The translations under genes and the position numbers were made by a program. DNA of 64,000 nucleotides from Sthenelais limicola (taxonomy: Eukaryota > Annelida > Polychaeta > Phyllodocida > Sigalionidae), in assembly GCA_942159475.1 (NCBI GenBank), contig OW804094.1, forward strand, positions 15,497,708 to 15,561,707, given 5' to 3'. A model generated the notes under the pieces. That model worked only from the letters and a program-made list of their open reading frames with translations, was not told the origin of the DNA and did no database searches. Shown here piece after piece: positions 1-64,000 of the stretch (position 1 is the stretch's first letter; every line of letters begins with the position of its first letter).

Positions 1-2225
1 GTTTGTATGAATCTGGTGCACATTTCTGGCTTCATTTCATATACTATTGGGATCATTTTAAAAATCATACCTTACGAATAGGCCTACACCGAAAAATGGG
101 CAACAATCTTTTTGATAAAAAATAATATTCAGTTAAAAACACGCTATTCCCCTCTACCAAAATAACATGCTTAATACGATTGCATGTCAATAAATATGCA
201 TTATATTATAATTGCATTGTTTCTTTCAACTAGGCCTACACTTCGTTCTACTTGACCTGAATTCGAGGGGAAATTTTAAAAAAAGACTTCAGGTGAACCG
301 AAAGTTCAGCTAAAGAGAAATGAAAAATATCAATTGTGAGGGAACTTCCAAAAAGTCCAGTTTGACCCCAAAAAAATTCTTCAAACCCACCAAAAATTTT
401 ACAAATCACAGGTCGATCATCTTTTGGACTTTGAAAGACAAAGTACCATACACCTTGACAACAAGCAACTAACACATCAGTGATTTATTGGATACTTTTG
501 AGATTTTGATTGGTTAATTTATATTTATGTCTTGTTGTTTTTTGACAGATCACTCCCAGCAGTCATCGCTTTGGGTGTATTTTGTATTTTAATATTTTTA
601 TTCAGCAAATACATTATGTAACAGGTATAGTATCACCAATAAGCGCTGATCCTCTTTACTCAAAAGCTAATTTACCATATCACCTTATGATTTCCTATTG
701 ATACAAACAAAAAATAGAATATACGATTTTACAAATGTAGTCGTTACAACCATCCCTGGCGCATGGTTCTTATTCGTGACATTCCTTTTAACTTCTGTAC
801 AAAATTTTCTGATATTTCAACGATATTCCAATGAATCATTATGCATATATACCGTACGTCACACGCGCCTCAGTAATCCAGACTACAACTAGTTCTGAGC
901 ATAATTTTAATAATATAATATATGAATTAGTTGGGTTTAAATAAAGAACCTTGTTTTAATTTCATGTCTGCAATGTGGGGTGTATGCCATCCAAAACGCC
1001 CCCTCCCCCCACCACCAAATCATACACTCATGCTCACAGGTGTAGTCTGTGTCTAAATACAGTTAATCTGGACTATGACTCATATACATTTATAAATACA
1101 TTTTCATCCGTGGGTTATGCATACAAATTCAGTTGCAATCAAAATACAATTACTGGTCCACATGTTTTAGATTGCTTAACTATTGCAAGATTCAAAGAAG
1201 GACAAAGAAGTTAACTTTAATGATTATACCAATGTTACATAACGTATTTATTATTTATTACAAAATTTGATCATGAGATTGTACTTCATTTCGTGAATAT
1301 AAACGACTTATCCCTGTGTGTGGCTCCATCAAATATTATTGTTAAATAATACATGTCACTGATAAACATTTGATTTGCTACGGTATTCCTCAGTTCCAAT
1401 GCATGTAATAGCGATGTGTGACAGGGATTTTTTTACCCCGCAACACCGGGTATTTATTTATTTATTCAACATGTCAAAAAATCCCTTTCTCCTAGAGCGG
1501 CATCCTACATATCGAGATCTTACAGGCGCTCACCACATCCTTCTGTCTATTGAGAATTATATTACCTGTTGATCATAAGCCCATATTTTATGTTAGGCCT
1601 ATTTTGAAGAAGAGATTCTATCAAAGTTTTGTGTCAGTTGACCTTTTCTTGGGTGAATTCTGCCACTTGATTTAACGTTTTCATCCATAACATAGGCCTA
1701 CTATTTATTTCTCACCTCCATTCATCTTTAACTTCAGACCCAAGCTGACAGCTGTCAATCTGTATTCCAGTTGCTTCACGAATAGGCCTACATTGAAGCT
1801 GCTCATATTTTTGCGGAACAGTTTGTGTCTGTATAGTTATATATATATATATATATATATATTCGCCGTTTATTATGATCCAGTTTATGGCACCGTATGT
1901 GATTATTGTTTTTTTTGTTTTTACAACAGATTTATTACTGACACCTGCCATCTGGGCATATACATTTCTAAACATATTATATCAAGGCATAAAGGCGAAT
2001 ATTAATCATTTTTTTAAAAGTTGAATATTTTCAACAATACCATCTGCCAGGTGTGATGTGGCAATGTCCACGTATAAATCAGTAGACCCTGAGGGTTAGA
2101 CTTCGTAGTAGTCAGTATACTTAGGAGGCTGAGTAGTAACGAGTCATTTATCACTTAGATCTATTGTACTATTCTTGGTATAGCTGAAGCTATAGTTGCA
2201 ATAAAAGCCCAGCATTTTGGCTGGT
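1..2225. other. 5' flanking DNA, no gene seen
   Basis: No coding exon recognised; the open frames are short and without family resemblance. A (TA)n microsatellite lies at about 1838-1862. The palindromic octamer TAGGCCTA (or one base off) recurs at about 78, 231, 1593, 1692 and 1785. A TTTTTATTCAG word at about 595 resembles the antisense 3' tail of truncated retroposons seen elsewhere in the window. Confidence 0.6.
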
Positions 2226-2387
2226 AAACTACACTTCCATTTACAACACCACGACCGACTTATGTCTTGAATTTCGAGCTGCGAGAGATAGTCTACAGGC
2301 TAGACTCCTACTATATTCCTCTAAGGAATCTGGAAATATTATAGAGCTTAATCTCTTGGTCTTAGAGATAGAAGGATAATCTCTGGG

Positions 2388-3169
2388 ACTTGGAGATTGA
2401 CACAGGCGTCTCCATAGCTTTTCCTCTTCTTTGCCGACATGTTTGAATTTAAATGAATACATCACTACCCTGCATCTCATTTTCAACTCGTACACATAGC
2501 TGTGAGAGTATCAACAAACCCTTGAGCAAACAATTTTTGCCTATATTTAAATGATTTCAATTGTAGGATTATCCAATTAATTATTTTCGAACAAACATTT
2601 GTAATTTCAACACCAAAAATAATGTCAATCGGCTTGATTATGATTTCTTTGCCTCTCCCTTTGAATATCATTCCCCCTTTACCATTCGTATTAAGGTAGC
2701 TACTATCGTATAGCCATTTGAGGACTTCTTGCCACAGCTTCTTGTTTTTTTTTGGCAATTTATTAGGAAATGTACAATATCGATCATCTTTTTCAGGACA
2801 GTAAGAGCATAAATCATTTTTTGTCACATCGATTTGTTTCAGGTACATGTTACACGTTAGCATACCGTGCAATATTTTGTATTGAAATACATGAATTCTG
2901 GATTCTGTAGATGATATATAAGGAATACAAAAAACATCTTTCCACACTATTTCTTCGTACTGTTTTTTCGACAAGTTTAGTTTTTTTTGCCACTTTTGTA
3001 GTTTGTCCCATTTTGGCGGTCTTTTGAAGATTAACTGGGAGTAGATCATTTTGGCTGGGCATGCAAACAGATTCATCTCCCTTTCTTCTACAACAAATAC
3101 AACAGATTCATCGATTAAATTATTGTTTATTGGCCCGACATAACGAACATTGTCACATTTAAAACGCAC
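2388..3169 (-). pseudogene. Tx1/L1-like LINE ORF2 fragment, C-terminal part
   Basis: This is the C-terminal end of a non-LTR retrotransposon ORF2, downstream of the reverse transcriptase. It matches the equivalent part of the full LINE in intron 1 (26038-26721): a W-x-DVFCIPY segment, an FQYKILHG segment and a Cys pair (CSYC) of the terminal Cys/His region. The stretch that should carry the next His/Cys (HYFFECP in the other copy) is replaced by unrelated residues before KKLWQEVLKW. Near 2490 the frame shifts, and the final KLWRRL-type tail continues in another minus-strand frame to about 2390. No RT or endonuclease is present, so the copy is 5'-truncated and dead. It abuts a MITE at 3184. 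Confidence 0.75.
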
Positions 3170-3183
3170 AATTTATGTATGCA

Positions 3184-3534
3184 CAATAGGGGAGTTGCAT
3201 AGCCACCATTTTGAATCTTGATTCGCATGGAATTATGGGAGTAATGGTACAGTATAAAATCTATAGAAAACATGTTATGTTCTGCATGGGATATTTATCG
3301 ATGATCTTATGTCGATATCCATGTGTTTTATATGTTTCCATAGCACAAGCCTCCATCTTTCCCATCATGCATTTGGTTTTTATAGATCATTTATAAAAGC
3401 TGTGATGTTAGTGAAAACATTCTTGCAATTTTCGATAAAGATGTTGGCAAATATGTGTATGCCAGATTTCATTAGAATCCATCCCAGGATGCATTGTACA
3501 GACATGCGCAGTGACATATGCAACTCCCCTATTG
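3184..3534. mobile_element. MITE family B, copy 1 (CAATAGGGG ends)
   Basis: A ~350-bp element ends in inverted CAATAGGGGAGTTGCAT / ATGCAACTCCCCTATTG. Inside the left end is GCCACCATTTTGAATCTTGA, and inside the right end a CATGCGCAGTG segment. The copy at 15813-16138 is the same element reversed. No coding capacity. TSD is unclear because the ends are palindromic; a TA duplication is possible. Confidence 0.75.
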
Positions 3535-4640
3535 TTTTCTAGCGTTGATACGTCATCCTAATAATGTTATTTTGTTTTCAGGTAAAACTCATGTACATGC
3601 CATCACAAGTTCCTTTGCTCTTAAAATGAACATTGAAATAAAAGTTGCCTGTAAGCTTTGTTCTCAGTCATCTATTTATTTTCTTATTAATTTCTTTTTG
3701 TGTTATTTTATTTCTCTAATTCCCCTATTTTTCTTCTCTAATAACTATATCTTATAAACACTTTTTTCAAGACTAAAATAAGTCATTTATTAGTAGAATT
3801 TATATTAATGGCCTTGCATTTCGTATCCTAAAAATATCCTTACTTGCACATTAACTACACATTATGTGTGAAGCCACTTCATATTTTCTACATATATATT
3901 TGTCTATAGATAAGAGCGATTTCCCTCTACACATCACTGTCCCTGATGAAGCCCCCCCTATAGGTCATATGCATGGACGAAATGTTGGACCAAAATAAAA
4001 TGGGGGGGGGGGGGCGAAGATGAATGTTTGAGTGTCCCATTTTCATACCGAATCTATTTTATTTGATTTTATTTCCGCTTGAATAGTACCGGGATATTTT
4101 GTTAACGATTCGCCTAGAGTAGGCCTATATTGCAGTTATTTATCGTGTATGCCTAGGCCTATAGTAGGCTAGTAGGCCTAGCCTATAGTAGGCCTATCTA
4201 TAGGCTATTGGCCCAGAAATAATGATAACCTTTGAGTTCCACCTGTCTGAGACGAAGTAGCCTACATTAACTTTGATTGAATCTTTATAATATATGTAGG
4301 CCTATGTTAAATCAGCTGGAATCTACATGCTAACAATAAGATAAATGTGGGTAGTGATTTAAACAGGAATATTAGGCCTATATGCCCAGGCCTATCTCTC
4401 TGATTTAAACAAAATTTTAAGACTAGCCTATCAACAAGGGAGAGAGGGAAAAAAACCCCAAAAGAATAGAAGGTGGTAGGCTATATAGCCTATGAATTTA
4501 CAAAATAGAGCCATCCTACTTTTGATAATTCTGAGGCTCATCTCAAGTGCTAGAAACTCTAAAGGAAGTAAAATAAATAAACTAATAGCTGTGCCACGCC
4601 CACTTTATAGCTTTCTTGGACGGCCTTGTAAACGCCAGAG
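3535..4640. other. 5' flank, simple repeats and TAGGCCTA cluster
   Basis: No gene seen. A 13-base G run lies at 4002-4014. Between about 4119 and 4400 the word TAGGCCTA or close variants occurs at least seven times, partly interleaved with GTAGGCTA. A short retroposon-like tail is listed separately. Confidence 0.55.
3942..4000 (+). repeat. Retroposon 3' tail with CTGATGAAG...CGAAATGTTGG signature
   Basis: The sequence has CTGATGAAG, then about 25 bases, then CGAAATGTTGG followed by AATAAAA. A diverged copy with the same order (TTGATGAAG, CGAAATGTTGG, AATAAAA) lies at 35609-35660. The CTGATGA ... GAAA spacing recalls a hammerhead ribozyme core, as reported in Penelope-like elements, but helix II does not form here. 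Family assignment is open. Confidence 0.4.
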
Positions 4641-4838
4641 GGTGCTGTAGGTCTGCTATAGCTAGTTCCGAACGGAAACACCAGACGGCGTCTGCGCAGT
4701 GCATGATGGGAGCTGAGTGGTGAGATATGTCAAATATGGCGCCGTTTGTTGTTTAAGACCGAAGACTGGAATAGAAACAGAGATGTCTTTCATTCTACAT
4801 TGACGTCGTTTGTTCTCATTGCTCTCACTGTGGACATA
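4640..4838 (+). promoter_or_regulatory. Promoter and 5' UTR of the DIPP gene
   Basis: GC content rises just upstream of exon 1. An NRF1-type half site TGCGCA is at 4693-4698, followed by GTGCATGATGGGAG. AAATATGGCGCC at 4732-4743 matches the YY1 core (ATGGC), a motif often close downstream of TATA-less start sites. No TATA box seen. The transcription start is not visible; placement near 4680-4740 is inferred from the motifs. Confidence 0.5.
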
Positions 4839-4937
4839 ATGGTGAAGCACAAACCTAATTCCACACGGACGTACGACGAGGATGGGTTCCGACGCCGGGC
4901 GGCTTGTATATGTGTGCGTGACGAGCGGGAGCAAGAG
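4839..4937 (+). CDS. NUDT3: DIPP exon 1 (residues 1-33)
   Basis: The exon encodes the N-terminus of the Nudix hydrolase, MVKHKPNSTRTYDEDGFRRR then AACICVRDEREQE. It aligns over its whole length with the vertebrate NUDT3 N-terminus, including the TRTYDxDG(Y/F)xxRAAC signature. The ATG at 4839 has A at -3 and G at +4, is the only in-frame ATG upstream of the motif, and fits the family's usual start. The splice donor GTAAAG follows at 4938 in phase 0. The YY1/NRF1-type promoter motifs lie 100-150 bp upstream. Signal peptide and membrane segment are absent. Confidence 0.93.
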
Positions 4938-7715
4938 GTAAAGACAGACTTGAGTCAGGACAAACTCTCTATCCCTCTCTCTCTCTCTCTCAGTCACTTA
5001 TTTGTTTTGTTTTTCCCTACTTGACACCCACGAGACTGTCAAAAACCGGCATATGTGTTCGAGAACCTTTGCTCATACATGCATTTATTTCAATCAGTTT
5101 GTTTAATTTTGTTCCAGGCCGTTTGAGGTACCATTATTTTGTTTCTGAGGGCTATGTTTACACATTTTTATTTTGTTCTCTTTGGCTTTGCTGTGGCCTG
5201 TGCTCATCTCTTCTTTAGAAGAACCCGGCCGGTGTAAGTAGACCTACATGTGGGGGTGAAGTTCTGTTTGACAGCTGGGGCTCTTTCTTTGCTAGACCCT
5301 GGGCACAGACATACGCCCACTATCTTAGTTATAAAGGCCTTGGTAGTGTGGGGGAAAAAAACACCTCCAAAGAACGAAATGTCAGAGACCTGTGTGTGAT
5401 CCCGGTGTAACTAATATTAACAATTGTTCATACACCTGCGCATGTGGTGGTAACCTTGGCATAGCATGAGTCTCAGATCTGTTTCTCTAATCCGTGAAGA
5501 AATGATCGGAGAAATGCATGGAACTCAAAAGTGTTGGTTCCCTGTGCGTCTGTGGGGAATCATTCCCATTATTTAGATGAGTGAGTGGTTGCATAGGGTT
5601 GCATCATAAAATTCTCTGGTTGCATATATAGCCTACTCTCAAAGTAACATATCCTAGTTCACATCTACCTATTTACTAACGGTAATAAAAATATCCCTAT
5701 ACATGGTGCAATACTATTTGTTTTTTTATCGTTACTCAACTTACTCAAGTTAGTGGTGGGATTTTCCAATGAGCTGTCTGTAAGTGAATATCACACCTAT
5801 TTTATTTTTGAAAGTTTATGTAACACAACTATGCCTTTAGCTCATATCATGTGTCCCCATGTGACTTCGTAATTAAAAAATTGTGTACGATACCGTATAT
5901 AATCTTAATGAATAGTCAATAGAAAATCAAGTAAGTCTAAAGTGACTGGAACCATGCAGTCTTCTATGCTTTGTCACATTGAAAAGGAGCCCATTGAGTA
6001 CATGTCTAGACTAGAAGAATCAAAACAATAGGCTACTATTTGTTAGTCTAACTTACAATACCCTGTTATCAATTTTATCTAAAGTATCAAAACATGTATG
6101 GCCCGGATCATGGGGAAGTTTGGTTCACGATAGGTCCCATAAACAAATAATAGGGCCGACATGTATGAATGTGGTTGTAGAAACATAATATACAACTACA
6201 TTTCTCTATAATAATATCAAACTACATGCCATGTCCATGTCACTGTTCCAGAGTTAGTGTCTGAGCAGCTCTGAGTGTTCCATACTGTCCTGCTTATCTT
6301 AAGTATCAACTATTGACGTTATGGCATATCAATGACTAGAATGTTGACTTAACCAATGCTATACATAAACATAATTTATATAGGATTGTTTACAGTCCGA
6401 ATAATTCGCGTATTACGTAAACGATGTAGAACGAATCCCATACTCATATATTCATCCATCCATCAATATCCATACTAATCATTAGCCATATAGTAAAGAC
6501 CAAGTAATCATATATCATTAGATCAAAGGAGTGACGTAGCATAATGATAATCTCTCATTATGATTATAATATAATTATTCATGATGTGGTCTTCAGAGTG
6601 TGGTCTTCAGAGTGGAGCGGATATACGCCACTCTCATGACTAGTCCTGTTTCCCTAAAATCATTTTTTAAACATACCGGTAGTTATATATTAATATTTCG
6701 TAATATCACTAACTCGGACCATGTCTCCTTAATTACCTAGATTATATAAAGCACAACCTTTCTGTCTTCGATAATTAAGGGGGAAATTAAAGAGAAATAC
6801 TTGCAAATCATAATTTCTTTTTCATTAATGACAAAATTTACTAAGTGTTCAATTCAAGAATTCTTTATTGCTGATGTTCGTACAATAAGGTGGTCCAACT
6901 ATCTAAATAAACATGCGTCTACATAGGTCTTCCTTTGGATGCCTGATTCCGATTTTTTAGCTTTCTTTTGTTTACTCTATTTCTAATACGGTTTTCTAAG
7001 ACTACCATGGTGTTTTTAATGAGATGATAATATACAATGGTTTTTGGGGTATGAACAGTTGATGGGTATATTACAAGGTTTTAACATGAGTAGGTAATAC
7101 AGTTTGTCCGGACAAGTGATGTATGTTGAAATCAATTCCTTGCAGAATATTGTATTATAAAACACTTGAAAACAAAAAGTGTTTAATATTTCCTTTGTTT
7201 ATCTCTCCATGCAATAAGTGTCCCTGTATACGGACATTCCTTCATTAAGCCACAACAATTATCCCATTAAAGGACTAATTATCTTAATAGGCCAAACGTA
7301 AAATAGTATTTAATCTTAAGACAGATCTCTATACTATATATCATTCTGCATTTATACGTGCGATGTTTTTTCATTTATGTATTTCCTTGTAATTATTCCT
7401 AATTGACCTCCATGCGCGTTCCATCATACGTTGGGATGTGTCAAGTTGAGAGGGATTCTTTAAAAACAGATTTTAGTTTCTCTCGTTCTCCCTCTATCTG
7501 ATTTTGTTTTTTACAAAAATATTTATTCAGGTAGATATACAGTTACACTCTCACATGTGTTTTTTGTTGTGGCCTCAAAAAAGCTATATAATTATATGGT
7601 GGGGAATACAAAGAAATACTGATTACAGTTATAATTATGTATATACATGTATGTGTCCGACTGTCGATTTGATAAGTTCACCTTGCTCCATACTAGAGGA
7701 CAAGTTGTGGGTTTA
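4938..7715. other. Intron 1, first part
   Basis: No coding sequence seen. A (CT)n run lies at about 4975-4991 just after the donor. The rest is AT-rich single-copy-looking DNA, apart from a truncated antisense retroposon tail at 6855-6960 and a TTTATTCAGG word at 7522. Confidence 0.5.
6855..6960 (-). repeat. Truncated antisense retroposon tail, family F copy 1
   Basis: AATTCTTTATTGC near the left end and ATAGGTCTTCC...GGATGCCTGA further right recur at about 50263-50360 and, more diverged, at 47214-47300. The T-rich left side reads as an antisense poly(A)/AATAAA end, so these look like 5'-truncated LINE 3' ends. Confidence 0.45.
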
Positions 7716-7920
7716 TATATCGTTTACAATGGTCCTGGGTATGACCATAAGTGCCTTTCTGTCTCTTTTCTCTCTCTCTCTCTACCTTCTTCTCTATCTC
7801 TTTTCCTGGGTAAGACCATAAACTGCCTCCCTCTCGGCTCTCCCGCCCTTCATATAACCATATTAAATGTGTTGATAAGGACGTAAAGCAACCAATCTCG
7901 CTCACTCCTATATCGTTTAC
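7716..7920 (+). mobile_element. SINE-like retroposon, copy 1
   Basis: A 181-bp insert (7728-7908) is flanked by exact 12-bp direct repeats TATATCGTTTAC at 7716-7727 and 7909-7920, a typical retroposition duplication. It starts near GGTCCTGGGTATGACCATAA, has a CT-rich centre, and ends in AAAGCAACCAATCTCGCTCACTC. A second copy (47857-48036) has its own different TSD. No pol III B box or ORF is evident, so it may be a SINE or a short LINE 3' end with a (CTCA)n tail. Confidence 0.75.
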
Positions 7921-8170
7921 GCTGATTAATACATTTTAAGTTTTTCCCCACAGCTCGTAGTATCATATATGAATATAGATAACTTTATTTCCGTTTTGTA
8001 ATGATGTTGGTTACATGGAAAGCTATCATTATTTATACATAGGTTTTTTTTCTAAACTTTTAAAAAAAAATCCTGTTATGATTAAGTATCAGGTTTATTT
8101 ATGTGGGTTGATTTTGACAAGTTCACCTCCATTGCTTGCATCCTTGAGACTTTATGTGTGTGAGGCATTA

Positions 8171-8404
8171 GGGTGAAATCGCCAGAAAATGCACAATTCA
8201 CCTTTGCCAATCCTCTCAAATAATGAAGATTTAAGACAAAATAACATTCAAAATAAAGTTGAACCTAACCAAACATGTCTTTTTAATCAACTAAATACCA
8301 AGTATATTCAGATATACCTAGCATTGGCCACGTTTCAGTCCAATTTAGCAGAATTTACGAAATGTGTAGAGCTGCCGATTGTACAATTTGTGAAAATCTG
8401 ACTC
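8171..8404 (-). mobile_element. MITE family A, copy 1 (diverged)
   Basis: The family consensus is about 235 bp. Ends are GGGTCAGATTTTCAGAAAAT ... CTGACCC, followed inward by GTACAATT. The '+' orientation has GGCAGCTCTACAC next to the left end. This copy is reversed and worn: the left end reads GGGTGAAATC and the right end CTGACTC. No clear 4-bp TSD. Confidence 0.75.
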
Positions 8405-8536
8405 ACTGGATGTATGAAACATACCCTATATCACATCCACCCTCCGCCACGTGTTGGAGGCCATGTGAGGACCACGAGTGATGCGAACCATTGCGTCAAG
8501 GGCACGAGGGCAAATCAAGACAATAAGAGGCTTGCA

Positions 8537-9146
8537 TTAAAGGTGCATACACTGCCAAATTAATTCATCCTTATTTTAATCTTTATCTTAATTTACTTTA
8601 TTTTTTATATTTGAATTTTGATCCATATCAATGCGGATTAGAAGATGTTGTCACAGAAACTTGAAGGGAAGAACAGCTTTATCTAAATTTATTATTTTTA
8701 TACTGCAAATCTTCTGTAAAACGAGTCACGATTATATACTAGCATGTACAATGCATAATGAAGTTACAATAATCAATTGAAGACTATCTCAAATATAAAG
8801 GAAAAAATAATTACGGTATCTTTTCACTAGTTTGTGTGTCTTAATCGAAATTTGGTTTATTCTTTCTCATTTGATCCAATAATATTTTGATATTGAAGAA
8901 GTATGAAGAGAAATTGATACTGCACATGTACATGTTTTATTTATATGTGCTTTTCTTTCATACACCATCGATTTCAATGTTAACGAGCTCCAAAGCAATG
9001 TGTGAGTTCCTTTACCAATTTTCGTAAATGGCATGGTCAAGAAATTTCTAAAAATAAAAATTGACCGTCTTAAGTTATAAAAAGAGGAGAATTTGGCATC
9101 CTGATGATTAAGGAAATAATAATATCAGCTGGAGATGCCCCTTTAA
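8537..9146. mobile_element. Possible 610-bp MITE with TTAAAGG ends
   Basis: The left end TTAAAGGTGCATACACTG and right end ATGCCCCTTTAA are imperfect inverted repeats around AT-rich non-coding DNA. Only the outer 8-13 bases agree well, so this is tentative. Confidence 0.3.
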
Positions 9147-10662
9147 GGTGTTTACTTGTATTTGATATGGGTGGACGGGCATAGAGATTCACTGGTTATG
9201 GTGGATGAAATAAGTTACACAGGAATCGGGAAGTTAATTTACCTAAATGCATTTAGTGTGATAAGACATTGCTATAGTTACTTATTCAGTATAGTTATGC
9301 TGAGTTATATGATCAATACGACTGTAGGACATCAACAATTTTGGCCTTTTGGGGATGCAGTGTTGAAGATTTATAGTATGTATATCTAATATCAGATTTA
9401 AGGATGAATATCATGTATACTTGTCAAATTCAATTCTTGTGCGACACATTTATGTTTCTAGTAGACATTTTTTCGTTATGGATTTTTGATATTTTATCTG
9501 TGAATGCTTGATAAAGATAGGTCTCGTGAAGCTGTTTTGGACCTCTGGTCTATTATTTCAAAACTCATAATTAAATACATGGTTGTGCAACTATATGTGA
9601 CCATGGAATGCCGACCTGATATTTTGATATATACCTGACATCTCTAATTCATTCTGAGAAAAAAAGGCTGCGACTAAGATTTCGACAGTTTGACTGGTGT
9701 TCCCATCATCTATTTTCTTTTTTGTTGACCTAAACTTATTTTAGGAAACCTTGCCTCTGACTTCTGCGGTATTTGTATGCATCACAAATAAAGAAAAACA
9801 TTAGCCTTGTTCACAGAGTAGATCTCAATATGTGTACATAGCGGGAAAGTCATGGATAGCTTTCAAATATTTACAAATTGTCATCTAAAGACTGTACTTT
9901 GGCCTGGGGGGGGGGGGGGGGGGTGCTGTCCATGCTTCTCCTACCTAGCTTCGAAACCAGGGTTCTATTTTAATCCCCTGAAAATTTTGTTCTAGATGGA
10001 TTTTATTTATATTTATTAGACTTTAATCTTAACAAAGCTTTTCACCCATAATTGATAATTAACTTCTTTAATGAACATTACCTGTTGTGAATAATTCATA
10101 ATTAATGATCATTTACCTCATATTATGTAACCAATTAACACCTAGACCTAACACTGTCAGACTAATGTCCTGCTTCGTGTATCTTATGTTTGTTTCCCCT
10201 GCTCTTTTCTGTTGTGTAGGTTTCTAGTGTACTATATTGCTTAGTTCAAATGTTATCCATAAGCTTACATCATCCTGATTTGGTAGGCCCAGAGCACTGG
10301 ATTTATTTCCCATTGAGATAAACAGGGACCAGTGTTCAAAGGCGGTGGAAGAATATCTTAGTCTCGGTAGCTCAAAGCAGGGTCTCCCATCGCGCCTTAA
10401 AAGCATTGAAAAGCATACAATTTGGACAGATAAATTCAGGCAAAGCCTGTGCCTTGAAACATATAAAATATTGGGCCTTGAAAATATTGGCCGATTGCCA
10501 ATATATATTCCTAATTCGATGTTCTTCGGCACAAATCTGAATTTCAATTGTACGTACGATTAATATTATAAAATAGATTTATTTAACAGTATCTCGTAAG
10601 ATAATTTTAGTCCAAAAGTTAATAACATCTTTATTATACACCAACATCATCAATGTATATAT
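9147..10662. other. Intron 1, no gene seen
   Basis: AT-rich DNA with an 18-base G run at 9906-9923. No further supported feature. Confidence 0.5.
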
Positions 10663-10897
10663 GGGTAAGATTTTCAGAAAATGTACAATTGGCAGCTCTA
10701 CTTATTTAGAAAATTCTGCTAAATTAGGCTGAAGAATGATGAATACTGGATATATCTGAGTATATTCGGTATCACATTCACTTAAAGCATCCGTTTTATT
10801 ATGTTAAACTGCATTTTGAAGCTCATTCCTGTATTAAATGTGGGTTATTTGAGAGGATTGGTGAAGGTGAATTGTACATTTTCTGAAAATCTGACCC
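10663..10897 (+). mobile_element. MITE family A, copy 2
   Basis: Full-length copy with both termini. The 4-bp duplication ATAT flanks it exactly on both sides. Confidence 0.88.
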
Positions 10898-12077
10898 ATA
10901 TATACTCCACCGATCTTCTGTAGACTATGTAGTTAACTGTTATATGAACAGACTACCGCACAGAATTAGTAGAATCTACTAACCTTATTCTGTTCGGTGA
11001 AGTAGATTCGTAAGATTCAGAATGTATTATAGAACAACAATGCTTATATAATAATAACAATCTATCCTCGCAGAAATCATCATTTCAAAATGTTACTAAA
11101 GTAGCCCCATAATTGTATGAATTAAACAATGCCATTAAGAAGAACTGTCGGTTGACGGAAGGAATGTGCTATTTTCTACGATGTATACCTGCTTCTAGAA
11201 ATAACACAATCTCTCTATATATATTTTTTTTTGTACAAGTTTATTTATTCAGGAAATTATTACAAAAATTATAGCACGCTCATCCGCAGATGAATTTTCG
11301 TTGTGCCCTGAGATTACAAATATATTTAAACACATATTGAGAGAGGGCATGATTAATATTACATTCTTCAGGTTATTGTGAGATTACAAGTTGTGTCACA
11401 TTTCGAAATAACGGTAAGAGAGTAATGAGATGGGTGTAATGATGAAAAAAAGTTCCAGTCTAGTTAATATATCACTTACAATATAAGAGAGGTGTGAGAG
11501 GGTGCAGATGATTTCTGAACCATATAATTTGCATCACAGAAAAATTCCAATATAAATGTATTAATTAAATATATATGTCTTTAATAGTTTTAGCCCCTGG
11601 TCATTAACTACTAAATCTACTGAACTGGGGCCTGCTGTTCTTGTTGACCCACACCTCACACCCACCCACACGTCTCTACCTAGTTTTCACTTGTTTTGAA
11701 GCTGAAAAAAACACCAAATTTGTGTTTCCTCTGCCTGGAAATTGGTGAGATCAATTCCGTGGAGACCCTGCAGTGGGAGAGGCAGAAAGGAATATCCTAT
11801 TTCCGTCATTCTACCGCCATACAGTCCGTGGTTGTCAAAACATGACTGAATTTAAAAAAAAACAAAAAAAACATGAGTAAACGCACGTGAGACATCTTGT
11901 TTTGACTGTAACCGCGATTTCTCATCAAAAAAAAAATCTATTTAAAATTCTCCTTCACCCTTGTGCTTCCTGATGATGAAGACTACTCGGTAGGACAATT
12001 ATTATAAAAGAAGTATGGACAATAAAGGAAGTCACAAAAAAATCAAAATACTTATCTATTGAGTTACAACATACGTA
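10898..12077. other. Intron 1, no gene seen
   Basis: A T-run followed by GTACAAGTTTATTTATTCAGG at about 11222 resembles an antisense retroposon tail. CCTGATGATGAAGACTACTCG at about 11970 is a weak match to the CTGATGAAG tail family. Nothing else supported. Confidence 0.45.
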
Positions 12078-12302
12078 GTTCAGATTCTCAGAAAATGTAC
12101 ACTTGGCAGCTCTAAACATTTGGGAAATTCTCCTAAATTAGGCTGAAAAAATGAATACCAGATATATCTGGGTATATTTGGTATCGCATTGATTTAAAGT
12201 ATCTGTTTGTTATGTTAAACTGCATTTTGAAGCTGATTTCTGGCTTAAATGTGGACTATTTGAGAGTAAAGGCGAATTGTACATTTTCTGAAAATCTGAC
12301 CC
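12078..12302 (+). mobile_element. MITE family A, copy 3
   Basis: Recognised by AGAAAATGTACACTTGGCAGC at the left and CTGAAAATCTGACCC at the right. The left GGG is mutated and the copy carries small deletions. No exact TSD (CGTA/ACAT). Confidence 0.8.
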
Positions 12303-13625
12303 ACATAGGAACTAAAATAGCGCAACACAGTTAGCACCACTCTATTAAATATTAAATTGTGTCACCCTACCGTTCTCATTTCTTGCCTTTTTCGGTCAAC
12401 TGTGACGGAAGAGATGTGACTTAGATCACGGTGCTTAGATTTTGTTCTTTATTTTCTTTTATATTCTCAATAAAAGGGGGCTTTGCATCGGAGCCATATC
12501 GAATGTGGATTCGGAGTTAGTTCTAGGATATGTGACTTTAGATTAAATCTACAATATATTGATTGTAGTCAGCCCGGGCAAGGTGTGATACATTGCATAG
12601 GGGAGGAGTAGTCTGTGAGGTCAGAATGGAAGGACATCACTGTGGTGTAATAGTCGTAATGGGTGAAGAAAAGAAATGGATAGATGGATGAATGAATCAA
12701 TGAATTAATCAATAGATAGATAAATGAATGAATCAAGTCTAGGAGAACACACTAGAAATTGACCTGAACGAATCAAATTAACTTGACCTAATCTTATTGC
12801 GTTCATTAAAAAGAATTCAATGGGTAAAAATGACGCATCACAGGAAATAACAAATTCCTAGCAGAATTAATGGTGAAATTAGAATTGACAGTTTATGAAA
12901 TTAATAGATAAAATTAATTAATAGTGGACCATGGGAAACACTTCATTCATTTCATTCATTAATTGTGACACTAATAACTTCATTACAACATGAATTTAAA
13001 TAAACTGAATAACAGTTAATTATACGATAGGCCTACTGCCTATTCCCTGGCATTTTATCTATTGAATATTGTTCATTATTGTGCCGACCACCCCTGATGT
13101 GATTTATTGCGTTTGGTATTATCAATAAAAAGAACATCCAATTCAACTCTTAAGTCGTCTCTCTGTAAAATCCACAATCTACCTACAATGGTTATCTAAA
13201 GTCCAGTTAGAGCTAATTAGTAGTGAGACTCCCCCATTCTTTTATTTACTGAATATTACTGAATATCATCAATAGGAAGTATTTCATGTGAAAGAAATTC
13301 TGGAGTGAACATTTGTTAGCAAACCCCACCAAAAATGCATACGTAGTACACCTTCTCAATGGAATTATAATGGCACTTTGCGGTTTGAGGCGAGAGGCTT
13401 TCCCTCCGTTTGAAGGGACACTCAACTTTGGGCCTAGACTGTATAATATATAATATTCTCTGTTCAGGTATACACCTCCCTGGTGAATCATTGTCTTTAT
13501 TCACAAATCCAGTTGTGTGGCTGTACAATGAGGTAGAGAGATATAGAAACGAGAATAACGTGGTACAAACATTTAGCGCTTCATGAATGAATTACTCCCC
13601 GGAGAGCCCCATACTGTCTGATCTA
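12303..13625. other. Intron 1, no gene seen
   Basis: Low-complexity AATGAATCAAT-type repeats lie at about 12680-12740. The remainder is AT-rich non-coding DNA with no supported feature. Confidence 0.5.
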
Positions 13626-14033
13626 CCCCTAGGTCTATATGGCTCTATGCTCCAGCCTATAGACACTGGTTATACTACTGTAACACCTCTCTATGTAGCC
13701 CGTGTCTATAGTAGTGAGGTGTCCGGACCCCTAGGTCTATATGGCTCTATGCTCCAGCCTATAGACACTGGTTATACTACTGTAACACCTCTCTATGTAG
13801 CCTGTGTCTATAGTAGTGAGGTGTCCGGACCCCTAGGTCTATATGGCTCTATCCTCCAGCCTATAGACACTGGTTATACTACTGTAACACTTCTCTATGT
13901 AGCCCGTGTCTATAGTAGTGAGGTGTCCGGACCCCTAGGTCTATATGGCTCTATGCTCCAGCCTATAGACACTGGTTATACTACTGTAACACCTCTCTAT
14001 GTAGCCTGTGTCTATAGTAGTGAGGTGTCCGGA
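13626..14033. repeat. Four tandem 102-bp units
   Basis: Exact period of 102 bp: units begin CCCCTAGGTC at 13626, 13728, 13830 and 13932, and differ by only a few bases. Each unit also holds the inverted pair CTATAGACAC / GTGTCTATAG. As 102 is divisible by three, one plus-strand frame stays open across all units (13587-14042), reading as 34-residue repeats. There is no homology, splice context or codon evidence for translation, so I call it a minisatellite. Confidence 0.9.
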
Positions 14034-14638
14034 TCAGAGTAAGTGTCCACGAGTGGAGGTTTCACTGTATCTGGCACAATCCATTCGACTATGATATTCC
14101 AGGAGTGCAAGTTTTCAATATTTGCACTGAATTTATTATTTTTGAAAAACTTTGAAATATTGTCAAAAATCGCCCCCAAAATGCACTATTAATCACCAAG
14201 TTTTGTACACACAAAAAATATCACGAATTCTAATATTCTGACATTAATTGGTTATATTTCCGCTTAGCCTTATCGATATTACCATAACACAACTACAGTT
14301 CATTCCATCTGGAGGCGATGGGACCATGTAGGAGAAGGTCTGGGGTATAGTCTCTGTCCTCTGTCTCTTCTCTTTTAGTCTCGAATTGTTGAGATTTGGT
14401 GGTATGCTATGGACGAGTGGTGTAACATGGTCGTCACGCACTGGTGAACACGAGCGGGAGCGTGCGCTAAGTGTGGGTTTAGCCCAGTCCATTTTGGGTG
14501 GTGACCGAGGGGTGGCCGTTGTACCATGAATTGGAGGGTAACTGACACGGAACTGAGAGTGAATTGTTATTGTTGTTATTCAATTTGGAAGTGATGGTGA
14601 ATCCCAACAATTCGAGACTAAAGCAATTAGATCCTTCA
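14034..14638. other. Intron 1, inverted-repeat-rich, no gene
   Basis: AGTCTCGAATTGTTGAGATT at about 14376 and its inverted partner CCAACAATTCGAGACTAAAG at about 14603 flank about 200 bp, suggesting a foldback element that ends at the strong hairpin beginning at 14639. Confidence 0.45.
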
Positions 14639-14739
14639 GTTGTAGTGGGGGTTCGTTGTCTGTTTGCTTAGGGACCCCCACCTCGGCTATCGCCTCGGTG
14701 GGGTCCCTAAGCAAACAGACAACGAACCCCCACTACAAC
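14639..14739. repeat. Near-perfect 44-bp hairpin
   Basis: Arms 14639-14682 and 14697-14739 are complementary over 43 bp, with a single extra C in the left arm and a 14-base loop. The arm begins GTTGTAGTGGGGGTTCG. It probably belongs to a foldback transposon; a small-RNA hairpin cannot be excluded. Confidence 0.85.
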
Positions 14740-14759
14740 TACAGGTTCTAATCGCCCAT

Positions 14760-14871
14760 CAGACATGGCGAAAACTTTACAACTTTCACCGGTCCTCCAA
14801 AGGTTTCTACAACGTTTCACAGACCTTTATCACTGGACATCAGTCCGGCAGGTTTCACCATGTCTGCCTTT
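14760..14871. mobile_element. Foldback element with CAGACATGGCGAAA ends
   Basis: A short element bounded by CAGACATGGCGAAAAC and GTTTCACCATGTCTG. Its interior (CACCGGTCCTCCAAAGGTTTC, AGTCCGGCAGG) matches the larger composite at 52940-53320, so this is a second copy of the same family. Confidence 0.7.
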
Positions 14872-14911
14872 CATGTGACAATACTTTTCTCTAGCATACA
14901 TACACAGACAT

Positions 14912-15146
14912 GGGTCAGATTTTCAGAAAATGTACAATTGCCAGCTCTACACATTTAGGAAATTCTGCTAGATTTGGCTGAAAAATGATAAATACCGGGT
15001 ATATCTGAGTATATTTGGTATCGCATTGATTTATTATATCAGTTCTGTTATGTTAAACTGCATTATTAAGCTCACTTTTGCCTTAAATGGGGGTTATTTG
15101 GAAGAAATGGTGAAGGTGAATTGTACATTTTCTGAAAGTCTGACCC
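14912..15146 (+). mobile_element. MITE family A, copy 4
   Basis: Complete copy. Exact 4-bp duplication ACAT on both sides. Confidence 0.88.
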
Positions 15147-15162
15147 ACATGGCAAAAGTGAT

Positions 15163-15198
15163 AGTCATGCACAGTGGCATATGCAAATCCCCTATTGT
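15163..15198. repeat. MITE family B, solitary right end
   Basis: CATGCACAGTGGCATATGCAA then ATCCCCTATTG matches the right end of family B copy 1. No left partner is found nearby, so this is a truncated copy. Confidence 0.55.
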
Positions 15199-15812
15199 GG
15201 TTAGTATGCTCTTTTGGCCAGGGCCAATTCTAGCTAGCCAAGTCCTCAAAACATCCGTCAAAACAAGACCACTATACTCAACAGACCATATAGCCATCTG
15301 CATTTTGATTATACATAAACCACTCCTCTGACATACGAAATAAAAAGATTTATCATAGATCATCACCGTTGCATGTTCAATCATCCGCAGGTAATTTAGA
15401 CACGGGTGTCCGAACGAGTGCAATCACCATGGCTATTAAAAAAAAGTGATTTATCATTGAGCTTGGCTAATAGGTTAATAGCAGGGAGGCATAGCCCCAT
15501 GCTAATAGTCAATATCTGAATGTCTAAGCAGTGTTCTCCACTCGCTGATTTGGGTTTGTAGGTATAGTAGTTGGGGCTAATGGGGATGTACAGTCAGGTC
15601 CAGACGGCCACATTCCTCGATTCCACATCCGGCGATAAGCTTAACCACAAGGCTAAGACTAAGGCTAAAAGTGTTAATGATCCCTAAAACTTAGGGGTCT
15701 AAAACTGCCTTCTGAACCTGACTGTGTAGAGGAGGGGCTAACAAGGGGAGGAGCTGAGCATGTTCAGGGGAGGGGCTATCAATTGTCAAGGGGAGGGGCT
15801 AATGCCTAAAGG
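15199..15812. other. Intron 1, G-rich repeats, no gene
   Basis: At about 15724-15802 the word GGGGAGGGGCTA recurs three to four times at roughly 25-bp spacing (AGGAGGGGCTAAC, GGGGAGGAGCTGAG, GGGGAGGGGCTATC, GGGGAGGGGCTAAT). No other feature supported. Confidence 0.5.
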
Positions 15813-16138
15813 CAATAGGGGATTTGCATGTGCCACTGCGCATGAATGTTACAGTGCATCATGGGATGGATTCTGTTGAAATCTGACATACAAATATTCG
15901 GCAAGATTGTTATAGAAAATTGCAAGAATGTATTTACTAATATCATAACTTCGATAAATGATCTATGAAAACCAAATGCATGATGGGAAAGATGGAGACT
16001 TATGTCAGGGAAACATGTACAATACACGGATTTTGACATTAGAGCATTGATAAATATTCCATGCTGAACATGGCATGTTTTCTATAGATTTTACATGCGA
16101 TTCAAGATTCAAAATGGCGGCTATGCAAATCCCCTATT
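15813..16138. mobile_element. MITE family B, copy 2
   Basis: 326 bp with CAATAGGGGATTTGCATG at the left and GCTATGCAAATCCCCTATT at the right. The inner right end contains AAAATGGCGGC, a perfect YY1-type motif. It is reversed relative to copy 1 at 3184. Confidence 0.8.
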
Positions 16139-17314
16139 CAGTGAAGGGACCGAGGGGTATCTAGGGGGAGGGGTTTTGAACTCGGTGGGACCAGGGAGCC
16201 TATATGTGCATTGTTACTGTCAGAGCATCCCATTTGGGCGGATCCCTTGTGAAGCTCCTCCTCCTCCTTCAACTCAGTGCCTACAGCCTCCCCGCCTTCA
16301 CCGAGATTTGTTCTGGATTTATTTCACCTACTCCCACACAGATTATTGAAATATGAACCTTCGTCTGCTTTAATATGTTTTTCCCTCTTGGCCAGCCAAT
16401 GAAACAGTAGAATAATAGGTCCTAGGAGCAGGGAAGCCAATCAGATCGCAGGAAACTGGGTCAGGTGAGAACAAGATATAATACTCACCTCTCACTTTCA
16501 GTACGTACGGGCTTCTCATGCTAATTAGGTCTATGGAAATGTACAGATTGTATTTTGTATTTAAAGATTTTTATTCAGACAAAAGCATTGTGCATCGAGT
16601 ACATTATTCTCAGAATTCACTGATTTCTCATTTACCAATATTTATATAAGTATATAGTGAAGATGTTATTCACACAAAAAATGTTATCTATAAGCAAAAA
16701 AATGAAGAGATAAAATACAATAAAATACATAGATGTATAAAAACAAACACCAGCGCGTTGTTCAACATCATGACATTCCTACATATTTTACAAATTCCAT
16801 CATATAATTCTGATAATCCAATAAATGCATTCGCACGAGCAGAAATCAAACATCTCAAGATGTAATAGTCATTTATATTATTCATCTGGTATTTAGGTTT
16901 TAGTCTATGGTTCACATACGTCAGTAAGAAGTTCGTTATGGAGTATTAATCATGCTATATTGCCTATCTTGTCCAATCTAAAGAAAGGTGGGTACATTGC
17001 CTGGTAATAATTATTGGTGTTATGGCTCTTAATTAATTTAGCAACAACAATCTATCAGAAGTAAATAGCAATAGTGAACTATAATTACTGGGTACTTGTT
17101 TTATTATTATCATTATAGAAAGTGTATTATTTCAATGCTATAGTATTAGAACAAGAGTTACCAAAATACGACCTGTATAAGAAATCCTTTCTCTACCATG
17201 GAGCTAGCCTATATGGAATGCTTTGTCATCTGAACTCAGATTGACACAGGACCCCTAGTCTTCAGGCTGAGGGGCACTTACTTCCAATGATCTACAACAG
17301 TTAGAGCTATATAT
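16139..17314. other. Intron 1, no gene seen
   Basis: A GATTTTTATTCAGAC word at about 16565 may be an antisense retroposon tail. No other support for a feature. Confidence 0.45.
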
Positions 17315-17551
17315 GGGTCAGATTTTCAGAAAATGTACAATTCGCCTTCACCAATCCTCTCAAATAACCCACATTTAAGACAGAAATCAGCTTCAAAATG
17401 CAGTTTAACATAACAGAACTGATACTTTAAATCAATGCGATACCGAATATACTCAGATACACCTGGTATTCATCATTTTTCAGCATAATTTAGAGGAGAA
17501 TTTCCTAAATGTGTAGAGCTGCAAATTGTACATTTTCTGAAAATCTGACCC
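17315..17551 (-). mobile_element. MITE family A, copy 5
   Basis: Complete reversed copy. Exact 4-bp duplication ATAT on both sides. Confidence 0.88.
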
Positions 17552-17941
17552 ATATATATGAATTGTATAACTTCGCATAAACCTACTGCTCTCTATTATG
17601 GTACTACTTTGATCGAAACTCATCACCTAACATATGTATAAACCTCATCTCATCTCATTCCAACATCACCCATAATACTCTGTTCATATAAAACCCCATT
17701 ACTCTGTTATGTAAGTTGACATGGCCAGGCTCGGGGCGTAAATCAGGCGACATGCTTGTTCCCCGATGAATCAGGGTTGGCAAATGCCATAGCCCTTTTA
17801 TACTACCTGGATAAATAAAGTGTTAAAAAAATATTCTCATCAAGCATACAGTTACATATAAGAGAAAAAGGGTAGATTGTGACCTGTCAACAAACACTAC
17901 ACCAGGGTGTGTTGCTCTTCCCAGATGTCCTCGTATTATAA
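17552..17941. other. Intron 1, possible retroposon 3' end
   Basis: TACCTGGATAAATAAAGTG followed by an A-rich run at about 17805-17830 looks like a sense-strand retroposon tail, with a GC-richer block before it (about 17710-17800). No TSD found. Confidence 0.35.
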
Positions 17942-18200
17942 CAGTGTGCAACATAACCAAGAGACCGACGCCCAGGTCTCCACAGAATTTTCGTCGGTCT
18001 CTGACATTAATATTTGTCAAGGCCCGACGGTCTCCAATGAAATTTCCAAGTGATAAAATGTTCAATGTACTCTGGACCACGGGAACCCTGTCTATGACCC
18101 AGACTTATTTTGGTCTCTGTAAAATCTTTTTGGTCTCCACTGTTACATATTGGCAGAGACCGATGGTCTCTCATCTCCAAATTCACTATGTTGCACACTG
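17942..18200. mobile_element. MITE with CAGTGTGCAACATA ends and internal GGTCTC words
   Basis: Perfect 14-bp terminal inverted repeats CAGTGTGCAACATA (17942) and TATGTTGCACACTG (ending 18200). The interior repeats GAGACC/GGTCTC at least eight times in both directions. The CAG...CTG ends are hAT-like, but no convincing 8-bp TSD flanks it. Confidence 0.75.
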
Positions 18201-18373
18201 GACCAACATTTACAATTCACTGCTTTTTAGCGAAGTCGAAGTTTTGATTATACGTACATAATGATATGCAGTACACATCTAGTGAAATAATAGAAAATTA
18301 AATACTGGTTCGACAAAATCATTCTGAAGCCAACAACAGTATATTCGGTATTGCATTGAAGCCAAAAATATGT

Positions 18374-18608
18374 GGGTCAGATTGTCAGAAAATGTACAAT
18401 TGGCAGCTTTACACATTTAGTAAATTCTGCTAAATTAGGCTGAAAAATGACTAATACCGGGTATATCTGAGTATATTTGGTATCACATTGATTTGAAGTA
18501 TCACTTCTGTTATGTTAAACTGCATTTTGAAGCTGATTTTTGTCTTAAATGTGGGTTATTTGAGAGAAATGGTGAAGGCGAATTGTACATTTTCTAAAAA
18601 TCTGACCC
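18374..18608 (+). mobile_element. MITE family A, copy 6
   Basis: Complete copy. Flanks ATGT/ATAT differ at one base from a perfect 4-bp duplication. Confidence 0.85.
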
Positions 18609-18949
18609 ATATATTCTTTGCTTTAAGTCATTATTACGTGTACAAGTTATTATTCCGGTTAAGTTATTAATGTTAGTTAGTCAGATGTTAATGATATAAT
18701 CCTCCCGAATCTGTACATATTTCTATGACCGTTTCATGGATTTTCCCTTCCCATTAATATTCTTATTCACTTATTGTATACCTTTGTACTCTGGCCTAAG
18801 TGATTCCAGTCGAGGTCTCCGCTGAGAATTATAATTCTTAGATTAGACCCCTGGTCCCAATTAATAGAGTGGGTGGTGTTGAATCAATGCCAGCAGAGCA
18901 ATTTTTACTAGCGCTTGGACGTATCGATTCCCTTTATTATATTGTGTAT
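18609..18949. other. Intron 1, nothing seen
   Basis: Short non-coding interval between two family A copies. Confidence 0.5.
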
Positions 18950-19185
18950 GGGTCAGATTTTCAGAAAATGTACAATTCACCTTCACCAATCTTCTCAAAT
19001 AACCCGGATTTCAGACAAAAATAAAGTTCAAAATACAGTTCAACCTAACCAAACAGATTACTAGAATCACTGCAATGCCAAATATACTCGAATTTACCTA
19101 GTATTGACCAAACTGCAGCTTAATTTAGCGGAATTTACTAAAAGTGTACAGCTGCTAATTGTACATTTTCTGAAAATCTGACCCG
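18950..19185 (-). mobile_element. MITE family A, copy 7 (subfamily b)
   Basis: Complete reversed copy with exact duplication GTAT. It belongs to the subfamily with AACCTAACCAAACAGAT and ACCTAGTATTGACC internally, shared with copies 8, 12, 13 and 16. Confidence 0.87.
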
Positions 19186-19985
19186 TATACATGTAGATTG
19201 CAGGGGCGCGGGGGGGGGGGGGGGTACTGCTAAGTGGGCTGACAATTTGCTTAAACAAATAATTTATTGTATTCTATTGTGGATGTACTATAACTGTAGA
19301 TAATAGTCGTGGTTAATAAATTCTCAAGAGTGTGAACACTATTTTGGTCTAGAATGGGTGCATATTCGTTTTGTCCAGGAGATAAAAATGATTATATCAT
19401 TATTCCTCATAATATGATTGTCTTGTTTTAATATTTTAAGAGAAATAGGTTTTTTGTTTTTTTTAAAATTTTATTGGTCAAAGTTTCATACCATGATAAT
19501 TCTCATTTGCCAATTGAAAACAATATTCCTAACAATCTCTACTATATTATTACATCTCGATCATCTCAATTACCTTACATTATACTTTAACTTGTTTAAT
19601 CTGTTATTTTCTACTTATTACATTCTGCGATCTTCAACTACAATTTAATATATCTCGCCGAGTCGTTTCATACAAAACAATTCCGCTTAATACAATTATT
19701 ACATGATTACCGGTACAAGTTTTTGTAATTTTTTTGTGGCCTGTTAAAACATATATATGCAAGTTCGCGGATAAAATACAATAGTAACTGCACCTTTATA
19801 GTTATAAACTATATCTATTCTAGTTACCCAGCTTCTCGACCTTTTTGGTCTCAATACATTTCTGGTCGGTATAGGAATGGTTGTCAAATCTCAAGTTATT
19901 CTCTGGTTGATTCTTTTGTTTATTTGTACCCAGCACATGGAAAACAGCAAATCTTAGGTTAAATTACCCATTGGTATCCTTTGGC
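19186..19985. other. Intron 1, no gene seen
   Basis: A 15-base G run at 19210-19224, then very AT-rich DNA. No supported feature. Confidence 0.5.
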
Positions 19986-20572
19986 TTAAGGATGATCGCG
20001 GGTATTTCTCAGTTACCAAAAACGGCGGAGATTTTACGACATTGACCATGTTCATATTTATTTATTTTTTTATCATTTTTTAGGTTAGTGATGTTCAGTT
20101 ATTAAAAAGAAACACTTCTGAAGATTGAACAGATTAGTATATGGTTTTTTTCTTGTTTGTTATTCTTTTACGACACCGTAAGCCACCTTGTTTACATTGA
20201 GATTCTAAGCTATTCTACTGATATGTCAAGTTCGGGGGCCTGCAGCTCCTAAAGTAATCTGGGAACCACCAATTTTCTTGTTATTTTCAGAAAATATATT
20301 CCTTAAACTATAATATACTAAAGAATCAGCCAACTGTATTTACAATTTATGGTTTAAAATGGATGAAACGTTTCAAAAACACTCTTTTCTCCATAGACGG
20401 CCATGTTAAATTAATTAAATAACTTTTTATTTTCAAACGGCAATAGCAAAAAATCTAATTTGGGAACCCCCCTTAAAAAAATTATATTTGAAATCAGCAT
20501 GATTTGGAGTACAAACTGTGAAAAAATCAGGCTAATCTATTTACTTTGGGAAATACCCGCGATCATCCTTAA
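19986..20572. mobile_element. TTAA-target DNA element (579 bp)
   Basis: TTAA at 19986-19989 and 20569-20572 flank perfect 19-bp inverted repeats GGATGATCGCGGGTATTTC / GAAATACCCGCGATCATCC. The interior is non-coding. TTAA duplication is the piggyBac hallmark, but the TIR sequence alone does not prove the superfamily. Confidence 0.85.
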
Positions 20573-21214
20573 TTTGAAGATAATATCGACATGTTTTATA
20601 TTAATATTGCTGCTTGACCATTATACTTTAAAGCACAGAAATGGGCATATTTATAAGTTTACGTTTTTACGAATGGATAAAGTTTTATTAGGAGAGGATA
20701 TATTTTTTCCTACTTATATTTTTAGATTCATAAATATATGACATTGAAATTTTTCCTACTTATATTTTTAGATTCATAAATATATGACATTGAAATCTTG
20801 GTCTAACTTTCCACCACCACCACTTTCTCCACGGAATCCTCCTCCCCTGATATTTCCATAAATATCAACGACTGACTTCTAAGAATGGCTCCCTAATTCA
20901 TGATATCAGTTTCTACTCTCGCTGCTCTAACCGGACCTACTTAGCCGACTGTTAAAGGTTCATAATTAGTGATTTGTTCCTGCTAAATGCTCCTGTGCTG
21001 CTAATCTGCTCAAGCAGTGTTAATCCCTTAGTGGGAAACTGTAAGATCACCTCACCTAACATACTACTAGCTAGGCCTGGCTAATAATCCCCATCTCTGC
21101 CTTGCCAACTTCTCGGTGCAGCCTAGGTGCTATACATCTCTAACACATGTTAATGCAGCTTCTGACATCTGGGTAGTGCCAAACATCATCATTGATAGTG
21201 GAAAAAGTGGATAT
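20573..21214. other. Intron 1, 46-bp tandem duplication, no gene
   Basis: A 46-bp segment (TTTTTCCTACTTATATTTTT... to ATGACATTGAAA) is duplicated perfectly at about 20704-20796. No other feature supported. Confidence 0.6.
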
Positions 21215-21735
21215 GTGATGTCTTGCAGGAAAATGAGTCGCAAAATTGATATTTTTCCAAATGTTTTACTCGTAAGATATCTTTGTAGGAATGTTTTCAG
21301 TTTTTTTGAGTGCTTAACGCTGTTTGTAGCATGAATACATATATATATACCAAATCCCAAGACAGTGTATTAAATATATCCATGCATATCTGAGGTTATC
21401 GTATAGAGTATAATTAGCTACTTCACTAGTAACTGTCCACCCAGTAATTAATATTGCAAACTTTTTTTCCAAAATAAAGATATCCACTTAAAATATAGAA
21501 ATACTTATTAGATGTCCAACTGTATACTATATCAGTGATTAGTTCGACCTCTTGGAAGTGATCCTACTGACCTGAAGCATACATCTCTGTGTGTTGCGTT
21601 GATTAATTTCTCGCCCAACTACTGACCCTGAATTATTACGAAGAATGTCACGCATTTCTTCACTATCATTGGAATCGGCCTGATCTAACCTTTTCAAACA
21701 TGATGATATCTTGTGACTCATTTTCCTGAAACCCA
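21215..21735. mobile_element. MITE family C, copy 1
   Basis: Ends carry inverted AGGAAAATGAGTC (left) and GACTCATTTTCCTGAA (right). Internal TATTAAATATATCC and ATCATTGGAATCGGC segments are shared in the same order with 60205-60614. Non-coding, about 520 bp. Confidence 0.7.
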
Positions 21736-22026
21736 TGCCATATAGCGGTTAAATGATGCATTATTATTATTGAGATCATCTTCTATTTATACTCAGTGTT
21801 TATTTTTAAAGACCCAACTATGTGTTAATTCACCACCTGATGATTGCCAAGGATATGACGTCACAATAACAATCCTTCAAGTGCATCCTACTATGATGCC
21901 ATAGTAGCGGAGTGCGGTACAAGTTGCTGCCACCAACTGGGCTGGTAATACTAATGTTACCGAATATTGGGCAACATTACCTCATGGGTCAGATTTTCAG
22001 AAAATGTACAATTGGCAGCTGTACAC

Positions 22027-22121
22027 TGAAATAAACGGGACACAACTCTAGGATCCGCGTGTTGACTCTCACTTTATTGCGCATGCGCGCCGGTAGTGAC
22101 GTAGTACACATAAACATTACA
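22027..22121 (-). repeat. 3' LTR of gypsy 1
   Basis: 95 bp, TGAAATAAACGGG ... AACATTACA, identical to 34784-34878. It contains TGCGCATGCGCG at 22078-22089 (NRF1-type palindrome) and TGACGT at 22097-22102 (CRE/ATF-type). Confidence 0.93.
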
Positions 22122-22132
22122 TCCTCTTTTTT
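22122..22132 (-). other. Polypurine tract of gypsy 1
   Basis: On the minus strand AAAAAAGAGGA directly abuts the 3' LTR, as expected for the plus-strand primer. Confidence 0.75.
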
Positions 22133-22447
22133 AACAAATTTTAGATGGAAGTCAGGATGAGTATTTTTAATATAGCACCTGAATAATTTGCTGGTCAAAT
22201 TGTGTTGAACTCAAATACAGATCATGGGCAGTTGAAATACATGTGAACATGGATTTTACCTTTATATGAGATTCAGTTGACTTAGTGTATAGGACTAGAC
22301 ATTTATGCGAATTGCTAGCAATAAGTCTTTTAGCACCAGAACAGTAAAACACATGAGGTTCAGATCAAACGGTGTAGTATTGAGAAATAACATGATAGTA
22401 TAAAGTTTGGTCAAGTATGCAGACACGTGGCGTATGTTTAGTTTAGT
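22133..22447 (-). other. Gypsy 1 3' untranslated region
   Basis: About 315 bp between the pol stop and the polypurine tract. No ORF or motif recognised. Confidence 0.6.
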
Positions 22448-24868
22448 TTAATTTGTAACATAGTCTTTCATCCAGACCGGGTCTTTCCTCTGTCTGCTAG
22501 GCCTGCCAGTTGGTTGGACAGGTTGAGTTGGAAGAGGTTGCGCAGGTGGGATTTGAACTGGCATTGGACCGGGACGTATCTCCTGAGTCGGGCGGACTTG
22601 AGGTTGTATGTTGGGAGTTGGCCTTTGTCCCTGTTGGGCTGGTGGTCTGATTGGATTCATGACGATTGGTGGCAAGCGTGGCTCAGGTGTCCTGACAGTG
22701 TGAGGCTGCTCTTTAGTTGTCATGAGGTCCCTCCTGTTCCGTCTGTACACTCGTCCCTGCTCTCCTGCCTTTATTATGTGAGAGTTTGGGGAGTCGTCAG
22801 GCCTGATGTATTCAGCCGGTTTCCAGCCTTCTGGCGTCCATACTCTTGTGCCTTGATTTTCATTGATTGGCTTCAGTGGTTGCGCATCTCGGTCGTAGTA
22901 TAGCTTTTGCCTTCGCCGATATTCGATCATCTTATCGTGGACCTTTGTTGGTTCTGGGACCGCTGGTTTAAGCTTGCTGTCTGTGATGGGAAGGCTTGTC
23001 TGGGCACGTCTACCTTGCAGTCTCTGCATTGGCGAGCCCATCACATCATCTCGGGGAGTATTCCTTAGGTCAAGGAGTGCCAAGAAGAAATCGTCTCCAG
23101 ATTTCTTGCATTTCTTCATCAGCTGCTTGATCTGCCTCACCCCTTCTTCAGCCAGACCATTAGATTGTGGGTAGGTTGGCGAGGAGGTGATGTGGTTGAT
23201 GCCATACTCTGTGGTAAACTTCTTGAATTCGGAGCTTGAGAATTGTGGTCCGTTGTCACTGACCAGAGTCTCCATAATGCCGTACCTTGCGATGTTGGTT
23301 TTAAGGCGCTTGATGACTGTGGTGGCTTTCGTGTCTTGGAGGAGAGGTGAGACTTCTAGGAAGTTTGAGTAATAGTCTACCATGACTATGTAGTGTGCTC
23401 CGTCAAGTTCAAAAAGATCTGTGCCCACTTTGTTCCAAGGTAGCGGTGGAATCGGATGGATTGTCATCGGTTCTTTCTGTTGCTTGCTACGGTTTTCCAG
23501 ACAGGTGGTGCATTTATTGGCCATTTCTTCGATTTGGGCGTTGAGACCGGGCCAATAAATCATGTCTCTCGCTCTTTGCTTTGTCTTCACAATGCCTGTG
23601 TGAGATTGGTGTAATATTCTCAGCATTTTGCTTCTCAGGCTTTGGGGAACGATGATTCTTTCTCCCTTGAATAGGATGCCGTTGTATGTGCTGAGCTGAT
23701 CTCGCAGGCTCCAGTATGGGACTGCTGCACTTGGAAGGTCTTGTTTGTCCATCGGCCATCCATTGATGATTACCTTCTTCAGTACCATCATCTCGTCATC
23801 AGTTCTTGTAGCTTCTTCGATCTGACCATGCCATTTGTGTGCCAAAGTGTCTATTTTGCATACCATCAGATCTTCATCCATTGTGATGTCGCCGGGATCA
23901 CTGGCTATGGGAAGTCTGCTGAGGCAGTCGGCGAGACCAATTGACTTGCCGCTGACATGTATGAGATTGAACGTGTAGGGCTCTAGCTTGAGTCTCATCC
24001 GCTGAATCCTCATTGGTGCTGCGTTCATTGGTTTCTTCATCAGCGACTCTAATGGCTTATGGTCCGATTCAACTGTGACGTCATCTTTTCCGTATGCGAG
24101 TTTATGAAATTTAGTGCAGCCGTACACCACTGCCAACATTTCTTTCTCTATTTGTGCGTAGCGCTGCTCGGTCGGCGTCAAGGCTCTCGATGCGTAAGCG
24201 ACTACTGCACCATCTTGTATGGCTGCTGCTCCAAGTCCTTTACAACTTGCATCTACCGTTAGTAGTAGCGGCTTCTTTACGTCGTAGTACTTCAGGACTC
24301 GGTTGGATGATAGTTCAGCTTTTATTCGATCAAATGCTGCTTGGTGCTCAGGCTTCCAGCACCATTCTTCCTTCAGTTTGAGTTCTCGTAGGGGGGCAGT
24401 TAGTTCACTCAGTCGGGGAATGAACTTAGCAACGTATGCTACCATCCCAAGAACTGTTTCAAGTTCTTTGACATCATCTGGGGGTTTCATGCTTGTGATA
24501 GCCTTAACTCTCTCTTCAGTTGGCTTGAGTCCTTCTCCTGTCAACTTGTGACCGATATAGTTGACTTCAGATTGTCCAACATGGCATTTCTTCTTGTTTA
24601 ACTTCAGGTTGATTTCTCTGCATTTATGGAGAACTTTATGTAGCCTATCGTTGTGCTCTGTGACTGTTCTTCCATGGATGAGGATATCGTCTTGATATAT
24701 TTCCACTCCTGGGATTCCTTCAAAGGCTCCGACTAGTGCTGATTGGAACTTGTCCGCTGAGCATTTTGCTCCCATGGGCATCCGTAGGTTTCGGTATCTA
24801 CCAAAAGGCGTATTGAACGTGGTTAGATGTGAGCTCCTCTCGGATAACTTGATCTGGAAGTAGCCCAT
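22448..24868 (-). CDS. pol: Gypsy 1 Pol: RT (C-terminal part), RNase H, integrase
   Basis: 806 residues from an internal Met. RT motifs include FGRYR (22-26), the catalytic YQDD box (58-61) and YIGH (104-107). RNase H follows with acidic residues in VDAS (D206), EKEM (E242), SDHKPL (D269) and ADCLSR (D314). Integrase shows the zinc-binding H420/H423 and C453/C456, then the DDE triad in GTDLF (D484), VSDNG (D538) and GLAEEG (E574). The C-terminal 130 residues are Pro/Gln-rich. The preceding RT segment lies in another frame (24823-25731), offset by a small deletion. The frame after the break is intact to its stop. Confidence 0.93.
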   Translation of the reverse strand: MGYFQIKLSERSSHLTTFNTPFGRYRNLRMPMGAKCSADKFQSALVGAFEGIPGVEIYQDDILIHGRTVTEHNDRLHKVLHKCREINLKLNKKKCHVGQSEVNYIGHKLTGEGLKPTEERVKAITSMKPPDDVKELETVLGMVAYVAKFIPRLSELTAPLRELKLKEEWCWKPEHQAAFDRIKAELSSNRVLKYYDVKKPLLLTVDASCKGLGAAAIQDGAVVAYASRALTPTEQRYAQIEKEMLAVVYGCTKFHKLAYGKDDVTVESDHKPLESLMKKPMNAAPMRIQRMRLKLEPYTFNLIHVSGKSIGLADCLSRLPIASDPGDITMDEDLMVCKIDTLAHKWHGQIEEATRTDDEMMVLKKVIINGWPMDKQDLPSAAVPYWSLRDQLSTYNGILFKGERIIVPQSLRSKMLRILHQSHTGIVKTKQRARDMIYWPGLNAQIEEMANKCTTCLENRSKQQKEPMTIHPIPPLPWNKVGTDLFELDGAHYIVMVDYYSNFLEVSPLLQDTKATTVIKRLKTNIARYGIMETLVSDNGPQFSSSEFKKFTTEYGINHITSSPTYPQSNGLAEEGVRQIKQLMKKCKKSGDDFFLALLDLRNTPRDDVMGSPMQRLQGRRAQTSLPITDSKLKPAVPEPTKVHDKMIEYRRRQKLYYDRDAQPLKPINENQGTRVWTPEGWKPAEYIRPDDSPNSHIIKAGEQGRVYRRNRRDLMTTKEQPHTVRTPEPRLPPIVMNPIRPPAQQGQRPTPNIQPQVRPTQEIRPGPMPVQIPPAQPLPTQPVQPTGRPSRQRKDPVWMKDYVTN

Positions 24869-25662
24869 ATTCTTGCTAGGGTGGTGAAGTATTTGCTACC
24901 GTTCAATCTGGTGACAATATCATCTATATTGCTCATGGGGAAGTGTTCTCTGAGGATTGCCTTGTTCAAGTCTGTTGGATCGATGCATATCCTCACTTTG
25001 TCCTTATCCTTCTTGCTAACCACTACCATGCTGCTAACCCATGGCGTTGGTTCTGTCACCTTCTTTATGATGTTTGCTTTCTCCAACCTGTGGAGTTCAT
25101 CCTTCACCCTTTCTCTGAGAGCAGAAGGTACAGACCGCGGTGCATGAATGACTGGGGGAAAACTTTCGTCTATTTTGATATCATATTCCCCAGGGAGACA
25201 CCCAATTTGATCGCCAAATACGTCTGCATACTTGTTTACAATGTTTTCACATGCATCATTAACCATTACTTTGTTTGCGCGAGTCACAAGACCAAATTTG
25301 ACACAATCTGCTCTACCCAATAGATTTATATCCTTCTTACCATCTAGAACCTGGAAATCTACGTTCCTTGTCATATCTTTGTAAGTACATGGTAGAGTAA
25401 CAATACCTGTGGCTCTGTTGCTTTGACCGTGAATACCTGTTATGAACATCCTACTAGGCTTCAATACGTAGTTGGTCTTCAGCTGCTGCAAAGATTTTAG
25501 GCTAAGAATGTTGCATTTTGCACCTGTATCTAGTTCTACATCAATCATATCATTTGCAACCTTGAAAGATACATAGAAATCATCATCAAAATCATCATCT
25601 CCTGCAGTGTAAACATTGACGCTACAGTGCATGGTATCAAACGTGTCAAACATTTCATTCAT
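24823..25662 (-). CDS. pol: Gypsy 1 protease and RT N-terminal part
   Basis: The frame is open upstream to the LINE junction at 25731; 25662 is merely its first Met, so this is part of the Gag-Pol polyprotein. The retropepsin motif is LDTGA (D45 from that Met) with later INLLGRAD. RT begins around residue 165 and includes WVSSMVVVSKKD and RICIDPTDLN. After KYFTTL the frame runs into unrelated residues (ARIWATSR) and stops, while MGYFQIKL continues in the next frame. The intervening LDA-type element of RT motif A, with its catalytic Asp, is missing in both frames, which points to a short deletion near 24855-24870. Confidence 0.9.
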   Translation of the reverse strand: MNEMFDTFDTMHCSVNVYTAGDDDFDDDFYVSFKVANDMIDVELDTGAKCNILSLKSLQQLKTNYVLKPSRMFITGIHGQSNRATGIVTLPCTYKDMTRNVDFQVLDGKKDINLLGRADCVKFGLVTRANKVMVNDACENIVNKYADVFGDQIGCLPGEYDIKIDESFPPVIHAPRSVPSALRERVKDELHRLEKANIIKKVTEPTPWVSSMVVVSKKDKDKVRICIDPTDLNKAILREHFPMSNIDDIVTRLNGSKYFTTLARIWATSRSSYPRGAHI

Positions 25663-25731
25663 ATCATTATCAACATCAGTGTTATCATAGTAGTTACCGT
25701 GGTCGCTGTACTCAGTGTAACTCTCATAACC

Positions 25732-26037
25732 TTTTTTTTTTTTATTTTTTAAAGGTTTTTATTACAACAATCCTGCCATCGGGGCTTTTACAATTCTAGG
25801 CATATATGTACGTAACCTTTTTATTTTATATTTTTTTGGTCTTTTCTTTTTTTTTTCTCTCGACACACCTCATGAGTTTTTAGGCAACGGCGCCTCACTA
25901 CTTAACAGAAACAGAGAATTTTGACTCCTATTTTCTTTTTTGTTGAACACCAGTACTGTATCTACCTTAGCACCAGGCCACCCGGGAGTGAGCCATCAAC
26001 AACCTACACTTAAACCTTGTTCCAACAGCGGATTTCT
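25732..26037 (-). other. LINE 3' UTR and poly(A)
   Basis: About 300 bp between the ORF2 stop and the poly(A). T-rich on the plus strand, with several AAATAAAA-like words on the element strand. No coding content. Confidence 0.7.
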
Positions 26038-26721
26038 TTACCCAGCTTCTTCATCGTACAAGATTCTTCTCCACAATTTACATTTTTTAGGGTTTTCTCC
26101 CTTCATTTTCATGTTCATTTCAATAGACCTGAATCTATATCGCATTTCTAGTAAAAAGATTTTGAAAACCACATCATTTTGATAAAATAATCTCTGTCTA
26201 TTAATATAGTTCTTGGCCATTAACAGCGACCAATTTAAAAACTCACTGAATTTGTTGTGACCTTCATAGCCAAGTAATACGCAGCTTACTCTGATTCCTC
26301 TTACATCGAAATCTTCCATCGCAGTGTTGCCATTGCACCACTGGACATAATCATGCCAGAAACAGTTAACTTTTGGACATTCAAAGAAATAGTGGGTAAT
26401 CGAGTCAACATCTTCACAGTAATTACAAATATCTGAATCCAATATTTTGATTTGTTCAAGGTACTGGTTACAACATATGTTCCTGTGTATGACCTTGTAT
26501 TGTAATGACTGAAGCCTCGCCTCCTTCGTACAGGTGTATGGAATACAGAATACCTTAGCCCATACCTCTTTGGAGCCAATAAAACCATCATTGATCAGAA
26601 TCTCGTTCCATCTCAACAACTTTTTATATTTAGGCTTGTCTTTTTTAGCAAGTTCCTTGTATACAAGGTTGATTTTAAAATCATATATATTGAACGATGT
26701 ACCGTTAATCTTGAATTCCAC
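26038..26721 (-). pseudogene. LINE ORF2 C-terminal part, frame-shifted
   Basis: 227 residues of the ORF2 C-terminus in a different frame from the main ORF2. Recognisable features are KVFCIPYTCTKEARLQSLQY and a Cys/His region, CNYC ... HYFFECP ... FWHDYVQW, typical of the region after RT in L1/Tx1 elements. The main ORF2 stops at 26705 after entering another frame at the 10-base C run (26745-26754). One base fewer in that run would join the two frames. A replication-slippage mutation or sequence error is more likely than programmed shifting. Confidence 0.82.
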
Positions 26722-29700
26722 GAAGTTGTCTTGTTGTTCCCCTTCCCCCCCCCCTGGCTAGCATTAGCCATCTGCGAGGTACTGAGTCCCTGATTATTAA
26801 TCGATCTAGAAAGTTGCATTTTACACCATACCTGGCTCTAATTTCTTCGACCGATAGGAACATCATATTATTATTGACCAAGTCTCCAATGGTGCTAATA
26901 CCTTTTCTTTTCCATGGTGGGTTTTTTAAGACCCTTTTCCCACTCTTAATATATCTATTTTCCCAGATTCTTTCTCTCAGTACTTCATTTCTATTGGCAG
27001 GTTCCTTATTGTAATACAACCTCTTCCATATACTGAAAATTTCCTGAAAGAAATCACTAAGGTACTCCCTCGGCATCATTCTGCCTAGAAACAGATCTTC
27101 GACACTTTTTTTATGAAATGATTCAATAATACAGGTCCACTTTTTGTTTTTTCCAGCCAATATTGTGCTGATCCACTTAATTCTATTAGCAACAAAAATT
27201 TCCTCTATTGATCTTACTCTTAATCCACCATCCTCATACGATTGTTTTAGAAATTTTATACTTATTTTAACACCTCTTTTTCCCCACATCATTCTTCGTG
27301 TGACTTTTCCGATCTCTTTCCTAAGGTGGATCTCGGTGGGTACACAAGACAATACATGTTGTATGATAGGCAATATTAGAACATTATTAATTATGGCCTT
27401 ACCTTTTAGAGAAAGGTTTCTTCTGGCCCATGCACCAATGACCCCATTCATTTTTTGAATGGCCCCATCGAAATTTTTGCTTTGCTCCTCTGCTCTAAAG
27501 TCAGGGTGAAAAATGTGAACACCCAGAATCTTTACATCACTCCTCCATTTTACAAATTCACTTGTTTTTTTGTTTGATATTCGAACCCCCATATTAATAC
27601 CAAATGTTTTACTCTTATTGACTTTTAGACCAGAGATTTTACTGAAATCATGTAACACCTCAATTATTGTGGCTAAGGATTGTTCATCCCGCATAAATAT
27701 GGTAGTGTCATCCGCAAATTGTATTATTTTATGCTCAGTGCTACTTGTCACTATACCTTTTATGCGTACATCTTCTCTGATTTTGCAAGACAGGACTTCC
27801 GCAGCAATATTGAATAGAAATGGGGACACAGGATCTCCCTGTTTAACACCTTTTTCCAGGGCAAACCACCCCGACAGATAACCATTATTCGAAAAACATG
27901 CAGTAGAGTTTTTTAACAAAATATCTATCCACTTTATTGTGTGGTCCGGAAAGTTAAACTCTCTCATACATTCCAAAACATAGTCCCAGTTAATGGAGTC
28001 ATAGGCTTTCTGGAAATCTACAGCAACCAATAAACATTTGATATTTTCCTTCTCAGCATAACTTAACAAATCATGAGTTCTTCTGATGGCAACTCCAATA
28101 TATCTATTTTTCATAAAACCATATTGATCTTCATCTATAATGTCACTCAAAACCTTTTTAATTCTTTCTGCTATCATTTTTGAAATTATCTTATAATCTA
28201 CATTGAGTAGGGTTATAGGTCTCCAGTTCTTGATGAACCTGGTGTCCGCCCCCTTTTTAGGTATAACAGAAATTATCCCTTTGTATTGGTCCCAGGTCAT
28301 CTGACCTATCTTTTCCACTTCTGTTAACATCTCAACAAACAGGTTTCTGATATCTTTCCAAAAGAACTTGTAGAATTCTACCGTGAGGCCGTCTATTCCG
28401 GGAGCTTTATTATTATTCATGGAGTCAATAACCAATTTGATCTCTGCATCTGTAAATTGCCTAGAGAGAAAGTCATGGTCAGTATCTTTTACCTTATTTC
28501 GTATAGAGCCGAAAAAAGTTTCCCTCCCCCCTCCCCCCACATCTTCATTTTTGCAATAGAGATCAGTATAAAAATTCCTCCCCTCCTCCAGGATTTCACG
28601 TTGATCGTGTGATAGCACTCCGTCCACCATAAGCATGGAGATGGCTTTCTTTTTGGCGTTAGATTTTTCCAAATTAAGAAAATATTTGGACGATTTCTCT
28701 CCTTCTGTCATCCATTTTGCCCTGGCTCTAACTAAAGCTCCTTTTGCTTTACTTAATTCATTTTCTTTCAACTCCTTTCTCAGCTTTTTTAACTGCATTA
28801 CTTCTTCGTCTGTTAGACACACTTTCTCATCTAATTTTGAAACCAAGAACTCCTTTTCCACTCTATCACTATTATTTTTCTTAGACACCTTTCTGGCCAC
28901 TCTGATTGCCAACTCTCTACAGCCAGCTTTGAACATATCCCATTTCAATCTTTTACAAACTTTCTTGTCCATTTCTGTATACACTGATACAATATCTTTC
29001 ATACCATCTACGAATTCATTATTTGTAAGCAGTTTATTATTGAATTTCCAATATCCCGGACCTCTAGTGCTTTCATTTGCCTCTAGATTAATACACAACT
29101 CTTTATGGTCCGATAATACATTGATTTCAACATGCCCATCCGACACACTTCTACATAGCTCCACATCGATAAGTATATAATCTAACCTGGAGGTTTGATT
29201 ATTCCTCCTCCATGTGTGGTCGCCGAGCTCAATCATAGCCATTGCATCATTTAGTTCATGGCACTCAATAAAATTTCTGAAAATTTTAGCCGAATTAAAC
29301 TCAGGGTGATTATCAAGATCTATGTTAAAATCTCCCATTATACACAGGTTGTCATATTCAAGAGCCCCCAAAATGTTTTCGAGCTCGCCAAACACAACTG
29401 CTTGATCTTTATAGCAACAGCCAGTCGGCATATAAACTGACATGACACAGGTTTTAACATCTTCCTCTTCGAAAATGACATAAACAATACGACCATTCCC
29501 GTCATTACCTCTAACAATTATTTCAACATCTAAATCTCTAGACAATAAAATAGACACCCCTCTCTTGTTAGAGTCACCGTGACCAGCCACCATCCCCCCG
29601 CCCCACTGACACCTCCAAATCGCTTCTGATTCGGGCGTGCTGTGGGTTTCTTGGAGAGCTATTACTGCACGCTTCTCCTTGGCATACCTTCCGAAAATGG

Positions 29701-29836
29701 CTTTTCTTTTCTCTAACTGCCCTAAACCATTAACATTCAACGTTAAAAAATTTATGGATTTGGATCTCACACTATTGTCCTCAAAATTACCAAAAGGATC
29801 TCGCAAACTTTGAGTTTTATTAATGGTCGCTTCCAT
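26705..29836 (-). CDS. LINE ORF2: AP-like endonuclease and reverse transcriptase
   Basis: 1043 residues from an ATG 52 bp after the ORF1 stop. The endonuclease (about 28-250) has LNVNGL (N34), QETH (E63), GDFN (168-171), SRLDYIL and SDH (242-244), all APE-type catalytic motifs. RT (about 465-780) has NKAPGIDG (476-483), NWRPITLLN (537-545), motif A VDFQKAYDS (D607), QGDPVSPFLF (666-675), the catalytic FADD (707-710) and a LGVHIF turn. It nicks target DNA and copies the element RNA at the nick (known for the family). The last ~20 residues are out of frame. The catalytic core appears intact. Confidence 0.95.
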   Translation of the reverse strand: MEATINKTQSLRDPFGNFEDNSVRSKSINFLTLNVNGLGQLEKRKAIFGRYAKEKRAVIALQETHSTPESEAIWRCQWGGGMVAGHGDSNKRGVSILLSRDLDVEIIVRGNDGNGRIVYVIFEEEDVKTCVMSVYMPTGCCYKDQAVVFGELENILGALEYDNLCIMGDFNIDLDNHPEFNSAKIFRNFIECHELNDAMAMIELGDHTWRRNNQTSRLDYILIDVELCRSVSDGHVEINVLSDHKELCINLEANESTRGPGYWKFNNKLLTNNEFVDGMKDIVSVYTEMDKKVCKRLKWDMFKAGCRELAIRVARKVSKKNNSDRVEKEFLVSKLDEKVCLTDEEVMQLKKLRKELKENELSKAKGALVRARAKWMTEGEKSSKYFLNLEKSNAKKKAISMLMVDGVLSHDQREILEEGRNFYTDLYCKNEDVGGGGRETFFGSIRNKVKDTDHDFLSRQFTDAEIKLVIDSMNNNKAPGIDGLTVEFYKFFWKDIRNLFVEMLTEVEKIGQMTWDQYKGIISVIPKKGADTRFIKNWRPITLLNVDYKIISKMIAERIKKVLSDIIDEDQYGFMKNRYIGVAIRRTHDLLSYAEKENIKCLLVAVDFQKAYDSINWDYVLECMREFNFPDHTIKWIDILLKNSTACFSNNGYLSGWFALEKGVKQGDPVSPFLFNIAAEVLSCKIREDVRIKGIVTSSTEHKIIQFADDTTIFMRDEQSLATIIEVLHDFSKISGLKVNKSKTFGINMGVRISNKKTSEFVKWRSDVKILGVHIFHPDFRAEEQSKNFDGAIQKMNGVIGAWARRNLSLKGKAIINNVLILPIIQHVLSCVPTEIHLRKEIGKVTRRMMWGKRGVKISIKFLKQSYEDGGLRVRSIEEIFVANRIKWISTILAGKNKKWTCIIESFHKKSVEDLFLGRMMPREYLSDFFQEIFSIWKRLYYNKEPANRNEVLRERIWENRYIKSGKRVLKNPPWKRKGISTIGDLVNNNMMFLSVEEIRARYGVKCNFLDRLIIRDSVPRRWLMLARGGGRGTTRQLRGIQD

Positions 29837-29888
29837 CTTGGATGCTTGAAGGGGTCACATGACCAGTGGACCAATCATAGTCTGTTCA

Positions 29889-31070
29889 CTAGTCCTCTAC
29901 CTCTGTTTCCCCGCCACTTTCCTCCTCTATGTCCTCGGCTTGATCTCCCTGGTCCTTCGCTAGTTTGGCTTTGATATTGTCCCGCATTTTCATCCATGAG
30001 TAGCCAAGGAGATTGCCCCCTTGGGGCCAAGTTGAGGTGTCAAGGACATCATCCTCCCTCAACCCCTTGCCAATTCCCCATATTTTGTCATATCTGCTCG
30101 CTTCAGCAATACTTTTTTCTCCTGTCTTAAGGAGATATTCTGCAATAAATGGATTGTCCTCCATTTTCGCGCTCAAGCCTCTCTCTACTACATCTTTTAT
30201 TCCCTGCATCCACTTCTTGTATAGGTCAGAAGCTTGCCTTTTTGCAGTGTTGAGCAAGCCCTTGCACTGTACTGGATCCGGAGATGTTAAGACAGACTCT
30301 GCCTTAGCTGGGTTTTCTGTGTTCCTCACGCACGAGTAAGCTAAGTACTGCTCCATGCAGCTGAAACGCTTACCGTCGACATGGAAACTTGCCAGGAAGT
30401 GATTGGATAGTGGGGAGTCTTTGCCTGAGAATGCTAAGGCATCCTCATCTTCCGTGGTAGATAGGGTGATGGGATTGATTTCGTCAGGCAAAAGATTTAA
30501 CTTATCATATGTGTACACTTCCCTGTCGATAGTGACATTACCATCAAATTGAAAAACTTTCCCCCATTTCTTCAATGCACGGGCTCTTCTGACAATGAAT
30601 TCCGCCCTTGAAACCCTGTCCCTCAGAATTTTAGGCATATCTTTCTTAACCCAAATTTTAGTTTTTCCATCTAATGTGAAATTCTTGAGCCCTACTCTGT
30701 AAGACCAAAAATCATCTGCATCATAGTCATTTGAGAAAACCACCTTGACAAGGCTTCCTACTCTGAAGAATCTCGCATCATAAGGTACACGCATACCTAG
30801 CCCATTCTGAAAGATGTTTGCCATCTCTCTCTCGATGTAATCTTCATCTTTGTTGGCTTCCTTCTTGGGAATGCCTTCAATAATAAAGTTATACCTCATC
30901 TCCTCTTTCTCCCTTAGTAGCCTCTTGTCTGCGGTTCTCCTGGTTTCCGCCGCTATTTCCAGAAACACATCGTCATCCTTTCGTACCATTTGCCTCCTCA
31001 TTTCATTGATAACTTTTTCCTGCCTTTCTAGCTTTCTTTCTAAAGCTTCCAGCCTAGCTTCTCGCTTCAC
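29889..31070 (-). CDS. LINE ORF1 (main part): L1-ORF1p-like RNA-binding protein fused to a NADAR domain
   Basis: The 393 residues from 31070 begin at a GTG inside the frame, which is really open up to the TTAA insertion at 31147. Residues 1-55 are a charged coiled coil (LEALERKLERQEKVINEMRR). Residues 59-195 resemble the L1 ORF1p RRM and C-terminal domains (YNFIIEGIP, then KIWVKKDMPKILRDRVSR and a VYTYDKL end). Residues 213-368 form a NADAR (YbiA/DUF1768) domain: FSGKDSPLSN (214-223), F-HVDG (229-233), EQY (240-242), LKTG (314-317), EASRYDKIWGIGKG (323-336) and GGNLLGYSWMKMRD (351-364). An acidic tail follows. NADAR proteins act on ADP-ribosyl or riboflavin-pathway N-glycosidic bonds (known of the family). 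A role here is inferred. The N-terminus continues beyond the nested element at 32112-32305. Confidence 0.9.
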   Translation of the reverse strand: MKREARLEALERKLERQEKVINEMRRQMVRKDDDVFLEIAAETRRTADKRLLREKEEMRYNFIIEGIPKKEANKDEDYIEREMANIFQNGLGMRVPYDARFFRVGSLVKVVFSNDYDADDFWSYRVGLKNFTLDGKTKIWVKKDMPKILRDRVSRAEFIVRRARALKKWGKVFQFDGNVTIDREVYTYDKLNLLPDEINPITLSTTEDEDALAFSGKDSPLSNHFLASFHVDGKRFSCMEQYLAYSCVRNTENPAKAESVLTSPDPVQCKGLLNTAKRQASDLYKKWMQGIKDVVERGLSAKMEDNPFIAEYLLKTGEKSIAEASRYDKIWGIGKGLREDDVLDTSTWPQGGNLLGYSWMKMRDNIKAKLAKDQGDQAEDIEEESGGETEVED

Positions 31071-31150
31071 AATTCCTTTATCAATGTCTTCAAACTTCTG
31101 GTCATACTCCTTACATTTACCTCCGACAGCAGTGTCTATTCTGAGGTTAA

Positions 31151-32111
31151 GGTGACTCAGTAGTGATTTTGATTATTGATGAATTTTTCTAAAATTTTTA
31201 CCAATGATAGTTGACATGAAATAATCATTATTGAGAGAAAAAAAAACATAGGTCACCAGGCTAGTTTTCATGCTATGGCAGTATGGAGATAGAAATAATG
31301 AATCATATTTGAGTAATTTTACTACATTTGAGTGATTTATTAACATTATTCGTTTGAAATGGTTCTGACATGAATTCAGACATCAAATTTCACCCAGACA
31401 TTCAACATATATATACTTATCATCAGATAATGTTTTTTTCCTCAGATCCTGAGTTAGCCCCCTGGAAGCCCCCTAGTGGCAGTATGGGGCACTAGCAAAA
31501 TTGACTTTGGCTGATGACAATCAGCTTTTTTTAAAAAAACTGTTTGATGAATATTTTTTAAATTTAATATGAATGTAGATACCGTATTTACCAACTCATA
31601 CACAAAAAATCAGGATGGCTTTCCAGGCTAAATTTTTCTATATTACGACTTATTTATGAGAAAAATTGGGAAAAAAAATAAATTCCTGATTAATATTTGA
31701 TTTGAATAAAAATGGCTTCATAAATCTTGATGAAATTCTATATGGATACAGCTATCATAGTTACTAACTCGCACACCAAAAATCAGCATGAATTTAGAGG
31801 CCGATTTTTTTGTGTTACAACTTAATTGTGAGAAAATTGGCTAAAAATGAGAAAATTCTTAATAAATATTTGATTTATACACATATGGCTCCATAAATTT
31901 TAATGAAATTTAATATGGATGTATAAGGATTGTAGATACTAACTCCCACACCAAAAATCAGCATACATTTTCTATCTGAAATGTTTATATCAAGACTTAA
32001 CATACATACTTCGTCTGCATAATGCTGATATTCCCTGCTATATGTGTTGAATACACATATATCAGTACTGAGCTATATGCATTGAATACACAAGATCAGT
32101 ACTGAGTCACC
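31151..32111. mobile_element. TTAA-target DNA element inside LINE ORF1 (961 bp)
   Basis: TTAA at 31147-31150 and 32112-32115 flank perfect 12-bp inverted ends GGTGACTCAGTA / TACTGAGTCACC. The interior holds about three diverged ~173-bp tandem units marked by ACTC-CACACCAAAAATCAGCA at about 31593, 31766 and 31940. Non-coding. It brings a stop codon into ORF1 (in the first codons after the junction), so the LINE is inactive. Removing it, with one TTAA kept, leaves the flanking frame continuous. Confidence 0.9.
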
Positions 32112-32305
32112 TTAAGTCTTTGTTCCATCTGGAGCAGAAACTCAGTGACATCTTCGTCTTTCTTATCATCTTTCTGACCCTCCTTCTTATCGCCTTTCTT
32201 TTCTCCTTTCCCCATATTGGATCCCGGAGATTTATCTTTCTTTTTGACACTATCTTTGGCAACCAACTTTGCGTCTAGGGTAGATTGCCTCAACCCTGGG
32301 GCCAT
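32112..32305 (-). pseudogene. LINE ORF1 N-terminal part
   Basis: From ATG at 32303-32305, about 64 residues, extremely Lys-rich (KKKDKSP, GKGEKKGDKKEGQKDDKK) and ending in a heptad-like EFLLQMEQRL that leads into the coiled coil beyond the TTAA element. With the downstream part, ORF1 would be about 483 residues. Separated by the insertion, so not translatable as one protein. Confidence 0.8.
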
Positions 32306-33595
32306 CAGCGCCGCCACCCTCACGCCTAGAGCCTGTAGGGAAGTTCTATCTAGCCAGGTATATAGGTCACCTAGATGAGCCTAAGGTCAGGTCCCCTCGA
32401 CACTTGTATGATCAGCTGGTAAAAGCAGGCCTAGCTGTTGTTCATACAGCTCGACTCACACAGATAGGATATTCTATCTAGGGATTTAATTAGGTTACCT
32501 AGATCGTCCACATGAGACAGTTCTCCAATTGTACTCTTAGTAATTTACACTTCTTATCTCACTTCTCGCAGCCAACTGCCCTGCTTGTATATATATAGGC
32601 TGAGATTGACGCACTAGGTTTAACATGTGCTTTGAGTGGGCGTGGCAGTTTGTTATTGTACTGTCTTGGGCGGAAAGATTGTTGTGCGCATGCGCAAGGT
32701 TCAAACTTCCGGTATGGGTTTCCCGCTCGGTTCAGTATTTTCCAACCATCTCAACAGATACTTATCATGAAGCTATTGCCATTTAATAAACATGTAAACC
32801 TTGCGTCTAGACATTGCATTCAAACCGTTTTCACAGAATCCTTTCTTTTCCGAGTTCAACTTGGTTGCTAGTCCTGACACCACTACGTGCTGTGCTCCCG
32901 GGGTTGTGCTTAGCAGAGAGAATGGTCCTATGCACGTTTAGCTTTCTCATTTGTCATGAAAAAGTTCAATCTTAGAGATACAATCCACAGTGAGCAGTTT
33001 GTGTTGTATGTCCTTGTTATACTTTTCCCTGTCATTCAACTATAGACACCTGTTAGCTCCCGATGTGGATTACTCCAGGGATGCTACTTGGGGTCCTCTT
33101 CCCGCTTATTAGTCCCCAGCGAGGTTGACAAGGTGGCAAGATGGCAGCCACCAGTAAGCTGATTTTTTGTCGAAATAGATGATTTTTTTTATCAGCTTTT
33201 CACAGGTCCCTTGGTTAGCATATGGGTCACTAAATCGTTATTTCCAAATGATTCACAACACGATTTAAGGCACAAGAATGTCAATTGTTGGCAGATGGCA
33301 CCACAAATAAGGTCTCTTATAATTCCTCCAGGCGATAATATGCATCCACGCTTCCTCCAGTGGGCAATGGGGGGTGCGTGGTACCGCTTGGATTAGTGGA
33401 GTCTATATGTAGCCCAAACTTCCTCAATTTACGTTTTTCAGCTGGAACTATCTGAGACAACTGTCACTGGTGCTTCATGCATGAAGTACCGTACTCTTGT
33501 GTTTTGGATCCTTCCTGGAACTGTCCTGAAACTGAAAAAAAAAAGGGAGCTGACGCTCCACCCTTGTGTTCTCGATCTAGGCTCAACCGGAAGTC
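32306..33595 (-). promoter_or_regulatory. LINE 5' UTR / internal promoter region
   Basis: 1.29 kb with no ORF related to known proteins. The element start has GACTTCCGG (ETS-type, plus-strand CCGGAAGTC at 33587-33595). A perfect NRF1-type palindrome lies at 32685-32696, with another ACTTCCGG close by at about 32706. AAGATGGCAGCC near 33140 is a YY1-type word on the plus strand. These fit an internal pol II promoter. Confidence 0.6.
32685..32696. promoter_or_regulatory. NRF1-type palindrome TGCGCATGCGCA
   Basis: Exact palindromic NRF1 consensus within the LINE 5' UTR. A near-identical TGCGCATGCGCG occurs in both gypsy 1 LTRs. Confidence 0.55.
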
Positions 33596-34588
33596 ACTCT
33601 CATAACCTTCATTACCATTGGTGTAATGCACATTTCTACCTCGACTGTTACCCCTTCCACGGCCATTAGACTGACCGCGACCTCTTTTCTGGTAATACTG
33701 AGAATTATCGCGAGGCTTGTTGCCTTGATTTGCTTGGCATAAAGGTGACCTTTTGTAGTGACCCCTAAGCCCACAACCTCCAGAATACTCACTATCTGCT
33801 TTACAATATGTTGGTGGATGGTTGCGGCAACATTTGTTACATTTAGGTGATTGGCCTTGGTAGCCTGTACCACGACCTCTACCTCTACCTCTAGCAAAAC
33901 CTTGGGGTTGACCCCTGCTACCTGAGTGTTTCTGATAGTGTACTTGTGATTCGCCCTGATTCTGAGTTTCTAAAGATTTCACATGGGCTTTTGTAAGTTC
34001 TACCTGTCTGCAGATCCTGGTAACATTGTTCATAGTTAGCTCTTCATCCGAAAGTTCCATTAGTTTTTCAGTACACTTAGAATCATTGACCCTATTTATT
34101 ATCATGTCAATGATGAGGCTGTCTTCCAAGGCCCCATAGTTGCAATGTTGGGCTTTAGCCCTCAAGTCAGAAATGAAGCCCATGATGGTTTGAGTCTTTA
34201 TGTTTCTGGTTGTGCCAAGGAACTCCTGCCTTTTGATACTACGGTATCTTTGTACCCCAAAATATGCGTCAAACTTAGCAAATACAGTGTTCAAGTTATA
34301 CCTGTCTTCTGCAGCAACTCCTACTACTCCTAGGATGCCATTATCTGGGTCAGCTTCAACTGCATCAATGGCTTGAGCCCAAACAAAACTATCATATATT
34401 TTCACATGCTCCTTGCCCATGTGTTTTAGTAGCTGTCCCACCAACCTTCTACCAGCGGCATCATGTAGTCCTTTGGAGTCTAGGTGGATTTCAAACTGTC
34501 TCTTATATGCTTCCCATTCACTAGCACATGATTCGATGTCTGATGGGTTGAATCTACCAAGCTTGGCTCCACTGTCGTCGTCGGCCAT
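33464..34588 (-). CDS. gag: Gypsy 1 Gag, interrupted by the LINE
   Basis: The start ATG at 34586-34588 follows a 195-bp leader. True Gag sequence runs to 33596 (331 residues, ending ...NEGYES); the remaining 43 residues to the stop at 33464 come from the LINE 5' end. Capsid-type helices cover about 20-215. Then come RG-rich stretches (232-240, 301-319) and a zinc-knuckle pair: C250-x2-C253-x3-H257-x4-C262 is complete, but the second, GCGLRGHYKRSPLC (C272, H277, C284), has Ser instead of the first Cys. In the unbroken element, Gag is in frame with protease. Confidence 0.9.
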   Translation of the reverse strand: MADDDSGAKLGRFNPSDIESCASEWEAYKRQFEIHLDSKGLHDAAGRRLVGQLLKHMGKEHVKIYDSFVWAQAIDAVEADPDNGILGVVGVAAEDRYNLNTVFAKFDAYFGVQRYRSIKRQEFLGTTRNIKTQTIMGFISDLRAKAQHCNYGALEDSLIIDMIINRVNDSKCTEKLMELSDEELTMNNVTRICRQVELTKAHVKSLETQNQGESQVHYQKHSGSRGQPQGFARGRGRGRGTGYQGQSPKCNKCCRNHPPTYCKADSEYSGGCGLRGHYKRSPLCQANQGNKPRDNSQYYQKRGRGQSNGRGRGNSRGRNVHYTNGNEGYESDFRLSLDREHKGGASAPFFFSVSGQFQEGSKTQEYGTSCMKHQ

Positions 34589-34768
34589 TTTGAGTGTGGG
34601 AAAAGGGAGTCACAACCCACGCTAGGTCTAGCTGGCATCAACAAGTCCAAAACAGCTTAAATGTAGCTTAACAGCTCGCTACAGACCTTTGTATAGTATC
34701 CCTAGTGGGTTATCAACAAATCCTGATTGTTTCGGATGGCTTGCATCGTTCTAACACAGGAAATTCGA

Positions 34769-34783
34769 CCACTTCTGACACCA
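34769..34783 (-). other. Primer binding site of gypsy 1
   Basis: Directly inside the 5' LTR the minus strand reads TGGTGTCAGAAGTGG, complementary to the CCA-bearing 3' end of tRNA-Leu (CAA type, ...CCACTTCTGACA-CCA). Confidence 0.8.
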
Positions 34784-34878
34784 TGAAATAAACGGGACAC
34801 AACTCTAGGATCCGCGTGTTGACTCTCACTTTATTGCGCATGCGCGCCGGTAGTGACGTAGTACACATAAACATTACA
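34784..34878 (-). repeat. 5' LTR of gypsy 1
   Basis: Identical to the 3' LTR over all 95 bases, followed by TSD TACAC at 34879-34883. It contains the same NRF1-type (34835-34846) and CRE-type (34854-34859) motifs. Confidence 0.93.
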
Positions 34879-35070
34879 TACACATTTAGTCAATTCTGCT
34901 AAATTAGGCTGCAATTTGGTCAATACTAGGTAAATCCGAGTATATTCGGCATTGCATTGATTCTACCAATCTGTTTGGTTTGGTTTGGTTGAACTTTATT
35001 TTCGTCTGAAATTTGGGTTATTTGTGAGGATTGGTGAAGGTGAATTGTACATTTTCTGGCAACTTCACCC

Positions 35071-36156
35071 TCATGGCTTCCACCAGACACTCTTCCATAC
35101 AAATTAATTATCCATATTTAAAGTTGTGAGAAAAAAAACACTGCAGCAGGAGGTGACAATAAAGTATTATGGGATCAATTTTCTACAACTTATTCTTGGA
35201 GATTTCTCATATCTAAACAATTTATTTCCCAGCTCATTATATAGGTACTGTGTCAGTGAGGTATCTTGTTCAATTTATCGTTCAGATAACCTTTTTAAAG
35301 TGGAGCTCTATAGAGTTGATTCTATGAATTGGTTGATGATGTTGGGTGAACTGTTACCACCTGTGATGTAAGAGAGCCCGGAAACTTCCTAGCGCGTGCC
35401 CATTCTACCATTCTATCCCGTCATTTCTTACTCTTAGAAATACTTATTATGGTGGTAGGGGGTGCGGTAATGGAAATACTGGGAGGTCCTTATGAGTGGT
35501 ACAGAACTCATGCATCTGTCTATGTCTCTCTCTCTCTGATGTTATATATGACACCATAATATGCTAATTTATACATTTTAATGTTTTAAATAACAGCACA
35601 ATAACAATCCCTTGATGAAGATCACCCTATAATCGAAATGTTGGGAAATGAATAAAATTACTGTTTGTTTGCGTCGAAACATTTATTTAATTATAAATCT
35701 TTTATGAAGTACTTTGTTATGCATGATCAGTACACGCTTGAAAACCTCTCAGTCAGTCAGAAGCCTATCACCCTTTTTATGCCAAGAAGTCATCAATCAA
35801 TTATACACAATGCCTAAAAAATATTCTTCTGAGACCAAGACTGGATGTATCTTTGCCAATTCTTAGTTCTTGAACTGAAACTTTGTTCTTAATATTCTTT
35901 TTCATACGTTTCATGGATATATCAATGTTGTTCCCGACCTTAAAGTTATTGTTGCATTGTGTATTAGCTAGCAACGTGCATCCACTTGCCTGGATATTAC
36001 CTCCATTGCTTGAGTTCTCAGATCTTTCTTGGAAATATGTCAACAATAAAAGGCCATGCCATAAGAATATGTGCCACTGTTTGTATCGTAGTTTCTTGAA
36101 TTTTATATAACTGTAATTCAAAGATCCAACTCTGATGTCAAGTCTGAGTGATATGT
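35071..36156. other. Intron 1, no gene seen
   Basis: Non-coding. Contains a (CT)n patch at about 35525 and the retroposon tail at 35609-35660. Confidence 0.5.
35609..35660 (+). repeat. Retroposon tail, CTGATGAAG family, copy 2
   Basis: CTTGATGAAGATCACCCTA, then ATCGAAATGTTGGG, then AATAAAATTA. Same order and strand as the copy at 3942-4000. Confidence 0.4.
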
Positions 36157-36391
36157 GGGTAAGATTTTCAGAAAATGTACAATTTACCTTCACCGATCCT
36201 TTCAAATAACCCACATTTAAGACCACAATGAGCTTCACAATGCAGTTTAACATAACAGAACTGATACTTTGAATCAATGCGATACCAAATATACTCAAAC
36301 ATATCTGGAATTTATCATTTTTCAGCCTAAATTAGCAGAAGTTCCTAAAAGTGTAGAGCTGCGAATTGTACATTTTCGGAACATCTGACCC
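36157..36391 (-). mobile_element. MITE family A, copy 9
   Basis: Complete reversed copy. Flanks ATGT/ATAT are one base from a perfect duplication. Confidence 0.85.
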
Positions 36392-37047
36392 ATATGATCA
36401 CCTGCACTGAAGGGCATGGGACATATATTTATTATATCAAACTTATTTCGTTGGAGAATATTGCATTGCAGTACATACAAAAAATATTTCATATTTTGAT
36501 ATTTTATTCAACTACTATATTATGTATCAAGTACAATGTTCTCACTCAGTGCTGACAAAAATACCCAAATATTTTTTAACAGAATCAGTACAAATCAAGG
36601 GTGTAAAGGTGTGCTATCTGTTAAATTTATTTTCACAAACCACCAAAACTTGTACTTTCAGAAAGATTCTGAAGTTTTCCCATTTTCGTAATTGTTATAC
36701 TAACATTAACAATAGTAATACAAGTTTTTTTTTTTAAAGATTTTATTTCCACCGGGGAAACATTTCCCAGTAAGCTGGGTTTTTCCAATGCGCCCAGCTT
36801 GGGGTAACGATGAGTAATTGAGAGAGAAAAAAAACCATAAAGCATATTTGCTAATTACAGACACTTAAATTGGAATTGATGGCTAGGTATAGCATTGGGT
36901 AAAGGAAGTATGAAGATGTACACTTTGAACAATTATAAACAATCAAATTGGAAGTTGTTACATAGTTGAAAACAGTGCTCCAGGGGATAATCACAATCTA
37001 AGACTTAGAGTGTGACCCCAGTGGGAGAGTAAGAGGTGGTAATACAT
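36392..37047. other. Intron 1, possible antisense retroposon tail
   Basis: A T run at 36726 followed by AAAGATTTTATTTCCACC and a GCTGGG...CCCAGC inverted pair suggests a truncated antisense retroposon. No TSD found and no gene. Confidence 0.4.
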
Positions 37048-37282
37048 GGGTCAGATTTTCAGAAAATGTACAATTCACCTTCACCAATCCTCTCAAATAA
37101 CCCAGAAATAATACAGAAATGAGCTTCAAAATGCAGTTTAACATAATAAAACGGATGCTTTAAGTGAATGTGATACCGAATACACTCAGATATATCCAGT
37201 ATTCATCATTTTTCAGCCTAATTTAGCAGAATTTTCTAAATAAGTAGAGCTGCCAATTGTACATTTTCTGAAAATCTTACCC
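37048..37282 (-). mobile_element. MITE family A, copy 10
   Basis: Complete reversed copy. Exact duplication ACAT. Confidence 0.88.
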
Positions 37283-38180
37283 ACATCCTGAGGTAAATGA
37301 TACAGTATTGGTAATGGTAATAATAATTGTGGTTCTCGTAACTATGGCAATGTTTTGTTTTTTTTAAACTATGACAATGTTAATAGTGGTGGTAATAATA
37401 ATGACTAACATCATCATAATACTGGCCGATCTATTATCTCTTGACAATGGATTATGTTTATGTTCCTGAAAATTGCCTACCAGTAATTTCTGCTTTCCTT
37501 TTCATTAAACAGATATTTTTGTTTTAGGGTCAGTGGTCTACATTACATATTTGTGTGGTTTGGAACAAATAGAAACACAGCAGCCTTTGTGGTCTAACCA
37601 TTTATAAATAGTGGATGTCATTGTTACTGAACTGGGTGAATGATAGGATTTGTACTTGGCCTAAATTGAATTGTTGTAGTTGATACATTGAAGTAGGAGA
37701 GTTTCCATTACAAACAGCACTGTGTTACAATAAGTGTTAACTGTTGGTGTCAAGAGCCATTTAAAGCTGAGATAATTGGTCCAGTTCCAATTTTTAAATT
37801 CTGTTGAAAATCATTTCAGCTAAGGCAATAGAGCCTTTGCATCCAATGTAACTAAAACTAGATGACCAGTAAAAGTCCAAATAAAAAAGTGCAAAACTCC
37901 ATCCCCCAATTCTCTTACTCAACACAAGTCACAGCATAGTAAAATTGAATTTCAACTGGTTGGCAGATCCCCTCCCAACATCTTAAAACTAGATTTGTTT
38001 TTACAAGCTGAAAAATGTATTTGGTCATTAGAAACTTATCGGAATACATGCCTCAAGTACACAAAACCCATCAATCATTATGTGAAAAGATCTTCGTTGA
38101 AATACCAAGAGTATGACAGAAATAGTTAAATATGAGGGTATATGAATCTGATAGGCCATCCCATACCATTCCCTCTTTAT
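37283..38180. other. Intron 1, nothing seen
   Basis: AT-rich, no repeat or coding signal recognised. Confidence 0.5.
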
Positions 38181-39420
38181 TTCCCTCCCTGCTTATAACA
38201 TTGAATGAATGACCTGCTGATGCTTCTCCCTCTGCTCTCCCTCCTGCTTATAACATTGAGTGAATGAACTGCTGATGCTACTCCCTCTGCTCTCCCTCCT
38301 GCTTATAACATTGAGTGAATGTCCTGCTGATGCTACTCCCTCTGCTCTCCCTCCTGCTTATAACATTGAGTGAATGACTTGCTGATGCTTCTCCCTCTGC
38401 TCTCCCTCCTGCTTATAACATTGAGTGAATGACTTGCTGATGCTACACCCTCTGCTCTCCCTCCTGCTTATAACATTGAGTGAATGACTTGCTGATGCTA
38501 CTCCCTCTGGTCTCCCTCCTGCTTATAACATTGAGTGAATGACTTGCTGATGCTACTCCCTCTGCTCTCCCTCCCTGCTTATAACATTGAGTGAATGTCC
38601 TGCTGATGCTGCTCCCTCTGCTCTCCCTCCCTGCTTATAACATTGAGTGAATGACATGCTTCTCCCTCTGGTCTCCCTCCCTGCTTATAACATTGAGTGA
38701 ATGACCTGCTGATGCTACTCCCTCTGCTCTCCCTCCCTGCTTATAACATTGAGTGAATGACTTGCTGATGCTACTCCCTCTGCTCTCCCTCCTGCTTATA
38801 ACATTGAGTGAATGACTTGCTGATGCTACTCCCTCTGGTCTCCCTCCTGCTTATAACATTGAGTGAATGACTTGCTGATGCTACACCCTCTGCTCTCCCT
38901 CCTGCTTATAACATTGAGTGAATGACTTGCTGATGCTACTCCCTCTGGTCTCCCTCCTGCTTATAACATTGAGTGAATGACTTGCTGATGCTTCTCCCTC
39001 TGCTCTCCCTCCTGCTTATAACATTGAGTGAATGACTTGCTGATGCTTCTCCCTCTGCTCTCCCTCCCTGCTTATAACATTGAGTGAATGTCCTGCTGAT
39101 GCTACTCCCTCTGCTCTCCCTCCTGCTTATAACATTGAGTGAATGACTTGCTGATGCTACTCCCTCTGGTCTCCCTCCTGCTTATAACATTGAGTGAATG
39201 ACTTGCTGATGCTTCTCCCTCTGCTCTCCCTCCCTGCTTATAACATTGAGTGAATGACTTGCTGATGCTACTCCCTCTGCTCTCCCTCCTGCTTATAACA
39301 TTGAGTGAATGACTTGCTGATGCTACACCCTCTGGTCTCCCTCCCTGCTTATAACATTGAGTGAATGTCCTGCTGATGCTACTCCCTCTGCTCTCCCTCC
39401 CTGCTTATAACATTGAGTGA
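38181..39420. repeat. 55-bp minisatellite, about 23 units
   Basis: The unit contains CCTGCTTATAACATTGAGTG, AATGACTTGCTGATGCTAC and TCCCTCTGCTCTCCC. The word GCTTATAACATTGA occurs 23 times. Units are 54-56 bp; variation is mainly TCC/TCCC, ACTTG/TCCTG and CTC/GTC. Just beyond, at about 39432-39480, one unit recurs in inverted orientation, and a diverged unit lies near 39900. Confidence 0.95.
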
Positions 39421-39730
39421 TTAGCCTGGGGGAGTAGCACCATTCACTCAATGCTATAAGCATGGAGGGAGATCAGAGGAAATCCAAATGAAATGAAGCC
39501 ATCTGTTGTAGAGGCTTAACTGGCTCAGTGTATTTGATCCTTTATTATACACGCATTGCTCTGAGAACAACGTATCTAGATTGATTTACACATTGTGCGT
39601 ATTTCACTAGTGATTTACATGGGGTTGTCATGGCAACCAATCTATTTTTTTACTAAAATTACCGGTAAAATTCAAATTTATGAGTCAATTTTTTTCTATT
39701 TTCATGATTGAAAGCATGTATAATAAATCT

Positions 39731-39828
39731 GTTAACTAACGAGTTGGTTTCAGTCACTTAGAATATTGCACTTGTTGCTATGCAACTTGTGCAATATTCA
39801 CGCTCCTTCAACCAACTCGTTAGTTAAC
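39731..39828. mobile_element. Foldback MITE, 98 bp
   Basis: Perfect 19-bp ends GTTAACTAACGAGTTGGTT / AACCAACTCGTTAGTTAAC. An inner stem (AATATTGCAC / GTGCAATATT) makes nearly the whole unit a hairpin. Confidence 0.75.
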
Positions 39829-40045
39829 CTGTATTGATATAACTTCCTTCTTACTACATTGGGTGATACCACTTTCAGTCTGATACTACTTTCTCTAATT
39901 TACCTCCCTGCCTATAACATAGAGTGAATAACCTCACTTTATACTACAACTGAATGGGTTATTCACTTCGAGCGGGAAGAATACATTCATTTAATAGTCT
40001 TGCGCATTCAGTACGCGTTGTATAAAGAGATGGAATGAACATGAT

Positions 40046-40114
40046 GTAAGCCCGTCTTTGATTGGTCTTTATCCCCATCATTGATGACGTCAGACCAATC
40101 AGACATGAGCTTAC
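40046..40114. repeat. Short inverted repeat
   Basis: GTAAGC...TTTGATTGGTCT pairs with AGACCAATCAGACATGAGCTTAC after a short loop containing TGACGTCA-like sequence. Confidence 0.5.
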
Positions 40115-40218
40115 TCAGCCCTGAGGCACATTTAAAAAAACATGAACTGCTTCTCCCTGTCTAATACAAGCGTAAGAATGACGATTTTCTATTATTTCCA
40201 AGTCGTAGTATAAAAAAA

Positions 40219-40384
40219 GAACTGTACTCTAGGTTAGGACTACTTGTGTGATTCACTGGCTCTTGTTACAACTTTATTTTGCATCCAATGCGTGACCTGC
40301 GGCTACTTGTTGGATCCAAAATAAAGTTTTAACTTGAGCCATTGAATCACACTTGTAGAACTTTCTAACCTCTCGTACAGTTCT
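40219..40384. mobile_element. Foldback MITE, 166 bp
   Basis: Long inverted arms: AGAACTGTAC...TTGTGTGATTCACTGGCTC and GAGCCATTGAATCACAC...GTACAGTTCT. Inner ACTTTATTTTG / CAAAATAAAG also pair. Non-coding. Confidence 0.75.
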
Positions 40385-41064
40385 GTCTAAATATTCCCCA
40401 TTGTAGGTCTTAAAAAAGCTACTCTATTTCCATCACTAGGAAGTTTTGTTTAATCCAGGGCATGGTTAATTCATTGCACACACCAAACATACCACCATTG
40501 TCTAATAATTCTTCTTATACTCGCCCACATCGTCCATAAATCATAACTTTCAATTTGTGAATGATGAAGAACTGTGACTTATGACTTGATTTGTTCCAGA
40601 TTTGATAACCAAAAATAGGGGAATTGCACAACTGACTGAACGGTTTAATGCCATCTCCATTGTTATGAATATGCTGAAATAATCATTTGAATGCTTATAT
40701 ATATGTGAATGACTCCTTTTTTGTTTCTTGTATTGTTTATATGTTTTTTTCACCAAAAATAAATTGTTTAGTGATTCGAAAAGTCCTGAAGCTTACCCTA
40801 TCATCTTATCTGCAGTTATTTGGATTTTTTTTTCTATATATCTATGATCAATCGATATTTATTTTTGATAAGATTGCTCGCAGACCATTAGAATAGGAAT
40901 AGATGCTAGTTCCCTGCTAGCTAACAAATTTCCCCTCTACAAGTCATTTTAATGGGAACCATATGTTGGAAATTTCAAACTGGGATATTGTGCCTGGGTC
41001 TCAATTCATCGTCATTCGAATAACTTTTTAGAAATAAGTAATAATCTAAACATGCTATTCCTAT
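40385..41064. other. Intron 1, no gene seen
   Basis: AATAGGGGAATTGCA at about 40615 looks like a lone family B left end. Otherwise nothing supported. Confidence 0.45.
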
Positions 41065-41320
41065 AGAAAGTTGAGGGTAATTCAAGTTGTTTATACAGAG
41101 AATTTTGTCGGGTTTTAAAAATAGATATTGGTTCACATAATTTATTAAATTTAAAAAAAAAATATATAATTTAAATAATATTATTTTTTTTTAGAAAGTT
41201 GAGGGTAATTAAAGTTGTTTTATACAGAGAATTTTGTCCGTTTTTTTTAAAAATAAAAATATTGATTCACATAATTTATTTAATGTATTTGAAAAAAAAA
41301 TATAATTTAAATAATATTTG
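41065..41320 (+). repeat. 128-bp tandem duplication before exon 2
   Basis: AGAAAGTTGAGGGTAATT begins two diverged units at 41065 and 41193; both end in AATTTAAATAATATT. The junction creates a long T run ending in AG at 41194, a possible decoy 3' splice site 140 bp ahead of the true acceptor. Confidence 0.75.
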
Positions 41321-41334
41321 TTAAATGTTTTCAG

Positions 41335-41490
41335 GTGCTGCTAGTGTCCGGCTCCAAGGACCCAGAGCGGTGGGTGGTGCCAGGCGGTGGTATCGAACCC
41401 ACAGAGGACGCGGGGGTGGCCGCCATTAGGGAAGCCCGGGAGGAGGCTGGGGTCAAGGGTGACCTCGGCAGGTGTCTCGGCATTTTTGAG
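41335..41490 (+). CDS. NUDT3: DIPP exon 2 (residues 34-85): Nudix box
   Basis: 52 codons in phase 0 between TTTTCAG and GTAACC. The Nudix box, G-x5-E-x7-RE-x2-EE-x-G, occupies residues 51-73 (GGIEPTE...REAREEAGV), with E66, E69 and E70 as the expected metal ligands/catalytic glutamates. Upstream RWVVPGGG (45-52) and downstream KGDLGRCLGIFE (74-85) match the DIPP subfamily specifically. GC content is far above the surrounding intron, as expected for a conserved exon. A Nudix hydrolase of another subfamily is unlikely, because RWVVPGGG plus GRxxGIFE is DIPP-specific. Confidence 0.97.
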
Positions 41491-41740
41491 GTAACCACCT
41501 TTTTGCTCTGCTGTTTACCATTACGTCTTTGTAGTCAATTACAGCACATCATTCACATCCCCGTTCTCCTGCAATTTGAAGGTTTTTTTTATAATTCTGA
41601 GCCCCATGCACTGGGTTACTTTGGATTGGAGTGAAGAAAAGGAGGTAGAAAAACAAGGTAGTCCTGATAGTTCTGACAGATGTTACTGGCCCCAATGACA
41701 CGGCAGATAGTTAAGATGTTACGGGCCCAAACGTGTGATA

Positions 41741-41969
41741 GGGTCAGATTTTCAGAAAATGTACAATTCGCCTTCACCAATCCTCTCAAATAACCCACAT
41801 TTAAGATCAAATTTAGCTTCAAAATACAGTTCAACATAACCACTGTTTGGATCATTGGAAAACCAAATATACTCAGATTTACCTAGCATTTATCGTTTGT
41901 CCGCTGAATTTAACCGAATTTACTAAATGTGTAGAGCGGCCGATTGTACATTTTCTGAGGATCTGACCC
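41741..41969 (-). mobile_element. MITE family A, copy 11
   Basis: Reversed copy, slightly shortened. Flanks GATA/AATA do not match fully. Confidence 0.82.
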
Positions 41970-42973
41970 AATAAATAGGGAGGTTGAGGGTTCGAATCCT
42001 GTCTGAGGCAGGCCTATCCTTTTATTTCTGATAAAAAGACATTTTATATTTATTTCATGAAGTTAAAGGGATACAGGAGGGTCTCAACACACGTCACCTA
42101 GGCGCCATTTTACTTATCAGACCAGATGTTATTATATCGTCAGTGTAGATATATTTGTGTATACTTACTGTAAATGAAATTTAAAAAAAAAATACTTTTG
42201 AATGTGTTCTGCCCCATTGTCTGTTACAGATGTTTGATTTCAAGAAGATTTATGTTTTCTAGATTAATACATCTTTGTTAGCGCTGCATAAAAGACTTGA
42301 CAAAAAGCAGTAAAGTTCCATTTTCTGTTACAGCTGTTTTGACTTGTTTTGTTTTGTTTCTGCATAAAACACTTGACAAAAGAAGTACTATTGTTATAGA
42401 CTAGCCTCGTGGTTCTCTTATAGTTATATGTACATACAATTATCATATATATATATTTGAATGTGCAATACATATAGTTCTTAACTGAACAAGTTTGAAG
42501 CTGAGGGAAGGGAGGACCAATTCTTTTGGTAATCAGGCCCGCCATCCTGATAAATACTGATACACCTCACTGTTCACCGCCATCATGGCTGTGGGGAAAG
42601 GGTGATGATAAGACAGGGGGAGCTACCCGCAAATCTGAGTTCCTCCATCCTAACCCAGCTGTTGTTTTAATGAGGAGGTGACAGATTTCGAGATGTTTAA
42701 TGGAATTCCGTCTTCCACACATCCCCATCAAAAAGATATCGCCGCTGCAAAGTTATCAGGTTACCAACTATAACATACATTTATATAATCCGTCTATAAT
42801 AAAACATATTGATAGTTGTTTAATATGACAGGAGAAGCTCATTTGTAGCCAGACTGAGCCGATGTTTAATGTGGAAAACATTGTCAACTTTAGATTACCA
42901 CAACTTGTTTCGACCCTGCTGACGTATGATTTTGTCTTCTATAAACCTGTAGCATATGGCCTACAATACATGG
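41970..42973. other. Intron 2, no gene seen
   Basis: GGTTCGAATCC at about 41989 matches a tRNA B box, but no A box or cloverleaf is present. Nothing else supported. Confidence 0.5.
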
Positions 42974-43097
42974 TGTAATGATAAGTAAACGCGTGTATCC
43001 TCTCTCACTGCTCGAGTACTTATGGTTTATTCAGCTCCTTCATTCACATAGCTCAGCCGCTCACCACGAGGTGGCAGCACCTTCCAATATCTATACA
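42974..43097 (-). repeat. 3' LTR of gypsy 2
   Basis: 124 bp. Matches 45851-45974 except C versus T in AAACGCG/AAACGTG. Confidence 0.92.
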
Positions 43098-43110
43098 TCT
43101 CCTCCCTTCT
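43098..43110 (-). other. Polypurine tract of gypsy 2
   Basis: Minus strand AGAAGGGAGGAGA directly next to the 3' LTR. Confidence 0.75.
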
Positions 43111-43213
43111 GTTCCACAGGGCTTTCAGGAAGAGAATGTTACATCGAGATCAATGAATTAATGATGGTTTACATCGAGATCAATAGTTTTAGTAGTGGAG
43201 AGAAATATTTGAT

Positions 43214-44338
43214 TTAGCATTCCTCAATTAACCTTCTGGTTCTTTGGGATGTTCTTACTGACCTTCTTATACCCTTAGTATCTGGTGTTTTAGGTCGGTC
43301 TTCTATAATTCTTTCTTCAACTCTTATGGTTACATTACCCTTATCTCTATTCATTTCTGCGGTACTGTTCTGTTCTTTATCATTTATTGTTTTGGTTATG
43401 TCGCCATCTTCTTCCTCCTCATATTGTTCCTCACTCATTCTTTCACTTACTGCACCTTTAGGAACACTCAATAGGTGCCTGCGATTGCGACGTAGTATAT
43501 TACCTTTTTCTGTCTCAATATTGTAAGACCTTTCACCCAGCCTCTCTACTATCTTCCCCGCCTGATCCCACTTTTTGTCCCTTATCAGCACAGTGTCCTC
43601 AGGCTGTAAGGGACGCAGAGCTTTGGCTCTCTGATCATAATTATCACTGTCGTTTGATTTTGACCCCATGTTATTATTTTTGATCGACCTGTTGTTGTCA
43701 CCTCTCCATGTAGGTATCGGTCCCCGTATCTTTCTACCGTGCAGAGCCTCAGCAGGTGATAGGCCATTTTCCATAGGCGCCGCTCTGTAATTCAGTAACG
43801 CCAAGTATGGGTCCTGTCCTTTTTCTGCCGTTCTGGACAGAATTCCTTTCATGATGCCTATCGCCCGCTCTGCTTTTCCGTTTGACTGCGCGTAGGTGGG
43901 GCTAGATGTCCGATGATTGAAGCCGTATGTTTCTGCGAAGTCTCTGAAATATTGAGAGTTAAATTGTGTCCCGTTATCTGATATTACCAGCTGTGGCACG
44001 CCATACCTAGCAAAAACACTCTTAGTATGTAATATTACTTGTTCCGAGCTTTTGTTACTGAGTTTCACAATTTCTGGGTAGGAAGAATAATAGTCAACAA
44101 TCATTAGGTAGTCATTGTTCCTCCAGAAAAATAAGTCCATCCCTACTTTCTCCCAGGGACCCCATGATTCTCCATCCCTCATCATTGGTTCCTTTTGCTG
44201 ATCGGGGAGGTATTTAAGGCAGATCCCACAGTTCTTGACACTATACTCTATTCTTAGCTTTTCCTTCTTTGCTATTGGAACCCTTCGGGGGGGGGGATTA
44301 TCACTGGTTCTGCCCCTGGTCTTAGTTTCGGTGGACAT
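43214..44338 (-). CDS. pol: Gypsy 2 integrase (partial Pol)
   Basis: 374 residues. Only the second half of the zinc-binding domain remains (CGIC, 37-40); the His pair is lost at the deletion. The catalytic core is complete: D68 in VGMDLF, D121 in ISDNGTQF and E157 in GKAERAIG. A C-terminal chromatin-type barrel region (DTVLIRDKKW, ERLGERSYNIET) and a charged tail follow. The frame overlaps the Gag-protease ORF by 17 nt, so the deletion junction lies near 44320. The N-terminal ~30 residues, ahead of KLRIEYSVKNC, are not integrase-like and may derive from the junction. Confidence 0.9.
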   Translation of the reverse strand: MSTETKTRGRTSDNPPPRRVPIAKKEKLRIEYSVKNCGICLKYLPDQQKEPMMRDGESWGPWEKVGMDLFFWRNNDYLMIVDYYSSYPEIVKLSNKSSEQVILHTKSVFARYGVPQLVISDNGTQFNSQYFRDFAETYGFNHRTSSPTYAQSNGKAERAIGIMKGILSRTAEKGQDPYLALLNYRAAPMENGLSPAEALHGRKIRGPIPTWRGDNNRSIKNNNMGSKSNDSDNYDQRAKALRPLQPEDTVLIRDKKWDQAGKIVERLGERSYNIETEKGNILRRNRRHLLSVPKGAVSERMSEEQYEEEEDGDITKTINDKEQNSTAEMNRDKGNVTIRVEERIIEDRPKTPDTKGIRRSVRTSQRTRRLIEEC

Positions 44339-45815
44339 ATGGGATGGATGTTAATTTGGCTACCTCAGGTAAAATACACTCTTTTACTTCGATCACATTT
44401 TCTGAAGTATAGGGTTTATCTATGAGATGTACACCTACCGCCTTTTCTTCCTTCGTGACATTTCTGGTGATATAGCCCACTCTTTCAGCAGTATCGCCTC
44501 CCAGCAACGATATTCCCTCGCATACTATGAATCTTACTGGATACTGTCTTTCATTCACTGTGACTTTCCTCATTATGTAGCCTCTGACCGGTATTGCATG
44601 TCCATTGTAATCTGTCAGTTTTACCTTTATTTGTTTTAGCGGTGGTCTCTTGGTTAATCCTTCATAGTCACTGACATTCATTAAATCAGCTCCCGCTCCT
44701 GTATCTATTTTACAGGTGATCGTATCAGATCCAACTTGCAGGTTAGCTGCCCACTTGTGCCTTTTACTGATAGTTACTGCTAGCACTCGCTCCTCCTTTT
44801 GTTTGTTGACAGTGCCTATGAAGAGAGTATCCTCGTCTTCCTCCTGTGAATATGCATCATCTTGGGTCACTACTTCATCAACTCTACTCCAGCATTTAGA
44901 TTCTATGTGTCCTTTCTTTTTACATCTTGTGCAACGGTGCGGGCAATCCCTGTACACATGTCTGGCCCCACACTTCTTGCAGTCAATCATTTGTTTTGCG
45001 TTTGGCCCCGTGACACGAGGAGCCCGTGTGTCACAAGGAGCCCGTGTGTCACTCATCGCTGCGGCTCCTGCTCCCTTTTGTGCCGATCCATGATGGGGAG
45101 CCTGGCGGTCACGTGGTCTGGTCACTTGATTGACAGTGACCTGTGCTCCGGGATTCATTTCCCTCAGCTCTCTCTCCTTTTGCGTATGTCTCTTACAATA
45201 TACTAACGCTTCCTCCAGTGTTAGGTTTTCCTTTTTTACTAGTTTTTCTCGTAGGTTTAGATCCTTCATGCCCACTACCATTCGTTCCAGGACAAATTCA
45301 TCAACAGCATCGCCCCACTCACAAGTGGCTGCCTTGAGGCGTAGATCGGTAACGTAAGCGTCTATCGACTCACCCTCGTCTTGGCATCTGGTATTGAACT
45401 TGAACCGTTCGAAGAACCTGTTCCTCCTGGGCATGCAGTATTCGTCAAATTTCCTTATGACTGTAGGAAAATGTGTCTTGTCTTCTGCAGGAACCTCAAA
45501 AACCTCTGGAACTGCTGGTGGTCCCACTATCGCCGCGTGTGGTGCTATCCTAGGCGCCCATCTGAAGTTGCGATAGATTCTTTTTGGTCCCACTATCGCC
45601 GCGTGTGGTGCTATCCTAGGCGCCCATCTGAAGTTGCGATAGATTCTTTTTGCCTCCGGACCAGCCACGTGGAGGAGCATGGACGTGGGACGCTTGGGCA
45701 CTTCAACCCCCATCGTGTCTGCATACCATGTATAATCCTCCTTAAAGAGGGCCCATCGTTCTGCTACGTTTCCTTCAACGAAGTCCATTTGTTCAGGTGG
45801 CCTTATACCCTCCAT
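44322..45815 (-). CDS. gag: Gypsy 2 Gag and protease
   Basis: 497 residues from the ATG at 45813-45815, 35 bp inside the 5' LTR. A Gag capsid-like region covers about 10-220. Two zinc knuckles follow: C279-x2-C282-x3-H286-x4-C291 and C295-x2-C298-x4-H303-x4-C308. The retropepsin signature IDTGAGADL starts at D371, with ISLLGGD towards the end. Residues 56-77 are repeated exactly at 78-99 (a 66-bp in-frame duplication), and DTRAP also repeats nearby. The ORF ends just after protease where RT should begin, in line with the deletion. Confidence 0.92.
   Translation of the reverse strand: MEGIRPPEQMDFVEGNVAERWALFKEDYTWYADTMGVEVPKRPTSMLLHVAGPEAKRIYRNFRWAPRIAPHAAIVGPKRIYRNFRWAPRIAPHAAIVGPPAVPEVFEVPAEDKTHFPTVIRKFDEYCMPRRNRFFERFKFNTRCQDEGESIDAYVTDLRLKAATCEWGDAVDEFVLERMVVGMKDLNLREKLVKKENLTLEEALVYCKRHTQKERELREMNPGAQVTVNQVTRPRDRQAPHHGSAQKGAGAAAMSDTRAPCDTRAPRVTGPNAKQMIDCKKCGARHVYRDCPHRCTRCKKKGHIESKCWSRVDEVVTQDDAYSQEEDEDTLFIGTVNKQKEERVLAVTISKRHKWAANLQVGSDTITCKIDTGAGADLMNVSDYEGLTKRPPLKQIKVKLTDYNGHAIPVRGYIMRKVTVNERQYPVRFIVCEGISLLGGDTAERVGYITRNVTKEEKAVGVHLIDKPYTSENVIEVKECILPEVAKLTSIPYVHRN
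45519..45650 (-). repeat. 66-bp in-frame tandem duplication in gypsy 2 Gag
   Basis: Two exact adjacent 66-bp units, encoding KRIYRNFRWAP...AAIVGP twice, in the capsid region. The identity shows it arose recently. Confidence 0.9.
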
Positions 45816-45838
45816 TTTCGTCCTTTAGTTCGTAATTT

Positions 45839-45850
45839 CTTCTGGTACCA
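45839..45850 (-). other. Primer binding site of gypsy 2
   Basis: Minus strand TGGTACCAGAAG directly inside the 5' LTR; 12 bases complementary to the 3' end of a tRNA-Leu of the UAA type (...CTTCTGGTA-CCA or close). Confidence 0.65.
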
Positions 45851-45974
45851 TGTAATGATAAGTAAACGTGTGTATCCTCTCTCACTGCTCGAGTACTTAT
45901 GGTTTATTCAGCTCCTTCATTCACATAGCTCAGCCGCTCACCACGAGGTGGCAGCACCTTCCAATATCTATACA
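45851..45974 (-). repeat. 5' LTR of gypsy 2
   Basis: 124 bp, one mismatch from the other LTR, followed by TSD CATGG. Confidence 0.92.
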
Positions 45975-45977
45975 CAT

Positions 45978-46212
45978 GGGTCAGATTTTCAGAAATTGTA
46001 CAATTGGCAGTTGTATACATTTAGTAAAGTCTGCTAAATTAGGCTGCAGTCTGACCAATACTAGGTAAATTCAAGTATATTCGGCATTGCATTGATTCTA
46101 GCGATCTGTTTGGTTAGGTTGAACTATATTTTGAACTTTATTTTCGTCTGAAATTTGGGTTATTTTAGAAGATTGGCGAAGTTGAATTGTACATTTTCTG
46201 AAAATCTGGCCC
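45978..46212 (+). mobile_element. MITE family A, copy 12 (subfamily b)
   Basis: Complete copy with exact duplication ACAT (the left flank before gypsy 2 insertion also read ACAT). Shares GGTTAGGTTGAAC with copies 7, 8, 13 and 16. Confidence 0.87.
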
Positions 46213-46372
46213 ACATGTGTAGCACGTTTGGAGAGAAATTGACTGGCCATTTGTGTTTTATTCTGTAAAACGTGAAAGAATATCCCATTTTCCCATCGAC
46301 TCCTATATAGTAAACCACTGGGTTTTTTTTCAAGCCGCTCTAGGGGAAAAAACACCCTAACGGGGTGACTTA

Positions 46373-46480
46373 CATTCTTTATTTCCTTATTTTTGTTATT
46401 TCATTAGGGCCAATAAACTAATTTAATAAAGTTCACATGAAAAAATGTTATATCCGTCATGGATCTTTTCAAACGTCGCC
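46373..46480 (-). repeat. Truncated antisense retroposon tail, family E copy 1
   Basis: TTCTTTATTTCCTTATTTTT then GGCCAATAAAC...AAGTTCACATG and TCCGTCATGG, the same order as the copy at 48455-48571. Confidence 0.5.
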
Positions 46481-46632
46481 TGCCAGAATTTGTTTCCTAT
46501 AATAAATATTATGTAGTATGGAATAATCCCTGAAAGTTTTCTGACAAAAGGACTGTCCATTTCCTTTTCATTGCAATTCCTGTATCTCTTTAAATAGGGT
46601 TATCAACAGACCACTCCCTTCATTCTATACAT

Positions 46633-46846
46633 GGGTCAGATTTTCAGAAAATTTACATTTGGCAGCTGTACACATTTAGTAAATTAGGCTGCAATTTGGG
46701 CAATACTAGGTGAATTTGAGTATATTCAGCATTGCATTGATTCTAGCAATCTGTTTGGTTAGGGTGAACTGTATTTTGAACTTTATTTTCGTCTGAAATG
46801 TGGGTTATTTGAGAAGATTGGTGAAGTTGAATTGTACATTTGACCC
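46633..46846 (+). mobile_element. MITE family A, copy 13 (subfamily b, deleted)
   Basis: Shorter copy: about 15 bp missing after the left end and the right TIR cut to GTACATTTGACCC. Flanks ACAT/ATAT. Confidence 0.82.
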
Positions 46847-47182
46847 ATATGTACCTTCATCGGCTTTTCTACCAGCTCCAAAGCTAATAGATTTATAGTT
46901 ACGGCGATCATTGTTGGGCAAACTACAGGTCGAGACCAGGGACAACATATTATAGATAGTACCTTTACATGAAGCTGATGTAACATGGCAAACATTCTCA
47001 TTATTTCATGTCATTAACATTTCCCAGAGCAAAAGGGAAAAGGTTGTATCTGATATAATATCGTAAACGTTCTAAATCTGCGTAATCACCTGAATATAGA
47101 ATCGAGCATAAAACCCCAACTAAAGATTAAATTCTTCCCTTTGATTGTTTCCAATCTCGAACGCTTCCATTGAAGTCCCTTT

Positions 47183-47217
<35 letters not shown>

Positions 47218-47833
47218 AATTTTTATTCATGGTTTGTCAACAGTTACAGAATCATGAAATGGGCGTACTATTCTACAGAGTAGGTCTTCCACTGAGTCAT
47301 AAAATAAAATAAAATAAAATATCTTACATGTCTCGAGATTTACATTATACAATTATATCTGAGTTACGCTCTATTGGTTCCAATTTACATACAGTAAGTA
47401 CTTTGGTAATAGTTAAGTCTTAGTATACTCTAAGACCTTTCCATTTGTGTTCATATCATTTTTACAACAGGTATATCACAATTCATTAATAACAACATGT
47501 CCGTAGTTGTTACGGGGGGATATTCCCTATATTATGGCTACATATTATGTACTACAATCTATATGGACGGAATTTAGTAAAACCAGAGATAACATCAGAT
47601 AAACCCATCTCCACTTCTCGATTCTACTCGCCTAGTTTGCTCTATACAAACCAATTAACTTGCCAAATGGCTAATCGTCTACCTTTACTGAAAGTAAATG
47701 AGAGAATTATTCAGTGGTGTTTGGTAAGTACCTGTGTAACCAATCCAGGCTGGCTTAGATGTATTTTTAGCCCTGCGTCTTGGTATATTGATTAATTTAA
47801 TTAACGTTAAAGGCGTTTAAATAACCTGTAAAT
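46847..47833. other. Intron 2, simple repeats, no gene
   Basis: (TA)n at 47185-47214, a family F-like antisense tail at about 47214-47300 (TTTTTATTCATGG ... AGTAGGTCTTCCACTGAGT), and (AAAAT)n at about 47299-47320. No coding sequence seen. Confidence 0.55.
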
Positions 47834-48059
47834 CACCCCCACCCTCCTGGGTCCGCGTGGTCCTGGGTATGACCATAAAGTGCCTTTCTGTCTCTTTCCT
47901 CTGTCTGTCTCTCCCTCTCTATCTCTTTTTCCTGGGTATGATCATAAACTGCCTCCCTCTCAGCTCTCCCGCCCTTGATAAAACGCTCTTAAATGTGTTG
48001 ATAAGGCCGTAAAGCAACCAAGCTCACTCACTCACTCACCCCCACCCTCCTGGGTCCGC
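47834..48059 (+). mobile_element. SINE-like retroposon, copy 2
   Basis: A 180-bp insert (47857-48036) between exact 23-bp direct repeats at 47834-47856 and 48037-48059 (CACCCCCACC...GGGTCCGC). It matches copy 1 (7728-7908) throughout, from GGTCCTGGGTATGACCATAA to AAAGCAACCAAGCTCACTC, with a (CACT)n tail. Different TSDs prove independent insertions. Confidence 0.82.
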
Positions 48060-48442
48060 CTCCCAGCCCCCACCGCCCTCTCTCTGTGTCTGGGTTGATT
48101 AGCGTTCAGGATCAGCCACAGTAATTAGGGTAAAATACCGAGGTAACATGCAAGGAGATCAGGGAGTGGATCGATAAGATTGAATTCCATTTTTTTCCTT
48201 ATGTCAATATGGAGATTGGGTTAATTTAATGGCTTTATTTCTCACCAAGCAAGGATTATATGATGTATTCCTGCTAATTATGGGACGAGAAGGAATTAAT
48301 TAATTGTAATGCTACGCATTCCGTCTTGGGTTATTCAATGACGTGAAGATATGTAGATTAAATGATATGAAGATTTTGCTAAAACTATGTTATATTGTCA
48401 AAATATGCCAACTACAAATCATTATTAAATCATTATTTACAA

Positions 48443-48583
48443 TATTAAAACATTTTTTCTTTTTTTTTTCTTTATTTCCATTACGGCCAGACAATTGAAT
48501 AATGTTCACATGTAAATACACTACGTCCGTCATGCCTTCATGGATATCCTAGAGTGTTGCCGGAATTAATCTATTAAAACATT
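48443..48583 (-). mobile_element. Truncated antisense retroposon tail, family E copy 2
   Basis: A 117-bp insert between 12-bp repeats TATTAAAACATT (48443-48454 and 48572-48583). Begins with a T run, so its 3' end points left. Shares TTCACATGTAAAT...TCCGTCATG with 46373-46480. Confidence 0.7.
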
Positions 48584-48784
48584 GTTTTATATTAGTATCG
48601 TTATTTTTATCTATATTGTGTATGGGTTGTTTTCTGTTGTTACACCTTTTGGGTTGGTTGACCATTTTCTTTAGAGGACGACTTGTTTGAACCTTGGGGA
48701 CAATGAATGTTAAATTGTTATTGCAAGTTTTGAAAAATAACTAATTTCCTGCACTTTGCCTCCGCCACGTGGTATTTTGCATAT

Positions 48785-49008
48785 GGGTCAGATTTTCAGA
48801 AAATGTACAATTCGCCTTCCCCAATCCTCTCAAATAACCCACATTTAAGACAGAAATAAGCTTCAAAATGCATTTAACATAACAGAACTGATACTTTAAA
48901 CCAATGCGATACCAAATATACTCAGATATACCCAAAATTTATCATTATTTAGCAGAAATTACTAAATATGTAGAGCTGCCAATTGTATATTTTCTGAAAA
49001 TCTGACCC
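48785..49008 (-). mobile_element. MITE family A, copy 14
   Basis: Reversed copy with exact duplication ATAT. Small internal deletions. Confidence 0.86.
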
Positions 49009-50225
49009 ATATTCCTCCCCAAACTAATTGCCTTGTCTGGGTAAGATTTTCTAACATCTTGCCCAAAATTATTCCGAACCCTCAAATTGCTCCAAATACA
49101 CTAATTTACATAAACATTTTTTTTTATTTAGAATTTGTATACAACTAATCCTCCGTAAACTGACAATTGATACGTAGACAGGCATGCACAGTGTACGATG
49201 AATGTTACAATTAATGGAGTTCAATTACATATCAAGATAATGGACTCACAGGCAATAATTCAATACAGAATAACCATGGTCTTCCACCCACTGCTGTGTC
49301 TAGCAACATTAAGTTCTAGGAATCAAAGCTACTTTAGAAGAAAGAAAGAAAATAATATAATAAAAAATGCTACACAAAACTGTGTTGTCAGAGCGAAAAT
49401 GCTACTGAACTGAACTCACTGGCGCGAGTGTGGGAGGGATTTGTTTTCTGTTGTTACAATGCTGAAATTAGTACATTCGTATCTTAATTTGATTTTTTTT
49501 AAAACAAATATTACATATTCATATCTGTAGCCCCTGGTAATCTATTGAATTTCCATTTACTATATCAATAATATTGCAATGGACTGGATAGACTATGGTC
49601 GTCATGTAGCAGAGGAATGGCCGCCAAAATAACCCATTGCATGTAATACCTTTCTATGATTGGCTATAAACAGGGATGCAAGTTGTCCGTCAGTTGACGG
49701 ATTTCCGTTAATCTCCTCATTAGCAAAATGTGTAATTAATTTCGTCAAATTACCTTTAAAAACGTTGAAAAAGGTTGGTCGTCAATGTACTGACTGAATA
49801 GCATGTCCATCTACCCCGGAATAGACCCAAACATTGCATTGTAATATACGGGAAAGCTATATACCAGTGGCCGCCTGAGTCAATTCCTGGTCAGCCAAGG
49901 TTCCGCTAGCAACTCGGTAGAGTGATAGCATCGGGAGTTTAGCGGAATTCCGCTTAGCGGAGGGGACTCCCCATACACCACTACCGGGAGGCAGGGGCCG
50001 ACGGGCCGGCAGACGGTAGTCAGTGTGGGTGGCAACAGCTGCTCACTGCCTGCTTATCATCTTGTCTAGTTCTATTAAATTATTAAGCTAACATTCATTT
50101 CGAGTATATGTATATGCATAATCTTTCATAATCTTTCATTTTGTACAGCATATTTTTATCTCAGAAAACTTTCCGTCAATTTTGGATACCTCAACTTGCA
50201 TCCCTGTAATAAGATATTGATATAG
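49009..50225. other. Intron 2, no gene seen
   Basis: A T-rich ATTTTTTTTTATTTAGAATTT word at about 49117 may be an antisense tail. A locally GC-richer block lies at about 49900-50050. Nothing supported as a gene. Confidence 0.5.
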
Positions 50226-50466
50226 TTAAGGGCCTAGTCCACTATGCCGATTCAACCTCAAGAATTCTTTTATTGCAACAGATGGTATATACAGTAAAGG
50301 TAATCCAACATTCTAAATAGACATGAGTCTAGGTAGGTCTTCCGCTGGGTGCCTGACATGCTGACATACTGATTGATTCTCATGCGATTCTCACAGAATT
50401 TAGTGCATAAAGGTCCTCTGCGGCGCAAAATCGCATGAGAATCGGCTTAGTGGACTAGGCCCTTTA
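50226..50466. mobile_element. Harbinger-like MITE, 235 bp
   Basis: TTA at 50226-50228 and 50464-50466 flank inverted ends AGGGCCTAGTCCACTATGCC / TAGTGGACTAGGCCCT. The 3-bp TTA/TAA duplication is typical of PIF-Harbinger. The interior (about 50263-50360) contains a family F retroposon tail. Confidence 0.72.
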
Positions 50467-52939
50467 CATATAATGAACTGACATTAATATTAGCTCCCAC
50501 TGTGCAGTCATTAACAGAATCAATGAAATAATCCAGTGTCCATCTCATTTAGTGATGCCATAATGCTGGCTTGATGACATATTATGGACATTATGGTTGG
50601 TCATCTCATTACTGTAGTCACGGTTGACTGACCACTGGGCTGCCAGTACATTACAGTGGCTCTAAAAACTCACTTACCCTGAGCAGTACAGGGGACATAT
50701 AAATATTACACCACAATGATGTTTGTATCATACGCTGGTTGTATGTGAGAGCTTGTGGTACAAGCCATGTGGTAATCTTGTCATTACTACATATTGTCAG
50801 CTTTTCGCGCTAGTCGCTCATTTACCTGACCACCTAATAATTCCTCGCAGCAGAACTCAGGGACATTAGGGTAATTAGGGCAATTTACATGTTCCAGCCG
50901 GGCTCTTCCATGATCCACCAAGGATTGACCTTTTTGGTGACCTTGGCCGTGGTCCCACGCTGGAGGGTCTGTGCAAGGCATTCCACCAAGATGGGCACAG
51001 GAGCTGGAGGAGGGGGGGGGGGGGGGGGGTTAGAGTTATTGTTAGAGTCTGGGCCACTATTATACGCTCTAGCAGGTGGCCAGGGTTCTTCATCTTCAGA
51101 CCCTGCCATGTGCGAGTCGCGAGCTGAACGTGCCGGTTCAGTGATAAGTGGGGGACTTCACATATAGATCCTCATAAAGGTACACCGGTTCACACAATCT
51201 CAATACACAGGTTTATACAATCTCCATGAAAGTGTACAGAATACAATAACACACAGTAAATCCACTCAGGAGACCTGTTGGGTCCAGGCGGACCTTCAGA
51301 CCAGGCGTAGCTAGAGATACTCCTCGCAATGGGTTCACACCAACCTTCCTCAGAGACTTTCCTTCTCTGGCTCCCAGATAGTGATTCCTATCCCTTTCTG
51401 TGCAGGCAATACCTCCAGGTAGTCCCAGTCTAAGATGGCCTGGCCCCAAGGGTAATCCTAACTGTCCTAAGCTGAGGGTAAATCCAATAAATCCAATAAA
51501 TCCAATAAGAATGATAACTGACAACTCTAATACTGATACTCTGAACTTGCCAAGCAGCCAAGCTGCAGGGCTACTTATACTAAGGAGAGAGGGAGTTTAT
51601 ATTGGAAAGATGTCCCTTTGGATATAATGGTTAGAATATGAGCCTAATAGAGGTGATTGATCTAGAGCTAAACAAGAAGAATGGTCCCAATGCTTGCTAT
51701 TGGTAGAAGGGGGTTAACTAAATGATCCCAATGTTCTGGTTGGATTCTTTGAGACGAGAATCCGGGTATTTACAGGTGGCGCTACGATCGGCAGCAAAAA
51801 CTCGGGTGAATACACCAGCTGAGTGCCATAGGCGCTGACGCTAAAATACCTGTTTTCAACCTCTTTGAAACCATACATAAACGGGTCAAAATGCTATGAG
51901 CATACATGTATATATCAAGTATTGTTCATACATTGCAGTCGCTGGTTCCGTTTTTCCGACAATTGTGTATAATTTAAGAAATCAAGGGGGAAAGTTGGAG
52001 ATTTTAAGCTTGGTTGCTATGGTCGTCAAGGGCCAGAGTCCCCCAAGTACCGGCCCACTGCCCAGCAGTGGGGTGAAAGTAAACAATGGGGGAAATCTCA
52101 GCATTACTGTCGATTTTAGGCAATAAATGTTGCAGAAATGTTGCTCATGTTCATTATGAATATATTCTATGATATGGATTTTAATATTATATATGATTAA
52201 TTGTTCAAAATTGCACAAAATCAGTTCGTTCCTAGAAGTGTGGATGCACTGTCACGTGACCAGATGAGCGGAGGCCGTCTCTCCCTATGGAAGGGTTATA
52301 TAAGGAAATGGTCCCCACTGTAGTGATTGGTGGGGAGGAGTTACTTAAATGATCCTATTGCTCTTGTTGACCGAAACGTTTATAATAGAGAAATGGTCCA
52401 AAGGGGCTGATAGGTGTCCTATTTCTTGACACTGACCCACCCAGACCCCCACCTGCACCCTGCCTGCCTGTCCCATGTCTCCCATCCTTCCCTGGGTGCT
52501 CTATGGGTCCCTCCAGGAGTGCTAATGGCTAAATGAGGCGATCTAGAATCTAGGTCCAATTGCCCTAAATAGAAGGGGTGATTAAGGTCTAATGATGTCC
52601 GTTTACAATATATATGTGCTTTCTCATGTTCATTTCCTCCTTTAACAGCCAGTTATTTTACAGTAAGAAGCTCCAAATTACTAGGGAAATTTAAAATTGC
52701 ACTTCACTATGTACAGAAAATTAATATTTTTGTTTTTCTCTGTCTGAAATCAAAATATACCTCGATAGGAACTTTAATTTAAATGGGGGTTCCACCCCTG
52801 ATGTAATAATTGATGGATTGGTTAATGAATAATATTCTCAATTCGATGTTAGCCCCTCCCCCCTTTGTCCTCATTGCTGCTACCATTCTATGAATGAGGA
52901 TCAGAACGTCCCCATCGAGATGATACCCAAAACCTTGTG
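50467..52939. other. Intron 2, no gene seen
   Basis: An 18-base G run at 51012-51029. AATCCAATAAATCCAATAA repeats three times at about 51480-51510. Otherwise single-copy-looking non-coding DNA. Confidence 0.5.
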
Positions 52940-53320
52940 ACAATATCACCAGTCCTCCTAATGTTTCTCCAATGTTTCATACAAATTTTTCACCGGACAG
53001 TCAGACCGCCCACATGTCTTTCCACGGTCAAGGACCACGGTCCGGCAGGTTTTTCCATGTCTGACAATGACAAAACCTCGAGTCTGTTTCGCCATCTGTA
53101 AGTGCAGACATGGCGAAACCTGCCGGACCGCGGTCCGTGACCGTTGAAAGACAAGTCGGACCGGTGAAAGTAAAGTTTCTCCGTTACGATTGTCCGGTGA
53201 AAAATTTGAATGAAACGTTAGAGAAACCTTTGGAAGAACAGTGAAACCTTTGGAGGACCGGTGAAAGTTCTTCACCGGTCCGACTGTCGGGTGAAAGTTC
53301 TAAAGTTTTCGCCATGTCTG
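52940..53320. mobile_element. Composite foldback of CAGACATGG units
   Basis: The right unit (53105-53320) is bounded by CAGACATGGCGAAAC and GTTTTCGCCATGTCTG, and flanked by TAAGTG on both sides. The left half (about 52940-53075) is the same sequence inverted (CCTGCCGGACC, GTGAAAAATTTG and TGAAACATT segments). Together they form a large imperfect palindrome just upstream of exon 3. Related to 14760-14871. Confidence 0.75.
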
Positions 53321-53435
53321 TAAGTGTCATCATAGGATCATAGTATTAAAATAATATATAGATAATATTGTCAGTCTGTAATGTTGCACAATGATAAAGG
53401 CATTGATTAAAGATGTTGGTATTGTAATATTTCAG

Positions 53436-53520
53436 AATAATGACCGCAAGACGAGGACGTCGGTGTTTGTACTTGTGGCCACAGAGTTACTGGATGATTG
53501 GGAGGATGCGAAAGATATAG
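53436..53520 (+). CDS. NUDT3: DIPP exon 3 (residues 86-113 plus first base of 114)
   Basis: 85 nt after ATTTCAG, before GTAAGT. Encodes NNDRKTRTSVFVLVATELLD then DWEDAKDI, matching the DIPP segment between the Nudix helix and the GRKREW motif (human form: RKHRTYVYVL...EDWEDS). It contributes the central beta strands of the Nudix fold and the (L/D)DWED loop. Gly114 is split: the last base G here and two bases in exon 4 (phase 1). Confidence 0.95.
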
Positions 53521-54030
53521 GTAAGTCAACTCACTCACCCACTTTCCTAGCCTAAATTTAAATGAGAGCCTATATAAGATAAAATGATGGGGTCTATTGA
53601 AAGTATTTTTAATTGTCCTCTTACGAGAAAGTGTATTTTGTATGTTAATGTGAGCAAGTTTTGTTAGATGCTCTGATGGAGTTAAAAGTTAAATTTAAAG
53701 AAGTGGAGGGAAAGAAAAACCCGAAAATCCAAAATAACATGAAAATAGGGTCAACGTAATAAAATGTCTTAGCATTGTATGAGCCCAGACGGCAGGTATG
53801 TTGGAATAAAACCCTTTAAAAACAAAAAAAAATAAATGAGAGCCTATGAATCAGTTCATCCCTCATTATCTCATCTATTTTTTATAAATTTCTTAAATCC
53901 CATCCGTCATCAACTACACTATTTGTAGATTGATCTATTTACTGATAAATATTTTAAGCAAAATACTTTGAATAATTTGTCTGACTAAAATATGTATGTT
54001 CCGTCCATCAAAAAAAACTTCGGTGTATAT
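53521..54030. other. Intron 3, first part, nothing seen
   Basis: AT-rich non-coding DNA; no repeat recognised. Confidence 0.5.
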
Positions 54031-54265
54031 GGGTCAGATTTTCAGAAAATGTACAATTGTCAGCTCTACACATTTAAGAAATTCTCCTAAATTAGGCTGA
54101 CAAATGAAGAATACCTGGTGTATCTGAGTATATTTGGTATTGCATTGATTTAAAGTATCAGTTCTGTTATGTTAAACTGCATTTTGAAGCTCATTTTTGT
54201 CTTAAATGTGGGTTATTTGAGAGGATTCGCGAATGTGAATTGTACATTTTCTGAAAATCTGACCC
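54031..54265 (+). mobile_element. MITE family A, copy 15
   Basis: Complete copy with exact duplication ATAT. Confidence 0.88.
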
Positions 54266-54758
54266 ATATATGTTTTGACTCTACTATCAGGACACAATGA
54301 AAACAACCGTTCCCTGGAACGAGAGAGTTTTGATTATTGTAAAACGAGCCTGAATAGAAATCTGTTGGTAGGTTTTTATGCAGCTCTAGTTAAAGCTGCA
54401 TTCTAAGCTAATTTCGATCAAAATATACTTTATCCTACCCTACCATTATGAAACTCTTCTAGTTAAAATTCTAAATTAGCGATGTTCCTCTTGGAATTTG
54501 GCCAAATAAACATGGTGTAAACAAAAAGATGTACCTGCTAATAAATGTTTTTTTTAACTTTTTCAAATAAAAAAGAATTTCAGATCTTGCTTTTTCTGTG
54601 TCCGTAAAAAATCTCAATTTTTCCATGAGCCTCGCATTTTATCTTCTCAGTCCTAGAAAAAGTGAATAAATTAGCATTAGCATTACAATATAAGGATATC
54701 ATAACTTTAATATTTTCTAACTCACTCATCCACCTGTGTGCAACGTTTAATTTGTATT
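54266..54758. other. Intron 3, nothing seen
   Basis: AT-rich, no feature supported. Confidence 0.5.
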
Positions 54759-55159
54759 TTAAGGCGGGAGCACACTAGCCGCGATAAGCCTCGCAATAGG
54801 CTTTGCAACAGGCCTCTGCAATAGAAATGAAAATATTCGATCTTGGATTGCAGTGTATCGCAGACGTGTGGGCCCCTTTGCAACAGGCTCTGCAATAGGC
54901 TTTGCAACAAGCCTCACGATAAGAATTGCGTCGCCGTCTATCGCAGAAATATTAGACATGTTTAATATTTGTTGGCGATAAGAATTGCATCACAGACGTC
55001 GCCATGCTATTGCGATTAATTGCAAAGCTCTGTTGCAAAGGTGTGGCGACGTTTGCAACAGGCCTTCCCGATAAGCCTCTGCAATAGCAAAACCTATCGG
55101 GAAAGCCTGTTGCGAAGCCTATTGCAAGGCTTTTTGCGGCTAATGTGGCGCCGGCTTTA
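54759..55159. mobile_element. Harbinger-like MITE, 395 bp
   Basis: TTA at 54759-54761 and 55157-55159 flank AGGCGGGAGCACACTAGCC / GGCTAATGTGGCGCCGGCT. The interior is built from many GCAATAGGCTTTGCAACAG-type words in both directions, so the RNA would fold heavily. Confidence 0.72.
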
Positions 55160-55443
55160 ATGGGAGTTGTTTGCTTATTTATATCTTCATGTTGCAGAGT
55201 ATATAATAGTCGTTATTTGCACTCATGCCTTTAGAGAGGATCATACTTCAAAGATAATATCATGTTTTATATGCATTATTTGTAGTCATTTCCTTCTTAG
55301 TCTAGTTATAATAAAAATGAAGATCTTAATGCAAGACAAAATTCCTCTGGCAAAGTGCCTAAGTGGATACGGTCATTTACCCCATATATCTCTTGCTCAG
55401 CCCCTCACTTGTTATTATACACAGATGCAACCTGAACTTCTAG

Positions 55444-55634
55444 CCACTGGCTGCGGTAAGCTCTGCAGTAAGCCTTGCGATGGTTTGTGCTGGTTCTGTA
55501 GGTGGAGAGGAATGACGAGGTCCTGCCTACATGGTTCGCTGGCCATGTAGGCAGGACCTCGCCACTTCTCACCATCACAGCACCATCGCAAGTCTTACCG
55601 CAGAGCTTACCGCAGAGCTTACCGCAGCCAGTGG
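55444..55634. mobile_element. Foldback MITE, 191 bp
   Basis: Arms CCACTGGCTGCGGTAAGCTC / GAGCTTACCGCAGCCAGTGG plus a perfect inner stem GAGGTCCTGCCTACATGG / CCATGTAGGCAGGACCTC. The right arm carries an extra CCGCAGAGCTTA repeat. Confidence 0.75.
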
Positions 55635-55853
55635 AGACCACCCTTTATATTTTCATCATCTAATAGGAGGTTTGCATACATATGGATTATAGGAGTTGTA
55701 TGTCGTGAGTAAAAGCTGTAGAAGAGTAAAAACGTGCCATGATCAATCAGCATAGTATGTTTATCAGTGCTCTAATATAAACAGCCATGCAGTATAGTCA
55801 TGCATCATCTTACCCAGCGTGCGTGCACAATAACACATCATCAGTGACATGAT

Positions 55854-56088
55854 GGGTCAGATTTCCAGAAAATATACAATTCAACTTCGCCAATCTTCTC
55901 AAATAACCCAAATTTCAGACGATAATAAAGTTCAAAACACAGTTCAACCTAACCAAACAGATTGCTAGAATCAATGCAATGCCGAATATACTCGAATTTA
56001 CCTAGTATTGACCAAATTGCAGCCTAATTTTGCAATATTTACTAAATGTGTACAGCTGCCAATTGTAAATTTTCTGAAAATCTGACCC
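55854..56088 (-). mobile_element. MITE family A, copy 16 (subfamily b)
   Basis: Complete reversed copy. Flanks read ACATGAT on both sides (7 bp), longer than the 4 bp of other copies; possibly chance. Confidence 0.85.
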
Positions 56089-57017
56089 ACATGATGAAAG
56101 CTGAAATTATAATTGTTTTGTTGTAGAGGAGATTACCAACTGTTCCTTTACTCTACTTTGAATTTAATAGGTTGATTTAAAGGATTGACAAAGTAGGAGA
56201 ATGCGATTTTTTCTTTTATTGGACCTACCTTGTTTTTCATACCTGTGGTAAGATAGAGTAGAAAATTAGAAAAACTGGGAGAATCTTGACTTGGGAAATA
56301 GTTCAAGAATTTTATTTTCTACAAACAGGTATGTAACTGTAAAGAGATGTATATACATTTATATATAAAAAAGGGTACATTTTAATGGAAACTTCCAAGA
56401 TATGTGACATTGACAAAGTGGATTGACTATTTTCTACATTTTAAATGTAAGAAATTGCCATTCTACAGTGTCAAGGATAAAAAATGACAGAATTTAAAGG
56501 TGAAATTGGAATCTTACATATGCTCTTGGTATATGGCATATAATTATATATTGAGGATGGTTTCTAGCCTCTTACCTTCACCATATAGACTGCACCAAGC
56601 TGGCGCCGAATCCCGGATCTGTGTGGAATTTATTACTTTGTCCTCATGACCTTCTCTTTTTTTTAAAAAAAACAAAAAAAACGTCAACTGTTTATTCATC
56701 TTGGCAACAAATCCTTACTTTACTTGGATCAGCGTAAAATGGAATTGAATGGTCCCTAAAAGTTTGACTCCACTGATGCGATATGTATCGCATCACCTAT
56801 TTGTTGCACATATATAATACTGTATGTACAATTGCACCAATGAAAAGTCAAGTTATGGGAGGAGAGAATCTTATTCTATTCATTTAATACGAATTTATTT
56901 AGTTCCTCATGAGAATTATAGTGTTTATGGGAGGGATGCATGATGAAGTGAAAATAATTTGTCACAGATTAAGTCTTTCCGCTTATATTTAAAATGTGTT
57001 CTTTTCACTATTTTCAG
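56089..57017. other. Intron 3, last part, nothing seen
   Basis: AT-rich DNA leading to the acceptor TTTTCAG at 57011-57017. No feature supported. Confidence 0.5.
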
Positions 57018-57124
57018 GGCGTAAGCGAGAGTGGTTCAGCCTGGAGGAGGCGCGGGTACAATTAGGTCTACATAAACCCGTACAACAGAGCTACCTTGAA
57101 CTTCTAGCCAAAACTACCACCTGA
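57018..57124 (+). CDS. NUDT3: DIPP exon 4 (end of residue 114 to stop, 148 residues total)
   Basis: After TTTTCAG the exon completes Gly114 and reads RKREWFSLEEARVQLGLHKP, then VQQSYLELLAKTTT and TGA (57122-57124). The GRKREWF motif and the HKPVQxSY(F/L)E motif are DIPP hallmarks, forming the last helix of the domain. The protein ends about 15-25 residues earlier than vertebrate DIPPs, whose C-terminal tails are variable; the domain itself is complete. A CT-rich 3' UTR follows. Confidence 0.95.
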
Positions 57125-58975
57125 CTTCTTCATCAAACCTCCTCCCCCCACCCTTCACCTCTTCCTCCTCATCCTGCTCCCTCTGGTCCTCCTCTTTACT
57201 CGCCTCATTTAGTTCCCTCTGGTCATATGTGGGGGCGCCACATTGCTGCACTTCCGGTCGAGAAGAGGGACTTCCGGTTGTGGCATTTGGTGGAGATCAT
57301 CGCTTCCTTTACTTGCTCCTGTTCCCTCCCTTTCCTCCTGTTCCCTCTTTCTGGCCCAACCACGCACGAGCATACAGCGCAATCTAAGTCCAGACTTCAA
57401 GACGAATATGGCGGGCTACTTCAGCATCTGAAAGACTATTGAAATGATTCTCTCCGTGACCAATTATGGCCTTTTAAAGGCACCCTTCTCAACAATGCAG
57501 TGACAAATAACTACAATCTAGACTCTACAATTAACTTAATTAAGTTAAAATTAACTTAAATATAGGCTGGAGATATAAAAGAGTGGATCAAGGATTTTGC
57601 TGAGTCATCCTCTTCATCTGCACGCATTCCCTCGTCGCGTCTCCTCATGCAGTCATGGCATCACGCACCTGAACATACATTATCAAGTCATTCTACATCT
57701 TGTCATCGTCTCCCGCTCAAATTATTGCACTCTCCCTGGTATAATGTGGGTTCCCACAGTGCTGGGAAAAGAAGTTGCAGAATTCTTCAAGAACCTCCGC
57801 AATCCTGGAACTGTATTTCACCTTTGGTTCAAAGTCTTGAGTGGATGTTCTGGAAAATAGGCAAAGGCAATTTGGTGAAGACACTCACTACTGGTGTGGT
57901 GTAAAAATGAATGAAAATTTATGAAATAGTGGCTCATTCTTCTATATCTGCTCCGGGGCCATTATTGTCTCTGTAACTGCATAATATCGCATTGTAAAAG
58001 CGTTTCTTTGTTTATAAAATAAGCAGTTTTTTATTCAGAAAATAACATTTTGTGCAATACCAAGTTTTCAGTCAAAGCTGACGAAAATTATTCACTTAGT
58101 GATACATTATAATGATATATGCATCAGGCTTATAATATAATTACTTCTACATAGGCGATACGACTTAGGTAGGTTTGTGAGTTCTTGAGAATGGGCCCTT
58201 CTGAAAGATTCCCTGAGTTTGGACGCCAGAAGTTGATGTGAACATAGTAATATAGGCGGTAGTGTCAACGCCAAGGTTGTGTCTCTGGGAACTACCATCG
58301 GAAAGATATACCATTCTGTGATAATCAGTTGGTATACATGTGTACGTGTTAAACGATCGTGGTTTACCACATTGGTTTAGACCATATCAATGTTTTGACG
58401 TATAGAGGCAGTTTTAAATGATGTTATCTTAGACACAACCTCTCCATGACTGGTATAAGACCTGATAATGCTGCTCTATATTGTTCTATGCCTCAGATTA
58501 TACCTCCATCTATTCACCCCCTCATCTCATCTCTCTTGCCTCACTCATTGCTAGTTCTGCCATCGTTCTGGCTCCTATATAAATGTCCATCATCCAACAC
58601 CGCCTCTTCCCTCCCACCCTGTTCTCCCATGCATAACAGAACCCAACATTGACCTCCGATTTCTATAATGATTGTATAATTAACTTGAATTAAATAATTG
58701 CTGCATTTCATCAAGGTACATAGGTTCAAACGAAGCAAAATAATAGTAGTGCTGAGAAAAAATACCGATGTGCTTATTCAAGATTGGCTTATGAAAAGTA
58801 GTTATTTGGGATAGAACCGGTTATGAAACATGTAATTTATTTGCTGGGGGATTTCGTTCCAGCTTGGACCAAGGTAAATTCAAACGGGCCTGAGGCAAAA
58901 ATAAATTCAACCTTTTCATTATTCCAAAAAAGGGAGGAAGAGGAGGAAGAAGAAGAAGAGAAAGTTTCTGATCCA
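57125..58975 (+). other. 3' UTR and downstream flank
   Basis: The start is pyrimidine-rich (57125-57230). No AATAAA is seen until 58900-58905; weaker candidates are AATAAG at about 58019 and ATTAAA at about 58689, so the 3' end is unresolved. A GTTTTTTATTCAG word at about 58026 may be an antisense retroposon tail. An AG-rich run lies at 58929-58961. Confidence 0.45.
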
Positions 58976-59237
58976 CAATAGGGGATTTGTAAAGACACAT
59001 TCTTGTATCTTGAATTGCTTGAAAACTTTCACTTTGGAGGGTTTAGAATCATTGTAAATAGAGCGTATGTTACCTCCTCAATTCCATGATTCAGTGAGGT
59101 TCGAGTTATCATTTAATGGGTTGTTTGGTGTTGAAAATATCAAAATCCAGTTTTGATACACATTTTCTATGTAATATTTTCTATCTCAACTTACTAATTG
59201 GAGTAGATACCTCGTCTTAAATGCTAATCCCCTATTG
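58976..59237. mobile_element. MITE family B, copy 3
   Basis: 262 bp, CAATAGGGGATTTG ... CTAATCCCCTATTG. Interior diverged from copies 1 and 2. Confidence 0.65.
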
Positions 59238-60204
59238 TGATCAGCGTGGTCCTAGTCTCTCCAGAAAGTGATCATCATCTTTGTCATTTATACTTTTTAA
59301 TTTTATTGCAATTAATCAGTCCCTTGCGCTTACTGGTCAGTCATGGTTGTTGTATCAGAGATGTGTGGATGAAGTTTTATATGAAAATTATTTGGCCAAC
59401 TTTCGGAACTGGTTCGCCAATAGGTTTGCCAAGCTTGCGAAATAATGTTAAAAGGTAGCCTCTTAAAAGGGAGAAGAAACAGCTTTTTGCCTTGACCTCA
59501 CAACAAAATTACTTTTCATTTGCCAACAAATATCCCTAAAGGAAAATGACATCTGAATAATTCAGTTCGATGAATTCTTTATTTGTATTAAAAACAGAAA
59601 GTCCACTTCTGAAATTACCTTCCGGTTTGCCAGTGCGCGCTTTCATAACTTAAATAAAGGAAATTAACGATCTACATCTAATTGTTCAGATCAAATTTAC
59701 AGACCATTTTAGGAGTTAATAAATGTCTATCATCCAACACTGTTGTGTTAACGCTAACCAATTAAATGTGAAAGTTAAATTAGGTTAAAAATTAGAATTG
59801 AGTTTTAAAAAATAAATCCTATATTAATTATATATTAGCGTACAAAGAAAATAAATGCCCAGAGTAAAAAAAGATACGTCAAGAATGTATAATATAATGA
59901 GTTTAATGTCTTGCTTTTCTAGAATTATTAAGGTCGAAAAGCTTATTTACCCTCAAGTTCAATAAAGTACACCGAATGTGAACAGTAAACATGACTAAAT
60001 TTCTTTTCAAGATTATAAAATATGAATTCGATACGAGCCAACCTGGTCCACCGTCTTTACTGGATACTGCAACCGCTCAATACCATCATCTATCCCATGT
60101 TTTCATAACATTTCTCACGCAAGTCTTAAATCATCAGCGAAACGTTCCTCCTCCCAATGTCCAGTTTGGGGACAACGAACGAAAATGGAGCACAGTGGGT
60201 TATT
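59238..60204. other. 3' flank, no gene seen
   Basis: AT-rich. AATTCTTTATTTG at about 59573 may be another antisense tail. No other support. Confidence 0.45.
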
Positions 60205-60614
60205 TGTGATGTGTCTCAGGAAAATGAGTCATAAGTCGCAAAAATGATATTTTTCAAAGTGTTTATTTTATAAGATCACTTTATTGGAATGTTTTGATTT
60301 TGGGGGAGGTTATCACCTATAGTTACATCAATTGGTGTATGAAATTTCAGGACAATATATTAAATATATCCTCTCGTTTTAAAGGTCCTCAGATGGAGTA
60401 TATTTAGTTACTTTACTGGTTATTGCCCCGCAGAAATATTGAAAACTTTTCTTTTCAAAAATAAAAATATCAAACTTAAAATCTGGAAATACTCATTAGA
60501 TTATTAGACTGTTTACTATCATTGGAATCGGCTTGATCCCATCTTTTCAAATATAATGGTATCTCAAAATCCATTTTTTCCGACTTATGACTCATTTTCC
60601 TAAAACGGATCACA
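60205..60614. mobile_element. MITE family C, copy 2
   Basis: Inverted ends AGGAAAATGAGTCATAAGTCG (left) and CGACTTATGACTCATTTTCCT (right), with the same internal order as 21215-21735 but about 110 bp shorter. Confidence 0.75.
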
Positions 60615-60672
60615 TTTGTAAGCTTCAAGCTATGCGCTTCAATGTATAACACTTACTTCTTCTGCCCTTCTC

Positions 60673-60877
60673 TAAAGCCTGGGTTCCACTGCCACGCTAC
60701 TTCTCCCGCTACTGCTCCCGTTTCTTTGTTCCCGCTACTTTAGAAGTAACGGGAAGTAGCCGTTTCAAATCGAACATGTTTGATTTGAAACGGCTACTTC
60801 CCGCTACTTGCTCCCGCTTCTAAAAGTAGCGGGAGCAGTAGCGGGAGAAGTAGCCGCCCAGTGGAACCCAGCCTTAA
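60673..60877. mobile_element. Harbinger-like palindromic MITE, 199 bp
   Basis: TAA at 60673-60675 and 60875-60877 flank AGCCTGGGTTCCACTG / CAGTGGAACCCAGCCT. The whole unit is close to a perfect palindrome of CCCGCTACT and AGTAGCGGG words, with centre AAACATGTTTGATTT-like at about 60775. Confidence 0.8.
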
Positions 60878-61085
60878 CTCTTACCTTGCTGCATTTTGCC
60901 CAGTTTGTGTCCAGCAGCTGCAGCCTAGTCTCTCCCCCCTCATCTACTTCCCGCCTCCAGGAGTTGGGGATTAGTGCGAGTCGCGGTCAGTTTATTTTGA
61001 AGTGTTAATAAATTAGATTTTACAAATCCAAAGTATTATATTCCGCATCAGGCAACCCCGTCCCTACAATTATTGGCTTGTGAAA

Positions 61086-61569
61086 CAATAGGGGGATTTG
61101 CATACCCGTAACAATAGCTGTTACTGTCAATCTTGATGTGCTACTTAGAATGATGGGAATTTCTATGTATAAATGTAAATACGATCCATAAATAACTTGT
61201 AATACTGATGGTAATGAAATGTGTAGAAGTTTGACATGATTGTGAATTGATATATATATATATAATATATGTATTTTCTAAGGGTATGTAGGATTTTACT
61301 ATTTCTATCCCACAATGCAGTTGAATCCCTGACAACATCCGAACGCACAGTGCATTGGTGGAGAAACATTTTTTTATTCTTTTAAGAGATGAATTCGATG
61401 AAATATTTCAGAATTCAAAGAAATGGTTCAGAATTTCATGAAATATTTTAGAATTCTATGAAGTATTTGTATGTGGTGGAATATATAATCCGGAGCGATC
61501 CCATCATGCTTTGTAACTTCCTGACTTGCGCAATGAGAGGAAGGAGTGGTGTATGCAAACCCCCTATTG
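61086..61569. mobile_element. MITE family B, copy 4
   Basis: 484 bp, CAATAGGGGGATTTGCATA ... TATGCAAACCCCCTATTG. Longer than other copies; interior includes (TA)n at about 61250 and GAATTCTATGAAATATTT-like repeats. Confidence 0.7.
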
Positions 61570-62013
61570 ATAGCTAGTATGTGCTTGCATGCCTGCTCCT
61601 AAGGTAGTTGTGTATGTGTCTGACAGCCTGTGAAAAACAGGCGACGAAAGCTGATGATAACAGAAAGACGAAAAGAAGAAGAAAATGAAGAAAAATCTAT
61701 TTCATTATAAAATTATGGTGATGTTATAATCATATATGTGTAGAATAGTACCACCTAGGTTTAAGAGTTGGATAAAAATGTATAAAAAAAAGCGATGGAG
61801 GAATGAGTGTGAATTTTTGGAGACAGTATTAGCAAGGGTTCATATTATATATATCTTATGATTAATGTGCTTTGTGGTAAGAACCCGTCTGATATATGTA
61901 TTAGTCGATACCTTTGTTCTGCTGGGTTGTAAGCTATTATTGGTTTTTGCCTTAAAGTTGTGAAAAGGACAGAGAGGACATGATCTTGTCCGACTCTGAT
62001 TGTCATACAGATA

Positions 62014-62279
62014 CAATAGGGGACTTGCATGGTCGCCATTTTAAAACTAGATTTGCATTGGATTCTGGGAATACGGTCTGTACCAACTATCTCGTGAAAC
62101 GTCACGTAATAAGTCAAAACGTGTTCTCTGTGGTAGATTAAGTATCTCTATCCTACGGTACAGTTCATTTCAATATAATCATATGGCGGCATCTTAGAGT
62201 AACTCAAGGCTACAAAAGAGCCTATTCAATACCACAATCCTGTTTTAACCATAGTCAGTGGCTGATGCAAGTCCCCTAT
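62014..62279. mobile_element. MITE family B, copy 5
   Basis: 266 bp, CAATAGGGGACTTGCATGG, then TCGCCATTTT; right end GATGCAAGTCCCCTAT. The flank after CCCCTAT differs from other copies, placing the true end at or inside ATAGGGG. Confidence 0.72.
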
Positions 62280-62876
62280 AGATTGGTGCAGATAGTAAAT
62301 GTAACCACGGTTTTATTTTTTGAGTACTTCTGTGGAATTTACATGGATCGATAATTTAGCCCATAAAACAATTTGTGGTTATTGTTACAGATATCCATAT
62401 CCAAAATCTCAATGTTACATTAGGGCGTACAGATTTTTTTATGACATATCTGTTCTTTCAATTGGTAAGGAACCACTATTGTTAGTGATACATCATAGTG
62501 CCAATTTACACTTTACTATATTATCATGTTGAATTTCGTTCTAAAATAAATAAAATTGATAATGTACGAGATATTTTCATTTCAACTGATTCGAGTTACA
62601 AGTAGTACTGATCGGCTCACGAAGTGAAGCCATGTCTTTGATTTGCATAGATCAAGTCCGCTGAATTAAGAAAATATTACTGATACCCTGCATATCCTAT
62701 TTGTTGTCCAGCAAAAAATACAGTTGCCCATTTGCTGAAGTATAGATAAAATATCTTCATAGTCTAAAAATCGCGGATATGATAACAAATAATAAGAGAT
62801 TCAATTAGGCCAACTTGGGGAAACTCTATCAAATGTAAAGTCGATTTCTCCTATTAAATCCAACTTGTGGGACTTA
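62280..62876. other. 3' flank, nothing seen
   Basis: AT-rich, no feature supported. Confidence 0.5.
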
Positions 62877-63078
62877 TAGGGCTCCTCCACTACTTGCGAC
62901 GAGCGATTTAATCGCAAGAATATAAAAATCATTTGCTATTTCCTTGATCGAAGCATCACTTGCAAGCAGTCGCTAAGCCTTGCGAGGAGCTGTATAGACT
63001 CCTCAACAAGGTTGCAAGGCCTATTCTGGTTGATCGCAATGGATCTCTAGGGTCTTGCGACGTAGTGGAGGATTGCTA
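62877..63078. mobile_element. Foldback MITE with CTCCACTAC ends
   Basis: GGGCTCCTCCACTACTTGCG at the left and TTGCGACGTAGTGGAGGA at the right. The interior repeats CTTGCGA/TCGCAAG words. Resembles the three Harbinger-like units, but the TSD is unclear. Confidence 0.6.
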
Positions 63079-63323
63079 TATAATGCACTAGCTTTTGTGA
63101 GATGCCCTGTTGTCAATATCCAGCATGTTGGACAACCTCTGCCATTTTCTATTCGCCCCAGTTGCCCAGACAACTAATGGTTTTCGCAACACTTTATAAA
63201 AAGGTACTGTAATATCTTCACGTATATTAGAGTCATATCAATAGCTTGTATAAACGATCCATTGACTGCATGGTGGGAGGGATGAAGATGTTCGTAATCT
63301 CACCTTGTAAGACATGGCTATAT

Positions 63324-63558
63324 GGGTCAGATTTTCAGAAAATGTACAATTCGCCTTCACCAATCCTTTCAAATAACCCACATTTAAGACAAAAATGAGC
63401 TTCAAAATGCAGTTTAACATAACAGAACTGATACTTTAAATCAATACGATCCCAAATATACTCTGATATACCGGGTATTCACTATTTTTCAGCCAAATTT
63501 AGCAGAATTTCCTAAATGTGTAGAGCTGACAATTGTACATTTTCTGAAAATCTGACCC
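63324..63558 (-). mobile_element. MITE family A, copy 17
   Basis: Complete reversed copy with exact duplication ATAT. Confidence 0.88.
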
Positions 63559-63627
63559 ATATACATTCGAGTAGGGAAAGATATATTTTATATAGATGAC
63601 ATGCAGCTTCCATAATTCCATGCTTAT

Positions 63628-63663
63628 CAAGATTGAAGATGGCGTACATGCAAGTCCCCTATT
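63628..63663. repeat. MITE family B, solitary right end
   Basis: AAGATTGAAGATGGCGTACA then TGCAAGTCCCCTATT matches the YY1-like end of copies 2 and 5. No left end nearby. Confidence 0.5.
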
Positions 63664-63678
63664 ACGTGGGCCCTACGT

Positions 63679-63912
63679 GGGTCAGATTTTCAGAAAATGC
63701 ACAATCTACAGTTCTACACATCTCTCAAATTCTGCTAAATTAGAGTGAAACATGATAAACACTGGACATGTCTGACTATATTCGGCATCAAGTTGATTCA
63801 AAGTATCTGTTTGGTTATGTTGAATTGTGTTTTGAGTCATTTTTTGCATTAAATTTGGATTATTTGGGAGGGTTTCTGAATGAGAATTGTGCATTTTCTG
63901 GAAATTTCACCC
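63679..63912 (+). mobile_element. MITE family A, copy 18
   Basis: Diverged complete copy (right end TTTCACCC). Exact duplication ACGT on both sides. Confidence 0.86.
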
Positions 63913-64000
63913 ACGTGACTGTGTCTGACTCGCTATCATGAACCCCTATCATTTGGTGTTGTGACAAACCTCTATACAAACAAGTGTTTTTTTGCTTTAA

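Follow-up and report, generated by a model that had tools for sequence, protein, structure and literature searches.

A LINE retrotransposon in the genome of the polychaete Sthenelais limicola encodes an ORF1 protein of type II, built from a coiled coil, an RRM, and a CTD, that has gained a C-terminal NADAR domain. The domain has the NADAR fold and is under purifying selection in the host genome, and in the clade of this element the ribose-binding glutamates and the pocket tryptophans are near-invariant. We propose, with a probability of roughly 40%, that this NADAR would cleave a host-laid N-glycosidic base adduct on the RNA or cDNA of the element, letting reverse transcription proceed; from the sequences and predicted structure, we infer catalysis, the element's own nucleic acid as the target, and the identity of the adduct. 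All positions refer to the window, a stretch of 64,000 nucleotides of contig OW804094.1.

Structure of the LINE and of its ORF1 protein

The whole insertion lies on the reverse strand (25734..33595), with a poly(A) at its low-coordinate end, and is bounded by a 14-bp target-site duplication (ACTCTCATAACCTT) whose 3'-side copy (25720..25733) and 5'-side copy (33596..33609) match exactly. The main frame of ORF2 (26705..29836, reverse strand) encodes an APE endonuclease (Exo_endo_phos, 4.1e-12) and a reverse transcriptase (RVT_1, 6.5e-44); its C-terminal part (26038..26721, reverse strand), with no Pfam match of its own, is read in a different frame after one frame change in the window copy. Among PDB sequences, ORF2 best matched human LINE-1 ORF2p (6e-80), and the next element was R2 (8.6e-25). 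With an APE and RT nearest to those of L1, the 14-bp duplication, and a poly(A) adjoining its 3' copy, the hallmarks of the L1 superfamily are present, and the element is a LINE of this superfamily as placed by its PDB-sequence matches. The initial annotation had described a Tx1/L1-like LINE.

ORF1 as a whole (29889..32305, reverse strand) begins with an ATG at 32305 and ends with a stop at 29889. A 961-bp insert with terminal inverted repeats (31151..32111) splits it, the reading frame keeping the same phase on both sides. The inverted repeat arms of the insert measure 31 nt (87%), and its flanks are TTAA at 31147-31150 and 32112-32115; judged by these ends, we take it to be a piggyBac-type MITE. 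Copy L002 on contig C4, which is 99.6% identical to the window element over 2744 and 1425 bp, lacks exactly that insert and has a single TTAA at the corresponding site. Because the window copy carries the insert and L002 itself deviates slightly in length, neither is claimed to be functional. The lysine-rich N-terminal piece (32112..32305, reverse strand) was translated separately from the 393-codon frame (29889..31070, reverse strand) to which the residue numbers refer.

In the predicted model of ORF1, residues 2-58 (30897..31067) form a single continuous coiled-coil helix; when translation is started at 31145, the first 90 residues have a heptad score of 7.5, compared to a shuffle mean of 3.76 (p 0.005). 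It is followed by an RRM-like domain (about residues 59-144, 30639..30896), a CTD-like domain (about residues 145-204, 30459..30638), and the NADAR domain (about residues 205-372, 29955..30458), all on the reverse strand. Re-alignment of Foldseek's best 1000 chains revealed matches of the model to 2yko and 2ykq across residues 14-204, including the CTD-like domain, and the order of coiled coil, single RRM, and CTD is the layout of an L1-type (type II) LINE ORF1p. Human LINE-1 ORF1p, also of type II, lacks a NADAR and shows about 12% identity to the window ORF1p in the structural alignment. The initial annotation had described a coiled coil and an L1-ORF1p-like module followed by a full-length NADAR, and had suggested Pfam and structural searches as a check. 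The NADAR profile (PF08719) matched at 83.3 bits against a cut-off of 35.1, TIGR02464 matched at 88.9 bits against a cut-off of 73.7, and the NADAR fold spans the entire domain in the predicted model. The Pfam Transposase_22 profile gave no match to ORF1, and the L1-type fold was instead recognized by structure. The helix, the 2yko and 2ykq matches, and PF08719 thus bear out the described layout.

Relatives of the fusion and origin of the domain

A search covering 5.8 billion proteins yielded three long relatives with the identical domain order (654, 721, and 763 residues). The profile of the NADAR domain had 1370 matches, and among the best 120 of these the top 26 new ones (P0004-P0029, at least 149 bits), all from a source labeled 'lgn', which was taken as Logan, were defined as the LINE-type set; the next match, a stand-alone Antedon protein, scored 145 bits, without a sharp break in score. 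The four long proteins served to build an RRM+CTD profile, which matched ahead of the NADAR in 17 of the 19 LINE-type pieces with at least 20 residues there; among 13 other proteins with an upstream stretch, P0041 alone fell below 1e-3 (1.1e-4). This public protein from a 190-kb contig has an apparent ORF1 CTD end before its NADAR and adjoins the LINE NADAR clade in the tree.

A tree of 72 rows placed the 30 LINE NADARs, which have a mean pairwise identity of 46%, in one clade (support 100/97). Its 41 non-LINE rows were a sample (9 named and 30 random proteins, 8bau, and 2b3w); P0040, P0054, P0107, and P0121, non-LINE proteins that lack the search motif, were left out. Together with at least 106 matches in the host's own genome, the long relatives and this clade answer the initial annotation's call for a search of other LINE ORF1s. 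Among viral contigs, 140 pattern matches were obtained and none was confirmed, in a search that may omit records close to the window's genome.

A separate origin of the window's NADAR was rejected in each of three placements: beside P0030, an animal protein (p 3e-7), among all of the tree's non-LINE rows except P0041 (p 0.016), and beside P0041 (p 0.019). Three host copies, L080, L085, and L090, fell outside the main LINE NADAR clade in both trees; the AU test did not reject one origin of all LINE NADARs (p 0.47, and p 0.125 without L080). The trees would therefore be compatible with a single capture. In the LINE ORF1s L085 (contig C6) and L090 (contig C1), the NADAR loop is closer to the canonical one and G78 is kept, and a second NADAR capture for these two is possible.

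Copies in the host genome and selection on the NADAR domain

In the host assembly (1.13 Gb, 161 contigs), the ORF1 query gave these matches (E ≤ 0.001) at no fewer than 105 places, a lower bound because 105 of 4962 candidates were scored. Of the 106 matches, 78 contained no internal stop, and 102 reached residue 360 or beyond. With the Patella caerulea NADAR protein P0046 as query, 150 host matches were found at places partly shared with the ORF1 query, including two exon-like matches on contig C8 (60-61% identity) that presumably belong to a canonical NADAR gene of the host itself. Copies L031-L070 were hand-picked from the ORF1-query matches, mostly stop-free, and the proportion of copies that are stop-free and reach residue 360 (62/70) is biased for that reason; L071-L090 are 20 of the 150 P0046 matches, chosen for variety. 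Rows without the motif (L010, L042, and L065) or too short (L073 and L083) were left out.

The initial annotation had called for dN/dS across genomic copies. In 15 independent pairs drawn from 61 stop-free own-genome copies (greedy choice, no shared members, pooled synonymous difference 0.06-0.6), the pooled pN/pS was 0.124 for the NADAR domain and 0.103 for RRM+CTD, with single-pair NADAR values ranging from 0 to 0.58. Between the window element and its nearest families (L003-L008), dN was 0.10-0.12 in the NADAR and 0.14-0.15 in RRM+CTD, with dS saturated. At the protein level, 12 proteins were compared in 66 pairs, and in 58 of these the likeness was greater in the NADAR than in the adjoining CTD (mean 0.437 vs 0.351). 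These codon comparisons clearly indicate that purifying selection acts on the NADAR across host copies, and together with the protein-level likeness they mean that the domain is used; such constraint shows use, not catalysis.

The active-site pocket

Residues of the pocket are numbered after 8bau as in PMC11543638. In the window ORF1p, E240 (30351..30353) is the counterpart of the distal-ribose residue E43, C247 (30330..30332) takes the place of the lysine K50, and E323 (30102..30104) is the counterpart of the catalytic E125, the YbiA-type glutamate (all on the reverse strand). E43, K75, W89, and E125 are kept in 59/59 own-genome copies of the window's clade, and W133 in 58/59. The glutamate at E125 is found in the window, in 30/30 LINE NADARs, and in 17 of 18 further host copies, so the mark of the YbiA subfamily is present; among these further copies, which lie outside the window's clade, E43 is replaced by D in L089 and E125 by K in L085.

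The phosphate side of the pocket has changed. K50 is Cys in the window and in all 59 own-genome copies of its clade, is R in 15 and K in 14 of the 29 'lgn' relatives, and is K in 14 and R in 4 of the 18 further host copies. The Lys or Arg that marks guanine-ADP-ribose hydrolase NADARs is thus missing in the window's clade, and the window differs at this position from E. coli YbiA (2b3w), the P. nicotianae protein (8bau), and the E. coli C7 NADAR. That C247 might be a one-off decay of the window copy, given K or R in 29/29 'lgn' relatives, was ruled out by the Cys in 59/59 copies. According to the available text of PMC11543638, K50 contacts the phosphate and the adenine, its counterpart in the E. 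coli C7 NADAR is essential for efficient guanine-ADPr hydrolysis, and an Arg at this position keeps hydrolysis in vitro but does not rescue cells from DarT1.

Most LINE NADARs have residues other than G78, R79, and Y84 at the adenosine/pyrophosphate site: position 78 is L in 30/30 and position 84 is D or E in 26/30. The 89 non-LINE proteins have G78 and Y/F84 throughout, an unfair sample of all NADARs because those listed are the ones most like the LINE profile. Compared to YbiA and the guanine-ADPr hydrolase NADARs, the window's domain thus has a changed G78-R79...Y84 loop, in addition to being fused to an ORF1p. Residue 78 is M in 12, G in 3, and L in 3 of the 18 further host copies, so the adenosine loop varies among LINE lineages, and L78 as a mark of all LINE NADARs, as 30/30 and 59/59 had suggested, was ruled out. 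D130 is Asn in 11/59 own-genome copies and 14/30 LINE NADARs. The conserved glutamates and tryptophans, taken with the changed K50 and loop, describe a pocket in the window's clade whose catalytic side is kept and whose adenosine/phosphate side is rebuilt.

Proposed function and alternative explanations

In human L1, ORF1p coats the element RNA as trimers. The window ORF1p presumably trimerises on its element's RNA as well, as its L1 fold suggests, and the NADAR would thereby be concentrated on that RNA and, while target-primed reverse transcription is under way, on the growing cDNA. There it would most likely cleave an N-glycosidic base adduct that the host adds, for which ADP-ribosyl-guanine is the best-documented class, and removal of the adduct would allow reverse transcription to go ahead. 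We considered this template-rescuing eraser the first choice because NADARs are reported to erase marks on guanosine in RNA and because guanine ADP-ribosylation occurs in clams; the two distal-ribose glutamates, conserved in 59/59 own-genome copies, also speak for it. According to the available text of PMC11833690, no hydrolase family other than the NADARs has been reported to take ADP-ribose off guanosine in RNA, and the accessible part of PMC11209040 describes guanine-N2 DNA ADP-ribosylating activity in six edible clams, from one of which the enzyme CARP-1 was cloned. Erasure of CARP-1 marks by NADARs is an assumption in PMC11543638, as far as its available text extends. Of what the initial annotation had claimed, the fusion of a NADAR to ORF1p stands, and the idea that the domain undoes ADP-ribosylation placed by the host on the element's nucleic acid is plausible. 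The main fact against an eraser in the window's clade is the Cys at K50 as read from its copies; the changed adenosine-binding loop also counts against it. Since an invariant Cys has replaced the Lys and the adenosine loop is lost, the substrate of this clade is expected to be shifted from the classical guanine-N2-ADP-ribose.

A binding role and a shifted substrate are the main rivals to the eraser. We tentatively entertain the latter: a captured NADAR may have been re-tooled in one LINE clade, where the phosphate-coordinating lysine gave way to an invariant Cys and the loop was rebuilt while the glutamates and the selection were kept, giving a new enzyme whose substrate is no longer guanine-N2-ADP-ribose. 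An arms race with ADP-ribosylation of nucleic acids by the host may have driven such a change. Somewhat more doubtful is a binding or assembly module that has lost hydrolysis, in which the pocket binds a base, a protein, or some other ligand and the domain offers an extra RNA-contact or partner-recruiting surface. The replacement of the hydrolysis lysine in every copy of the clade, the lost adenosine loop residues, and the Asn at D130 would suit such a module; however, a mere scaffold would not need the distal-ribose pair E43 and E125 or W89 in 59/59 copies and W133 in all but one, and outside the clade K50 is Lys or Arg in 29/29 'lgn' rows and 18/18 further host copies.

The remaining explanations move the target away from nucleic acid or dispense with function. 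Action on small NAD-derived molecules, such as cyclic or linear ADP-ribose signals or NAD-like RNA caps, would blunt a host innate-immune signal; it has been suggested for phage NADARs in the available part of PMC9503650 and would suit a pocket with changed phosphate contacts, but the RNA-coating fusion partner points to a nucleic-acid target, and we consider it unlikely. By analogy with viral macrodomains, the NADAR might strip ADP-ribose set by antiviral PARPs from proteins (ORF1p or host factors). The same text reports that animal RNA viruses with a NADAR mostly lack a macro domain and vice versa, and reads this as a sign of similar targets; the NADAR literature, as far as accessible, shows guanine-linked ADP-ribose in DNA and RNA and no protein de-ADP-ribosylation, which makes a protein target quite improbable. 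LINE ORF1s are known to shuffle domains (PMC4120745, available text), so the NADAR could in principle be a passenger, a chance functionless fusion carried by an active element; the pooled pN/pS from the independent pairs contradicts this, as do the conserved pocket residues of the one deep LINE NADAR clade, and we give it very little credence.

If the domain is active, the retrotransposon would bring its own eraser of a chemical mark on nucleic acid, which would be indirect evidence for base ADP-ribosylation against mobile elements in invertebrates. To our knowledge, such a link between base ADP-ribosylation and mobile elements is known only from bacteria and phages. With more than 100 host matches and subfamilies that have Lys, Arg, or Cys at K50, the eraser idea is testable by subfamily comparison.

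Comparison with known systems

The initial annotation left it undecided whether the fusion had been described. It has, in one paragraph of PMC12477816 (Genome Biology 2025), whose accessible text reports NADAR in ORF1 of several Crassostrea gigas Tx1 LINE families and in Ectocarpus Gypsy elements and suggests a role in processing RNA intermediates; a NADAR-ORF1 fusion is therefore already in print. The C. gigas families resemble the window element in having a NADAR in an L1-superfamily ORF1p and are probably the same kind of element; that report is based on divergent Repbase matches, and its available text contains no copy count, selection test, structure, or active-site analysis. Among the papers listed by searches of the open-licence PMC literature, no other one describes a NADAR in a LINE, and none deals with selection or with the K50 change; the available text of the mollusc LINE paper PMC10294476 does not contain 'NADAR', and that of PMC11203168 contains neither 'glycosidase' nor 'DUF'. 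Another published retrotransposon NADAR is likewise of the YbiA family and differs from the window LINE in element class and position; the available part of that paper suggests possible horizontal transfer, the matches being almost all bacterial.

Other systems share single features with the window. The type IV ORF1p of CR1/L2 elements also joins a LINE ORF1p to an enzyme, there an esterase (PMC4120745, available text); the word NADAR is absent from that paper. The NADARs of animal RNA virus polyproteins (PMC9503650) and the nematode protein SNA-3, which has three NADARs and acts in trans-splicing (PMC9303266), share the tie to invertebrate RNA metabolism and, in the accessible text of both papers, are not part of a retrotransposon ORF1.

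Genomic surroundings of the insertion

The LINE landed in the gag-pol region of an LTR element, whose gag and pol frames resume on either side; the element was named Gypsy-like by eye, and its gag frame has no Pfam match. This host element occupies 22448-25662 and 33597-34588 on the reverse strand, with gag, protease/RT, and integrase frames assigned by eye. A scan of the window with Rfam at gathering thresholds gave no matches. Frames resembling gag and integrase, also recognized by eye, mark another Gypsy-like element at 43214-45815 (reverse strand), and 2483-3169 (reverse strand) holds the C-terminal part of the ORF2 of a different LINE, with 31% identity to the end of the window LINE's ORF2. 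Further repeats comprise a tandem array of units of about 55 bp (38182-39428, about 93-97% alike), a 151-codon frame consisting mostly of a 102-bp tandem repeat (13587-14042, forward strand), and a dispersed repeat, about 245 bp long and 83-97% alike between copies, at no fewer than 10 places in the window (for example, 10656-10904, 17309-17557, 36151-36395, and 63319-63565).
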